Part shown: positions 1-64,000 of the stretch, one piece after another
How positions within the stretch are numbered: position 1 is the first letter of the stretch
Layout of the letters: each line of letters begins with the position of its first letter
From: Miscanthus floridulus
Taxonomy: Eukaryota > Streptophyta > Magnoliopsida > Poales > Poaceae
Direction of reading: 5' to 3'
DNA: 64,000 bases
NCBI RefSeq assembly: GCF_019320115.1
Contig: NC_089593.1
Coordinates: 17,964,870-18,028,869, forward strand
Notes under the pieces: generated by a model
Told to the model about the DNA's origin: nothing
The model's input: the letters and a program-made list of their open reading frames with translations, nothing else
The model's database searches: none
Position numbers and translations under genes: made by a program

Positions 1-317
1 ACAGTAATTTGTGAGCGGAGAAAAAGCGGCCGCGGAACAACCAAAGTTTGGTGCGAAAAACTTGCCAAAATTTGAACTTGGCATTCTCGTGCTATAGAAG
101 TGTCGCGTGTAGGAGTACCAAACAATGGCACAACCCCTTTCAATTTCATCAAAAAAGAAAAAAAAAAGAAATGGTACAGACCAGTCGTGTCTCTCGTGCC
201 CAATGGTGTCCAGTCTGCTAATCACCATCTAACGAACAGAACGCAAGTAGTACGGGCATTATGCATGAGTCACGGGCCCACCCCCATGTTCTTCTCGCTT
301 CCTCCTTAATTGCAGCT
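1..317. repeat. Perfect copy of the region upstream of the first OVATE gene
   Basis: This segment is identical, base for base as far as I can compare by eye, to 23331-23647. Identity stops at 318, where the left copy runs into retrotransposon pol and the right copy continues into the 5' untranslated region of the OVATE gene. The left copy begins at the window edge, so its true extent is unknown. Open frames inside it occur in both copies and carry no recognisable domain. It could be the end of a preceding copy of a 23.3-kb tandem unit (318-23647), a displaced promoter fragment, or an assembly duplicate. Confidence 0.95.
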
Positions 318-2803
318 TTCAATGTGGCCCTGCTCCATGGATCGATCACCCATAGTCCAGCGGCGTTGGAGGACATGCTTAGGCACCTAAAACTCCTACA
401 GGTCAGAAGGAAGCATAGGGGACACCTGCTGACCGTCTGGCGATAACTTCAGCTATGAAACATGAAAGACATTGTGAATTGAGGCAGAGGACGGCAGCTC
501 CAGCTTGTATGCAACGGCGCCGACACGTTGAATGATCTTGAATGGTCCAAAAAACTTGAATGGAAGTTTGTTGTAGGAGCGGCGTGTAATGGAAGACTGC
601 ACGTATGGCTGCAACTTGAGAAACACCATGTCACCGACCTACAATGTATGCTCAGCATGTCCCTTATCTGTCTGCCTCTTCATTCTAGCTTGAGCACGTA
701 GAAGATGTTGTTTGACCAGTGCTTGCATGAGTTCACGATTCTGCATCTAGGTCTGTAAATCTAGAATTGCTGCTAATGAATCAATATCTAGCCCAAAGTG
801 TCATGGTGGATACCCATATAGAACCTCAAATGGAGAATGACCCAAAGCTGAGTGAGTTGAAGAGTTGTACCAAAATTCGGCGAGAGATAACCAGCGACTC
901 CATTGAGACAGGTAGGCATGAACAAAATAGCGTAGCTACGTTTCCAAGCACTGATTGACACGCTGCGTCTGGCCATTCGTCTGTGCGTGGTAAGATGAAC
1001 TTAGGCGGAGGCTGGATTCGGCTGATCAAAAGAGTAGCTGCCAGAACTTGCTTGTAAAGACCTTATCACGGTCATGATGGACTTTGGCAAGCCGTGAAGG
1101 CGGTAGACTATATCCATGAAAACTTGAGCAACCACGGCCACAGTAAACAGATGCTTGAGTGGGATAAAATGAGCAAACTTCAAAAATTTGTCGACCGCCA
1201 CAAAAATTGCATTAGCAGATCCAGAGGGAGGAAGGCCTTCCACGAAGTTCATACTGATCACTTCCCAAGATGCGGACGGCATAGGCAACGGTCGCAATAA
1301 CCCCGGGTAGCGGCTACGGTTAGGTTTAGCCTGAAGACATATATCACAGGACTGCATGAATGACCAAATTGTGCGGCGCATGCTAGGCCAATAAAATAGT
1401 CGCTTGATCCTGCTGTAAGTTGTTGGCGCCCCTAAATGACCGCCCAACGGGCTGGAATGAAGAGCCTGCAATACCTGCTCCTGGATTTGTGGCAAGAGTC
1501 CCAACCAGACTCTGTTATTATAGCGGATGACTCCATTCAACAGTGAATAAGGAGGTGTTGAATCTGTAGATGTGGTGAGACGAGCGAGTAGATTGATAGC
1601 CAACTGACTGGACGAGTAAGACTAAACCACATCTTCTAACCACTGATGCTGCACAGAGGAAATGGCAGACAAATGCTTAGAGTGAACTCGGTGAGACAGG
1701 GCATCAATAGCGCCATTGTCTACCCCTTTTCTATACTGGATACGGTACTGAAGGCCTTGAAGTCGTGCAAACACTTTTTGCTACCAAGCCATGTGGAGCC
1801 ACTGCTCATTGAGATGAGTCAAACTCTGATGGTCAGTATGGATGACGAATTCTGCTTGGAGAAGGCGCCATTGATCTACTGCCATCAATATTGCCAAATA
1901 CTCTCTCATACACCATAAGCCCCTGATTACAAAGACTAAGAGGTTTACTGATGAAGGCTAAAGGATGACCATGTTGATGCAGCACCGCGCCTATTTTGGA
2001 TCTAGAGGCATCAGTATCAATGTGGAAGGTCTCAGAAAAGTCTGGCAAGCTGAGTATAGGAGCAGAACAAAGATCATCCTTCAACAACTAAAATGTTGTA
2101 GACTGGCTGTCGGTCCAAACAAATGGCTGATCCTTCTTTAGCAGCTCGGTAAGTGGTTTGGCAATAATGCCGAAGTGGCGTACGAACTTTCGGTAGTATC
2201 CCGCTAGTCCTAGAAAACCATGGAGCTCTTTGATGGATGACGGAGTGGGACAATTGGCAACAACTTGTACCTTGGTAGGGTCTATAGACAGGTCGGCTGC
2301 TGTAATGACATGACCCAAGTAAGAAATAGATTCTTGCACGAAGCGACACTTAGACATTTTTAGTTTCCATTGGTCAGCCCGGAGCCACTAAAACACTTGA
2401 TGGAGGTGCTGAAGGTGTTCTTCAAGTGTCTGACTGTAAACCAAGTTGTCATCAAAGAATACAATGACAAACTTGCGGAGGCCAGGAGCTAGGGTTATGT
2501 TCATAGCGCCTTGGAATGTACCCGAGGCTCCGGTGAGGCCGAATGCCATAACTCTAAATTCGTACTAACCAAGGTGCGTTTGGAATGCAATTTTGTGTTC
2601 TTCACCAGCGCAGAGCAGGATCTAGTGGAAGCCAGCCCAGAGGTTGAGAGTAGAGAACCAACATGCATCATGCAACTCATCCATAAGTTGGTCAAAGACA
2701 GGCACCGAAAACTTAGATTTTTGTGTCATAGCATTGAGGTGTCTGAAACCCACGCAAAAGCAATAGGAGCCATCCTTTTTAATAACCAAGAGCATTGGGG
2801 AAG
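318..2803 (-). pseudogene. Chromovirus C pol, distal part: RT, RNase H, integrase
   Basis: Read on the minus strand from 2803. The reverse transcriptase resumes with a VIKKDGS segment, followed by a segment with LGHVITAADLSIDPTKVQ (about 2350-2280). RNase H follows (DTDASRSKIGAVLHQHG near 2000), then an integrase zinc-finger region (GGHLGAPTTY...CDICLQAK near 1450-1330), the core with MNFVEGLPPSGSA, and an SH3-like C-terminal region (GDMVFLKLQPYVQSS near 630-590). Frameshifts lie near 2090, 1910 and 1080. Stops around 350-460 sit where relatives have glutamine, consistent with CAG to TAG. The coding sequence would have made the enzymes for reverse transcription and integration. It cannot now be translated, and it ends at the duplication breakpoint at 318. 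Confidence 0.8.
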
Positions 2804-3204
2804 TGTCGATAGAATATCGTCGGCAGTCCACCGAGGGGTATCCCGCGATGGTAGATTTATTGGTGGAGGTGCGCGTGATCAGGAACCGGATGGTGACACA
2901 AGGCATAGAGACAGCGATTTAGATAGGTTTAGGCCGTCTGATCAACGTAATACCCTACGTCATGTGTCTTTGGTGTATTGTATTGAGTATGAGATGTATC
3001 GATCGTGTCCACTAGGGGACCCCTACCTCTCCTTATATACTCCAGAGGGGCAGAGTTACAAGGAAAGTAGCTTATTTGGTACTATACAATATCTTGCGGT
3101 GCACGCCGAGCAGCGCCGTGCACGCCTTGATCTTGTGGGCTGGGCTACCTCTGATGGTGCGACCCATGTCTTGTCTTATAGATACCAGGGGTCATACCCC
3201 CACA
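2804..3204 (-). repeat. 3' LTR of element D
   Basis: 401 bases, aligned by eye with 5511-5980. Shared features are the outer end near TCGATAGAATATCGTCGGCA, the TATATA promoter-like stretch near 3035, and the conserved CATACCCCCACA terminus. It is about 70 bases shorter than the partner LTR. Confidence 0.7.
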
Positions 3205-3536
3205 GCTAGTCTCCGAGCCTGATAATAGGTGACGTAGTCACATGGTGCCAGGGTCAGAAAGTAGAAGACCAGCCGAGCAGGCAACCAGTCTCCGGGCGTA
3301 GCCTCGAGATGAGAACAAGCACATTCACCGCAAGGTGAAGTGTGCCCACTTAGTCCCTGAGCCTACTGGAAGATGAAGAATGAATCTTGTAGCATGGTCA
3401 AAGAAAAAGAAGTCTAAAAGCTTTGCCGACGTCATCCGACATATGCGTATCAAGACCCTAGATGTGCTGCCCAAGATCAGCACCCTGATCCGAACAGCAT
3501 GGAGCAGCTTGGTAGCACACCGATGAGACATAGCAA

Positions 3537-4240
3537 GATCCGACCACCAAAGGAGTCCCCGGCGTAGCTGGCGACGTGCGAGCACTGAGGAGTCCCTGGC
3601 GTAGGTGGCGATGTCCAAGCACCGAGGAGTTCCCGGTGAAGCTAGCGAGGTCCGAGCACCGAGGAGTCCCTGGCATAGCTAGCGATGTCCAAGCACCGAG
3701 GAGTTCTCGGTGAAGCTGGCGATGTCCGAGCACCGAGGAGTCCCCGGCATAGCTGGTGATGTCCGAGCACTGAGGAGTCCTCGGCATAGCTGGGGACGTC
3801 CGAGCAGCGAGGAGTTCCCGGCGAAGTTGGCGAGGTCCGAGCACCGAGGAGTCCCCGGCATAGCTAGCGATGTCCGAGCACCGAGGAGTTCCCGGTGAAG
3901 CTGGTGAGGTTCGAGCACCAAGGAGTCCACGGCATAGCTGGCGATGTCCGAGCAGCGAGGAGTCCCCGACGTAGGTGCCGATGTCCGAGCACCGAGGAGT
4001 CCCTGGAGTAGGCGGCAATGTCCGAGCACCGAGGAGTCCCCGACGTAGCTAGCGATATCAAAGCACCGAGGAGTCCCCAGCGTAGGCGGCGATGTTCGAG
4101 CACCGAGTTGTCCTCGACGAAGCTAGCGATGTCCGAGCACCGAGGAGTTCCTAGTGAAGCTGGCGAGGTCCGAGCATCGAGGAGTCCTCGACATAGCTAG
4201 CGATGTCCGAGCATCGAGGAGTCCTCGGCGTAGCTGGCGA
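3537..4240. repeat. 37-bp minisatellite, about 19 copies
   Basis: Tandem units of 37 bases, typified by GATGTCCGAGCACCGAGGAG followed by TCCCCGGCATAGCTGGT. Variation lies mainly in GAGTCC/GAGTTC, GTCCGAG/GTCCAAG and the last ten bases. The period is not a multiple of three, so each minus-strand frame cycles through all phases. The unit lacks minus-strand stops in any phase, which creates long but probably meaningless open frames with a 37-residue period. The direct repeat GGTGAAGTGTGCCCACTTAG flanks the array near 3334 and 4250. Confidence 0.9.
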
Positions 4241-4984
4241 CCTCTGTGCGGTGAAGTGTGCCCACTTAGTCCTCGAGCATGAAGAATCCGAGTGTCGAGG
4301 AGTAACCGACGTATCTAGCGATGAAGCACGAGCGACGAACAGTCTGGTCAACTGATCGGCGATGAAGTGAGCATTGAGCAGAAGCGACCGGTGAACAGTC
4401 CGATCAACTGGTCGGCGACGAAGTCGATGATCCTAGCGGTCCGACTAGTTGATCGGTGGTGAAGTTCGAGCACCAGGTGATCCGAGCACCAGGTGATCCG
4501 ATCACCTAGACAATGATCCTGCAATACAAATATGTAGAACGAGTAGTACATGAAGTACAAATATATGAACTTTGGAGAAAAATCAGCAATGACGAAGAAA
4601 TAGCGTAAGTAGCTCGGTGATTAGTTGGTGTGAAGATGTATTTAATATAAACCACCCAAACAGTTAGTGTATAGCTGAGTCTTCAGCCCTAGCTAGCTTG
4701 TTAACTATAACGCGGAGCACAGAGCCCATGCACGTGTAGGAGGAACAGACATCGCTAAGGAGCCGCTGCCGACCACCCATAACGCAGAGGGCAAACTCTC
4801 GTGCACGTGTAGGGAGGAGCCGGAGACAGGGCCGTCTCTGGAGGCATCTGAGCATCAACAGGACTGTTCGAGGATTCGGAAAATCGTTTGGAGAGCAAAC
4901 ATGGAGAAAACGGGTCAGAGAAACATCATGGCGATTAACGAAGATTGGAGAATATTTAGAAAAATATTAAAGCGTGACTTAGCT

Positions 4985-5474
4985 TTAGACAGAATGCCTG
5001 GTCGGCGGCGTATGGCGCTATCTGGTCAGCGAGAGGATGGATATCTCCAACCTGGTTGGTGAAACTGCCCCTTAGGGCATCTTGGTAAGCGGCAGCGATG
5101 TTGGTGAACCCGAAAGGTAGGGCAGTAACCCTTGGAGTCTTCCGAGCAGCCTCCGATAGATCTAGATCGGTGGGTGGTCGGCATTGAACCAGAGTGTCCA
5201 GAGCCGATTCGGCAATGGAGAGGCAATCGGCGAGCTTCAGACCGACCCGATTGATAGATATGATCAGATCATCATTATTGATCTGCCTCCTCTAGTAGCG
5301 AGGAAGCGGGCGACGAGTTGTTGATGAAGGCGACCTTGGAGGCGGTTCTGAGATCGGATCTGCAGTTACGGGGGCTGATGTAGCCAGCGATGAATCATCG
5401 TCATGGACCGGCATGAATCTCCATGAGATTGATGACGAGAACGCGCTGTTGATTTGAAGTCTATCTGGCTCGCC
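4985..5474 (-). pseudogene. gag-like remnant of element D
   Basis: On the minus strand an ATG at about 5476 opens a short frame beginning MASQIDFK just inside the 5' LTR and primer binding site. This is where gag starts in grass Ty3/gypsy elements. It contains a Ser/Pro-rich segment and is broken by about 5290; a second open piece lies at 5026-5226. I see no zinc knuckle or protease. The assignment rests on position more than on motifs. Confidence 0.4.
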
Positions 5475-5487
5475 ATGGATCAAGCGC

Positions 5488-5510
5488 ACACCCCTACCTG
5501 GCGCGCCAAC
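5488..5510 (-). other. Primer binding site region of element D
   Basis: Directly inside the 5' LTR, the minus strand reads GTTGGCGCGCCAGGTAGGGG. This is the position and composition expected of a tRNA primer binding site. I could not assign the tRNA from memory with certainty. Confidence 0.5.
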
Positions 5511-5980
5511 TATCGACAGAATATCATCGACAGTCCTCCGAGTTGTATCCCACGAAGGTAGATTGATCGGTAGAGGAGCGTGAGATCAAGAACAAGAAGG
5601 CAACAGGGACACATGAGTTAGACATGTTCAGGCCATCAGTATGACGTAATATCCTACTCCTGTGGTATGTTGGTTTGTATTAGCTATCATCTGATATTGC
5701 GTGTGTTTGGAGGGGGTCCCTGCCCGCCTTATATAGTTCGGGGAGCAGGGTTAAGTCGGTTAGATCTGAGAGATAACCGAAAAGTAATAACTGATTATAG
5801 GAATCTTGGGATCATACATATTCTAACAGATCTCATAGTATCTTTGGGATATCTTCTAGATGTCTTGCGGAAGGCGCCAACCAGAGTCGTGCCCTACAAG
5901 GCTTCATCTTGTGGGCTGGGCCGCCCCTGAGGGCGCAGCCCATGTGGTCTGCCGTGGGTATCCGGGGCCATACCCCCACA
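5511..5980 (-). repeat. 5' LTR of element D
   Basis: 470 bases, partner of 2804-3204. The minus-strand start is TGTGGGGGTATGGCCCCGGA; the far end has decayed from CA to TA. A TATATA-like stretch (TTATATAGTT near 5730) matches the position of the promoter-like stretch in the other LTR. Confidence 0.7.
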
Positions 5981-6374
5981 AGAAGTGAAAGCACTGCTAC
6001 TACGTTGGATCAGACCTTGGCTCAACATATCTTGCACTTGGCGTTCAATTTCATCTTTCAACTTTGGTGGGTAACAATAAGGTCTGATGAAGATAGGCTG
6101 TGCTCCAAGAAGTAATAGAATCTCATAATCACAAGCATGGGATGGACGTAGAGCAGTTTGTTCCTGAAACAAGTCACTGAACTCTTCTAATAGAGGGTCT
6201 ACCACTGTCGGAATAGTTGACAGAGGATTGGAGTCAGGCACTTCGGGCACGCCTTCGATGTGTAGCAACATGTGCCAAGGCATTGCATCAGTCACACCTT
6301 GAAGCATCTAAATAGAACCTTCATAAGGTACAACCAACCATTTTTGTTTCTAGCCTACTTGCATCGGACTGTAA
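5981..6374 (-). pseudogene. Chromovirus C pol, proximal part (start of RT)
   Basis: On the minus strand this encodes the linker before reverse transcriptase and the start of its finger region: FSDLFQEQTALRPSHACDYE, then IFIRPYCYPPKLKDEIERQV and MLSQGLIQRSSSAFTS. The frame continues directly into 2803 once element D is removed. Two upstream TAG codons (near 6308 and 6348) replace likely glutamines. The protease that should precede this is missing, because an unrelated segment begins at about 6375. Confidence 0.75.
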
Positions 6375-6795
6375 GGCAGCATTTGGTTGGGAGACAAGGA
6401 AGGGTGGGATGGTCCTGTCTCTGGTTTGTGGGACGGGACGAGTTCATTTTCTGTTTGGTTGAGAAAGGACGGGACCAACCCGCTTTTTGTTTGGTTCAGA
6501 GACTTCAAAAGTGGGATGAGCTATTGACATATAGGGTCCACATCCATCAGATTTTTTTCTTTTCCCTTTTCTTTTTTTTCTTTTTTCTTCTTCCTTATTT
6601 ATTTTTTCCTTCCTCCTTTCCCTTCCTTTTTCCTACACACGCACGCATCGTCTTCCTCGTCCTCCCAGGCCCGCAGCATGACGTCGGCAGGGCGGAGCTG
6701 GCCCTCACCCACACGCCAGTAGCCAAAGGTCACCTGTGGCGGCAGCGGGTCGGATCTCGGCTGTGCGCTTGCCCGCGCGACGGCAGCCAGCTAGA
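6375..6795. other. Unidentified segment replacing gag end and protease in element C
   Basis: Coding similarity to the chromovirus is lost here. The left part (6375-6560) has repeated GGTTGGGA/GGTTGAGA and GGGACGGGAC motifs resembling a small DNA transposon. Next come a T/C-rich tract (6550-6640) and a GC-rich tract (6650-6790). I could not find matching terminal repeats or a target duplication, so an insertion with deletion is only inferred. Confidence 0.4.
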
Positions 6796-7936
6796 TCTCC
6801 CCCGCGGGTGAAATACATGGGATCGTTGGTTTGGGAATAGGAATTAAGCTGATCAACGAGATTGGAGAACTCAGTGACATAGGCAGACACGGTGGTTTTC
6901 TGATAGACATTGAACAGCTAGCGAAGTAGGAGTTCGTGCTGATCATGATAGAAGCGATCGTGTAGGAGGCGACAGAAGGTATCCCATGTAGCGTTCTCAA
7001 GCTGAGGGGTGCTGGACTGGTACCAACGATCGGCTGGCCCTTCGAGATACATCTCAGCAACGCTGATCCACATAGGTTCATCCACTTGGTACATTTTGAA
7101 GTATTTCTCACAACGGCGACGTCAATGGCGTGGATTTTCACCGTTGAACTTAGGAAAGGGCAACTTAGGAAGGCGGCCATGGTTGGCAGCGATCTGATTT
7201 GGGTCGGGCATATTGGAATGGCGTGGTGGGAGGGGAAATAGGCGAAGTGGTTGTGGATGATGAAGTGGTGGTGGATGTTGTATAGGTGGAAGCTGGTTGA
7301 GAGGTGGGGGGTGAGGAATTGGTGGCGGGTACTTGTGATTTGGTGGTAGAGGTGGAGGATTTGGTGTTGTGGTGGAAGATGCATCGAAAGAGATGGCAAA
7401 GGATTTGGTGTTGGTGTTGGTGTTGGAGGATTTGGAGGGGGAGGGAGGCGACGTACCCAAGATCCCGTGTAGTCTGTGCAACGCCGTGCCCACTGGGCGA
7501 GTCGACGACGGTGTCGGCAAGAGGCTGCGTGGACGCCGAAGTCGAGGTCGAAAAGATGCCTGGCTGGTGAAGCGAATTGTCGAACACCACGTGGTCGTAG
7601 TGTTTGGTGATCTTCTAGACCTTGAGGGAGAGGTCATCGACGACCCCCTCGAACTCTGGGCGCCTGGTGCCGAGGTCAATGGCGGCGGCCTCTAGTGCGG
7701 TGACGTGGCTGTCCTGCTCGGCGTGGACGTGCTCAAGGTTGAGGTTCTGCAGCGCGCCGCAGGCGGACTCGAGGTACTCGAAAAGCGAAGGTCAACGGCG
7801 GCGTCCCGATTCACGCGGCGCAGTCGAGGTCGGCGAATCGGCGCTCCCACTTTGCATCGTAGTCGTTGAATCGGCGGCCGAACTCCTCCTTGGAACGCTG
7901 GATCTCCTCCAGGATCATCTTCAGGTTCGGCTCCAT
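6796..7936 (-). pseudogene. Chromovirus C gag
   Basis: The minus-strand ATG at 7936 opens MEPNLKMILEEIQRSKEEF, a typical start for this group. Further on are LPKLPFPKFNGENPRH (about 7170-7120) and the capsid core ending VSAYVTEFSNLVDQLNSYSQ (about 6895-6835). Gag would have formed the virus-like particle. Frameshifts interrupt the Pro/Ser-rich middle. A stop follows NPRH where relatives have Trp (TGG to TGA). The C-terminal zinc knuckle is absent because of the unidentified segment at 6375-6795. Confidence 0.7.
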
Positions 7937-8010
7937 GGCTCCGAGCGATCTTTGGAACCAGGTGAAGTGTGGGTGAGGCGGATATGAGGCCAGGATGCGG
8001 GATCTGAAGT

Positions 8011-8020
8011 CTGATACCAA
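8011..8020 (-). other. Primer binding site of element C
   Basis: The minus strand reads TTGGTATCAG, followed by ACTTC. This matches the start of the TGGTATCAGAGC site used by elements primed with initiator methionine tRNA. It lies two bases inside the putative LTR end (TGTGAGCATC on the plus strand from 8023). Confidence 0.7.
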
Positions 8021-8249
8021 ATTGTGAGCATCACAGACATGGGGAAGGGGAAAGGAAGAACAAGGGTAGAAGAGCACAAAATTAGTTCAGAGGAGTGCTT
8101 CGAATTTAGAAAGTAATTCGATACATGTTTGAGTTGATGCCCTCTCTACTCCTCTGTCGTCTCAGGTTCTTATACGCTACGTCCTCGTCTACTTGATCCA
8201 GGCTGGACCGGCGTAGCGGCTGCTGGGCCTTCGTTGTCTTCTTTAGCCC

Positions 8250-8690
8250 TAGGCAAATTTTACCGAGAACCGAGAACCGAACCGAAAAAACCGAGAACCG
8301 AACCGAATTTACCGAGAACCAAAATCTCGGTTCCCTGTTTGGTTCCCATTTTCTAAGAACCGAAATTTGTTCGGTTAATTTGGTTCCTCCCCTCAGTTAA
8401 CCGAACTTAACGAGGAACCGAACTCCCACCTCTCGAAGACCCGGAGTCCCGGCGCCCCCCTACGACGGCCGACCTCCCGTGGCGCCGCATCCCCGCCCAG
8501 AGTCCGATGCGCCCTCCCGAGTCGCTGATTTTTTGGAAGCCGGAGTTGGTCGGTTAGTTCGGTTCGGAACCGGAACCAAAGCCGAACTTCGTTGGTACCG
8601 ATTTTTTGGAAAAACCGATCGATACCGAGTTTTCTAGGAACCGAAGAACCGAGGAAAGGATTCGGATCAGTTGGGTTCGGTAGTACGGAA
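8250..8690. repeat. ACCGAAC-rich foldback repeat
   Basis: Clusters of ACCGAGAACCGAACCG at 8258-8320 and inverted copies (TCGGTTCGGAACCGG, GGTTAGTTCGG) at 8545-8690 make a long imperfect foldback. I found no coding content or clean target duplication. It may be a degenerate MITE or the distal part of element C's LTR. Confidence 0.5.
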
Positions 8691-8886
8691 TGCCCAGGGC
8701 TGGTCTTCTTGGCTTGGGCTCAGGCGATGTAGCGGCCGAGCTGGTAGAAGAGGACTGCAGGTGGGGCCTGGGTGCTGCCATTGCCTGCCGCTGCCGGCCG
8801 AGTGCCCGCCATGCATGCACAGTGCCAACCAGGCAGGCAAACCCCCAGAACGTGTAATTCACTGCGGCCACCAACCAGTCAACCAC
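8554..8886 (-). pseudogene. Possible captured gene fragment (hydrophobic protein)
   Basis: A minus-strand open frame reads VVDWLVAAVNYTFWGFACLV, then GTVHAWRALGRQRQ and a Ser/Ala-rich stretch. The first ~25 residues look like a membrane helix followed by a basic segment. The frame has no ATG at its start, being open upstream to about 8930, and it ends in the ACCGAAC repeat. I do not recognise the family. It could be an exon fragment carried by a transposon, or a chance frame in GC-rich sequence. Confidence 0.25.
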
Positions 8887-8987
8887 CGGGACGTGAGCTT
8901 TTACCTTCTGACCGTGCAGGTGCAGATGAGCAACGCAAACCCCAGAGGCCGGCCCCAGATCCTAGGCTGGTACGTGGTACCACAAGT

Positions 8988-9234
8988 AGCCCCTTGTTTA
9001 GTTCGTGAAATTTGGAATTTGGGGCTACTGTAGCACATTCATTTTTATTTGACAAATAGTGTCCAAATATTAACTAATTAGGCTTAAAATGTTCGTCTCG
9101 CAATTTCCCACCAAACTGTGCAATTAGTTTTTCTTTTCGTCTACATTTAATGCTCCATGCACGGGCCGCAAACATTCGATGTGACAGGTACTGTAGCAAC
9201 TTTTTGGATTTTGGGGTCCAACTAAACAAGGGCT
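8988..9234. mobile_element. Tourist-like MITE 1
   Basis: Inverted ends TAGCCCCTTGTTTAGTT and AACTAAACAAGGGCTA bound a ~245-base AT-rich segment. The interior motifs (GCTACTGTAGCAC, ACTAATTAGGCTTAAAATG, CGTCTCGCAATTTCC) are typical of a large grass MITE family. Similar sequence recurs at 59741-59984. No coding capacity. Confidence 0.75.
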
Positions 9235-9575
9235 AGGTTTAGTTCAAAAAAAATTTCAACTCAAACTATCACATCAAATCTTGCGGCACATACATGGAGT
9301 ATTAAATATAGATGAAAAAAAACTAATTACACAGTTTGGTTAAAAATCGCGAGACGAATATTTTAAGACTAATTAGTCCATGATTAGCCATAATAAGTGC
9401 TACAGTAACTAACACACGCTAATGATAGATTAATTAGGCTTAATAAAATTCGTCTCGCAGTTTTCAGACTAGCTATGTAATTAGTTTTTTTATTAGTATC
9501 CGAAAACCCCTTCCGACATCCCCGAAAATCCGATATGATATCCAAAAATTTTCATTTCGCGAACTAAACGCAGCC
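9231..9575. mobile_element. Tourist-like MITE 2
   Basis: Ends GGCTAGGTTTAGTTC and GAACTAAACGCAGCC (inverted, about 13 of 15 matching) enclose ~345 bases with the family motifs ACTAATTACACAGTTTGG and GCGAGACGAATATTTTAAG. It abuts or slightly overlaps MITE 1, so one may have inserted into the edge of the other. Confidence 0.65.
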
Positions 9576-9779
9576 TAACCCCATTTGCAATTGCAACAAG
9601 AGTACAGTACTTGCTATGCCACTCGTGCAAGGTCTCTTTCGAAATCCTTTCCATGTCTAATACCAGTGCTTAATCAGCCTCAGGGTGCTTAGCTGGATAA
9701 GCTGCAGCTTGCCTCTTGTATTCTCAAAACTCCATCCTCTTGCGGCGCCATGCAGAACTTGGCAGCCAGCTGCGCGGAC

Positions 9780-10960
9780 GGTGAGACAAGCCACACTTTT
9801 CTCTAGAAAGTGTTTGCTTCGTGTCGCTGCTCGCTAAAGATTGCGGCGCACCCTCCGCATCCTCACTCATTTGCACGTGTTGGCTCACCGATAGAAGCTT
9901 GGCAGACGTTTTGTTTGCCACACGCTCGCGCCACAGCATGGTAGACTTCCTTCCCCTTGTAAACATGCCACATTGGGTTTCTGGCTACATCGAACTCGTG
10001 GCGAGCAAAACAAATAAACAATGGTTAGTTTGGGAGGCGATCAAAACCAGCCGCACGGAAGGAGGACCAAGTCGCACTTTCTCTAAAAGGTGTTTGCTTC
10101 ATGCCGGTGCTCGCCAAAGGTTCCAGCGTGCCCTCCACTCCATGTTCGCATCCCTGCTCATTTTCACGTGTTGGCTCACCAAATAAAACTTGGGCGGACG
10201 TTTTGTTTGCCACACGCTCGCGTCACGACACAGTATAGGCGTCACCTAGTAAACTCTCCACGTCGGATTTCTGACTGCATCAAACTCATGGCGAACAAAA
10301 CAAAGAGTCTATTTGGGAGGCGATCGAAACCAGCCACGCAGAAGGTGAGACAAGCGGCACTCTCTCTTAAAGGTGTTTGTTTCGTGCTGCTGCCCGTCAA
10401 AAGGTTCTAGCGCGCCATCCGCTCCACGTCTGCATCCCCGCTCAGCGACGGAGCCAGGAATTATACTTAGGGGGATCGGCCAAAAGAGCCAACATATAAA
10501 AACTAAGTGTAACTCAACTCGTTAGGTTCCTTGTGATGACTGTCGGGATTAATTCATTGACTTGAACGAGTGCTCACATATAAAATCTAAGGCGCTATTT
10601 TTTGAGTGGTAAGTGACATGCCCGTTAACAGCAAGACATCCAGGGTGACTTTGTAAATCTTGAGTACCGACTCGGTCTTTTTCATTGTGATAATTTTATT
10701 ATCTAGTCGTATTTTGTATGATTATATTATCTAGAAGATATTAATAGGTATATATGATAAAAATTTTATATAATCTTTTTTTTAATATAAATAAAAAATA
10801 TTAAATCATACTACTAATTTGTTGTTGTTGTGAAATGTTAGGGGGGGGGGCCATGGCCCCTGCCAGCCCCCCTTGGCTCCGCTAGTGTCCCCGCTCATTT
10901 TTTTCGTGAACGCGCTAGAAGCGTGTGTTTCATTAAGAGGTTTAAAAAATACATCCCTAT
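9780..10960. repeat. Tandem repeat, unit about 285 bp, split by a hAT-like element
   Basis: GTGAGACAAGC (9780, 10343), CTCATTT(G/T)CACGTGTTGGCTCACC (9866, 10157) and GACGTTTTGTTTGCCACACG (9905, 10197) recur at about 285-base spacing. This gives two full copies and a third that is interrupted at 10443 and resumes at 10888. Units differ by several percent. Short open frames inside are not conserved between units. Confidence 0.75.
10443..10887. mobile_element. Non-autonomous hAT-like element with 8-bp target duplication
   Basis: The exact direct repeat TCCCCGCT flanks the segment (10435-10442 and 10888-10895), as expected for hAT transposons. The imperfect inverted ends are CAGCGACGGAGCCAGG and, on the other strand, CACTAGCGGAGCCAAGG. 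The 445-base interior is AT-rich with a G10 run at the right and has no open frame of note. It split the third unit of the ~285-bp tandem array. Confidence 0.8.
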
Positions 10961-11194
10961 GAGTGAGATGGACGTAGTTCCAGCCCTGTTCGTTAATAAG
11001 TTCAAGCGAACGGGGCAAGTTCGGCACACGCTTATTGCTTTATCGATTGATCCGACTGTCTGAGTTCGGGCATGTTCGGCTGGTATTAAAGTCGGATGAT
11101 AAGTCAACTAAAACTGTTTTGTTCACTAGTAGAGAACAGACCTTTGATCCTCGGTCAAAATAGGCTCTAGTCCTGGAATTTTTTGCGCCCGGGA

Positions 11195-11455
11195 CTAGAA
11201 ATACCTTTAGTCCCGGTTGGTGGCTCCAATCGGGACTAAAGGTCCCTGCCCAACGGCTACTGCGCCAGACAGAGGTGGCAGGGACCTTTAGTCCCGGTTG
11301 GAGCCACCAACCGGGACTAAAGGTATACTTTTACTCCCGGTTGGTGGCTCCAACCGGGAGTAAAGGTCTACTCCCAGGACGTGGCTGCGCCCGAGGTTGG
11401 AAAGTTACCTTTAGTCCCGGTTGGAGCCACCAACCGGGACTAAAGGTCCCCCCTT
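11195..11455. repeat. CACTA left subterminal repeats
   Basis: At least four inverted-repeat modules combine CCTTTAGTCCCGGTTGG with CCAACCGGGACTAAAGG around a TGGCTCC core. Such modules are the usual binding sites for the DNA-binding protein of CACTA elements. Some copies read TTTACTCCCGG instead of TTTAGTCCCGG. Confidence 0.85.
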
Positions 11456-11777
11456 TATATTCCGGCCGTCTCCTTCCTCCCCGAGCCCGAGCTCAGCACA
11501 TTTTGAAGCTCACTGCAGTAGTGTTCTTGCTTCCTCCCTCCCTCCATTGTTCCTCCATCCATTCTTCGATTCCTCCGTCGATTTCTTCGATTTCTCCGTC
11601 GATTCTTCAGTTGTAAAGGTTACCAATCTTATACTCTCATTTTTCACTATTGTCTTATTTCATTTTGTTCACTATATATATATATATGGTTCTTTATTGT
11701 AGTTTTTTCATTTGTAAGCAATTTGAGCTTAAAATCACTTCAAGCTTGCATATTTACATGAAAGAAGGTTAAAGTAG

Positions 11778-12880
11778 CTAGTTGAACTTGCGGACTGTGT
11801 TCATCTCGGCGACCATGTTCTCTGCCGAGCGGTAACGGACGTCAAGGAGGAGCTTTGATTCTACGAGGGAGAGCGGCAATGGTCGTGGAAGACCGTGTTC
11901 CCTTCCTCGTAGAATCGGAGCTCTTCCGTGGCAAGTACGGTGCCGTCCGGTAGAGAAATGCTCGCCGAGATGATCACGTAAGCAAGTTCAACTAGTACGG
12001 ATGGTTATTTATTCACATGTCCCGATATCATCGCAGTAGTCTGTCAATCACCGTACTTTTTATTTTAACTTTTTATGAAATGAAAAATTTAGAAAATAGT
12101 TAGAAAATTATAGAAAATCCGTACTAGTTGAACTTGCGGACCGTGTTCAGCTCGGCGAGCATGTTCTCTGTTGAGCGGTAACGGACATCAAGGAGGAGCA
12201 TTGATTCTACGAGGGAGAGCGACAACGGTCGTGGGAGACCGTGTTCCCTTCCTCGTAGAATCGGAGCTCTTTCTTGACCAAGTACGGTGCCGTTCGGTGG
12301 AGAAATGCTCACCGAGATGATCACGTAAGCAAGTTCAACTAGTACGAATGGTTATTTATTCACATGTTCCGGTATCGTCGCAGTAGTCTGTCAATCACCG
12401 TACTTTTTATTTTAACTTTTTATGAAATGAAAAACTTAGAAAATAGTTAGAAAATTATAGAAAATCCGTACTAGTTGAACTAGCGGACTGTGTTTATGTC
12501 GGCGAGCATGTTCTCTGCCGAACGGTAACGAACGTCAAGGAGGAGCTTTGATTCTACGAGGGAGAGCGGCAACGGTCGTGGAAGACCGTGTTCCCCTCCT
12601 CGTAGAATCGGAGCTCTTCCGTGGCAAGCACGGTGCCGTCCGGTGGAGAAATGCTCGCCGAGATGATCACGTAAGCAAGTTCAACTAGTACGGATGGTTA
12701 TTTATTCACATGTCCCGATATCGTCGCAGTAGTCTGTCAATCACCGTACTTTTTATTTTAACTTTTTATGAAATGAAAAACTTAAAAAATAGTTAGAAAA
12801 TTATAGAAAATCCGTACTAGTTGAACTTGCGGACCGTGTTCAGCTCAGCGAGCATGTTCTCTGTCGAGCGGTAACGGAAC
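11778..12880. repeat. Tandem repeats, ~346 bp, with internal palindrome
   Basis: Units beginning near TAGTTGAACTTGCGGAC start at about 11778, 12124, 12470 and 12818, giving three full copies and one partial. Each holds a palindrome whose arms are GATTCTACGAGGGAGAGC and the inverse within TCCTCGTAGAATCGGAGCTC, then an AT-rich tail (TTTTATTTTAACTTTTTATG). The array lies just upstream of the transposase start, so it may form part of its promoter or leader. Confidence 0.85.
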
Positions 12881-12960
12881 CTTTTATGGTGGCACGCATG
12901 TTGTATAAATAATTAATTATGATCTAGGTTTTAATATGGTATTTATGTCATATAATGTAG

Positions 12961-15900
12961 ATGAGCCGGCATTGGATGTACAATGCTGATCGCCGCTCCC
13001 AAGAGTTCATTGACGGCGTGCATTCTTTGTTACGTGCGGCCGAGGCAAACAAACGCGATGGTTTTATGTGCTGCCCATGTGCCATATGTAAGAATACGGT
13101 GGAATATCCTTGCTCAAAGACTCTTCATTCACACTTGTTCAAGTCGGTTTCATGTCAAACTATATTTGTTGGACGAAGCACGGAGAAACCGGTGTTGTAA
13201 TAGAAGAAGGTGAAGAAGAACAATGGGACAACAATGATATTATTCCTGATGGTGCGTGCTTCAATGATACTACAATGGGAGAAGCTGAAGAAGAGGTAGC
13301 CGCAGAAGATGATCTGGCTGATGATCTTTGTCAGGTCATTCATGACGCACAAAGAGAATGTGAAAGTGAAAAGGAGAAGATCAAGTTCGAGCGGATGCTA
13401 GAAGATCACAAGAAATTGTTGTACCCAACTTATGATGCAGGGCAGAAAAAGTTGGGAACCTCACTAGAATTGCTGCAATGGAAGACAAAGAATGGTGTAT
13501 CTGACAAGGGATTTGGAGAGTTACTAAAAATCCAGAAGAAGATGCTTCCGAAGGACAATGAATTGCCCGCCACTACCTACGAAGCAAAACAAGTTGTCTG
13601 TCCTATGGGGCTAGAAATTGAGAAGATACATGCATGTCCTAATGACTGCATCATGTACCGTGGCAAAGAGTACGAGAAATTGGATGCATTCCCGGTATGC
13701 CATGCATCGCGGTATAAGATCAGGCGAGATGACCCTGGTGATGTTGAGGGTGAACGTCCACGGAAGAAAATCCCTGCCAAGGTTATGTGGTATGCTCCTA
13801 TAATACCACGCTTGAAACGTCTGTTCAGAAACAAAGAACATGCAAAATTGTTGCGATGGCACAAAGAAGACCGTAAGGTAGACAATATGTTGAGACACCC
13901 TGCTGATGGGTCCCAGTGGAGAGCAATCGACAGAGAATTCCCGGAGTTTGCAAATGACGCAAGAAACTTAAGGTTTGCTTTAAGTACAGATGGTATCAAT
14001 CCTTTTGGAGAGCAGAACAGTAGTCATAGCACTTGGCCTGTTACTCTAAGTATCTACAACATTCCTCCTTGGTTATGCATGAAGCGGAAGTTCATTATGA
14101 TGCCTGTGCTCATCCAAGGCCCGAAGCAACCTGGCAATGACATCGATGTGTACCTGAGACCACTTATTGATGAACTTCTCATTTTGTGGAATAAAGAAGG
14201 TGTACGTGTGTGGGATGAGTACAAACAGGAACACTTTGATCTGCGAGCATTGTTGTTCGTAACAATCAATGATTGGCCTACTCTAAGTAATCTTTCAGGA
14301 CAGTCAAATAAGGGATATAATGCATGCACACACTACTTTGGTGATATTAGAGGTGTATTCTTGAAAAAATGTCGAAAGGTTGTGTACCTTGGCCATCGTC
14401 GATTTCTTCCTGCAAATCACCCCGTAAGAAAAAAGGCAAGCATTTTAAAGGGAAGGCAGACCACCTGACCAAGCCTCGCAACCGAACCGGTGAGGATGTA
14501 CTCGATATGGTCAATGATGTGAAAGTCATCTTTGGAAAAGGACATGGAAGCCAACCTGTTCCGAACGACGCTAATGGTCACGCACCTATGTGGAAGAAGA
14601 AGTCCATATTTTGGGACCTACCCTATTGGCAAGTCCTAGAGGTCCGCAGCTCAATCGACGTGATGCACCTGACGAAGAATCTTTGTGTGAACCTGCTAGG
14701 CTTCATGGGTGTGTATGGAAAGCCTAAGGACACATTTGAAGCAGGACAGGACCTGCGTTGTTTGAGAGAAAGAGACAACCTGCATCCAGAGAAGACAGAT
14801 GATGGACGCCATTACTTACGTCCTGCTAGCTACACTCTAAGCAAAGAGGAGAAGAAAATCATGTTTGAATGCTTAAACAACATCAAGGTACCATCTGGAT
14901 TCTCCTCGAATATAAAGGGTATTGTAAATGTGCCAGAGAAGAAATTCTGTAACTTAAAGTCCCATGACTGTCACGTTCTCATGACGCAATTACTTCCAGT
15001 TGCATTAAGAGGAATTCTACCTCCAAATGTACGTCTAGCCACCGTGAAGCTATGTGCATTCCTCAATGCAATTTCTCAGAAGGCAATTGATCCAAGTGAT
15101 CTAGCTAAACTACAGAATGATGTGGTTCAATATCTCGTCAGCTTTGAGTTGGTGTTCCCTCCTTCCTTCTTTGATATCATGACACACCTCCTAGTTCACC
15201 TAGTCAAGGAGATTTTCATTCTCGGTCCTGTGTTCCTACACAACATGTTCCCCTTAGAGAGATTCATGGGAGTCCTGAAGAAATATGTTCATAACCGTGC
15301 TCGCCTAGAAGGAAGCATCGCCAAGGGCTATGGAACAGAAGAGGTCATTGAGTTCTATGTTGACTTTATTCCTGACCTTGACTCGATTGGTGTTCCTGAA
15401 TCGAGACATGAGGGGAGACTAAGCGGAAAGGGGACACTAGGGAGGAAAACATATATTGGTACGGATGATGATTATTTCAATAAAGCGCACTACACAGTTG
15501 TACAGAACTCCTTTTTGGTAGATCCGTATATTGAGACACACAAGGATCTCTTACGATCCGAGTTTCCAGGGAAGACTGAAGCTTGGATTACGCGTAAGCA
15601 CATGGAAACTTTCAGCGGTTGGTTGCGAAAAAAATGTCAAGGTGATGAGAGCATCCATGAGCAACTATATTTATTGGCTATGCAACCATCATGGCATATC
15701 GTCACATACAAAGGGTACGAGATAAATGGGAACATATTCTACACAGTAGCCCAAGATAAAAGGAGTATCAACCAAAACAGTGGTGTCCGCATAGATGCCA
15801 CAGACCCGAATGGGAATAAGCAAACATATTATGGACGCATAGATGAAATATGGGAACTAGAATATGCACCTACTTTGAAGATCCCATTGTTCAAGTGCCA

Positions 15901-16309
15901 ATGGGTCAAGGTGACCGGAGGCGGGGTAACAGTAGACAACGAGTATGGAATGACAACAGTAGACCTTAGTAATATTGGGTACAAAGATGAACCATTCGTC
16001 CTTGCCAAGGATGTGAATCAGGTGTTCTATGTCAATGATATGTCCACCAAACCAAAAAGAGGGAAAAACGATAATGACTCAACTAAAGAGCCAAAGCGCC
16101 ACATAGTTCTTTCAGGGAAAAGAGTCATCGTGGGAATTGAGGACAAGTCGGACATGTCAGAAGATTATGAAAAGGATGACCGAATTCCGCCCTTCAAAGT
16201 GAACAAAGACCCTAGCATCTTGGTAAATGATGAGGACACTCCATGGTTACGACGCGATCATAACCAAGGGACATACGTAAAGAAGAAGTTCACTGCTGTG
16301 CCCACTTGA
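12961..16309 (+). pseudogene. CACTA TNP2-like transposase, two frameshifts
   Basis: The ATG at 12961 opens MSRHWMYNADRRSQEFIDGV, the conserved N-terminal region with its Cys-rich stretch (CCPCAICKN). The middle part includes the transposase core with FALSTDGINPFG, the first acidic catalytic site of this family, near 13970-14010. The C-terminal part holds the DUF4218- and DUF4216-like regions (LERFMGVLKKYVHNRARLEG near 15260; YYGRIDEIWELEY near 15830). Two one-base losses break the frame: near 13147 (FKS then GFMSN resumes in another frame) and in the A-run near 14430 (HPVRKK then HFKGKADH). Apart from these about 1,115 codons are open, the usual length. It would have cut and joined the CACTA ends. 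The losses may be real or sequencing errors, the second being in a homopolymer. Confidence 0.88.
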
Positions 16310-16786
16310 TGATATAGTGATTTAATGTAGCGTGTGTTTGAGATATTATGTAATAATTGTGAATTCAGATGTTTATTATGTCATGTTTCAAATTAAATCA
16401 ATGTTTGATTTTATGGGATTTCTCTCTCAAAAAGGTAAATTAGGATATTGAGTGATGAAAAATTAAAATATTAACGTTAAAATGATGTGAAAACAAATTT
16501 CCTGTCCAAAACCAATAGTTTTAATAATTTTAATTAAACACTATATTTTTGCATTAACGAAATAATATATATTAGTTACATTATGTTTTATAATTGTAAC
16601 ATAAAATAAAAAAGTTAGGTTATAGATTTTTCCTATGTGCAATAAAGAAAAAGAAAATCCATATTTTTAACAAAATAATTTTATGCCTTTTATTTAATTT
16701 ACTATGTATTTAACAAAAACTATTGTATTTCTATTGTATTTAACAAGACTATTGCTTAAAACATGCGGGAAACGAAACTGCAGGCC

Positions 16787-17010
16787 ACCTTTACTCCCGG
16801 GTGGGAAGCCCACCTGGGAGTAAAGGTGGGCTGCAGTTTCGTGGCCCGCCAAAAAAAATCCTTTACTCCCGGTGCGTGTTACCAACCGGGAGTAAAGGTA
16901 ACACGCACCAGGAGTAAAGAGACATTTATTCCCGGTTGGTAATACGCACCGGGAGTAAAGGACTTTTACTCCCGGCTGGTGGCTGGCACCGGGAGTAAAT
17001 CTCCCTGATA
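16787..17010. repeat. Internal block of subterminal-type repeats
   Basis: Several inverted modules of CTTTACTCCCGGTTGG type (for example CACCTTTACTCCCGGGTGGG and ACCGGGAGTAAAGGTAACAC) sit between the two CACTA genes, far from either end. They use ACTCCC rather than the AGTCCC common at the termini. They may act between the genes or be the edge of a fused older element. Confidence 0.75.
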
Positions 17011-18540
17011 TATAACCGCCAGCGCCTGGCGCAGATCGATCCGCTCCTCTTCTTCCTCGTCGAACACCGCCGCCCTCTTCTTCCTCACGCCGCCGTCTGT
17101 TCGTCTTAATCTATGACACCGCCGCCCTCTTCTTCCTCGCGCCGCCATCCGTTCGTCTTTCGTGACACCGCCGCCCTCTTCTTCCTCGTGCGGCCTCCAC
17201 CGCGCGCGCCCGTGGCCCCTCCACCGCGCCCGCCGAGGTGACAGTTCGTCTCTCTATAGCTACGTACATTCTCAGATGGTGGATCGAGTATTATGTTTGG
17301 AAACATCACTAGCTAATGATCGTATGTTGATATGGGCAACAATCTTATTTGTTCTGGTTCAATTATTCATAGTTGTTTCGATGAACACTATTGGGACTGG
17401 AATTTTCCTAGCGGTTCAAAACTGTCAAGGAATGAATGAAATAAGCAAAACTGTCAAAGTATTTTTCTGACAGCAAACCAGACAGTTTTGGCATGCGCGA
17501 AGTAGTTAAAACGTTACAGCAAATAAAATCTGCACAAACAAAAAATGTTATATTTTGCTGTGATACCGAATATAGATGTTCTAAAGTAAATTACAAATGT
17601 CCTAGATTTTATATACGCAAATATCATATAAAAATGAAGGAAAACTTCAACGTTTCTTGATTTGTGAACTTTGAATACAGATATAATATATTAATGTTGC
17701 TAAAGTAATATGAGCATTACATATTTTTTTGGGAAGACTATCTTCAAACTTTATATCATAGCATCAGAGAAGTACTGTACCTGTAGAAGAAGAAAATAAA
17801 TTCTTATCATTTCGAAAATAGTAATGGTTATATTAGCAATAAGACACATATACTTACATTTCATAATCACTTATACTTACATTATCAGCATAGAATTTTC
17901 TCATATGATGAATGACTACATGGTTCACATGGTACATAGGATCACAACATCACGCACCGACACTGCCCTGGCCCGCCTCACGTCGTCGTCGTCAGCACGC
18001 CGGCCCACCTCACGTCGTCGTCGTCAGCACGCCGGCCCACCTCACGTCGTCGTCGTCAGCACACCGGCCACCGCGCCGACATGTATATATACGTCATTTG
18101 TATTCATATGCATGTATATACGTCGCGGAGCACCGCCGCCCTCATTCGCCCATGCGTTTCTATGTATACGGCGGAGCACCGCCGCCCTCGTTCACCCATG
18201 TGTACAGACATATATACAGCGGAGTGGAGCACCACCACTCTTGTCACACCGCCCTCTCTCGCAGCCTAGTCGATCAACATTTGTATTATCGTTATCGTTA
18301 ACGCTAAACAATCACACCAGGGCGAACCGCGCTGTTGATGTCACCGATGTGGTTCGTCCTAGTCACCGACGCAATTCGCCCTCGGCCGTTTATGTATAGC
18401 CCTAATTCGCCCTAGTACCGACGTAGTTCGCCCTAGTGTGGTGAATTGCGTCCGTGATCGAGGGGCAAGATTTAATAATGCATATTGTTCGTAGATTTTA
18501 CACATGTAAGCAAAGATTTGACGTACTATATATTGGTTTT
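17011..18540. other. CACTA inter-gene region with short tandem repeats
   Basis: No supported gene. The left part (17030-17240) is rich in CCGCCGCCCTCTTCTTCCTC repeats. The middle is AT-rich. At about 17970-18070 a 32-base unit containing CCTCACGTCGTCGTCGTCAG is repeated three times, followed by three copies of GGAGCACCGCCGCCCT at 18125-18245. This is probably the leader of the second CACTA gene. Confidence 0.55.
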
Positions 18541-18555
18541 GTTTTTTGAAGCTAG

Positions 18556-21500
18556 ATGGCCGACCCGAGAAACATGGATGAGGAGGAGTTGATGATGAAT
18601 TTGATCAACACTGGCACTCAAGTTGCCGGCGATGATGGTGCTAAAAATAACGTGCAAGAGGATGCAGATGACGGGAGTCAGTACTTAGCTCTTGAACAAA
18701 ATGAGCAACAACATATTGGCCAAGTATATATTTTTTATTATTAGCTATATATATTATCATATGTCTTATGTGTACTCATGACATTAAAAATAATGTTTAT
18801 GTTTTGTAGCCCTCTGGATCGACATCAACAACTACAACGAAGAGTAAAAATGTTCGATGTCCCAAAAAGCCATTGGAGGGCCGCTTCATCATCTCAGAGT
18901 TCAATGTGGATACAGGAGAACCGGGGGGGCCGAATAAAATGAAATTCGTGCACCACTGTGGTTACCTTGTACGGGATCGGCTCCCGATCAGTACCCGCGA
19001 ATGGAAGAAGAAGACTAATGCTCCTCATATCAGTTTTGTCTCCGATCGTGACAAGACGTTAATTTGGAAAGATGTCTTGGTACATTTCACGCTCCAAACA
19101 GATGGTTATGATGATATAATAGATGGTGATGAATTGAAGGAGCGAGTTAGGGATTGGGCAATGAAGAAGATGGCCACCTAGTTTTAGACTTGGAAGAAAC
19201 ACCTATACACGACGTATGTCAAGAAGAACATAGCATCAGATTTTACTGTCCCAGGCCCGATCTCAAAGCAGATGCCCTATTGGAATGAGTTTGTACAGTA
19301 CAAGACTTCGGAAGAGGGTGTGAGTCAGGTGATAAAGAACCAACGTAATGCCCAACAGAAGACATACCACCATAACTTGGGATCAGGTGGCTACCCGACT
19401 GCCATTAAGAAGTGGAACAAAATGGAAGCAGACCTTCTTGCCAAGGGTATCAGACCAGAATCACTCGAGTGGGGAGAACATGCAAAGAATTGGTTTTTCG
19501 CTCATGGGGGAACACTGGACCAGGAGATAGGGAAGTGCGTTTATGGCGCAAGACTGCAAGAAGCAGCAGAAAGATTATTTTATGCTCAGAGAGCTACTGC
19601 TAGTGGTGCGTTCAGGCCCAACAGAGAGAAGGATGAGCTGACATACGCCATCGGGACTATTGAACATGGTGGCCGAACTAGAGGCAAAGGAAGTGTCTCG
19701 TAGGAGCATGGATTTCCTCAGGACAGACCTTCCTACAGAAGCAGCCAGAGAAAGAAGGAAGAAGAGGTACAGCGGCTCCAGAGGTTGGAGGAAGCGGTGC
19801 GTGAAGCACAGGAGCGGGAAAAAAACCTTGAAGCGAGAATGCAGGAGAAAATCAGAAGGCAAGTGCAAATAGCAGTGAGTGCAAGCAAGCAGGCATCAGA
19901 GCCAGGAATCAACATTAGCCAATCTGTTCAGTTGAAAAGCAGTTGCGCTTCCACGGAGATACCAAATCATGGGGACACAGGACTGCGCTTCCCTGTGGAT
20001 GACGTCACTGAACATTGTACATCGTGTGAGCTACACATTCCGAAGGGGAATTCCACAATCAAGGTGGCTATCGGTCTTGTTAATCCTATCGACCGAACCA
20101 AGACACCAAGGATTCATGGGAATATAATCCAAGAAGGATATGCTACCATCTCGGTAGATAAAGCTGAAAAAGGTTTTAGTAATTTGCCTCTTGACATTCC
20201 TGGAGGTGACGGCGAGAAGACTCTAGGAGAAGCGGAGAAGACATTCATTCTATGGCGCAAGCGTTACATCATCATTCCCGGGATGTCGGCTCCACCTCCT
20301 CCTAAACTACCTCACCATAGGTACGTGCGGATGAAAACACTACATCATTAATTTGTATTGGCTTAAATAATTAACAATCTGCTCATAATAATATGTTATT
20401 CCTTTTTTGTAGCAGATCCTCCCCCAACCTAAATCCAATTGTTCAATCGCCAGATCATCATAGTGCTCTGTACGATGACATTGTGTTGGAAGGCAAGGCT
20501 GCATCCACACCATCTCCAAGGAGGTCTCCAACGCCGCAGCCGCCACCTCCAAGGAGGTCTCCAACACCGCTGCCAACACCTCCAAGGAGGTCTCCAACGC
20601 CTCCCCCGCCCTCGCCTACCAAGAAGCCTAGTAAGAGACCAGCCCCGCAAACAAAGAACCTGTCCCCGTCGGCAAAGAAAGCCACCGTGAAACCAAGGGC
20701 TATTCCCAAAATAATATCTGAAGAGAATGAAGAAGGAACTGATGCATATAAAAAAGATATATCTAGATTCTATGACAAACTTAAAAAGAATCAAGAAGCA
20801 AGAAGAAACCCAGAGAAACCGTACTTCTTCGTAGCTCCAGATATTCTAAGAAAAAGGGTGGCTTCTTACCAGCAACAACAGCGGGAATCTCGTAAGCCGT
20901 CCAAATCAACGTTATCGGACTATGACCGCACTCTCACCAAGTCAATTGAGGCGGCACAGAAAAAGAAGCGGCCAGGGAAAGGAGTTGCCCAACTCGGACA
21001 ACAAGCGCACCAATCAGTCCCCCCGCTAGTTGTTGGTAATGAATATGGTTCGAATTTAGGATTAATGCATCAGGCAAACATACCTCCGGATGTCGATTTG
21101 GATCACCTTGGTGAATTTATTGATGAGACTGGTCTCGACCTTTACCATATGTTTGGTGATGGAAACATTGAGAGTGCGGCAGAGGTTGATATTTGGAAGA
21201 AAAAATTTGTACTAGGCCAGAGTCTATACAACCCTCAAGCCTTATCTGATCTGGGGACGCAAATGTACCTGCTAAACAAGTGGTACATACAGGCGTCTAC
21301 CGGTGGAGACTTCTGCGTTGGTGTCAGAACTAGAGATGAACATTGGTTCCGTGGCGATGATGTTATGTATGTTGACTTTACAGAATTTCATCAACTATGC
21401 CACCTGACCTCTCTGGACAAAGTTATCATTAGCTGCTATTGCCTGTAAGTAATAATTCTTTCGATCTATTATTAAACTCATCATATGTGTGTATATGCAT

Positions 21501-22534
21501 ATAAATTATCCTAACAAGTACTATATATATGCAGATTTACAATGACAGAGCTCAGAAAGGAAGGCTGCAATGAAATTGGTTTTGTTGATCCCCATATAGT
21601 ATTCAAAGACCCAGTTACTCCAAAGACTAATTGGAAGTCTAAGTCAGAGAGTAACCTCATGAACTTCTTAGTGAACCAACGCCACAAGAAGGATATACTC
21701 TTTCCCTACAACTTCAAGTGAGTGTTAATAATGTCGATCATCCTTAATGGCTCATATGTTGATTCTAGTTAATTACTGAGTGTTATGCGTTATATCCTAT
21801 AAACACATACAGCAATCACTAGATATTGATGGACATCGATCTAGTGAAAAGTCACTTGATAATCTATGACTCGATGAGAAAACCACAACAAGACTACTAA
21901 GATATGATATATATTATCTAGAGGTAATTTCGGTATCTCTAGCAACTATATATACACACAAACATGATGATTAACTATATCTGATGACGTGGCAAATTTT
22001 TTATTGGGCAGTGTTTGAAAAACCTTTATTGAGAAGCAACACATGGGAAAATGCAAAGCGCCACTGAATGTAATCCCTTTGAAAGTAAGTCCCCTAAATC
22101 GCATCATCTTTATTAATTAAACATATAGCTTTCACCGGATCACCAGATTAGATGACAAATCTTTTTCTCGTAAAGTGGTGTCTGAGGCAGGAACAGGGAA
22201 ACAACTACTGTGGTTACTATGTTTGCAAGTTTATCAAGGTGGTCTCCCAAAGAACTCCTACAGAGAGACTCAAAGTACGTTAAAAATATACTATATATTC
22301 ATTTAATTATTATTATTGATTGTGTTACTATGTCTTTATATATATATATGTACATATATTAATTTATTTTTCTTTAATTCAAACCTATAGACTCGATGGT
22401 TGGAGGAAAAGGTCATACGGCAAGACCAAATCAAAGCAATTCAAGAGTCTATAGCCGGATTTTTTAATGAGCAGGTCATCGATTCCAAGGGCGAGTTCTA
22501 CTTCGACCCAACACTGCCATGGAAGCCAAGCTAG
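18556..22534 (+). pseudogene. CACTA second gene with C-terminal Ulp1-like (C48) protease
   Basis: Exon 1 starts at the ATG at 18556 (MADPRNMDEEELMMNLI) and ends at 18723; exon 2 begins at 18810. It holds a plant transposase-accessory region (RFIISEFNVDTGEPGGPN; HNLGSGGYPTAIKKWNKME), a coiled coil (19740-19880) and a DUF8039-like segment (CELHIPKGNSTIKVAIGLV). After an intron (about 20323-20412) a proline-rich repeat of the type PRRSPTP follows. Further exons lead to the protease part: LFPYNFK, the histidine region (21830), DSMRKPQQDY, and the cysteine region GNNYCGYYVC (22199-22228). Stops break it: two in MAT*F*TW (19180), one after GKGSVS (19703), one replacing the Trp after the catalytic His (21837). 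These fit CAG or TGG to TAG. Similar proteases remove SUMO-like modifiers; the role in transposition is unknown. Confidence 0.8.
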
Positions 22535-22659
22535 AGGATGAGAGAAAACTTGTTATATCACAACAACTGTAATGCAATCTTTTTGTAATATATGCACATG
22601 AAATAATATAATGTAAAATACACATATGCATGCATGCATGTAAATATATATATGATGCA

Positions 22660-22662
<3 letters not shown>

Positions 22663-22720
<58 letters not shown>
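22663..22720. repeat. (AT)29 microsatellite
   Basis: Uninterrupted AT dinucleotides about 130 bases after the stop of the second CACTA gene. They are preceded by a GCATGCATGC-rich stretch. Confidence 0.95.
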
Positions 22721-22722
<2 letters not shown>

Positions 22723-22877
22723 CTATGCTTGAATTGTGTGATTTAATACGTTCATTGTGCTTGAACCGAAACATACTATACGCGTGTATAAATATATAAT
22801 TAGCAGCGTACAATACGACTTCGAAAATCTATTTTGAAAAGAAAACAAAAAAATGAAAAGAAAAGAAAAAAGAAAAA

Positions 22878-23060
22878 ACCTTTAGTCCCGGTTCGTATTA
22901 CTAACCGGGACTAAAGGTGCCAGCCACCGTGGCATGTCAGGAGGCACCTTTAGTCCCGGTTGGTGTTACCCACCGGGACTAAAGGTCCTTCTTTAGTCCT
23001 GGTTCCTGACCTGGGACTAAAGGACCCCTTTAGTCCCGGATGCTGGCTCCCGGGTGGGGA
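22878..23060. repeat. CACTA right subterminal repeats
   Basis: Inverted modules of CCTTTAGTCCCGGTT and ACCGGGACTAAAGG mirror those at the left end. They confirm that the second terminus of the element lies just beyond. Confidence 0.85.
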
Positions 23061-23117
23061 ACCAGGACTAGAGAGGGTTCTCCACCGAAAATAAAGCTCT
23101 GTTCTCTATCAGTGGTT

Positions 23118-23330
23118 GTTAGAGAAAAATATTGTACATAACTAAGTTTGAATCACAACTCAACGAGGCATTCGTATCATCAAAGCTTATGCATCCATCT
23201 AACCACGCCCGAGTGAATCCATACACTCGCTGTTTTTTTCCAGAGTAGCCGGAAAAATCTAAATTTGGATGCAAACTGACGTGCCAAATTTTTAACTTAT
23301 GCGGCACGTTCGGCTACACCCGCTTTTGCC
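23118..23330. other. Short unique interval between CACTA and duplicated segment
   Basis: About 210 bases with no gene, repeat or motif I recognise. It ends where identity with 1-317 begins. Confidence 0.5.
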
Positions 23331-23647
23331 ACAGTAATTTGTGAGCGGAGAAAAAGCGGCCGCGGAACAACCAAAGTTTGGTGCGAAAAACTTGCCAAAA
23401 TTTGAACTTGGCATTCTCGTGCTATAGAAGTGTCGCGTGTAGGAGTACCAAACAATGGCACAACCCCTTTCAATTTCATCAAAAAAGAAAAAAAAAAGAA
23501 ATGGTACAGACCAGTCGTGTCTCTCGTGCCCAATGGTGTCCAGTCTGCTAATCACCATCTAACGAACAGAACGCAAGTAGTACGGGCATTATGCATGAGT
23601 CACGGGCCCACCCCCATGTTCTTCTCGCTTCCTCCTTAATTGCAGCT
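23331..23647. repeat. Second copy of the 317-bp duplicated segment, upstream of OVATE gene 1
   Basis: Identical to 1-317. This copy joins smoothly to the CT-rich leader (CTCCCTCTCCATCC...) and coding sequence of the OVATE gene, so it is the natural context. It contains a CAAAG-rich upstream region and an A/G run (about 23481-23500), but I see no convincing TATA box. Confidence 0.95.
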
Positions 23648-23879
23648 CCCTCTCCATCCTACTCTCATCTCATCTTCCTCCTCCCGTCTCCTCAACCACT
23701 TGACTTCAGTTCCTCTCCCTCTCCGATCCGTCTAGCCTTCAATTCATTCGAGCTCGACTCGTCACTCGAGTACTCGCGCGACAGCAGTAATTCACTCCAT
23801 TCCATTCCATCCACCACCCATCGCCCCACTGCATTCCGTCGCTCCATCCACCGTTCATCCCACCCAGACCCAGGCCACA

Positions 23880-25004
23880 ATGGGCAAGAAAGGCCTGGTC
23901 TCCATCTTCTCCCGGCTCGTGGACTCCGGCGCCCCCTCCTCCACGTCCACCGCCGCCGCCGCCCCCTCGCCGTGGCCGTGGCCGCCGTGCGGGACCAACC
24001 CACAGACGGCCTCCTTCCGTGCCGGCGCCGGCGAGCCCTGCTGCACGGCGACGGCAGCAGCAGCAGGTCGCCGGGGCGCCCACGAGGCAGCGCGCGGCGA
24101 AATGTACAAGACGGTCAACTCGGTCTACCTGGAAGACCCCGCCGCGGACGACTTCTTCTCCCTCTCCCTCGCCTGCGACGACGACGGGGAGGAAGGGCCG
24201 GCTGAGGGCCGGTTCTACCTCCACGACGACGACGACGACGGCAGCTTCTCGACCACCACGGCGTCCGAGGAGTGGTCGGAGGCCGTGATCCGCAGCCTGG
24301 GGCGGACGTCCACCGACCGCTTCTTCTTCGACCCGTCGGGCCCGCTGCCGGCGTCCAACTCCATCCTCGCCACGGCCGCAGCACCCGAGCCGGCGAGGAA
24401 GGCACTCCCCCCGGCGGAGACGGAGGAGGAGAAGACGACGGTAACGCGCGGCGTTCACGATGACGCGGACGACGACGCCGTCAAGCAGACACAGCAGCAG
24501 CAGCAACCAACGACGGCGACGTCTCTGGCGGAGCGCAGCGTGGCGGTGGCGGTGGACTCGGGCGACCCGTACGGCGACTTCCGGGCGTCGATGGAGGAGA
24601 TGGTGTCCGCGCACGGGCTCCGCGACTGGGCGGCGCTGGAGGAGCTCCTGGCGTGGTACCTCCGGATCAACGGGAAGCAGCAGCACCACCTCATCGTCGG
24701 CGCCTTCGTGGACCTGCTCCTGAGCCTGTCGTCGTCGTCCTCCTCCTCCTCCCCGCCCTCAAGTACCGCCGCCGAGACTAGCACCACCACCGCCACCACC
24801 TCGAGCAGCAGCACGACGGCCACTACCACCAGTGTCGCCAGCGACGCCGTCGTCACAACCGGCGCCGCCGCCGCAGCAGCAGCGGTGGTGGAGCATCAGC
24901 GTGGCGGAGTGAACCATGTCGCCCCTTGCTCCTCCTGCTACTACGGCGCCGCCGCGGGCGACGTCCAGGTGGACGTGGAGGCGGCGGTGGAGGGTGACGA
25001 CTGA
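23880..25004 (+). CDS. OFP: OVATE family protein (putative transcriptional repressor)
   Basis: An intronless gene of 374 codons from the ATG at 23880, preceded by a CT-rich leader. The C-terminal half holds the OVATE domain (residues about 226-283: DPYGDFRASMEEMV, then WAALEELLAWYL and HHLIVGAFVDLLL). N-terminal motifs typical of one OVATE subgroup are WPWPPCGTNPQTASFR (31-46) and MYKTVNSVYLED (75-86), and a SEAVIRSLG segment follows. Poly-Asp, Gln, Ser/Thr and Ala runs separate these and dominate the last 90 residues. Known family members are nuclear or cytoskeleton-associated plant proteins that repress transcription with TALE homeodomain partners and affect organ shape and cell growth. Family assignment is secure; the exact orthologue is not. 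A CACTA element ends 0.77 kb upstream, and part of the upstream region is duplicated at 1-317. Confidence 0.95.
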   Translation: MGKKGLVSIFSRLVDSGAPSSTSTAAAAPSPWPWPPCGTNPQTASFRAGAGEPCCTATAAAAGRRGAHEAARGEMYKTVNSVYLEDPAADDFFSLSLACDDDGEEGPAEGRFYLHDDDDDGSFSTTTASEEWSEAVIRSLGRTSTDRFFFDPSGPLPASNSILATAAAPEPARKALPPAETEEEKTTVTRGVHDDADDDAVKQTQQQQQPTTATSLAERSVAVAVDSGDPYGDFRASMEEMVSAHGLRDWAALEELLAWYLRINGKQQHHLIVGAFVDLLLSLSSSSSSSSPPSSTAAETSTTTATTSSSSTTATTTSVASDAVVTTGAAAAAAAVVEHQRGGVNHVAPCSSCYYGAAAGDVQVDVEAAVEGDD

Positions 25005-27423
25005 CGAGGCGAGTGCTGGTACTGGCAGCGACGGCGATCGTGATCGTGCCCGCGCCACTGGTAGTGCTCCACTGCGGCTTGTCGCCTGAATGGATGACCT
25101 GCTAATCTCGAATCTCGATACCTTACCTCCTGCCTGCTGATGGTGAAAGTGTTCTGATGATGATTAACCAAGCAAATTAGTTAACGACAGGGTGATTAAT
25201 TGGACGCTGTCACTACACTCGTGATCGGAGTACCCTTTTTTTTTTCCTATTAGTGACATGTAGGTGGTGCGCGTAGCAATAGACTAGTAGTAGTAGGTGC
25301 GGATCGAAGGATCCAATGCAATGTACAACTAGTATAGTAGGAGTATATTAATTGTATGTGTAGGAATCGTAGTGGTATAAATTTGGGTCAAATTTTTGGT
25401 GATTTCTATTTATATCCTGTTTGCTTCGTTGAAAAGAAAAGCTAAAAATTATTGTTCGCTGATTTGTTGTGAGTAAAAACATTGGCTTATTTTTTCAGCG
25501 AAGGGAGCTTCAGCAACAATTAATGGAGTTCATTGTGGAGTAATCTGTAGCTTATCCTCAGTACTACTACCACTAGATCCTCCAATCACCGGCCTAGTTT
25601 ATGTTGATCTCACGGTTAATACACAGACCGGTAGGTGAGGCAGATCCTGATAGAAAGGGCAGGCAGCATACGCCTACCAACAGATTATTGATTTGGCTGG
25701 TTAGGTGTGAGAAAAAAATATTATTCTAGCTTATAATCCATGATCGTATACGATCGTATAAGCCTAGCCGAACATTTAATACGCTCGCTGAGTGAGCTGC
25801 GTGTGCCTGTATTTATGTGCAGCATGCATATATCATACAGAACATGTACTAGCCTAGCCGGCGCGACGAGCCCCCTCTCTTTTTTTCCCTCTCTGTATGT
25901 ATGTAGTTGCACAGTTGAAATCCATGATTAATTAGGCGAGTGATGATCTGATGACGAGGACCCCAGCTGCCATTAAGTGTGAGCAGCAGCTAGTTCACGT
26001 ATACTCGTTGCATGCGATCGATCGAGGTCCAGGGCTCCAGGCGCACAACTTGCGGATGTGACAGCAGGGGCAGGTAATAGAGGCAAATTTGTCGCATCGT
26101 ATTCGTATCCATGCATCAGAGATCGTCGGGACCTACTGACTCCATGCATGATATGGGCGCATGCATGCATGTATGATGAGTGAATCCATGCATGCGTTGG
26201 CCGGTTAGAGATGGATTAGGAGCATAAACCTGCTTTGCATGCCTGTCAGGATGTCATCATATATCAGGCCGGACCGGGCAACGAGCAGGAGCTATAGCTG
26301 GTTCTAACATAACTTTTGTATTTTAATAAATTTAATGAAGGCTGTGGTGAGAAAGACGGCTAGAAAAAGTTATAAAAAAAACCCCGTGCTGTTTGGGTTT
26401 CAGTTTCAGTTTATTTTTAGACAACTTATATAAGCTGGACCACACTGCACTCGCACTGGTGTCTCGTTTTGGAGTCACTACACTTTACATTGCGTATACT
26501 ATCGATCCGTTAAAAGTTAACCGTATACTACGTTTTCAGTTTGGGCTCCGAATTTGCAGGAGCGACAAGGCCCAGAGGAGAGGAGAAGCACGTTCGGCCC
26601 AGTAGTGTACTCCTTCCCTTTATCCTTTTTTTGTGCACCAGGGCATACATATACGGGGATGAGGGATCAGATTTCTTGAAGTGAGTACGTATACGTAATC
26701 TAGACGGTGTCGCACGGGCTGCCTACATGCGGCACCGTCCGTCCCACATCGCCCTGATCAGTAAAGCAAGCGATTGCTTGTTCAAGGTGCTGCATTTGGT
26801 CGCGATTCTTTAGGTAGATCGCCTCCAATTTACAGCCTGTTCGGTTGGCTGGTTCGTATTGTTGCTGGTTTATGAAGAAGTACTGCTGGCTAGTTTGTGT
26901 GAGAAAAAAATATTATTCTGTCTGGAAATTTACGATCATTTAAGACAAGCCACAGCCAAATGAACAGTCTATTGAGATTTTAGCGCACTTGTTGAGTCGT
27001 TCCTGATGACTAGTCAAAGCATTGAGCTGTGTGTTCTTTCAAACGGCTCTCTTGAACATGGGCTTCTTCATCTATTATAAGCTTACTATTGAGCTTTTCA
27101 GTTTGTGACCTCAGTTCCTGAGCGCGAATGAGTGCTTCTGAAGTTGGAATCCTTGGGATGAAATTTGTTCTTCATAATGTTTGGTGGTTCTCATCCGTAA
27201 GGGGGCGCCCGCGGTTGACTCGGCTGTACTTTGCCGTATGCATGCACGGCAATCGGCAACGGCAGCTCGTCTTCCTGCGCTAGTCTGTCTTCAGATCACG
27301 ATAAAACATCATGATGCGTGCCAGTGCTGCTGGGTACTACAGCATCATATCCTGTGTGCTTGCCCGATGCCCAGCCAGCACCGAACACGAACGAATCGCT
27401 GCGACGCCACTCGCGCTCGCATA
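25005..27423. other. Intergenic region with MITE remnants
   Basis: No gene is supported. The first ~300 bases are the likely 3' untranslated region of the OVATE gene. GTGTGAGAAAAAAATATTATTCT appears at 25706 and again at 26900, marking two members of one MITE family. Repeated GCATGCATG stretches lie at 26100-26200. A 12-bp stem (GACGGTGTCGCA / TGCGGCACCGTC) sits at 26703-26742. Confidence 0.5.
26832..26972. mobile_element. Small MITE
   Basis: Ends AGCCTGTTCGGTTGGCTGG and, inverted, AGACTGTTCATTTGGCTGTGG bound about 140 bases containing GTGTGAGAAAAAAATATTATTCT. The same core at 25706 belongs to a second, less complete member. No coding capacity and no clean target duplication. Confidence 0.55.
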
Positions 27424-28231
27424 GGGCGTGATTGCTTGGCCAAATCGGACCGTCCGCGTCCTTTCGTGGGTTCGTCTGGTTGTCCTACTCTTATTTTTCT
27501 CCTGCTTTCTCTCGTATAGATTTGTTCGTCCGTCTCGGACGGCGCCGTCTTCTTGATCCCCACTTCTCTCTCGGTGCAGGCTCGTTCGGTGCTTGACGGG
27601 AACCTTCGCGCCGAGCGCGGGAGATGAGGCCGTCCGGGCCATAAAGCGCGCGCGCGGATCTCGGCTAGGGTTACCGTCCTCACACTTCGCCTCTTCTTCC
27701 GCCATAGCTCCGGTGCGAACTCCCGTCTTGCTCTCCCTCGACCTCGGTAGCCCTACCGAGGTGACCCTCGCTGACGGATTTCTCTCGGCCCTCCGGCGCT
27801 TGGACGGTATATATGCCACCTGCGCTCTTCCCCTCCTCTTTCTTCGGTGTCGATTTTATTGATTTGTTGGTGGTTTTTGCTTGAAATGCTAAGAAATCAG
27901 GGTTCTTGTTTGACATCCTCAGATCTGTACGATGCTATAACTGATTTACCTGTTCCTAGCTCAGATCTATACATGATGCTTCGTATTTGGTTTATACCTC
28001 ATGTTTTGTGTAGATCTTGTACATGCTGATGCCTATTTTGTTGTACAAACTGAGCAAAGTATCTAGAGGTCAGTGATGTGGATTGTGTAACAGTATACGC
28101 TGTAGGAGCACCCTTTGGTGTGGCAGCCGCGTCTTTCATAGTTCATTTTGTCTGATTTTTTGCTTGCTAAGCAGTACACACCCATGTTGCATGCTTCCTT
28201 TCTAATGTTGCCCTCCATCCTGTTGGTAGAC

Positions 28232-29419
28232 ATGGCATTTGAAGCTAGACGAAGGGCTGCTGCTACTGTGGTTGTTGCAGTGGCTGCTTAGTTTTTCATA
28301 TGGTTTAGGAGGAGAGTTAAAGATTCGCGCTCAGTCACCTATGGTCCCTTGGCTGAGAGGGACAAACAGAGGATGAACAACCTTAGATACATCTATGAAT
28401 CTGATGATGTGCACTGTGTCAACCTTCTTAGAATGAGGAGGGCCCCTTTTTTCCAACTTTGTGACCTTTTTCATAGTAAAGAGCTTGTCACTGACAGCAT
28501 ACATGCATCTGTTGAAGAACAAGTAGCCATGTTCTTACATGTTGTTAGTCACAATGAGAGGTTTATGGTGGTTGACCTTACTTTCAGGAGGTCTGCAGAG
28601 ACAATTAGTAGGTTCTTCCAGAAGGTGTTATATGCGGTAGGAGAGCTGAGGAATGAATTGATTGTCCCTCCTGCTACCAATGTCCATCCTAGGATCCTTT
28701 GGAGCAGAAGGTGGTACCCCTATTTTAAGGTTGGTATCCATAACTTGTCGTACATAGGTCTCATGCATATCAGTTTGGTGTCAATGTTCACTTGCACTTA
28801 TGTTTTTTTCAATTAGGACTATATAGGAGCAATTGATGGTACTCATGTATTAGCTAGAGTGCCTGTGAAGATGCAAGTTGCCTTTAGAGGCAGGAAGCAC
28901 ACCATCACACAAAATGTGTTGGCAGCCGTGGACTTTGACCTCAGATTCACCTATGTGCTTGCTGGTTGGGAGGGATCTGCACATGATGCTCTTATCTTGT
29001 CTGATGCTGTTGAAAGAGATGATGGCCTTAGAGTACCACTAGGTATCATCCAAACCAAAAATAACCTTTGACACTTTGCTTACTCCTAAATGAAACTACT
29101 AAAACATATTCCTATCTGCTAATTTTTAGGCAAATTCTATCTTGTCGATGCTGGCTATGCAGTGAGGCCTGGTTTCTTGCCACCATTTCGTGCCACAAGA
29201 TACCATTTGAGGGAGTTTGGTTCAAACCGACCTCAAAATCAAAGAGAGCCTTTTAATCTAAGACATTCGTCTCTTAGAGTAACAGTTGAGAGGGCTTTTA
29301 GGGCTCTAAAGAATAGATTTAGGATATTGGACAACAAACCTTTCCACCCATATAAGACCCAAGTTAAGCTTGTTCTTGCCTGTTGTATTCTTCACAATTG
29401 GATCCTCAGGCATGGGTAG
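28232..29419 (+). pseudogene. PIF/Harbinger DDE nuclease (HARBI1-like), one premature stop
   Basis: There are three exons by consensus splice sites: 28232-28729, 28817-29042 and 29130-29419. The ATG at 28232 opens MAFEARRRAAATVVVAVAA, then a TAG at 28289 interrupts an otherwise open frame. A helix-turn-helix-like N-terminal part (ESDDVHCVNLLRMRRAPFFQ) precedes the catalytic part: first Asp in AIDGTHV (start of exon 2), second in GSAHDALIL, then YLVDAGYA, and Glu in VERAFRALKNRF. All three DDE positions are present. It would cut and integrate the element with TAA/TTA target choice, as known for the family. A TTG-initiated product downstream of the stop is conceivable but unlikely. Confidence 0.88.
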
Positions 29420-29866
29420 GACGAGCATGTGCCTGCTGAATCCATATGGACACCTAACATCAATGACAATGCCTCACAACCAGATCATGTCCCTGACAAT
29501 GGTACCTAGGCACAATAGAGGGAGGCATGGGCTGCATAGATGTGGCAAAATAGGGGGAATTCTAGGGTGTAGTGGCATGGTGTGTGTACTATTTAGTAGC
29601 ATTGGAGAAACTTGTATTTTAACTGAGACCTATGGCACTTTGCAATGATGTAATACATATTCCTTTTCTGCCTATTTGATCTGTTGAACTTATATTTCAT
29701 ACCATGCAATTTGTTTTCCTTACGTACTGGTTGCTCAATGTTATGGTGGTTGTGGATAGAAAATGGACAATATGCCTGACCAGGTGTTAATATTGGTGGT
29801 GAGGACAATGTGGTGGAACAGGGTGGGGTAGTTGCTGATGATGATGGCAACCAAGCAGCCCCTTAG

Positions 29867-32800
29867 TGTAACACCTCGGGTGTTTAAATACTAAAACTTG
29901 CCATGTCATCATATGCATTGCAAAGTATTTGGCCTTTAGTGAAAATTTTGATATGCATACACTAAAACAAGTTTACCTTTATGTGGTATGTGTTGAATTG
30001 TATTGTTTGAATCAAGTTCAAAATTTGGTTTGGATTTGAATTTCCAAGAAAACCCTGATTTTCAGTATTTAAATCCTACCCTGGAAACTCATTTCAAAAT
30101 CTAAGCATATTTTGGGGTTGAGCCTAAAAGCAAAAGTGTAGAGCTTGTCAAATTGTACAAAGTTTGTTTTTGGAGTTTTCAAAGTTGTTATGAAAAATAT
30201 AAAGTAATTTGAAAAGGCGAAATTCTTTAAATGTCCCCTATTTGAATTCAAATTTGCATTTCAAAATATAGACTGAATTAGGGGGTGGTTATAAAAGCAA
30301 AGTTGTAGAGCTTTGAATTTTGAGCAACTTTTATTTTTGGAGATTTTTGAGTTGTTATACAAATTTAGGAGTAATTTGGGATTTAAAGCGAGTGGCATTT
30401 TGGTAATTAGTTGGAACAGTGGAAGCAGGCACACTCTCGCCGTCGATGAGCCTCCACCGTCTTCTACGCGCGTCCTCAGGCGCCACCTCTGGCCTTGACG
30501 TGTCCGCGTCGTTGTGGCGTGTCAAGCGCACCGTTCCCCGCCGCTTTTCGCCCGCTGGTTAAGTCTGGAACGACGTCACCGTTCTTCTTTCTCTCCTCTG
30601 TTTTCCCAACGTCGCCGCCGTAGCTCCGTCGAGCTCGCCTCGCCTCCTCAGCGCAATCCAGCCTCGGCTAAGCTTGCCACAGCTTTGCCAGTCCCTTGTG
30701 CAACTAGTCCTCCAGCCCTTGTTGCTTGATTGCGCCGGGAACCGCCGTTCTTTGCCTTTTTTCCTCGCGGCCGGCAGCGTCACCAGTGACCCCGTTTCAC
30801 TATGGCCAGAGCTCTGTGGTGAGTCTCAGACCTTGCGGAGTCTTGCTCTAGCTTCACCTTGTTCTCGTGATGCTCTATGACCGGTTGATTGCTCCTTTTG
30901 TCCACCGCAGCCACCGGAGTAACATCGTCGCCATTGCTCGCACCGCCGTGATCACTGTGACCATCGACTCGCCTCACCGTTGTTCCTCCGGCTCGTCCAT
31001 CGCCTTCAACGTGATCGGGGTGAGCTCCTAGTTCTTCCCAAGTTGTTTGTTTCACCGTTACTGGTCTCCTGTCGCCGGCGTAGCGCTGCCGTGCAGTCGT
31101 GGCCGCCATGGCCGGCGTAGTGCTTGGTCCAGTTCGTAATTGATCTCACTAGTGCCACAAATCGATGCACCGTGACGTAGTGATCATGCTCGTACCTTGG
31201 CCGTCGCTAGTGACCTCGCCGTCGGCGAGATTTCGCCGGTCAAAGCTGCTGTCGCCGCGGTCAGCGCGAGGGGTGGAAGATGACATGTGGGGTCGGTTGT
31301 CAGTGACTCAGCGTTCAAAATGGATTTTTCTATTTTGCAAATTTGAATGAATAGTGATAGTTTTTGTTATTTTTGTGTAGAATTATTTAGCGTTCCAAAA
31401 ATTATGAAAATTTTTGTGTGACCTCTCTGTGGTGTATATTATTTTAAAAAAATATGAAATTTTGTTTTTCAGTATTTTTTAATGTGATGAAAATTGCTCA
31501 ATTAATTAATAAATGGTTTTCCATGATTTTTCTAGGCTTAATTAATTATCCAAAAATTATGAAAATTGTTTTGCCACTTAGTTATCATGTGATGAACATT
31601 TACAAATTTTTTTAGCTCAATTAAAATAAGTTGATTTATTTCATAATTTTGAATTAAATAATTAATTCATAAAAGCAAATAGTAACATTTAATGATTTAG
31701 GTTTTGTTTGATTTTTGGATTGAGTGATGACCTTGGGTCATTAGTTGGTAATGATCCTTGGCAATTGATGTATGTGTTACAAAAAAGGTTTAGTTCATTT
31801 GACTTGCAACTGTACCGCGAAGGAAAGTTGTATTCGAATTGTTAATTTTGCATCCATCATCAAGCATCATGTTTCGTATCCCGCATCATGTTAAACATGG
31901 CATTGTTACTACGTGTAGTGAACGAAGGTGAACACGTGGTTGTTAATCCAGTTGTGGAGGAAGTTAATCTGTTTGTTGAGGTCGGATCGGATAATTGTGG
32001 AACATCGTAGGAACCTAACTTTTCCGTCAACGAAGGCAAGCCCCGGATGCATTTAACCCTACCTTGTGTTTTATAAATTTTAACGCTTTTGCTTTTATAT
32101 ACTGCATTAAGTGATTAGGAGTCAAGTGGAAACCTAATTGGTGCATTACCAACCTTGTTTTTTTATATCTACCTTGTTACCAGTTTTAATTCGTAAATGC
32201 CTAGTTATGCTTAGTCCTGCTTAGCCGGGTGATTACCTGTCACCTGAGAGTTTTAAATAGATCTTTGGTTACTTATGTTATCATGAGATATGAGCATGTG
32301 GAGTAAGAAATCTAGACCGGGCAGACTCGGTGTGTGAGAGCCACAAGACATGGAGGTCTTGTGAGCGGCTTCTTTCCGCCTGTATCGATTAAGGTCCGTC
32401 CGTTGTTGAATTGCATGAGGTGAGACTTTGTAGTACTAACCACATACTCCAGTAAGCCTTAACTCAGAAATTCTATTACGAGAATGGCTACTCGCGCACT
32501 AGGAGTGGAGAGATGGCGAGAGTAGCGTGTACCCACGTGGCTTTGGGCTGGATTGGTGGAGTACTGTATTCTCGGGTGGCGCGGACCCGTTCTTATTTTA
32601 GAGGACCTAAGGATAGGTTGATATATGTAAGTCGGGGACCTACATATGTCGTGTGGTCTGGAATCCCTAGCTGGGTTTACAATCGGTTCAAATCGTCGTT
32701 GCTCCTCAGTTATGGAGACTCAACGCACTGTTCATCATCATAGTTTAATAACTGTAACTTGAGTAAGGTTTGAGAAAGAGTTTGATATGAAGCTCATGAT

Positions 32801-33450
32801 CTCATTATGGATCATGGCAGATTCATATATGGTACTTATAAGGTTTTACATATTGAAGTAAAGAATTTTGTTAAAGAGCTTTTACGCAAAAGAACTTGAT
32901 TATTGCTAAAGCCATACCTTGAATCTCTGAGCCTACATTCCTGAGTCTTCTCAGTTTTTATTTTGGTTAAGTCTTGTTGAGTACTTTTGTACTCAGGGTT
33001 CGTTGACCCTTGTTGTAGGTGAGCCTCATGAGCAGGTCTATTTTGGACCTTGCTGCATAACTGTTGTTCATGTCGATGACGATAAGTGAATGTGTGATCC
33101 TTGGGCAGGATGCTTATTTTGTGTGTTATGTTTATGTTAATTATGCCACTCCACTACTACTATGGTTTGTAATAATAATCGTACTCAGTTTGTAAGGTTT
33201 GAAACAACTAGTTTGTAAACTAAGTTATCGTAAGACTTTCGCTATTTTACTCTGATGTATATATTTGAATAAATGTTGTAATACTGCAATGACTCTGTAA
33301 TGTGATCCTCCTCAAAAATCGTGGATGATTCGGGGTTCCCCGAGGACACCCAACAGACTTCTTAAATTACTAGGAACATATGCATAGTCGTCAGAGGTCG
33401 TTGGACAGTGACAAGTGCATATGGGTCCTATAATTTAGGAGGTTCTACCA
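29867..33450 (+). repeat. 5' LTR of chromovirus A
   Basis: 3,584 bases. It starts TGTAACACCTC and ends GGTTCTACCA immediately before CAGAGTGGTATCAGAGC. A GC-rich block (30420-31270) is flanked by AT-rich sequence. Open frames in it differ between the two LTRs and are not supported as genes. Confidence 0.92.
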
Positions 33451-33455
33451 CAGAG

Positions 33456-33467
33456 TGGTATCAGAGC
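33456..33467 (+). other. Primer binding site of chromovirus A
   Basis: TGGTATCAGAGC is complementary to the 3' end of plant initiator methionine tRNA. It lies five bases inside the 5' LTR. Confidence 0.9.
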
Positions 33468-33854
33468 GATCGTTACAAAGTCTTTGTTGTATTGTTTTAC
33501 AAAAACTTCAAAATGATTTGGGACAAATAGATATAACTTGTTAATTTGGTCCAAATTGCTTCTGGCTTATCTTATTTCATTCTCACCATTCCTTAATTGA
33601 TTAAAAAGGCTTTGTGTGGTGGAGTAGTAATCTTATTATGCCCTATATAAAAATAAATATGGTTATGTACCCTATAAGCTTTGATGTTTTTGTTCGTAAG
33701 AATGATTCATGCATCATGATTAATTCACTTGTTACTTCCTTCACCCTGAGTCTGGGTTGGGTAGTGAGTCTAGGTTGAGTTATGTAATCCATCCTAACTG
33801 CTCTTTAGATTTTGATCAGATTGTCTTAATTGGATTAATCTTGCTTCCTATAGT

Positions 33855-34430
33855 ATGGCTCGCACCAAGGTAACGCCCCGTAAGTCCGTTGGACCTAAAG
33901 GAGTTCCTCGTCACCAACTTGCCCCTAGAAATGACGGTGCTAGCAGTAGCAGCTCTAGGCCTGATCCCTAGGCAGAGATATAGAGGCTTTCAACAGAGTT
34001 AGCACAGGCTACTAGAGATAGGGCCTTGGATGCCATCCGGGTGGGCAAGTTAAAGGATCAATTGAAGTGTCGCACCACCGCTCATAAGAACTGCGAGCGT
34101 ATGTTAATTCGTATGGTGGAAGGGAGAAATGAGGCTTGGCATAGGTAAGATGTAGCTAGAGCTAGAGCTAGAGCACATGAGCTAGAATTTTATGTAGAAG
34201 ATTTAGAAGAACATAATACTACTTTGCATGAAGAAGTCCATAGGCTGAGCAACCTCCTGGATCCAAATCATGAACCTCAAGCTAATGTAATGGACCCTGG
34301 TGTCGTCATTGCTGATGATGATGAACTTGAAGAGGAAGAAGAAGAAGATCCAGAAGAATTAGTGATGGTTGATGAAAGTGATAATGAAGGCGGAAATGTT
34401 TCTGGAATGGATACCGATCATGAGGTTTGA
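33855..34430 (+). pseudogene. Histone H3 tail-mimic protein of chromovirus A
   Basis: The ATG at 33855 starts a 191-codon frame beginning MARTKVTPRKSVGPK. Against the H3 tail (residue 1 after Met), A1, R2, T3, K4, T6, R8, K9, S10, G12 and K14 are kept and a QLA follows. Next come a Ser-rich spacer (33945-33965), a region of likely coiled coil (ELAQATRDRALDAIRVGKL; HELEFYVEDLEEHNTTLHEE) and a strongly acidic tail (ELEEEEEEDPEELVMVDESD). It has no H3 histone fold, so it is not a histone gene. Three in-frame stops (33969, 33981, 34146) read as CAG or CAA to TAG or TAA. It lies between the primer binding site and gag and is homologous to the B protein at 41916. Function is unknown; the H3-like tail suggests interaction with H3 modifiers or readers. 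Confidence 0.8.
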
Positions 34431-34603
34431 TGTGGTCGAGGAGAAGAGTAGAGTTGTAAAATAGGAGATCTAGTTAAGTTAAGTAGTCTTGTTTAGGTGC
34501 GGGCTTGTGCTTAAATAAGTAAACCCAATGTAATGTGTTTGCAGTAAGCTCTTTTAATATCTCAATAAAAGCTTGTGAGTAAAGTTTGGTTTGTTATGAA
34601 CAG

Positions 34604-35730
34604 ATGCCTGGTACTCGTGCTTTGAATATTCCTGGTTCTTCGCATGACGAGGGTGGTGTTCCTGATCCACCACCAGTTCCACCAACTTTGGCTGATGCTA
34701 TAGCAGCACTGGTCCATGTGACCATAGAAAATGCTCGATTGCTTCGAGAGATAGCTCAGAGTAATCAGAATATGGTGCAAGGAAACCGTGGCCGCAATCA
34801 TAACAGGCAGGAGGCTATGTATGTTGATTTTACAGATACAAGACCACCAGTGTTCACCAAGGCCGATGAACCACTAGAGGCTGATGATTGGCTTCGGACC
34901 ATGGAGCAGAAATTTGATCTTATTCCATGCATAGAGATGCAGAAACCTATGTTTGCTGCCCAGCAACTTAGAGGTGCAGCCGGTGCCTGGTGGGCAAATC
35001 TAGTGGCTATGCAACCAGCTGGCATTCCAATAACTTGGGCTGAGTTCCGTACTGCCTTTAGAGCTCATTATATTCCAGAAGGAGTGATGGCCATGAAGCT
35101 GGATGAGTTCCTTGCTTTGAAGCAAGGGGATCAAATGGTTATGTAATATGTGGGTAGATTCAATCACCTATCACAGTATGCATCTAAACATGTCAATACA
35201 GATGCCAAGAAATAGAAATGGTTCATGCGAGGTCTGAATACCAAATTACAAACAATGATGACGGCATGTGCCAATGTTACTTATCATGAGGCAGTGAATA
35301 TTGCAATTGCTTCTGAGGAAAAGTATCGGCAGCATAAGGAGATCAAGAAAAAGAAGAGTGTGCCGTCTGGATCTTTTGGTGGAAATCAAAAGAGGTAAAA
35401 GATAATCTATCATCCAGTCAACCATTATCGTCCTCCTTATCGTCCACCGTAGTTCCAAGCTGAGCAATAGTCAAATGTCCGTCCTGCTATAACCTACCTG
35501 AATTCACAACAGACAAATGCTCCTGGTGGCAATGCTCCAACATCCCAAGGTCACAATTATCCATGTTACAATTGTGGAAGGTCCGGTCATTTCTTCAGGG
35601 AATGTCCGTATCCCAAGCAGGCTAATCAAAATTATCAGAAGGCCCCTGCCAATCAACAATAGGGTCAAGCACAGAACAAGAACCATAATCAGAATGCTCA
35701 GAAGAGCAAAGATGAAAGGAAGATAGGACG
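34604..35730 (+). pseudogene. Chromovirus A gag
   Basis: The ATG at 34604 (MPGTRALNIPGSSHDEGG) directly follows GAACAG, a possible splice acceptor. The capsid region runs through DTRPPVFTKADEPLEADDWL, AWWANLVAM and WAEFRTAFRAHYIPEG. A zinc knuckle CYNCGRSGHFFRECP lies near 35571-35615. Gag would assemble the particle and package the RNA. At least six stops (for example 35144 and 35213, and near 35397) each fit CAG or CAA to TAG or TAA. The boundary with protease is approximate, as gag and pol share one frame. Confidence 0.85.
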
Positions 35731-37150
35731 GGTGTTCTATATTCAAGCTAGGGAAATTCCGGAAGGGGAGCCAGTGATGATGGGTATGTTTCCTATCGCC
35801 GATCATCCTGCTGTTATGCTTTTCGATTCTGGTGCATCTCATTCATTCATCAATAGAACCTTTGTCATAAAGCATGCAATTCCAATTGGGGAAACAAAGG
35901 AAAATTTCTTTATATGGTCGCCCGGGGGACGTCTATGTACTAAGGAAATGGTATACCAGGTACCCATAAACCTGGGTGGGCATATTTTTCCCACTACCAT
36001 GATTATTCTCAAGGATCAAGATATAGATGTGATCTTGGGAATGAATTGGATGTATCAACATAAGGCTATTATAGATGTTTTGAATAGGACATTAAGGGTG
36101 AGTTTGTCTGATAGTAATTCTCAGCTTCTTATCCAACTTCCAACCTTAAGGAGATCAGTGGACAAAGTTTGTGCAACTTTTGTCAAGGAGATTAGGGATA
36201 TCCTGGTAGTTTGTGAATTCCCTGATGTTTTTCCTGAGGATTTACCCGGTCTACCACCAGATAGGGATGTTCAGTTTAACATAGAGTTAAAGCCTAGAAC
36301 AGCTCCGATCTCTCAGAGAGCTTATAGGATGCCTTCCAAGGAATTAGCTGAGTTAAAGACTCAGTTGTGAGAGTTGATTGAGAAAGGATTTATTCAACCT
36401 AGTTCATCACCTTGGGGATGCCCTGCAATTTTTGTGAAAAAGAAAGATGAGACCCTGAGGTTATGTGTTGACTATCGTTCGTTGAATGAAGTGACCATTA
36501 AGAATAAGTATCCCTTACCTTGGATAGAATTGCTTTTTGATCAACTGGTAGGAGCCAAAGTTTTCTCCAAGATTGATTTAAGGTCAAGCTATCACCAAAT
36601 CAAGATTAAGCCTGAAAATATTCCCAAAACAGCATTTACCACAAGATATGGGTTATATGAATACTTGGTAATGTCTTTTAGTTTGATAAATGCCCCAGCT
36701 CATTTTATGTATCTGATGAATTCAGTGTTCATGCCTGAGCTAGACAAATTTGTGGTGGTGTTTATTGACGATATCCTAGTTTATTCCAAGAACAGAAGGA
36801 ACATGCGGAACATCGCAGAATTGTCCTGACCCGCTTAAGAGAACATCAACTATATGCCAAATTCAGTAAGTGTGACTTCTGGCTTAAGGAAGTACGGTTT
36901 CTTGGACATGTCTTGTCAGCTGAAGGAGTTGCTGTTGATCCAAGCAAAGTTAAGGACGTGCTTGATTGGAAACCGTCAACCACTGTTCATTAGGTTCGGA
37001 GTTTTCTAGGAATGGTGGGGTATTACCGTCGTTTTATTCCAGATTTCTCTAGAGTATCCAAGTCCATCACTAGGTTGTTGAAGAACCAAGCCAAGTTTAT
37101 CTGGTCATCTGAGTGTGAAGAAGCTTTCCAGACTTTGAAGAGATTGTTAA
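35731..37150 (+). pseudogene. Chromovirus A pol, 5' part: protease and reverse transcriptase
   Basis: The protease active site LFDSGASHSFI is at about 35820, with ILGMNWM downstream. Reverse transcriptase has [46 protein letters not shown] and the catalytic FIDDILVYS (near 36765). The frame breaks near 36800 (one-base shift) and at stops near 36368 (CGA to TGA) and 36991 (CAG to TAG). It is cut at 37150, before RNase H, by chromovirus B and resumes at 51561. Confidence 0.88.
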
Positions 37151-40100
37151 TGTAACACCTCAGTGTTAAGCATGCATTACCATTTCATCCCATGAGCATA
37201 ATCATCATCACCTCATGCATAAGCATCATTCATGCATTTCATTTCGAAAGAAATGAAGTATCATTTCATGTGGTGCTTAAGTTGATTGAAATTCATTATG
37301 TTTAAAACAATGTGAAATGCCATGCTCATGTTTGGATGCCATTATTTCTTGTTTTGATCACTAGGATAGCTTATAAATATTTAGGATACAAACTGGAGCA
37401 AAGTTTGTATTTAAATTTTTGCCAAATTTTGCTTTTAAATAATTCTTCAAAATTAGGGTTTTGAATTAATATTGATGTTTATGTTGTAATTCAAAATCTA
37501 TTTGGAATTTGACTTTGGTCTTAAAAGCAAAGTTGTAGAGAATAAATTTCTAAGCAACTTTCATTTTTACACCAACTTTTGAAACTGCTTTAAAATAGTT
37601 CAAAATTTCGTTTGAATGAAAAAGGATTTGAAAATAATTTGAAAAAGATCAATTCACCTAAGTTGGGCCTCGCGCCTCACTTCTGGCCCATTAGCCGAAG
37701 CCGGCCCAGCGCTCCTCACCGCGCCCGCGCCTTCGCCTCGGCCCAGCTCGCTCACCCGGCCTACCTCAGCGCCGAAGCTGCGCCCGTTCCCGCGCGCCGC
37801 GCCTGACCGACGCCAGAGCGCGCACGCCGCGTGGCCGCCATGCGCCGGTGAAGCTCGCCGCACGTCACAGCCGGCCTGCCCAGCCCTCCACGCGCTCGCC
37901 TTCACCTGCCGACCGCGCCGCGCTCCCCACTTCCCTCTTCACTCCGCCAGCCGCAGCGCAGCAGCAATAGCAGCAACTCTCGCGCACGCGCTCGCCTCCG
38001 CCACTGCGCGCCTCGCCAGAACTAGCTCGCCCGGCCGTCCCAGCTCGCCGTCGACCACTCCATCTCGCCAGTAGCTCTGCCTCCACCACGCGCACCTCGT
38101 GCTCGCGTCGATTTGCCGTGGTAAGCTCCCCTTCCTCGGGAATCACTCGCCGGAGCACGACCAAGCTCACCGGAGAGCTCCGCTCCCGTGGACACCCCCT
38201 CTCCGCTCCACTTCTCTCCTTCCTTTCACGCGCGTGAGCACCGCCTTGCCCTCACGAACCTCGTGCGCGCCTGCCCGTGCCCTGCCGTGGCCAGAGTCGG
38301 CGTACCACCGATGAGCCATGCCACCGCTCCGCCATGCATGCCATCGAGCCCCATTCTGAGCTCCTCCCGTGCCTTCTCTTGGTGCACTGTGTCCACCTCG
38401 TCGCGGGTGAGCTGCTGGTGGTGACCGCGCCGCCGGCTAGCTCACCGTCGGCGAAGAGCCGGCCGGTCAGCTCGGCCCCTGTTTCGGTCTGACCGACAGG
38501 TGGGGGCCATTGACCCGTGGGGGCCCGCTCGTCAGCGCCCTGACTCGGGTCTAGGTGCACAGCACCGGGTGCACCCATCGTTTTCATCGGCTGATTTTTG
38601 AAAAGGATTTAAGAAATGATTTTCAGATTTCTATTTAAATGCTTTGGGAATTTATAATTTGCTCAAAATGGCTCCAGATTTGTTGAAACAAATTTTGTTA
38701 TGTTCCTTGTCACCAGATCTACATGATAAAAATATTGCATGTCATTTTTGAGATACTTTAATGTAGAGCTTTATTTAATTCTTGATATTGCTAATATCTT
38801 GTAGAATGTTTAGTAAATCCTATATGTATCAGAAAAATATGATTCCAAGTTTGTTACTCTTCTTGTGTAATGTACTTTCTAGGAAAAATATATGTCATGC
38901 ACGTCCTGTAGAAAAATTATGAGGTGTAGTTCAAGTGCCTTTAATGGCTGATTTTTGTTATTTTTGCTAGAGAGCAAAATTTGTATAAAACATGCATGTG
39001 ATAATTTTTGTACAGTGATTATTTACTATGTAGAACATAGGAAAAATATTACATCTGTTGTTTGACACTTTTCACAGTACAAAGTATTTTCATGCTCATA
39101 ATTAGGTCCAAGCTTGTAATTTTTTTAGGCTATTCCACTTATCCAAATGCCATAAAAATTTGATGGTAGACTACTAAGGGTAGTACTGTGCTATGGTAAT
39201 TTTCTAAGATTTTTCTATGCTATAAAAATAGATGTTACTATTCAAACCTATTATTAATTAGGGTTTAATCAAATGTTGCTTTATGCATGATTAAGAAATT
39301 AGTGAAGCTTTGCTGTATCTTTGAAGCATTTAATGAGATGTGTTGACGTAGCATATTAGTAGTAGAAGAGAATGCAGTAGATAACATGTGCTTGTAGTAC
39401 ATGTTCTTGGATGATGTTGACTACCTTGCATGCAAGCATATTCATTGTGTTCATTTCATCCGATGCACCTTTTGCATAAGCACTTATGCACCTGCATCAT
39501 ACAAGATCGCAAACCGAGAGCCCGGTCGTCATACCCGAGGAGCCCGAGGAGCAGCTCGAGGTGCAGCCACAAGAAGTGACCGAAGCAGACGAGGAGGACG
39601 TTGAGGAACTTCTGGAGTGCCCTGATCATCGCCCGAGCTCCTTCGAGAGAGGCAAGCCCCGGAGCATTTTTCTCCCTAGTTTACGATTATTAATTAATGC
39701 TTTACTTTAATTGATGCATTACGTTCAGGAGTTGTTTGCAACCGTTGCTGCATTATACCTTGTCTACCTTTGTTATACTATATCCTTGTTACCCTGATAT
39801 CCGTAGTCGAGTCAATGCTTAGCTGGCTTAGACCGGTAGAAGTCGAGTGATTTCCTCTCACCTGCGAGCTATAGGTGGTTACCTGGATCTGCTTGGATAA
39901 CTATGTAGTCATGGTATAACTAAGTGTTAATTTGAAGTTGAGATCGGACGGAGACTTACAGAGTTTTAGACTGTAGTGCTTTCCATCTGTGTCGATTAAG
40001 GACCGACCGTTGTTTGGCCTCAGGTCATGTTGAACGCATGCCTTACATTTAGCTGGCTGAATAAAGTACCTTTTGACCGCGAAGCTAGGAGATTATTCGG

Positions 40101-41125
40101 GCCGAGTAGATTGCCCGCAGCGCACTATATCGGAGCAGGTGTGGTAGGACACGGGGGCGCGATGATAAGACCGAAAGGCAGTCGGTCGGCCCCCGGGTAC
40201 ATGTGGTTCCTGGCAAACTCAAGATTTTCCTGGATAGTTGACTCGGTGACCGATACCTCACTTTAGCGGGTGAGTGAGGTTTGTGTAAGGAATAAATTAC
40301 CAGTTGGTTAATAATCGATTCGAATCGCCATCGTTCACTGGATAGTGAACACTTGACTTGAGTTACTTCATTGTAGTAATGTTGATGGAACACTTGGACA
40401 GTTATAATGAATATGACATTATGGAAGTTGTTAATGATCATTGGTTATCATTATTTGCTTAATCACATGCTTGCTCTAGTATAGGTGCAAATGTAGTCGA
40501 TAGGTTAATAATAATTAACTTGACAATAATGCTTTTGGAAAGGTTCTTGAAATGCTAAAAATGCCTCTTTTTGCAAATGAGTCAGCTACCCTACTATAAA
40601 GCCCTTCATAATCCTTGGTGTCACTTTATTTTCGATTATGTCGGGTAAGTCTAGCTGAGTACCTTCTCGTACTCAGGGTTTTATTTCCCACTTGTTGCAG
40701 ATGGGCAGATGTATTACGGCTACTGTATCAACTGCCTTTATCCTACGATGGGTGATGCTTAGGACCATGAGCATGGTCATTCCTTACGTCTCGTCTAATG
40801 CTTTTGTTGGAGATGATCATTAGTTGGCACTGTATTTGAACTCCATGTGTGTGTGTGGTTTTGAACAAATGGCTTCCACTACTTTTATTTGAACTCATTT
40901 TGTAATAACTATGTTTAAACTCTGATGTACCTGTGATGCGAACTTTTATGTAATATGTGATGGTGACCACTAAACTTATTATGATCTTGGTTGGTATGTG
41001 AGTTGGTTTGAAATCCTTCGTGATTTCACGGACTACCGGGTTATACGGGCTTAAGTTTGCTAAATTGTCTGCTCTGGCGGGTGATTTTCTTACTTAATTT
41101 CGTATAATTGGTCGGTTCTGTTATA
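37151..41125 (+). repeat. 5' LTR of chromovirus B
   Basis: 3,975 bases. It starts TGTAACACCTCAGTG and ends TTCTGTTATA, followed by GCAGGCATCAGAGC. The very GC-rich block at 37670-38570 contains chance open frames on both strands. The segment at about 37230-37435 is absent from the 3' LTR. Confidence 0.93.
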
Positions 41126-41128
41126 GCA

Positions 41129-41139
41129 GGCATCAGAGC
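41129..41139 (+). other. Primer binding site of chromovirus B
   Basis: GGCATCAGAGC lies three bases after the LTR end. It differs from the TGGTATCAGAGC of chromovirus A by one T-to-C change, so initiator-Met tRNA priming is likely. Confidence 0.8.
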
Positions 41140-41915
41140 ATGGTTTAGCGTGTTACTGTTCACAAGTGTATTTAGAACAAAAAGGTGTTTGAAAAACTTG
41201 AGTTCCAAACTAAAAAGTGTGCCAGTGGTCATATCCTTTATGCCCAGTTAAGGACTCTAGGTGGCTTATTTAAGTACTGACTTGGGGTTCTTGCATCATA
41301 TTGCTCTTTCGTTGCTCATACGGCGTGCTATTGTATGAGTGCCACTTATTTGAGTGGTAGTGTATGGATCATTTGCCTCTACGCCATGGTAAGTGTGAGT
41401 TATGAGAGCATGATCGGATACACCGCCAATCTAGGGTGAATGCTTATAAGATGCTGGAGTAATTACATGTTCTACGCATGTTTTACAAAGGTATCTCATG
41501 TGTGGGTATTCCATCTGTTGAGGCGATGCCATCAATAGGACGATGGTTCGGGTAGTTACTACCATTGTACACGTATCTGGGGATTCGTGTAGAGCGTGTA
41601 GATAAAATTTACTGCTTTTATGCATTCATTGGAAATTGGGCTGAAATAAATCTTCTGCGGGTACATAACAACGTTATCGTGTAGAACATATTAGATACGT
41701 ATTTGAGAGATCGTTTGTATGCCACCAAATTCGTCGCTAGAAATTATTTATTTCATAAGTTTGTGAGAACGTACGGCACGTACATACATCATATTATTTG
41801 TGCATTTCATTCATGTCATGCATTCCTCCCCTTATAAATTGATTATCTCATTTTGATAAAAGTTGTATCACCTAAAATATGTTCCCATGGGGTAATAAAA
41901 GAAATTTTGCTACAG
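41140..41915 (+). other. Leader of chromovirus B before the H3-mimic ORF
   Basis: About 775 bases with no coding signal. It ends TTTTGCTACAG directly before the ATG at 41916, a good match to a plant splice acceptor, so the ORF may be expressed from a spliced RNA. Confidence 0.4.
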
Positions 41916-42905
41916 ATGGCCCGCACGAAGCAGACCGCCCGTAAGTCCACCGGAGGAAGGGCACCTCGACGTTAGTTGGCCCTGAGGGAGCACCGCACCA
42001 CGGACACCTTCTTGAGCGAGTTTGGCATGCCGACCTTGCTTTGGAGAGTGCTCCATGATGTGGGGTACCCAGAGGGTCAAGAGCCGGTGTACTCTTGGAA
42101 TGAGAGCCAGTTAGCAGAGGATGGACTTGTAGTGGTAGAGATCACAGTTCCTGCTCTTGGTGATTCTCCGGAATGGGATGGTTGGCACTTGGAGTTTGAG
42201 GGTCGCACTCCTATTGAGGGTGCAGAGGGAGCAGCTTTCCATGTCATCAGGGACATCATGAGCAGATTTCCCAGTGAGCTTGCAGCAGCTCTAGCTGGCA
42301 CCTTTCCTAGGGACGATCCTCATGATGCTATTTGGGTTCAGCCTCAGGGAAGTGCTTTGGTCAGAGGTCCAGCTGAGGGATAGGCTAGCGACAACCATGC
42401 TATGAGTGCTATGTTTGCTGCTATCAGAGCGTATCAGGGTCTTGAGTGTACCTACTGGACTTTGACTGGCTTGCGTGGTGAGGATAAGCTCAAGGAAAGA
42501 AAGCAGAAGAAGAAGCAGGCGCGTGCTATAGCTAGTTTGTAGGAGCAGTTGGCTGATATGAGCTTATAGCGGGACCAGGCGGTAGAGAGAGGTGATAGAG
42601 CTATGCAGCGGGTGCATACGTTGACTTAGGCCAACAACAATGCAGACCACATGATTGGACAGTTGGTTCAGGAAAGGAATGAAGCCTGGAACGAGAGGGA
42701 CCTTCTGCTGCAGAGGGTCAATGAGCTAGAGGAGTACAACATCAACCTGCACGAGGAGTTTCACGTGCTCTACAATGGGGTTGGCCCATATGCTCCTCCA
42801 GACGCCGCTGGCATGGACATCGACGACGACGACGAGGACGAGCCTGTAGTTTCACCTGGGGGCGATGGTGACGTCTCCGACCTCGACGACGGCCCTGAGG
42901 AGTAG
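41916..42905 (+). pseudogene. Histone H3 tail-mimic protein of chromovirus B
   Basis: The ATG at 41916 opens MARTKQTARKSTGGRAPRR, then TAG, then LA. Compared with H3, residues 1-13, 15-17, 20 and 21 are identical, with K14R, K18R and Q19 (CAG) changed to TAG. After residue 21 similarity ends. A compact-looking domain follows (about residues 30-150, with WRVLHDVGYPEG and WDGWHLEFEGRTP). Next are a basic segment (KLKERKQKKKQAR), a likely coiled coil (LVQERNEAWNERDLLLQRV; NELEEYNINLHEE) and an acidic tail (DIDDDDEDEP). In total there are 329 codons with five stops (41973, 42381, 42540, 42567, 42627), all TAG where CAG fits. The coiled coil and acidic end match the A protein. It lacks the histone fold. 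Biochemical role unknown. Confidence 0.88.
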
Positions 42906-43269
42906 GCTAGTCGCCTTGCGCTAGTGTTTAGGTCCTATCGTGATGATCTTTCTTTTGTTGGCATGTAACCTAATGTATCTTGCTTTGAACTTATGAGACT
43001 TGGCATGTGATTGGAACTTGGCTAGTAATGCGATATCTGAACGCATAAAAGTCCAGCGTAGGTATGCTGGCAATTTGGTTGTATTGGACGCGATGTTTGC
43101 TTTTGAAGTAATTTAATTAGTGATGTTGTTTTAATTGGGATGCGATTATTGTGCCTCTGTTTTATTATATGAATTTATTCTCTCTAGTAAATTTAGTACG
43201 GCATAATTTTTCCTTCACTCATTATTATTACAGCTTCACTCAATCATTACTTGTTGCTGAAATATGCAG

Positions 43270-44399
43270 ATGACAAATACTCGTCGTACCACTTATGAAG
43301 CCGCTGAGACCGGTGCTAATGGTGCTGGGACCGGTGGTGGTGGTGGTGGAAACCACATCAACAATAATGAGCCCCCCATGAACCGCATTTGCCACCTCCT
43401 CCCCCGCTCACCCCAGAGGTGTTCTTCACACAGTTGCTCAGGAGTCAGCGCAACACGGAACAATCCCAGAAGAACATGGAGGATTTTCTGCATACCATTG
43501 CCAACAATGTTCAGCGCGGTAACAATCAGGGTGGTGGCAATGTTGTGAATCAGTTCAGCAGCTTCAAAGATTTTATGGACACCAGGCCGCCAATATTCAA
43601 GGAAGCAACAGAACCACTCGATGCTGAAGAATGGATCAACACTATGGAAGATAAATTCCATGTGTTGAGGATGACTGAGGTATTAAAAACTGAGTATGCT
43701 ACACATCAGTTGCAAGGACCAGCGGGAATGTGGTGGAAGCACCATCGCACAACCTTCCCTCCAAATGCTCAGATTACGTGGAGAGAGTTCGATGAGGCCT
43801 TCCGTGGAGTTTATATTCCACCCGGGCTGACCGAGATGAAGTTGCGAGAGTTCTTGGCGTTGAATCAGGGCACCAAAACCGTGACGTAATATTTGCATGC
43901 TTTCAACAACTTGTGCCGTTATGCTCCCGACATGGTTGACACCGATGCTAAGAGAATCACCAGTTTCAAGAGAGGACTCAATCCAAAGATGATGAAGCAT
44001 GTGGGTACCAACACTCGCGCCAGATTCAATGACTTTATCAGTGATTGTCTAAAGCTGGAAAAGAACAACAACGCCAGTACCGCAACCAAGACTCGCAAGA
44101 GAGCACTAGAAGGTGGTCCGTCCTAGGCAAGAGCACCTGCGGGAGGTCGTCCTACCTATCATCCATCTGCACCTGGCGCTAGGTTCAGGCCACCACAGCA
44201 GAGAGGTCAGAATTTCAGGGGACCATAGAAGCCTTACAAGATGGTAGTGCAGTCCAACAAGGCAGCCACAACTGTGGTACAGGGCAGTTCTAAGGGAGCT
44301 GTGGGATCTGCTGGTACAGTAAGGGGACCCTGCTACAATTGTGATCAACCCAGCCACTTCTCAAGGTTCTGTCCTTATCCGCTGAAGAAGAAGCAGCAG
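43270..44399 (+). pseudogene. Chromovirus B gag
   Basis: The ATG at 43270 follows ATGCAG, a possible splice acceptor, and opens MTNTRRTTYEAAE with a Gly-rich stretch. A frameshift near 43375 moves the reading frame to TPEVFFTQLLRSQRN. The capsid region includes DTRPPIFKEATEPLDAEEWI, MWWKHHRTTFP and WREFDEAFRGVYIP. A zinc knuckle [15 protein letters not shown] lies at about 44332-44376. Stops near 43887, 44124 and 44227 fit CAA or CAG to TAA or TAG. Gag would form the particle and bind RNA. Confidence 0.88.
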
Positions 44400-47300
44400 A
44401 CCTATACTGCTCGGGTGCATAGTACGACTGTGGATGAGATTCCTGAGAGAGAGCCCGTAACCACTGGTAAGTTTCCTATCAACCAAAACCCTGTAGTTGT
44501 TCTATTTGATTCTGGATCATCGCATTCTTTTATGAGTCAAGCATTTGCACGGAAACATGAACAACTATGCATAGAATTGGGTTATGGTTACCGTATGAGT
44601 TCAGTGGGGGCTGATGTTTTGACCAATCAGATGGTTCGAGGGGCAACCCCTGAATTAGGTAGCAGAAAGTTTCGAGTAAACTTGATAGTTATGCCTGGAC
44701 TAGTTCTGGATGTCATTATAGGGATGAATTGGATGAAGGATTGGAGAGCAGTTATAGATACAGGAAGTCGGGTACTTACCCTTAAGGATCCCCTGGGTGA
44801 GGGTACTTTCCAAGTACCATTGCCTCAGAGAACGGACCTTATAAGTGTGACATGTGCTACTGAAGTTATTCATATTCATCATATTCCGGTAGTGTGTGAG
44901 TTTCCGGATATATTCCCAGATGAGTTACCTAGTCTTTCGCCAGATAGGGATATTGAGTTTGGAATTGAGTTAATCCCCGAAACAGCTCCGATTTCAAGGA
45001 GACCCTATCGGATGCCTCTGGATGAATTAGTTGAGCTGAAGAAGCAACTAGAAGAGTTATCGAAAAAGAGGTTTATCCGGCCAAGCAAGTCTAAATGGGG
45101 ATGTCCTGCCTTGTTTGTGAAGAAGAAGAAAGAGGGCACGTTGAGAATGTGTGTGGATTACATGCCACTTAATGCTGTAACCATCAAGAATAAGTATCCC
45201 TTGCCTCATATCGATGTTCTATTTGACCAGTTAGCCAAGGCTAAGGTGTTCTCCAAGATAGATTTGAGATCCGGTTATCATCAGATCAAGATTAGGCCAC
45301 AAGATATACCGAAAACCGCATTTTCCACCAGATATGGGTTGTATGAGTATCTTGTCATGTCCTTTGGCTTGACAAATGCTTATGCATACTTTATGTTTTT
45401 GATGAATATAGTTTTCATGCCAGAATTGGATAAGTTTGTGGTTGTGTTCATTGATGACATTCTGGTGTACTTCGAGAACGAGAAGGATCATGAAGAACAT
45501 CTAAGAATTGTCTTGACCAGACTTAGAGATCATAAGCTGTATGCTAAGTTTAGCAAGTGTGAATTTTGGTTGAAGAAAGTTCCTTTCCTTGGTCACATTC
45601 TGTCAGAAAATGGAGTTTCAGTCGATCCAAGTAAGGTGCAAGAGGTTATGGATTGGAAGGCACCGACCACAGTTCCTGAGGTTAGAAGTTTCTTAGGATT
45701 AGCCAGTTACTATCGCCGTTTCATACCAGACTTCTCGAAGATTGCCAAGCCAATGACAAGTCTACTACAGAAAGATCACAAGTTTGTGTGGACAGAGGAG
45801 TGTGAAGCAGCTTTCCACACCTTGCGGAAACTATTGACCACTGCTCCTGTTCTAGCACAACCGGACATTGAGAAACCATTTGATGTGTTTTGCGACGCAT
45901 CGAAAACTGGATTGGGTTGTGTTCTTATGCAAGAAGGAAGAGTCATTGCTTATGCCTCACGTCAATTGAGAAAGCACGAGGTCAACTATTCGACACATGA
46001 TCTTGAACTTGCTGCAGTTGTGCATGCCCTGAAAATTTGGAGACATTATCTACTTGGTAATGTATGCAATATTTTCACAGATCACAAGAGTCTCAAGTAC
46101 ATCTTTACCCAACTAGAACTGAACATGAGACAACGAAGATGGTTAGAATTGATCAAAGATTACAACCTGAATGTGCAGTATCATCCTGGAAAGGCCAATG
46201 TAGTGGCAGATGCTTTGAGTAGAAAGTCATATTACTTGAATGTGCATCCATTACTTGAAGATGGGTTCGATCTAATGCATCCTGCTGTGTTACATAGTAT
46301 TCAGATTAGTTGCTCGTTGGAGAGTAAGATAATAGAAGGCCAGAAAATAGACAAAGGAATATTTCACATCAAAGAGAAAATAAAAGAAGAGTCGTCTAAG
46401 CATTTTAGAGTGGATGAACAGGGCGTGTTGTGGTTTGACGACCATCTTGTGGTTCCCAAGGATCGAGAGCTTAGGAATAAACTCATGGATGAAGCTCACC
46501 TTTCTAAGCTATCTATCCATCCGAGAAGTAGTAAGATGTATCAAGAACTGAGGCCTCGTTATTGGTGGACCAACATGAAGAAAGAAGTTACAGCCTATGT
46601 TGCCAGATGTGACACATGTTGTAGAGTGAAAGCTATTCATATGAAACCTGCTAGTTTGTTGCAACCATTGTCCGTACCTAGTTGGAAGTAGGATGATATA
46701 AGTATGGATTTTATCTCGGGTTTGCCCACTACTCAAAAGGGACATGATTCGATTTGGGTGATTGTGGATCGTCTTACCAAGACCGCTCATTTCTTACCTG
46801 TCAAGACAAATTATCGACCACCTCAATATGCCTAGAAGTATATTGTAGAAATTGTAAGGTTGCATGGCATACCAAAGACTATAGTATCTAATAGAGGGCC
46901 ACAGTTCACGGCTCACTTTTGGGAACATTTGCACAAAGGCTTGGGAACTAGTTTGATTCGTAGTACCGCTTATCATCCTCAGATAGATGGTCATACTAAA
47001 CGAGTTAATGCTGTTCTAGAGGATATGTTAAGAGCCTATGTGTTGTCTTCTAGGGGTTCATGGGAGTCATGGTTACCTTTAGCTGAGTTTGCTTACAATA
47101 ATAGTTATCAAGAAAGCATCAAGATGGCTCCATTCGAAGCTTTGTATGGCAGAAAATGTAGAACGCCACTGAATTGGGTCGAGCCAGGAGAAAGAAGGTA
47201 TTATGGCATTGACTTTGTAGAAGAGGCCGAGAAGAAAGTTCATATTATTCAACAAAATATGAAGGCGGCCCAATCACGTCAGAAAAGTTATGCAGATAGA

Positions 47301-47743
47301 AGAAGGAGACCCCTTGTGTTTGAAGTTGGTGACTATGTTTATCTGAAGGTCACGTCAATGAAGAAGAAACGGTTTGGAGTCCGAAGAAAGCTTGCCGCTA
47401 GATTTGTAGGACCATACAAGATCTTGGAAAAAGAGGTCTAGTAGCTTATAAGATAGAGTTACCTGAGACAATGAGTACCGTATTTCCAGTTTTCCATGTA
47501 TCACAACTCAAGAAGTGTTTGCGTGTTCCGAAGGAAAGAATAGAACCTCGAGGCATCAAACTCAAATCAGATTTGGTGTATCGTGAGCAACCGGTCCGTG
47601 TTTTAGACACTAAAGAACATGCTACTCTGAATAGTGTGGTGAAAACATACAAGATACAGTGGAATCATCATGATGAGGGAGATGCAACTTGGGAAACGGG
47701 AGAATATCTACAAAAAGCTTATGAAGATTTTTATAACAAATAG
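44400..47743 (+). pseudogene. Chromovirus B pol: protease, RT, RNase H, integrase, chromodomain
   Basis: The frame is open from upstream of protease ([11 protein letters not shown] near 44505) through reverse transcriptase ([13 protein letters not shown]; catalytic FIDDILVYF near 45450), RNase H ([13 protein letters not shown] near 45890; DHKSLKYIF) and the integrase zinc finger ([26 protein letters not shown]). Stops at 46689 (Trp to TAG) and 46833, and a frameshift near 47437, break the rest. In the integrase core the second Asp is Asn (SNRGPQF) and the Glu region reads TKRVN instead of TERVN, so the catalytic triad is lost at two positions. The C-terminal chromodomain (VVKTYKIQWNHHDEGDATWE) ends at 47743. 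Chromodomains guide such elements to heterochromatin. Confidence 0.9.
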
Positions 47744-47776
47744 TTCATAACCCAAATCTCAGGATGAGATTTTTAT

Positions 47777-47788
47777 AAGGGGGGAGGG
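47777..47788 (+). other. Polypurine tract of chromovirus B
   Basis: AAGGGGGGAGGG lies one base before the 3' LTR, the expected site of plus-strand DNA priming. Confidence 0.85.
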
Positions 47789-47789
47789 T

Positions 47790-50700
47790 TGTAACACCTC
47801 GGTGTTAAGCATGCATTACCATTTCATCCCATGAGCATAATCATCATCACCTCATGCATAAGCATCATTCATGCATTTCAAAATTAGGGGTTTGAATTAA
47901 TATTGATGTTTATTTTGTAATTCAAAATCTATTTGGAATTTGACTTTGGCCTTAAAAGCAAAGTTGTAGAGACTAAATTTTTAAGCAACTTTCATTTTTA
48001 CACCAACTTTTGAAACTGCTTTAAAATAGTTCAAAATTTCGTTTGAACGAAAAAGGATTTGAAAATAATTTGAAAAAGATCAATTCACCTAAGTTGGGCC
48101 TCGCGCCTCACTTCTGGCCCATCAGCCGAAGCTGGCCCAGCGCTCCTCACCGCGCCCGCGCCTTCGCCTCGGCCCAGCTCGCTCGCCCGGCCTACCTCCG
48201 CGCCGAAGCCGCACCCGTTCCCGCGCGCCGCGCCTGACCGACGCCAGAGCGCGCCCGCCGCGTGGCCGCCATGCGCCGGCGAAGCTCGCCGCGCGTCACA
48301 GCCGGCCTGCCCCGCCCTCCACGCGCTCGCCTTCACCTGCCGACCGCGCCGCGCTCCCCACTTCTCTCTTCACTCCGCCAGCCGCAGCGCAGCAGCAGCA
48401 GCAGCAACTCTCACGCACGCGCTCGCCTCCGCCACTGCGCGCCTCGCCGAAACTAGCTCGCCCGGCCATCCTAGCTCGCCGTCGACCACTCCATCTCGCC
48501 AGTAGCTGCGCCTCCACCTCGCGCACCTCGTGCTCGCGTCGATTTGCCGTGGTAAGCTCCCCTTCCTCGGGAATCGCTCGCCGAAGCACGACCAAGCTCA
48601 CCAGAGAGCTCTGCTCCCGTGGACACCCCCTCTCCGCTCCACCTCTCTCCTTCCATTCGCGTGAGTGAGCACCGCCTTGCCCTCGCGAACCTCGTGCGCG
48701 CCTGCCCGTGCCCTGCCATGGCCGGAGTTGGCGTACCGCCGATGAGCCACGCCACCGCTCCGCCATGCGCACCGTCGAGCCCCATTCTGAGCTCCTCCCG
48801 TGCCTTCTCTTGGTGCACCGCGTCCGCCTCGTCGTGGGTGAGCTGCTGGTGGTGACCGCGCCGCCGGCTAGCTCACCGTCGGCGAAGAGCCGGCCGGTCA
48901 GCTCCGCCCCTGTTTTGGTCTGACCGACAGGTGGGGGCCGTTGACCCGTGGGGACCCGCTCGTCAGCGCCCTGACTTGGGTCTGGGTGCACAGCACCGGG
49001 TGCACCCAGCGTTTTCATCGGCTGATTTTTGAAAAGGATTTAAGAAATGATTTTCAGATTTCTATTTAAATGCTTTGGGAATTTATAACTTGCTCAAAAT
49101 GGCTCCAAATTTGTTGAAACAAATTTTGTTGTGTTCTTTGTCACCAGATCTACATGATAAAAATATTGCATGTCATTTTTGAGATACTTTAATGTAGAGC
49201 TTTATTTAATTCTTGATATTGCTGATATCTTGTAAAATGTTTAGTAAATCCTATATGTATCAAAAAAATATGATTCTAAGTTTGTTACTCTTCTTGTGTA
49301 ATGTACTTTCTACGAAAAATATATGCCATGCATGTCCTATAGAAAAATTATGAGGTGTAGTTCAAGTGCCTTTAATGGCTGATTTTTGTTATTTTTGCTA
49401 GAGAGCAAAATTTGTATAAAACATGCATGTGATAATTTTTGTACAGTGATTATTTACTGTGTAGAACATAGGAAAAATATTATATCTGTTGTTTCACACT
49501 TTTCACAGTACAAAGTATTTTCATGCTCATAATTAGGTCCAAGGTTGTCATTTTTGTGTAGGCTATTCCACTTATCCAAATGCCATAAAAATTTGATGGT
49601 AGACTACTTAGGGTAGTACTGTGCTATGGTAATTTTCTAAGATTTTTCTATGCTATAAAAATAGATGTTGCTATTCAAACCTATTATTAATTCGGGTTTA
49701 ATCAAATGTTGCTTTATGCATGATTAAGAAATTAGTGAAGCTTTGATGTATCTTTGAAGCATTTAATGAGATGTGTTGACGTAGCATATTAGTAGTAGAA
49801 GAGAATGCAGTAGATAACATGTCCTTGTAGTACATGTTCTTGGATGATGTTGACTACCTTGCTTGCAAGTATATTCATTGTGTTCATTTCATCCGATGCA
49901 CCTTTTGCATAAGCACTTACGCACCTGCATCATACAGGATCGCAAACCGAGAGCTCGGTCATCATACCCGAGGAGCCCAAGGAGCAACTCGAGGTGCAGC
50001 CACAAGAAGTGACCGAAGCAGACGAGGAGGACGTTGAGGAACTTCCGGAGTGCCCCGATCACCGCCTGAGCTCCTTCGAGAGAGGCAAGCCCCGGAGCAT
50101 TTTTCTCCTCGGTTTGTGATTATTAATTAATGCTTTACTTTAATTGATGCATTATATTCAGGAGTTGTTTGCAACCGTTGCTGCATTATACCGTGTCTAC
50201 CTTTGTTATACTATATCCTTGTTACCCTGGTATCCGCAGTCGAGTCAATGCTTAGCTGGCTTAGACCGGTAGAAGTCGGGTGATTTCCTGTCACCTGCGA
50301 GCTATAGGTGGTTACCTAGATCTGCTTGGATAACTATGTAATCATGGTATAACTAAGTGTTAATTTGAAGTTGAGACCGGACGGAGACTTACAGAGTTTT
50401 GGACTGTAGTGCTTTCCATCTGTGTCGATTAAGGACCGACCGTTGTTGGGCCTCAGGTCATGTTGAACGCATGCCTTACATTTAGCTGGCCGAATAAAGT
50501 ACCTTTCGACCGCGAAGCTAGGAGATTATTCGGGCCGAGTAGATTGCCCGCAGCGCACTGTACCGGAGCAGGTGTGGTAGGACATGGGGGCGCGATGATA
50601 AGACCGAAAGGCAGTCGGTCAGCCCCCGGGTACATGTGGTTCCTGGCAAACTCGAGATTTTCCTGGATAGTTGACTCGGTGACCGATACCTCACTTTAGC

Positions 50701-51560
50701 GAGTGAGTGAGGTTTGTGTAAGGAATAAATTACCAGCTGGTTAATAATCGATTCGAATCGCCATCGTTCACTGGATAGTGAACACTTGACTTGAGTTACT
50801 TCATCGTAGTAATGTTGTTGGAACACTTAGACAGTTATAATGAATATGACATTACGGAAGTTGTTAATGATCATTGGTTATCATTATTTGCTTAATCACA
50901 TGCTTGCTCTAGTATAGGTGCAAATGTAGTCGACAGGTTAATAATAATTAACTTGACAATAATGCTTTTGGAAAGGTTCTTGAAATGCTAAAAATGCCTC
51001 TTTTTGCAAATGAGTCAGCTACCCTACTATAAAGCCCTTCATAATCCTTGGTGTCACTTTATTTTCGGTTATGTCGGGTAAGTCTAGTTGAGTACCTTCT
51101 CGTACTCATGGTTTTATTTCCCACTTGTTGCAGATGGACAGATGTATTACGGCTACTGTATCAACTGCCTTTATCCTACGATGGGTGATGCTTAGGACCA
51201 TGGGCATGGTCATTCCTTACGTCTCGTCTAATGCTTTTGTTGGAGATGATCATTAGCTGGCACTGTATTTGAACTCCATGTGAGTGTGTGTGGTTTTGAA
51301 CAAATGGCTTCCGCTACTTTTATTTGAACTCATTTTGTAATAACTATGTTTAAACTCTGATGTACCTATGATGCGAACTTGTATGTAATATGTGATGATG
51401 ACCGCTAAACATATTATGATCTTGGCTGGTACGTGAGTTAGTTTGAAATCCTTCGTGATTTCACGGACTACCGAGTTATACGAGCTTAAGTTTACTAAAT
51501 CGTCTACTCTGGTGGGTGATTTTGTTACTTAATTTCGTATAATTGGTCGGTTCTGTTATA
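47790..51560 (+). repeat. 3' LTR of chromovirus B
   Basis: 3,771 bases, starting TGTAACACCTCGGTG and ending TTCTGTTATA before GTTAA. It matches the 5' LTR closely apart from the missing ~205 bases near 47880 (CATGCATTTC joins directly to AAAATTAGGGG). Confidence 0.93.
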
Positions 51561-53409
51561 GTTAACCACTGCACCAGTATTAGCACAACCAGATATCGAG
51601 AAGTCATTTGACGTTTATTGTGATGCTTCTGGTATTGGTATTGGATGTGTATTGATGCAAGAAGGCCGAGTCATTGCCTATGCTTCTAGACAACTTAAGC
51701 AACATAAAGAGCACTATCCCACTCATGATTTAGAGTTAGCAGCAGTTGTCCATGCTCTGAAGATTTGATGGCATTACTTGCTTGGGAATACATGCCATAT
51801 TTATATAGATCACAAGAGTTTAAAGTATATCTTTACTCAATCAGATTTGAACATGCGACAAAGAAGATGGTTAGAACTGATTAAAGATTATGACTTGGAA
51901 GTACATTATCACCCTGGTAAGGCAAATGTAGTTGTAGATGCCCTCAGTCGAAAGAGCCATTGCAATTGTCTGACAGTAAGAATAATGGGTTTGACTTTAT
52001 GTCAAGAGATGGAGAAGTTGAATATAGAGGTAATTCAACAAGGTAGTTTGACCAATATAACTATTGAAGCCACTATTTGAGATCAGATTATTGCTGCTCA
52101 GAAAGAAAACAAGGGTATAGCCCATATCAAAGAAAGAATCAAGAATGGGAAAGCGGAATGCTTCAAAGTAGATGATGAAGGTGTGTTATGGTTCAAGAAT
52201 CGCCTAGTGGTACCAAAGGTTCCTGAGTTGCGACAGTCAATTCTTGAAGAGGCACATGCTACTAGGTTATCTATTCATCCAGGAAGTAATAAGATGTACC
52301 ATGACTTGAAACAAAGATTTTGGTGGACCAAAATGAAGATAGAAATTGCCCGGTATATACCCAAGTGTGATACTTGTCAAAAGGTGAAAGCTATACATTT
52401 GAGGTCTGCTGGAGAGTTATAGCCATTACCTATTTTAGCTTGGAAGTGGGAGGATATTAGTATGGACTTTATTGTTGGTCTACCCAAGACATCAAAAGGT
52501 TTAGCAAGAATCATGAGTCTACATGGGGTACCAAAGACCATAGTGTCAGATTGGGGTACACAGTTTGTCTCTAGCTTTTGGAAACACTTGCATGCTTCGT
52601 TAGGTACCAAACTACTATATAGTACAGCTTATCATCCACAAACCGATGGTCAGACTGAAGGGGTCAATCAAGTACTTGAAGATATGTTAAGATGTTGTGT
52701 TCTTAACTATTCCAATAAATGGGATGAATGTCTATCTTTGGTTGAGTTCTCATACAATAATAGTTATTAGGAGAGCATTAGGATGGCTCCATTTGAAGCA
52801 CTCTATGGTCATAGATGCAGAACATCACTGAGATGGTCTGAGCCCGGAGAAAGAAGGTTCTTTGGAGTTGACCTTGTGAAAGAAACAGAAGACAAGGTTA
52901 GGCAAATACAAAGTAATTTGAAGATAGCTCAGTCCCGACAAAAGAGTTATGCAGATAAATGACGTAGACCTTTAGTGTTTAACAAGGGAGATTTTGTATA
53001 TCTGAAGGTATCACCAATGAAGGGAGTTACCTGTTTCGGTGTTAAAGGTAAGTTGGCACCTCGATATATTGGACCATTTCAAATTTTAGAGAGGTATGGA
53101 AAAGTGGCATATCGCTTGAAGTTACCAGAATATCTTTCAGCTGTACATGTTGTGTTCCATGTTTCTCAATTAAAGAAGTGTCTCCGAGTGCCTGAGCAGA
53201 ATATTGAGGTTGAAGGAGTGGAACTTGAACCTGATTTGACCTATTCCGAATATCCTATCTGAGTTCTGGATCAGAAAGATCGTGTCACACGAAGAAGGAT
53301 GATCAAGTTCTACAAGATACAATGGAATCAACATTCCAAAGAAGAAGCTACTTGGGAATCCGAAGATTACTTGCTAGAAAAATTTCCAGACTTTCTTACG
53401 TTAATATAG
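51561..53409 (+). pseudogene. Chromovirus A pol, 3' part: RNase H, integrase, chromodomain
   Basis: This resumes the reading frame cut at 37150. RNase H ([26 protein letters not shown]) is followed by the integrase zinc finger (HATRLSIHPGSNKMYHDL; CDTCQKVK). The integrase core starts MDFIVGLPKTSKG but then jumps to RIMSLHGVPKTIVSD, a loss of about 35 residues relative to the B protein. WGTQF replaces the usual RGTQF. The chromodomain (KFYKIQWNQHSKEEATWE) ends at 53409. Stops near 51767, 52078, 52420, 52768, 52960 and 53260 each fit CAG, CGA or TGG changes. Confidence 0.88.
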
Positions 53410-53558
53410 AGTAATGTTAGTTGAGCTCGGTTGTTGCAAGTTGTGTTTTGTAAAGGGACCTCAGCTATTTATGGATAGATTTTGTATGTGTTCGCGTGAC
53501 ACATTTCCTTTTCCATTACTTACCCTATGGCTTTGAATCTCGGGACGAGATTTCTTTT

Positions 53559-53569
53559 AGGGGGAAGGA
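53559..53569 (+). other. Polypurine tract of chromovirus A
   Basis: AGGGGGAAGGA lies immediately before the 3' LTR. Confidence 0.85.
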
Positions 53570-53570
53570 T

Positions 53571-56500
53571 TGTAACACCTCGGGTGTTTAAATACTAAAA
53601 CTTGCCATGTCATCATATGCATTGCAAAGCATTTGGCCTTTAGTGAAAATTTTGATATGCATACACTAAAACAAGTTTACCTTTATGTGGTATGTGTTGA
53701 ATTGTATTGTTTGAATCAAGTTCAAAATTTGGTTTGGATTTGAATTTCCAAGAAAACCCTAATTTTCAGTATTTAAATCCTACACTGAAAACTCATTTCA
53801 AAATCTAAGCATATTTTGGGGTTGAGCCTAAAAGCAAAAGTGTAGAGCTTCTCAAGTTGTACAAAGTTTGTTTTTGGAGTTTTCAAAGTTGTTATGAAAA
53901 ATGTGAAGTAATTTGAAAAGGCAAAATTCTTTAAATGTCCCCTATTTGAATTCAAATTTGCATTTCAAAATGTAGACCGATTTAGGGGGTGGTTATAAAA
54001 GCAAAGTTGTAGAACATTGAATTTTGAGCAATTTTTATTTTTGGAGATTTTTGAGTTGTTATACAAATTTGGGAGTAATTTGTGATTTAAAGCGAGTGGC
54101 ATTTTGGTAATTAGTTGGAACAGTGGAAGCAGGCACACTCTCGCCGTCGGTGAGCTTCCACCGGCTTCTACGCGCGTCCTCAGGCGCCACCTCTGGCCTT
54201 GACGTGTCCGCGTCATCGTGGCGTGTCAAGCGCACCATTCCCCGCCGCTTTTCGCCCGCTGGTTAAGTCTGGAACTACGTCGCCGTTCTTCTTTCTCTCC
54301 TCTATTTTTCCGACGCCGCCACCGTAGCTCCGTCGAGCTCGCCTCGCCTCCTCAGTGCAAACCAGCCTTGGCTAAGCTTGCCACAGCTTCGCCAGTCCCT
54401 TGCACAACTAGTCCTCTAGCCCTTGTTGCTTGATTACGTCGGGAACTGCCGTTCTTTGCCTTTTTTCCTCGCGGCCGGCAGCGTTACCGGTGACCCCGTT
54501 TCACCATGGCCAGAGCTCTGTGGTGATTCTCAGACCTTGCGGAGGCTTGCTCTAGCTTTGTCTTGTTCTCGTGATGCTCTATGACCGGTTGATTGCACCT
54601 TTTGTCCACCGTAGCCACCGAAGTACCGTCGTCGCCGTTGCTCGCACCGCCGTGATCGCTGTGACCGTCGACCCGCCTCTCCGTTGTTCCTCCGGCTCGT
54701 CCCTCGCCTTCAACGTGATCGGGGTGAGCTCCTGGTTCTTCCCGAGTCGTTTGTTTCACCGTTACCGGTCTCCTGTCGCCGGCATAGCGCTGCCGTGCAG
54801 CCGTGGCCGCCATGGCCGGCGTAGTGCTTGGTCCAGTTTGTAATTGATCTCACTAGTGCCACAAATCGATGCGCCGTGACGTAGTGATCATGCTCGTACC
54901 TTGGCTGTCGCCAGTGACCTCGCCGTTGGCAAGATTTCACCGATCAAAGCTGTTGTCGCCGCGGTCAGCGCGAGAGGTAGAAGATGACATGTGGGGTCGG
55001 TTGTCAGTGACTCAGCGTTCAAAATGGATTTTTCTATTTTGCAGATTTGAATGAATAGTGATAGTTTTTGTTATTTTTGTGTAGAATTATTTAGAGTTCC
55101 AAAAATTATGAAAATTTTTGTGTGATCTCTCTGTGGTGTATATTATTTAAGAAAAATATGAAATGTTGTTTTTCAGTACTTTTTGAATGTGATGAAAATT
55201 GCTCAATTAATTAATAAATGGATTTCCATGATTTTTCTAGGCTTAATTAATTATCCAAAAATTATGAAAATTGTTTTGCCACTTATAGTTATCATGTGAT
55301 AAACATTTACAAAAATTTTGAGCTCAATTAGAATAAGTTGATTTATTTCATAATTTTGAATTAAACAATTAATTCATAAAAGCAAATAGTAACATTTAAT
55401 GATTTAGGTTTTGTTTGAATTTTGGATTGAGTGATGACCTTGGGTTATTAGTTGGTAATGATCCTTGGCAGTTGATGTATCTGTTATGAAAAAGGTTTAG
55501 TTTGTTTGACTTGCAACTGTACCGCGAAGGAAAGTTGTATTCGAATTGTTAATTTTGCATCCATCATCAAGCATCATGTTTCGTATCCCGCATCATGTTA
55601 AACATGGCATTGTTACTACGTGTAGTGAACGAAGGTGAACCGTCGTAGTTAATCCAGTTGCGGAGGAAGTTAATCCGTCTGTGAGGTCGGATTGGATAAT
55701 TGTGGAACGTCGCAGGAACCTAACTTTTCCGTCAACGAAGGCAAGCCCCGGATGCATTTAACTCTACCTTGTGTTTTACAAATTTTAACGCTTTTGCTTT
55801 TATATACTGCATTAAGTGATTAGGAGTCAAGTGGAAACCTAATTGGTGCATTACCAACCTTGTTTTTCCATATCTATCTTGTTACCAGTTTTAATTCGTA
55901 AATGCCTAGTTATGCTTAGTCCTGCTTAGCCAGGTGATTACCTGTCACCTGAGAGTTTTAAATGGATCTTTGGTTACTTATGTTATCATAAGATATGAGC
56001 ATGTGGAGTAATAAATCTAGACCGGGCAGACTCGGTGTGTGAGAGCCACAAGACATGGAGGTCTTGTGAGCGGCTTCTTTCCGCCTATGTCGATTAAGGT
56101 CCGTCCATTGTTGAATTGCATGAGGTAAGACTTTGTAGTACTAACCACATACTCCGGTAAGCCTTAACTCTAAAATTCTATTACAAGAATGGCTACTCGC
56201 GCACTGGGAGTGGAGAGATGGCGAGAGTAGCATGTACCCACGTGGCTTTGGGCTAGATTGGTGGAGTACTGTATTCTCGATTGGCGCGGACCCGTTCTTG
56301 TTTTAGAGGACCTAAGGATAGGTTGATATATGTAAGTCGGGGACCTGCATATGTCGTGTGGTCTGGAATCCCCAGCTGGGTTTACAATCGGTTCAAATCG
56401 TCGTTGCTCCTCGATTATGGAGACTCAACTCACTGTTCATCATCGTAGTTTAATAACTGGAACTTGAGTAAGGTTTAAGAAAGAGTTTGATATGAAGCTC

Positions 56501-57156
56501 ATGATCTCATTATGGATCATGGCAGATTCATATATGGTACTTATAAGGTTTTACATATTGAAGTAAAGAATTTTGTTAAAGAGCTTTTACACAAAAGAAC
56601 TTGATTATTGCTAAAGCCATACCTTGAATCCCTGAGCCTGCATTCCTGAGTCTTCTCAGTTTTTATTTTGGTTAAGTCTTGTTGAGTACTTTTGTACTCA
56701 GGGTTCGTTGACCCTTGTTGTAGGTGAGCCTCATGAGCAGGTCTGTTTTGGACCTTGCTGCATGACTGCTGTTCATGTCGATGACGATAAGTGAATGTGT
56801 GATCCTTGGGCAGGATGCTTATTTTGTGTGTTATGTTTATGTTAATTATGTCACTCCACTACTACTATGGTTTGTAATAATAATCATACTCAGTTTGTAA
56901 GGTTTAAAACAACTGGTTTGTAAACTAAGTTATCGTAAGACTTCCACTATTTTACTCTGATGTATATATTTGAATAAATGTTGTAATACTGCAATGACTC
57001 TGTAATGTGATCCTGCTCAGAAATCGTGAATGATTCGGGGTTCCCCGTGGACACCCGACAGACTTCTTAAATTACCAAGAATGTATGCATAGTTGTCAGA
57101 GGTCGTTGGACAGTGACAAGTGCATGTGGGTCCTATAATTTAGGAGGTTCTGCCCA
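53571..57156 (+). repeat. 3' LTR of chromovirus A
   Basis: 3,586 bases, starting TGTAACACCTCGGGTG and ending GGTTCTGCCCA before CTTTG. It aligns along its whole length with 29867-33450, with scattered substitutions and small indels. Confidence 0.92.
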
Positions 57157-59011
57157 CTTTGCCCAATGGCCCTATGCATTGGAGCCATGTCCAGTCTGGG
57201 TTCATGCTTAGGAGGTTCCATGATTTGGTTGGGCAGGGGGGCAAAACTGAGAAAGGATTCAAGGAGGTACATGTTAGGCAGGTTGCACTCATGGTCTCTA
57301 AGTTTGCTAGGGTCAATGTGACCACCCAACAGATTTACAATCACTTGAGAAAGTGAAGACAAATGTGGGTTAAGGTTGTTAGGCTCAAGGATTTGAGTGG
57401 TGCTCTGTGAGATGAGGACCAGCACATGATAGTACTTGATGATGAACACCTGCTTGGCCACACCAAGGTTAGAAACTATTTGGATAACACCTCAGCTATC
57501 CCTTTTCTTTTCTTTTGCTCTCCTATGTCTAATAGTTACATCTGTTTCACTAACTAGGACCATCCTGCTGATGCTAAGTTCTTGAACACACCAATAGAGA
57601 ACTATGTCCAGATGGAGGCCATCTTTGGTGGTAACCAGGCAACAGGAAAGTATGCAATGGGCTCAAACGAGCCTCTGGGTACTCCAACCGACATTGGCCA
57701 AGGTGATATTGATACCGTTGAGGACAACACTAACTTAGGTGGCACAGAGGCTGATTCTGGAAAGGGAACTCCTTTTGGTATGGAAGGCTCTAAGGGTTCT
57801 GATGCCAAGAGCTAGGATAAAAGGGGTGGCAAGAGAAGGAAGCTTGCCCCAGAGGAAATAGACCTCATGAATGGAATGATCAAGGCTATGGAGTCTATAG
57901 GAGATGCCCTGAAGACTCCACAGCACAATGAGGTGCATCAGGATCTCTATGGCTGTGTTATGGACTGCCCTGGGTACTCACAGGAGGCACTCATGTTTGC
58001 CCTGGTTTACCTGCTGCAGAACAAGGCTGAGGGACTTTGCTTTGTTCAGATGACAGAGGCTCATAGGATCCTGTGGCTTAGGACCTACCTGAGCACAACC
58101 TACTTTGCTTAGATGCATACTAGCTAGCCTCTCCACTTTTGCATATAGCCATGCTAACTGTCTTATGCTGTAGGAAGTATTTTGATGTGTAGCACTTACC
58201 TCAACTAATGCTACAAAGAACCATTTGCCGCCTAACCAAGGCTGCACCTAGTCTGGAATAGCATAGGAGCCATGGTGATGGATGTGAGGCTTTGTTGATC
58301 TGTGTGGTGTAGACATTAACAAAGGGTGATGGATTGTCACTTAGTTGATCTAAGCCCTATGCTATTCTTATGTTTTCTCATGTCTTTCATCAAACCGTGG
58401 GATACGTCCATTCCCAAGCAACTGTTGTAGGCATGCCTACCGGATGGCTGGGATGGACGTGTCACATGCTTCCATGGGAGTCATGAACTTGCCTTAGCAA
58501 TTTGTGTTCTTATTTGCCACCTGGGATGATTGCAGTTTACATTAGCTGAGGCCTACGTTTTTTGTGCTTCTAATGTCAACCATTTTTTGACTGAGACTGA
58601 TACAATTGTGAGATCCTTTTCATGCCTATGAAGATAACAATGTCAGTTTGAGTAATGGATTAAGCATATTGTTGACCTTGGACTTGTGAGGTACTGGAGC
58701 ATTGTTTCTTCTATCTTCTGCTTCTGCTTCTCATGGCTGTAACCTGTAATCAAACCATGTGAGACATCCATGCCCAAGCAACAGCTGGACAATTCTGATG
58801 ATCTGATGGCTGGGCTAGATGCCTCACATGGTTTCATGACTGTCATGATTTTGGTTTTCTACTATCTGTTTGAGGTTTGCTGCTGTCTATGTTTCTTAAG
58901 CTCCAAGTTCAAGGTCAAATGAAAAGACAATTAAATCCGAGGCAAATCAATTGAACTACCGCTCATCTTATCAACATCTTATACTTGCTTTTTTGTGTTT
59001 TTAAGGGGCAA

Positions 59012-59308
59012 ATGGCTTGGTATGTTGTGTACCGTGGAAGAGTTCCTAGGGTATATGCAACCTGGGCTAGATGCAATACCCAGGTAACTAGTTTTAAAAA
59101 CAACAGCTATAAAAGCTTCCCTAACAAAGAAGAGGCAGAAGCATCATACTTAGAGTTCATGGGTTGTGAAGATGATAAAATTTTTGTCAATCCTCCACCA
59201 AAGGTGCTCAGGAACAAACCGGTGTTATTTGTTGTGGCTGTGGGGCAGTGTTTTCTGTTGCTGGTGCTCCTGTGGTTCATTCTTGCTCATTGCTACAACT
59301 GTCTGTGA
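59012..59308 (+). CDS. Small protein with RNase H1-type hybrid-binding (viroplasmin-like) domain
   Basis: The ATG at 59012 opens a 98-residue frame: MAWYVVYRGRVPRVYATWAR, then NTQVTSFKNNSYKSFPNKEE and AEASYLEFMG. This matches the N-terminal domain of RNase H1 and caulimovirus viroplasmin proteins, known to bind RNA/DNA hybrids, with the W-Y-V-V-Y-G and K-F-EEA-A-Y positions all present. The catalytic RNase H domain is absent. The last ~30 residues are very hydrophobic and could be a membrane helix or a misread intron. The ORF lies 0.9 kb after Harbinger ORF1 on the same strand and inside the inferred ends, so it is probably element cargo. A partial second copy starts at 59322. Confidence 0.7.
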   Translation: MAWYVVYRGRVPRVYATWARCNTQVTSFKNNSYKSFPNKEEAEASYLEFMGCEDDKIFVNPPPKVLRNKPVLFVVAVGQCFLLLVLLWFILAHCYNCL

Positions 59309-59321
59309 TGCTCAAAATGTC

Positions 59322-59426
59322 ATGTCTTGGTATGTTGCCTATCGGGGAAAGGAGCCTGGGGTCTATGCCCTAAAATGCCTCCTTGCAGTGCTTTGGGCAA
59401 CCAATCAAGCCCTATGTTGTTTCTAA
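59322..59426 (+). pseudogene. Partial second copy of the hybrid-binding domain
   Basis: The ATG at 59322 reads MSWYVAYRGKEPGVYA, the first motif of the same domain, then loses similarity and ends at 59426. It may be a later exon of the same gene or a duplicated, truncated copy. Confidence 0.55.
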
Positions 59427-59740
59427 TTCCATGGCAGAATGAGGTGACTGCAGCTTTGATATTCTTGTCAAGCCTATGATGATAACTAAACCGTCATGTG
59501 TACTGGATTACAAATACCTGATGACCTTGAGCTTGTGAGGCACTGGAACTCTGGCCTTATTCTATTTGGTTTTCATGTTTGTTTGTTACCATTGCTGTGT
59601 GTTGCCTTCTGTGTTTCTTATGCTCCAAGCTCAAGGTCAACCGATGAAGAACTATTATCTGAGGCCAATATATTAACCACTGTCTGTTCATATATGGGTG
59701 GCTTTCCCTTTATTATCTGAGCTCATCTTTTAAATTGTTA

Positions 59741-59984
59741 AGCCCTTGTTTAGTTCCACCACAAATTCCCAAAAAGTGCTACAGTACCTATCATATCGAA
59801 TGTTTGCGGCTCGTGCATGGAGCATTAAATGTAGACGAAAAAAAACTAATTACACAGTTTGGTGGGAAATTACGAGACGAACGTTTTGAGCCTAATTAGT
59901 CCATGATTGAACACTAATTGTCAAATAAAAACGAAAGTGCTACAGTAGCCCCAAATTTCAACTTTTTGAAACTAAACACGCGCT
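59741..59984. mobile_element. Tourist-like MITE 3
   Basis: Ends AGCCCTTGTTTAGTTCC and, inverted, AGCGCGTGTTTAGTTTC are flanked by TTA and TAA. The interior shares ACTAATTACACAGTTTGGTGG and GAGACGAACGTTTTGAGCC with MITEs 1 and 2. It is inserted near the right end of the Harbinger element. Confidence 0.75.
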
Positions 59985-60372
59985 AAACGTGGGAAGAACT
60001 GCCTCTTACCATTGCTGTTGTATTATTTTGTAATATCTCTTATGCTCCAAGGTCATAGTTGATGATGATACAAATTGATCTGAGGCAATGTTTGTATTCA
60101 CATGCTTGTTCTGATAAAAATGGTGGTAACCTCACCAAAGTGATACATGGGTGCTCACACTTTGTGTAATGCGTCAAACCAAACACAACTAGCAGTACCA
60201 GCTCATTCCTCAAATTGGTGTAAACTGGCAACCAAACAAACTGACTATCATTCAATACCAATTCCAAAGTTACAACTAAACACACCTAGACGAATAGTTT
60301 TAACCTGCATCACGCCACCCAAGACCAATCCTCCGGCCCGGGTACCCTACCCAGAAGCAACAAATCACGCCC

Positions 60373-61436
60373 GTAGTGCAGCGTACCGGCCCGAATGAAA
60401 CTCGGCCACTAGTCGTCCCAGGCTCTCAGCTTCACATTTCACAACACTCCTCACCGACTGCCCGTAGCGAGGTCGTGAACGAAACAGAGCAGGTCACGCC
60501 GTCCGATGATTGATGAATGGTCGCTATCCCTGTCTCACCTTCTGAAGATAGACAGTTGTTTATGTGGTCCTCCTGTGTGCACGCTCTGCTTCGGCGATGA
60601 ATGCCCATTCAGATCGTTTCAGACAAACAACTACACCGAGCCCGAGCTGCCTCATTCAGACACCCGTACGGGGTACTAATTTATTTATTTATTTCGAGCC
60701 TGTTTAACAATTGACCAGTAGTCCGCCAGTACTCCTCCGAAGGGTAAGTACAGTACCGTTGAACTGAACTAACCATGGTTACTTGGGGGCTGCCTGTATC
60801 TGTATCATCAATTCATATGCTCTATTCATTCACCAACGCTGAATAACCATTAACCGGTGCTCCATGTACTAGCAACATTCAGCATGTAGTAAGTGGCGTG
60901 CCGTATGAGCAGAAACAGCTCGCAAATCTTCATTAGCAGCGTACTTACATACGTACACAGATAATAAACATAAACCAAACCTGCTTCTAAATCACTCACA
61001 CTGCTGCTACTTCTTCAGGGACGACCTTCTTCCAAAACGAAAAGGCCAGCCGAACACACATACTGCTATGCTGCTTGCTGCAACATAGCTAGTAATATAA
61101 CACTGAGCAAGCTTAGCGAGATAGCAAACAAAGCACAAAACAGACCCAAGAAAAGATGAAGTGATGGAGCACAATACAAGGACCTGCTTGGACGGTGGAC
61201 ACCTGGTACTAGTAGCTACTGGTAAATACTAATCCTTTGTGAATGAAGCTAATAATAAGGTGGCGGTGGTTTAATTTCTCCTTCACGAGATCCTATCACC
61301 ACCCGGTGGCAGACATCACATGACCTCTGCAGCAGGTGGAGCCTGGAGCGCATCGCCGGGTGGTGCCAGGATCTCGGGACCAGAAGAGAGGCACTGGCAC
61401 GAGCTCGCTCAGGACGTGAGCCCATGTCGTCACTCG
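60373..61436. other. Intergenic region downstream of OVATE gene 2
   Basis: No gene is supported. The right half is the likely 3' untranslated region of the minus-strand OVATE gene. I saw no repeat with clear ends. Confidence 0.5.
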
Positions 61437-62165
61437 TCAGTAGTGGTAGTGGTAGTCGTAGGCGTGGTACGCCGGCTGCGGCGGCGGGGGCGCGGTGAGC
61501 TGCGCGCAGACCTCGGCGAATGCGGCGAGGATGGCGGCGTGGTGGCGGGGCGCGTTGAGCGCGAGCAGGCGGCGGAGCATGCAGCGGAGGTCGTCCCAGC
61601 CGCAGAGCCCCATCTCCACGACCATCTGCACCATGCTCTCCCGGAAGTCGGCGCGCGGGTCGGAGGACTCCTTCTCCACGGCCACGCCCACGTCGCCGTC
61701 GCCGTCCTCGCCTGCTGCTGCTTCCGCCGCAGACGCCGCCGCCATCTTCTCGTACCGCTTCTTCCTCCTGCCCTGGTGGCCCCCCTGCTGCCTCCTCCTG
61801 CCCGTTGCCGCCGCCGCTGGCGCCTTGGCGGGCGGGTGCTTTGTGACGGCTGCGGCGGCGGCGGTGGTGGGGTTGTTGTAGGAGTAGGCGGAGTAGGAGG
61901 AGTGGGTGGTGGCGAAGGTGGCGGCGGAGGACGCCGTGGAGGCCGAGGACGGGAAGAATCCCGAGGAGGAGCGCGAGCTGCTCCGCGGCGGCGCCTGCGG
62001 CGGCTTGGGCGACGGGCGGAGGAAGGAAGGTAGCTGGCTGAGCAGCCTGGTGGCTGCGCGGCGCGGGCGGCAGCCGCACCCGGCGTCCACCACCGCCACG
62101 TGGCGCCACGACCGCCCCACCGGGAACTGCAGGCTCCCGCCCCGCCGCGCCCTGGTCGACGACAT
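61437..62165 (-). CDS. OFP: OVATE family protein, second subgroup
   Basis: An intronless minus-strand gene of 242 codons from the ATG at 62165 (MSSTRARRGGSLQFPVG). A basic, Cys-containing N-terminal motif (DAGCGCRPRRAATRLL, about residues 27-42) resembles the putative DNA-binding segment of one OVATE subgroup. A Ser/Ala-rich middle and a basic stretch (QGRRKKRYEKM) follow. The OVATE domain spans about residues 169-223 (DPRADFRESMVQMVVEMGL; WDDLRCMLRRLLALN; AAILAAFAEVCAQL). It ends in a Tyr/His tail (AYDYHYHY). It differs clearly in its N-terminus from the gene at 23880, so the two are not a recent tandem duplicate. A TATA box lies about 170 bases upstream. Expected role: transcriptional repression in organ growth, by family. 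Confidence 0.95.
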   Translation of the reverse strand: MSSTRARRGGSLQFPVGRSWRHVAVVDAGCGCRPRRAATRLLSQLPSFLRPSPKPPQAPPRSSSRSSSGFFPSSASTASSAATFATTHSSYSAYSYNNPTTAAAAAVTKHPPAKAPAAAATGRRRQQGGHQGRRKKRYEKMAAASAAEAAAGEDGDGDVGVAVEKESSDPRADFRESMVQMVVEMGLCGWDDLRCMLRRLLALNAPRHHAAILAAFAEVCAQLTAPPPPQPAYHAYDYHYHY

Positions 62166-62336
62166 GCCGGTGGTGCGGGAAGGCCAGGAAGGAAATGGCT
62201 GGCCGAGGGAGCTAGCTGAGTAGCTGGGCGGGACGGCGGCTAGCGTCCCCTGTGCATTGTGTGGCTGCCTTCTGGGTGGGTGGATGGACGGCGGTAAGCC
62301 GGTGGTGGTAAAAAGGAAGGGAGAGTGGACGCCGCC

Positions 62337-62344
62337 GTTTTATA
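62337..62344 (-). promoter_or_regulatory. TATA box of OVATE gene 2
   Basis: The minus strand reads GTATAAAACGG, about 172-180 bases upstream of the ATG at 62165. This is a plausible core promoter with a leader of about 140 bases. Confidence 0.6.
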
Positions 62345-63024
62345 CGCGCGGCGAGATCTGGGTGACACTGACACGAGAGGGGTGGGTGGGCCCGCCATTA
62401 GAAGGGGTGGAGTGGGGTCAATCGAGTGGGTAGGACTGTATGTGTACAGCTGGCTCTCCCAGTCTGGGCTCGGACGCTCGCTGACGGCCTGACGCTCATC
62501 ATTCCGTTCCCCTGCGGCTTGTCTCCATGGTGTTGACTTTGACCGTCCTAGTATGCTCCTGCTCCTGCCACAGCACGGCCAGCGCAATGTTTACACGCTG
62601 GCATGCATGCGATGCATGTGCACGCTACGCTGCGGCGGCTACGCGTCCCGTGTGCCGTGTGCAGAGGGACGAACAAATAAAGGTTCCGTTCGTGAAAAAA
62701 AAAGCTAAAATATTGTTCTGACTCACCCAAAAAGACGAATTATAAAAACAGAGCCCCAAAAAAAAAAGAGGAGCAGACGTACAGTGTAGTAGGTGAGCAC
62801 CACGCAGTGCACGCACAGGTAGCGAAAGCGAGCGGAGGAGCGCTCTACTCCTCCAGTGGGAAAGGTTGGCAGGGACGTCTTGTGCAGCGAGCGTACATGT
62901 GTGTAACAAGATTGAACTGAGTTTGAGTTGGACGAGCCTACCTCATCAAGCTTTGGCTGTCGTTTGTCTTATCCAACATATAGATGGAGAGCCAAACTGT
63001 ACACACTCATAGTATTCCATCCTA
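62345..63024. other. Upstream region of OVATE gene 2
   Basis: No gene or element is recognised. Short purine/pyrimidine tracts and a GCATGCATGCGATGCATG cluster at about 62601-62618 are the only visible features. Confidence 0.4.
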
Positions 63025-63170
63025 CTACCTCAGTTCTAAATCACAAGTAGTTCTAATTTTTCTAGATAAATAGTCTTTGGTACGTATGTAGACAATATAT
63101 ATTAGGTGTATAGTAAAAAGCAATGTACTTACAAAAGTCAAAATGACTTACAATTTAAAATAAAAGAGAG
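63025..63170. mobile_element. Stowaway-like MITE
   Basis: Ends CTACCTCAGTTCTAAATCAC and, inverted, CTCTCTTTTATTTTAAATTG are flanked by TA on both sides (63023-63024 and 63171-63172). The interior TTTCTAGATAAATAGTCTTTGG and its distal counterpart fit the Stowaway family of Tc1/Mariner-type MITEs. Confidence 0.7.
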
Positions 63171-63560
63171 TATTTTTTATAGCGCAAGTATCAGTGCAAG
63201 TTTTAATCGAGATTCATCTTTACTCATTGAGTTGTCACATAAACACTTTTCATTATTTAGGAAGTTTTTAAAAAAAATAATAATAATAAACAGAGATGAA
63301 GTCAATTTCAAGCTTCTTTAACTCGGCTCTAGATGAGTCGAGGAATAAAATATTTACCGAATAACATAATAAAACTATGCATTTAGCATGGTCATGGAGT
63401 TAAATCGATTCTTCAGCTAGCACCGAAGGGCAACCGCCAACCAAATCCAGCCCAGTGAAGAGCCGAATTCAAATTAAGAACCTGTTCCTACTCATTAAAC
63501 AATTGTTTGTGCTTGGAATGAGAGAGAAAAAAAATACGACTGAATCCATCATCCGAGAAC

Positions 63561-63800
63561 CGGGGCGGATCTACAGGGGGCTTTGGGGGGAGGGGGGGGG
63601 GGGGGCTCCAGCCCCCTACAGCTGGTGCATCAATGAAAATATGGGGGAGGATGAAGGAGAAAAAGAGATGGAGAAAAAAAGAAAAATAAAGAGAGAACAA
63701 GAAGAGACCAGATCTCCCTCAATTCTGTTATGCATCCGCCGCTATCGGAGAAGGAAGAGATAATAGGAACCAAGTCCATCCTCATGCCTGCCTCCAACTC
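63561..63800. repeat. GGGGCGGATCTACAGGGGG-type dispersed repeat
   Basis: CGGGGCGGATCTACAGGGGG, a G-rich run (63587-63604) and CTCCAGCCCCCTACAGCTGG form the start of a repeat type common in grass genomes, followed by a purine-rich tract. I could not locate its other end or a target duplication. Confidence 0.4.
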
Positions 63801-64000
63801 CAAATAAAGCAAGCAAATTGAAACCTCGTCCAGTCCATCAATGACGCCTCACGGGGACGGGGGGCGCTACGTATCGACGCAAAGAAGAATGCCGTCGCCG
63901 TGCACGCGGCAGTCGTTATCCTTATCGATCGCCTTCTGGCGTCTGCACTCTGCAGTGGCCTCCTCACCACATCCGAATCCGCTCGTAAAAAGTCACGGCC

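What the first reader, a model, noticed from the sequence alone, without database searches (positions are those of the whole stretch)
41916..42905. Retrotransposon B encodes a near-exact histone H3 tail fused to a non-histone protein
After the initiator Met the ORF reads ARTKQTARKSTGG, identical to H3 residues 1-13, then RAPRR, a stop where Q19 belongs, and LA. K4, K9, S10, T3, T6, T11, R2, R8 and R17 are all present. What follows is not a histone fold but an unknown domain, a coiled coil and an acidic tail. As in H3, Met-Ala at the start would expose Ala1 after Met removal. A protein with this tail could be methylated or acetylated like H3, could compete for or recruit H3 readers and writers, or could mark element particles as chromatin. 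I know of viral H3 mimics in animal systems but not of this in a plant retrotransposon; I could not search for prior reports.
Basis: partly seen in the sequence, partly recalled or inferred. Interest (0 to 1): 0.92.

Follow-up and report, generated by a model that had tools for sequence, protein, structure and literature searches.

The report
Plant retrotransposon protein mimicking histone H3
A large family of plant retrotransposons makes a small extra protein that starts with an almost exact copy of the histone H3 tail, kept by selection across several element types, so these elements probably imitate chromatin to handle the host machinery that silences them.

Summary
In detail: window 41916-42905 reads MARTKQTARKSTGGRAPRR*LA and continues as a non-histone protein, with 5 in-frame stops. 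It is no private accident: element A, into which B is nested, has its own diverged H3-tail ORF (33855-34430) before gag. Protein searches and the window's own 2.68-Gb genome show seven sequence types (my sorting) of this pre-gag ORF0 with the tail; 112 of 150 scored A-type places are stop-free. The tail is the most conserved part between types (mean 78% identity; coil 50%, acidic end 35%); synonymous sites are near saturation (pN/pS 0.17-0.36). K9 is kept almost everywhere, K4 in most types (R in two), K18 nowhere in 107 own-genome tails. The unknown domain has a dsRBD-like predicted fold; two types lack it. ORF0 ATGs follow an acceptor-like site, TTGCTACAG in four types. ORF0 itself is known (Retrosat2/RIRE3/RIRE8, PMC3485330) without a settled function; ten paper searches found no report of the tail. 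Best reading: a multivalent H3-tail mimic engaging K9 (and K4) readers or writers. Sequence mimicry is shown; binding is inferred.

The parts
41916..42905 (+). ORF0 of element B: H3 tail, dsRBD-like domain, coiled coil, acidic end; 5 in-frame stops
41916..41981 (+). H3-tail mimic (Met + residues 1-21)
42006..42293 (+). dsRBD-like domain (alpha-beta-beta-beta-alpha), predicted
42396..42770 (+). long helix / coiled coil (borders approximate, by alignment to the model of P0015)
42789..42902 (+). acidic C-terminal end
41907..41915 (+). TTGCTACAG directly before the ORF0 ATG: acceptor-like, identical in the B, C, D and G copies compared
43270..43272 (+). gag ATG of element B, also directly after CAG
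37151..41125 (+). 5' LTR of element B (holds about 204 bases, 37242-37445, without match in the 3' LTR); flanked by GTTAA
47790..51560 (+). 3' LTR of element B; flanked by GTTAA at 51561-51565
44241..46691 (+). pol ORF of element B (protease, RT, RNase H, start of integrase)
47597..47725 (+). C-terminal chromodomain-like stretch of element B (Pfam Chromo E 0.0017, below the curated cut-off)
33855..34430 (+). ORF0 of the host element A: diverged H3 tail, coiled coil, acidic end, no dsRBD-like domain; 3 in-frame stops
33855..33923 (+). H3-tail mimic of element A (one residue longer)
34604..34606 (+). gag ATG of element A, directly after CAG
33456..33467 (+). primer-binding site TGGTATCAGAGC of element A (initiator tRNA-Met type, recalled)
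29867..33446 (+). 5' LTR of element A (BLAST limits)
53571..57151 (+). 3' LTR of element A (BLAST limits)

Best explanation
B and A are long-LTR Ty3/gypsy elements with a chromodomain-like integrase end, whose extra pre-gag ORF (ORF0) encodes a histone H3-tail mimic. Shown: the N-terminus copies H3(1-21), it precedes a long predicted coiled coil and an acidic end, and it is conserved as protein between types. Inferred: ORF0 is translated from a spliced RNA joined right at the ATG; Met is removed so that Ala1 is free; the tail is unfolded (low-confidence in the model); the coil makes oligomers that display several H3 tails; and these occupy or recruit host factors that read or write H3K9 and, in most types, H3K4 (most likely the H3K9-methylation silencing machinery, or demethylases and readers that grip Ala1-Arg2 and K4), so that the element lowers or steers its own silencing. 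The optional dsRBD-like domain resembles protein-binding dsRBDs of Dicer partners and may add a contact to RNA silencing in the types that have it.
For: Two nested elements of the window both carry the tail. Seven tail-bearing types by my sorting. Tail is the most conserved segment: mean pairwise identity 0.78 (21 pairs) against 0.59 dsRBD-like (10 pairs), 0.50 coil (21), 0.35 acidic end (21); tail exceeds coil in 21 of 21 pairs. Own-genome DNA: between groups pS 0.61-0.76, pN 0.11-0.24, ratio 0.17-0.36, with decayed copies included, which works against the result. Of 107 own-genome tails K4 107, K9 107, T6 106, S10 103, K14 33, K18 0: methyl-lysine sites kept, acetyl-lysine sites mostly not. 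Check with a tail-free query: upstream of its 20 best own-genome matches, 19 of 20 regions match H3(1-21) at 15 or more of 21. Stop-free places: 112 of 150 scored A-type and 18 of the 30 best G-type, counted by hand. TTGCTACAG before the ATG is identical in one copy each of B, G, C and D, the 31 bases before it are 0.19-0.55 identical. Model: helix 158-296 with pLDDT above 90 over residues 191-290.
Against: No binding, modification, expression or splicing was measured. K4 is R in P0227 (type E) and in P0015 and P0022 (type F); T3 is A in 28 of 31 A-type tails; Q5 varies. Of 37 tails (34 relatives, one real H3, two window copies) K4 is kept in 34 and K9 in 36. P0181 (320 aa) has a different, tail-less N-terminus. 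Many database proteins start after the tail, at MPTLLW, perhaps by gene calling, perhaps because they are broken. PMC3485330 (passages) found no significant BLAST hit of rice Retrosat2 ORF0 in maize, sorghum or Brachypodium, so the tail may not be shared by all ORF0s. Which reader or writer is targeted is a guess from residue conservation.
Confidence: 0.55

Rival explanations
1. The tail is a basic import or chromatin-delivery signal: it is read by importins or histone chaperones that carry H3, and brings ORF0 into the nucleus, without affecting histone marks.
For: The tail is basic, N-terminal and of low confidence in the model (probably unfolded), and the protein ends in an acidic stretch.
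Against: A basic signal would not need to keep the order of H3 residues nor T6, S10, P16, L20, A21; these are kept while synonymous sites are near saturation. K14 is R in most copies of three of four own-genome groups and K18 is never K; in the importin literature (recalled) K14 is central.
Confidence: 0.17
2. The tail is a ligand for the element itself: the element's own integrase chromodomain (or gag) binds the ORF0 tail, for assembly or for control of integration.
For: B has a C-terminal chromodomain-like stretch by Pfam (below cut-off) and A one by eye; PMC6317226 (passages) states that type II chromodomains lack the cage residues and that their partner is not known.
Against: The stretches here look like type II by eye (no aromatic at the first and third cage position), so there is no known H3K9me pocket; nothing was tested. 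PMC3485330 (passages) reports homologues in Arabidopsis, soybean, poplar and grape with ORF1 and no ORF0, so ORF0 is not needed there.
Confidence: 0.12
3. ORF0 is mainly an RNA-silencing suppressor acting through its dsRBD-like domain; the tail is an accessory.
Against: The domain is absent from the A and G types, which keep the tail; no Foldseek E-value is below 0.001 and no dsrm hit is among the Pfam families shown.
Confidence: 0.08
4. A captured H3 fragment that serves only as a convenient start of an ORF; the likeness is a relic.
For: Capture of an H3 gene start is the simplest origin (inference); single copies decay freely (28 of 28 B copies carry at least one stop in the read frame; within B the tail ratio pN/pS is 0.69).
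Against: A relic would not be the slowest-evolving part of the protein between types, with pN/pS 0.17-0.36.
Confidence: 0.06

Closest known systems
ORF0 of Retrosat2, RIRE3, RIRE8, FRetro3, ZMsat2, Sorsat2, Brasat2 (PMC3485330; abstract, passages and section 10 read)
   Same: Extra ORF between 5' LTR and gag-pol in grass Ty3/gypsy elements with long LTRs; ORF0 more divergent than ORF1.
   Different: That paper does not contain the words histone or coiled and infers hydrolase, acyltransferase or transporter functions from homology models. Whether Retrosat2 or RIRE3 ORF0 carry the tail could not be tested: their sequences are not held.
Viral H3 mimics: influenza NS1 (ARSK), SARS-CoV-2 ORF8 (ARKS) (PMC10208167, passages; PMC10833455, search listing with start of abstract, disputes ORF8)
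   Same: A non-histone protein of a mobile genetic agent copies a modifiable stretch of the H3 tail.
   Different: Those are short motifs within or at the end of the protein; here about 20 residues, at the N-terminus of the frame, in register with H3, in several types of a plant retrotransposon. (Whole viral histones, also listed there, are another matter.)
Histone H3
   Same: Residues 1-21 of the tail, starting at Met-Ala.
   Different: No histone fold found; dsRBD-like domain, coil and acidic end instead.
Protein-binding dsRBDs of Dicer partners (TRBP dsRBD3, Loquacious dsRBD3, DRB7.2:DRB4)
   Same: Predicted fold of the middle domain.
   Different: 12-17% sequence identity in these rows, no Pfam dsrm match shown, and by eye no KKxxK-like motif (motif recalled).

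Membership tests
ORF0-bearing Retrosat2-like (Tekay clade) elements | extra ORF between 5' LTR/PBS and gag | tested here: met
ORF0-bearing Retrosat2-like (Tekay clade) elements | LTRs longer than 3.2 kb | tested here: met
   aligned LTR parts of 3685 (B) and 3583 (A) bases
ORF0-bearing Retrosat2-like (Tekay clade) elements | LTR ends TGTCACACCC...GGGCGTGACA as in Retrosat2/RIRE8 | tested here: not met
   neither string in the window; A and B start TGTAACACCT (8 of 10). The paper gives these ends for Retrosat2 and RIRE8 only; I therefore call A and B like them, not members of those two families
ORF0-bearing Retrosat2-like (Tekay clade) elements | C-terminal chromodomain of the integrase | tested here: inconclusive
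   Pfam Chromo E 0.0017, 18.7 bits, cut-off 25.1; A read by eye
ORF0-bearing Retrosat2-like (Tekay clade) elements | sequence homology of ORF0 and RT to named Retrosat2 or RIRE3 records | not testable with these tools
   I found no named plant records held
Histone H3 | N-terminal tail residues 1-21 | tested here: met
Histone H3 | histone fold | tested here: not met
   no histone family by Pfam up to E 1; the models show a dsRBD-like domain and a long helix
H3-tail mimics | H3-like stretch conserved by selection | tested here: met
H3-tail mimics | binds or is modified by host H3 readers or writers | not testable with these tools
   needs biochemistry
dsRBD | alpha-beta-beta-beta-alpha fold | tested here: met
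dsRBD | Pfam dsrm sequence match | tested here: inconclusive
   not among the 25 of 50 families shown for 35 members; none for the B protein up to E 1

The most novel reading that the evidence does not exclude
Very many retrotransposon copies of a grass genome encode oligomeric H3-tail displays that the host methylates and reads like nucleosomes: a mobile element that makes counterfeit H3K9 and H3K4 substrate to titrate or redirect transposon silencing, with a dsRBD-like arm towards the Dicer/DRB pathway in some types. This would give ORF0 a function, and would mean that antibodies against H3K4 and H3K9 marks can also see a transposon protein.
Probability: 0.35. Interest if true: 0.95.

Novelty: new variant of a known kind. 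Interest (0 to 1): 0.87.

Why it matters
Histone mimicry is known from viruses, as short H3 motifs or as whole viral histones. A 20-residue, N-terminal, in-register H3 tail, kept by selection in several types of an abundant plant retrotransposon, makes a direct test possible of how transposons answer H3K9-based silencing. It gives an unexplained ORF (ORF0) a concrete, testable function. It also warns that antibodies to H3K4 and H3K9 marks could cross-react with ORF0 in plants.

Tried and rejected
Chance: rejected. Capture in this copy only: rejected. Scans of viral contigs and genome contigs gave no relative, as expected for plant DNA. Foldseek against viral models gave no match with E at or below 0.001. 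Pfam on the whole B protein gave only two weak matches, E 0.51 and 0.66. A first between-type codon count took wrong stretches for some B tails; it was redone with BLAST-anchored B tails (27 of 28 kept; L011, frameshifted inside the tail, fell below my limit of 17 of 22); in the C/D group 19 of 20 regions were used (L107, broken, did not match). The patterns with which I cut out A, G and C/D tails name K4 and K9, so they could hide losses; no A or G locus was lost (30 of 30 each), one C/D region was. The A-versus-B count gave an impossible pS above 1 for the coil and is not used. A comparison with the genome's own H3 genes did not complete. Gag starts of the A and G loci tried were not found with my motif. 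No donor site was sought, so splicing rests on acceptor-like sites only. That no prior report exists rests on paper searches, over open-licence papers only.

Full report
What is there. In the frame from 41916 the window reads Met plus ARTKQTARKSTGGRAPRR, a stop, and LALREH..., and goes on as a 329-residue non-histone frame to 42905. The ORF lies between the 5' LTR of element B (37151-41125) and its gag (ATG 43270), followed by pol (44241-46691: protease, RT, RNase H, integrase start by Pfam) and a weak chromodomain-like match at 47597-47725 (E 0.0017, below cut-off). B is flanked by the same five bases GTTAA on both sides and is nested in element A (LTRs 29867-33446 and 53571-57151). LTR identity is 96.0% (B) and 95.4% (A) in the aligned parts. 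The B ORF has 5 in-frame stops, so this copy is dead.

The second copy of the trick. A tblastn of H3 against the window also hit 33855-33929, weakly (E 0.006). There element A has its own ORF, 33855-34430: MARTKVTPRKSVGPKGVPRHQLAPR, then a serine-rich linker, a coil and an acidic end, with 3 in-frame stops and no middle domain. So two different elements of one window carry the H3 tail at the same place, before gag.

Relatives. Three protein searches found 18, 445 and 370 relatives, of which 18, 120 and 120 were listed; 237 distinct proteins were fetched. 35 of 237 match H3(1-21) at 10 or more of 21; one of these, P0018, is an insect protein with real H3. The highest value in 4740 shuffles was 9. 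Many of the others are fragments or begin after the tail. I sort the tail-bearing ones into seven types (A to G, my labels). Full-length, open, tail-bearing proteins were seen for types A, F (P0015) and G (P0107); those of B, C and D are open fragments of 113-180 residues, and P0227 (E) lacks an inner part. One counter-example: P0181, 320 residues, begins with an unrelated N-terminus.

Own genome. G000 has 2.68 Gb in 2420 contigs; the window is on contig C14. Size and number of large contigs suggest Miscanthus (inference, no name was given). First-look candidates, which are unverified and overlap between queries, number 1437 for B-type DNA, 9195 for P0041, 12070 for P0107. Of 28 B copies read (L001-L028), 27 keep at least 17 of the 22 first residues, the 28th (L011) is frameshifted within the tail, and all 28 have at least one stop in the read frame. 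Of the 150 best-scoring A-type places 112, and of the 30 best G-type places 18, show no stop inside the match, by my count of the tables. These sets were found with queries that hold the tail. The check without that bias used P0019, which has no tail: upstream of the 20 best of its 128 own-genome matches, 19 of 20 regions match H3(1-21) at 15 or more of 21; the 20th is broken.

Selection. Between types the tail is the most conserved segment: mean identity 0.78 over 21 pairs of types, against 0.58 (linker, 10 pairs), 0.59 (dsRBD-like, 10), 0.50 (coil, 21) and 0.35 (acidic end, 21); tail exceeds coil in 21 of 21 pairs (one protein per type, and for types B, C, D and E the tail and the coil come from two proteins that I assign to the same type). 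In DNA of the own genome (31 A including the window copy, 27 B, 30 G, 19 C/D tails), between-group pS is 0.61-0.76 and pN 0.11-0.24, ratio 0.17-0.36. Decayed copies were not removed, which pushes the ratio up. Within groups the ratio is 0.23-0.69, highest in the decayed B group.

Which residues. Over these 107 tails: K4 107, K9 107, L20 107, T6 106, A1 104, S10 103, R2 100, R8 96; K at position 14 in 33 (31 of them type A), K at position 18 in 0. The patterns used to cut out A, G and C/D tails name K4 and K9; they lost none of 30 A, none of 30 G and one of 20 C/D regions. In the database set (37 tails: 34 relatives, P0018, two window copies) K4 is kept in 34, being R in P0015, P0022 and P0227, and K9 in 36. 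28 of 31 A-type tails have T3A, 30 of 30 G-type tails T11A; Q5 varies. So K9 is the firmest site, K4 the next, and the acetyl-lysine positions are mostly not kept. I take this as a hint that readers or writers of K9 and K4 are the partners; it is inference.

Expression. All four start codons (ORF0 and gag of A and B) follow an AG, at most one base away; such ATGs are 4 of 36 in A's and 6 of 58 in B's leader-to-gag region. Drawing all four by chance has a probability of about 9e-5, post hoc, and A and B are related. The nine bases before the ORF0 ATG, TTGCTACAG, are identical in one copy each of B, G, C and D (6 of 6 pairs), while the 31 bases before them are 19-55% identical; type A has TTCCTACAG plus one T. 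In single copies the AG is kept in 28 of 28 B (one has ATA for ATG), 30 of 30 A, 29 of 29 G (one of 30 not read) and 17 of 17 C/D regions with an in-frame ATG (3 of 20 have none). The leaders hold 20 (B) and 9 (A) upstream ATGs. I infer that ORF0 is made from a spliced RNA that starts translation exactly at Met-Ala; a conserved initiation context would be the alternative.

Literature. Extra ORF0s before gag-pol are known from Retrosat2, RIRE3, RIRE8 and relatives in grasses (PMC3485330: abstract, passages and section 10 read). That paper has no word 'histone' and suggests enzymes from homology models; it found no significant hit of Retrosat2 ORF0 in maize, sorghum or Brachypodium, so I cannot say that the tail is general among ORF0s. 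PMC6317226 (passages) places Retrosat-2 in the Tekay clade and says that the partner of type II chromodomains is not known. Known viral H3 mimics are short motifs (PMC10208167, passages); the ORF8 case is disputed (PMC10833455, search listing with start of abstract). My ten searches found no report of an H3 tail in a retrotransposon protein; they cover open-licence papers only, and the original RIRE3/RIRE8 description (recalled) was not seen.

Conclusion. ORF0 of these elements is a real, selected H3-tail mimic at the level of sequence. That it engages K9 and K4 readers or writers as a multivalent display is the most likely mechanism, at about even odds; a pure import signal, an element-internal ligand, a silencing suppressor and a relic are less likely, in that order.

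Noticed in passing
window 1-317 and 23331-23647: Two 317-base stretches that are 100% identical, the first at the left edge of the window; perhaps the ends of a recent insertion or duplication.
   Followed up: no
window 3531-4241: Array of overlapping direct repeats, about 78-84% alike.
   Followed up: no
window 11189-12880: Dense direct and inverted repeats of about 140-760 bases.
   Followed up: no
window 37242-37445: About 204 bases in the 5' LTR of B without a match in its 3' LTR.
   Followed up: no
L059-L088: G-type ORF0 has an in-frame ATG 12 codons upstream of the tail Met in unspliced RNA (29 of 30 loci read); splicing at the CAG or TAG before the tail would remove it and free the tail.
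   Followed up: partly
P0181: A 320-residue relative with dsRBD-like domain and coil but an unrelated N-terminus instead of the H3 tail.
   Followed up: no
window 47597-47725 and the A part of 51562-53570: Both chromodomain-like stretches lack the first and third aromatic cage residue by eye (type II).
   Followed up: partly
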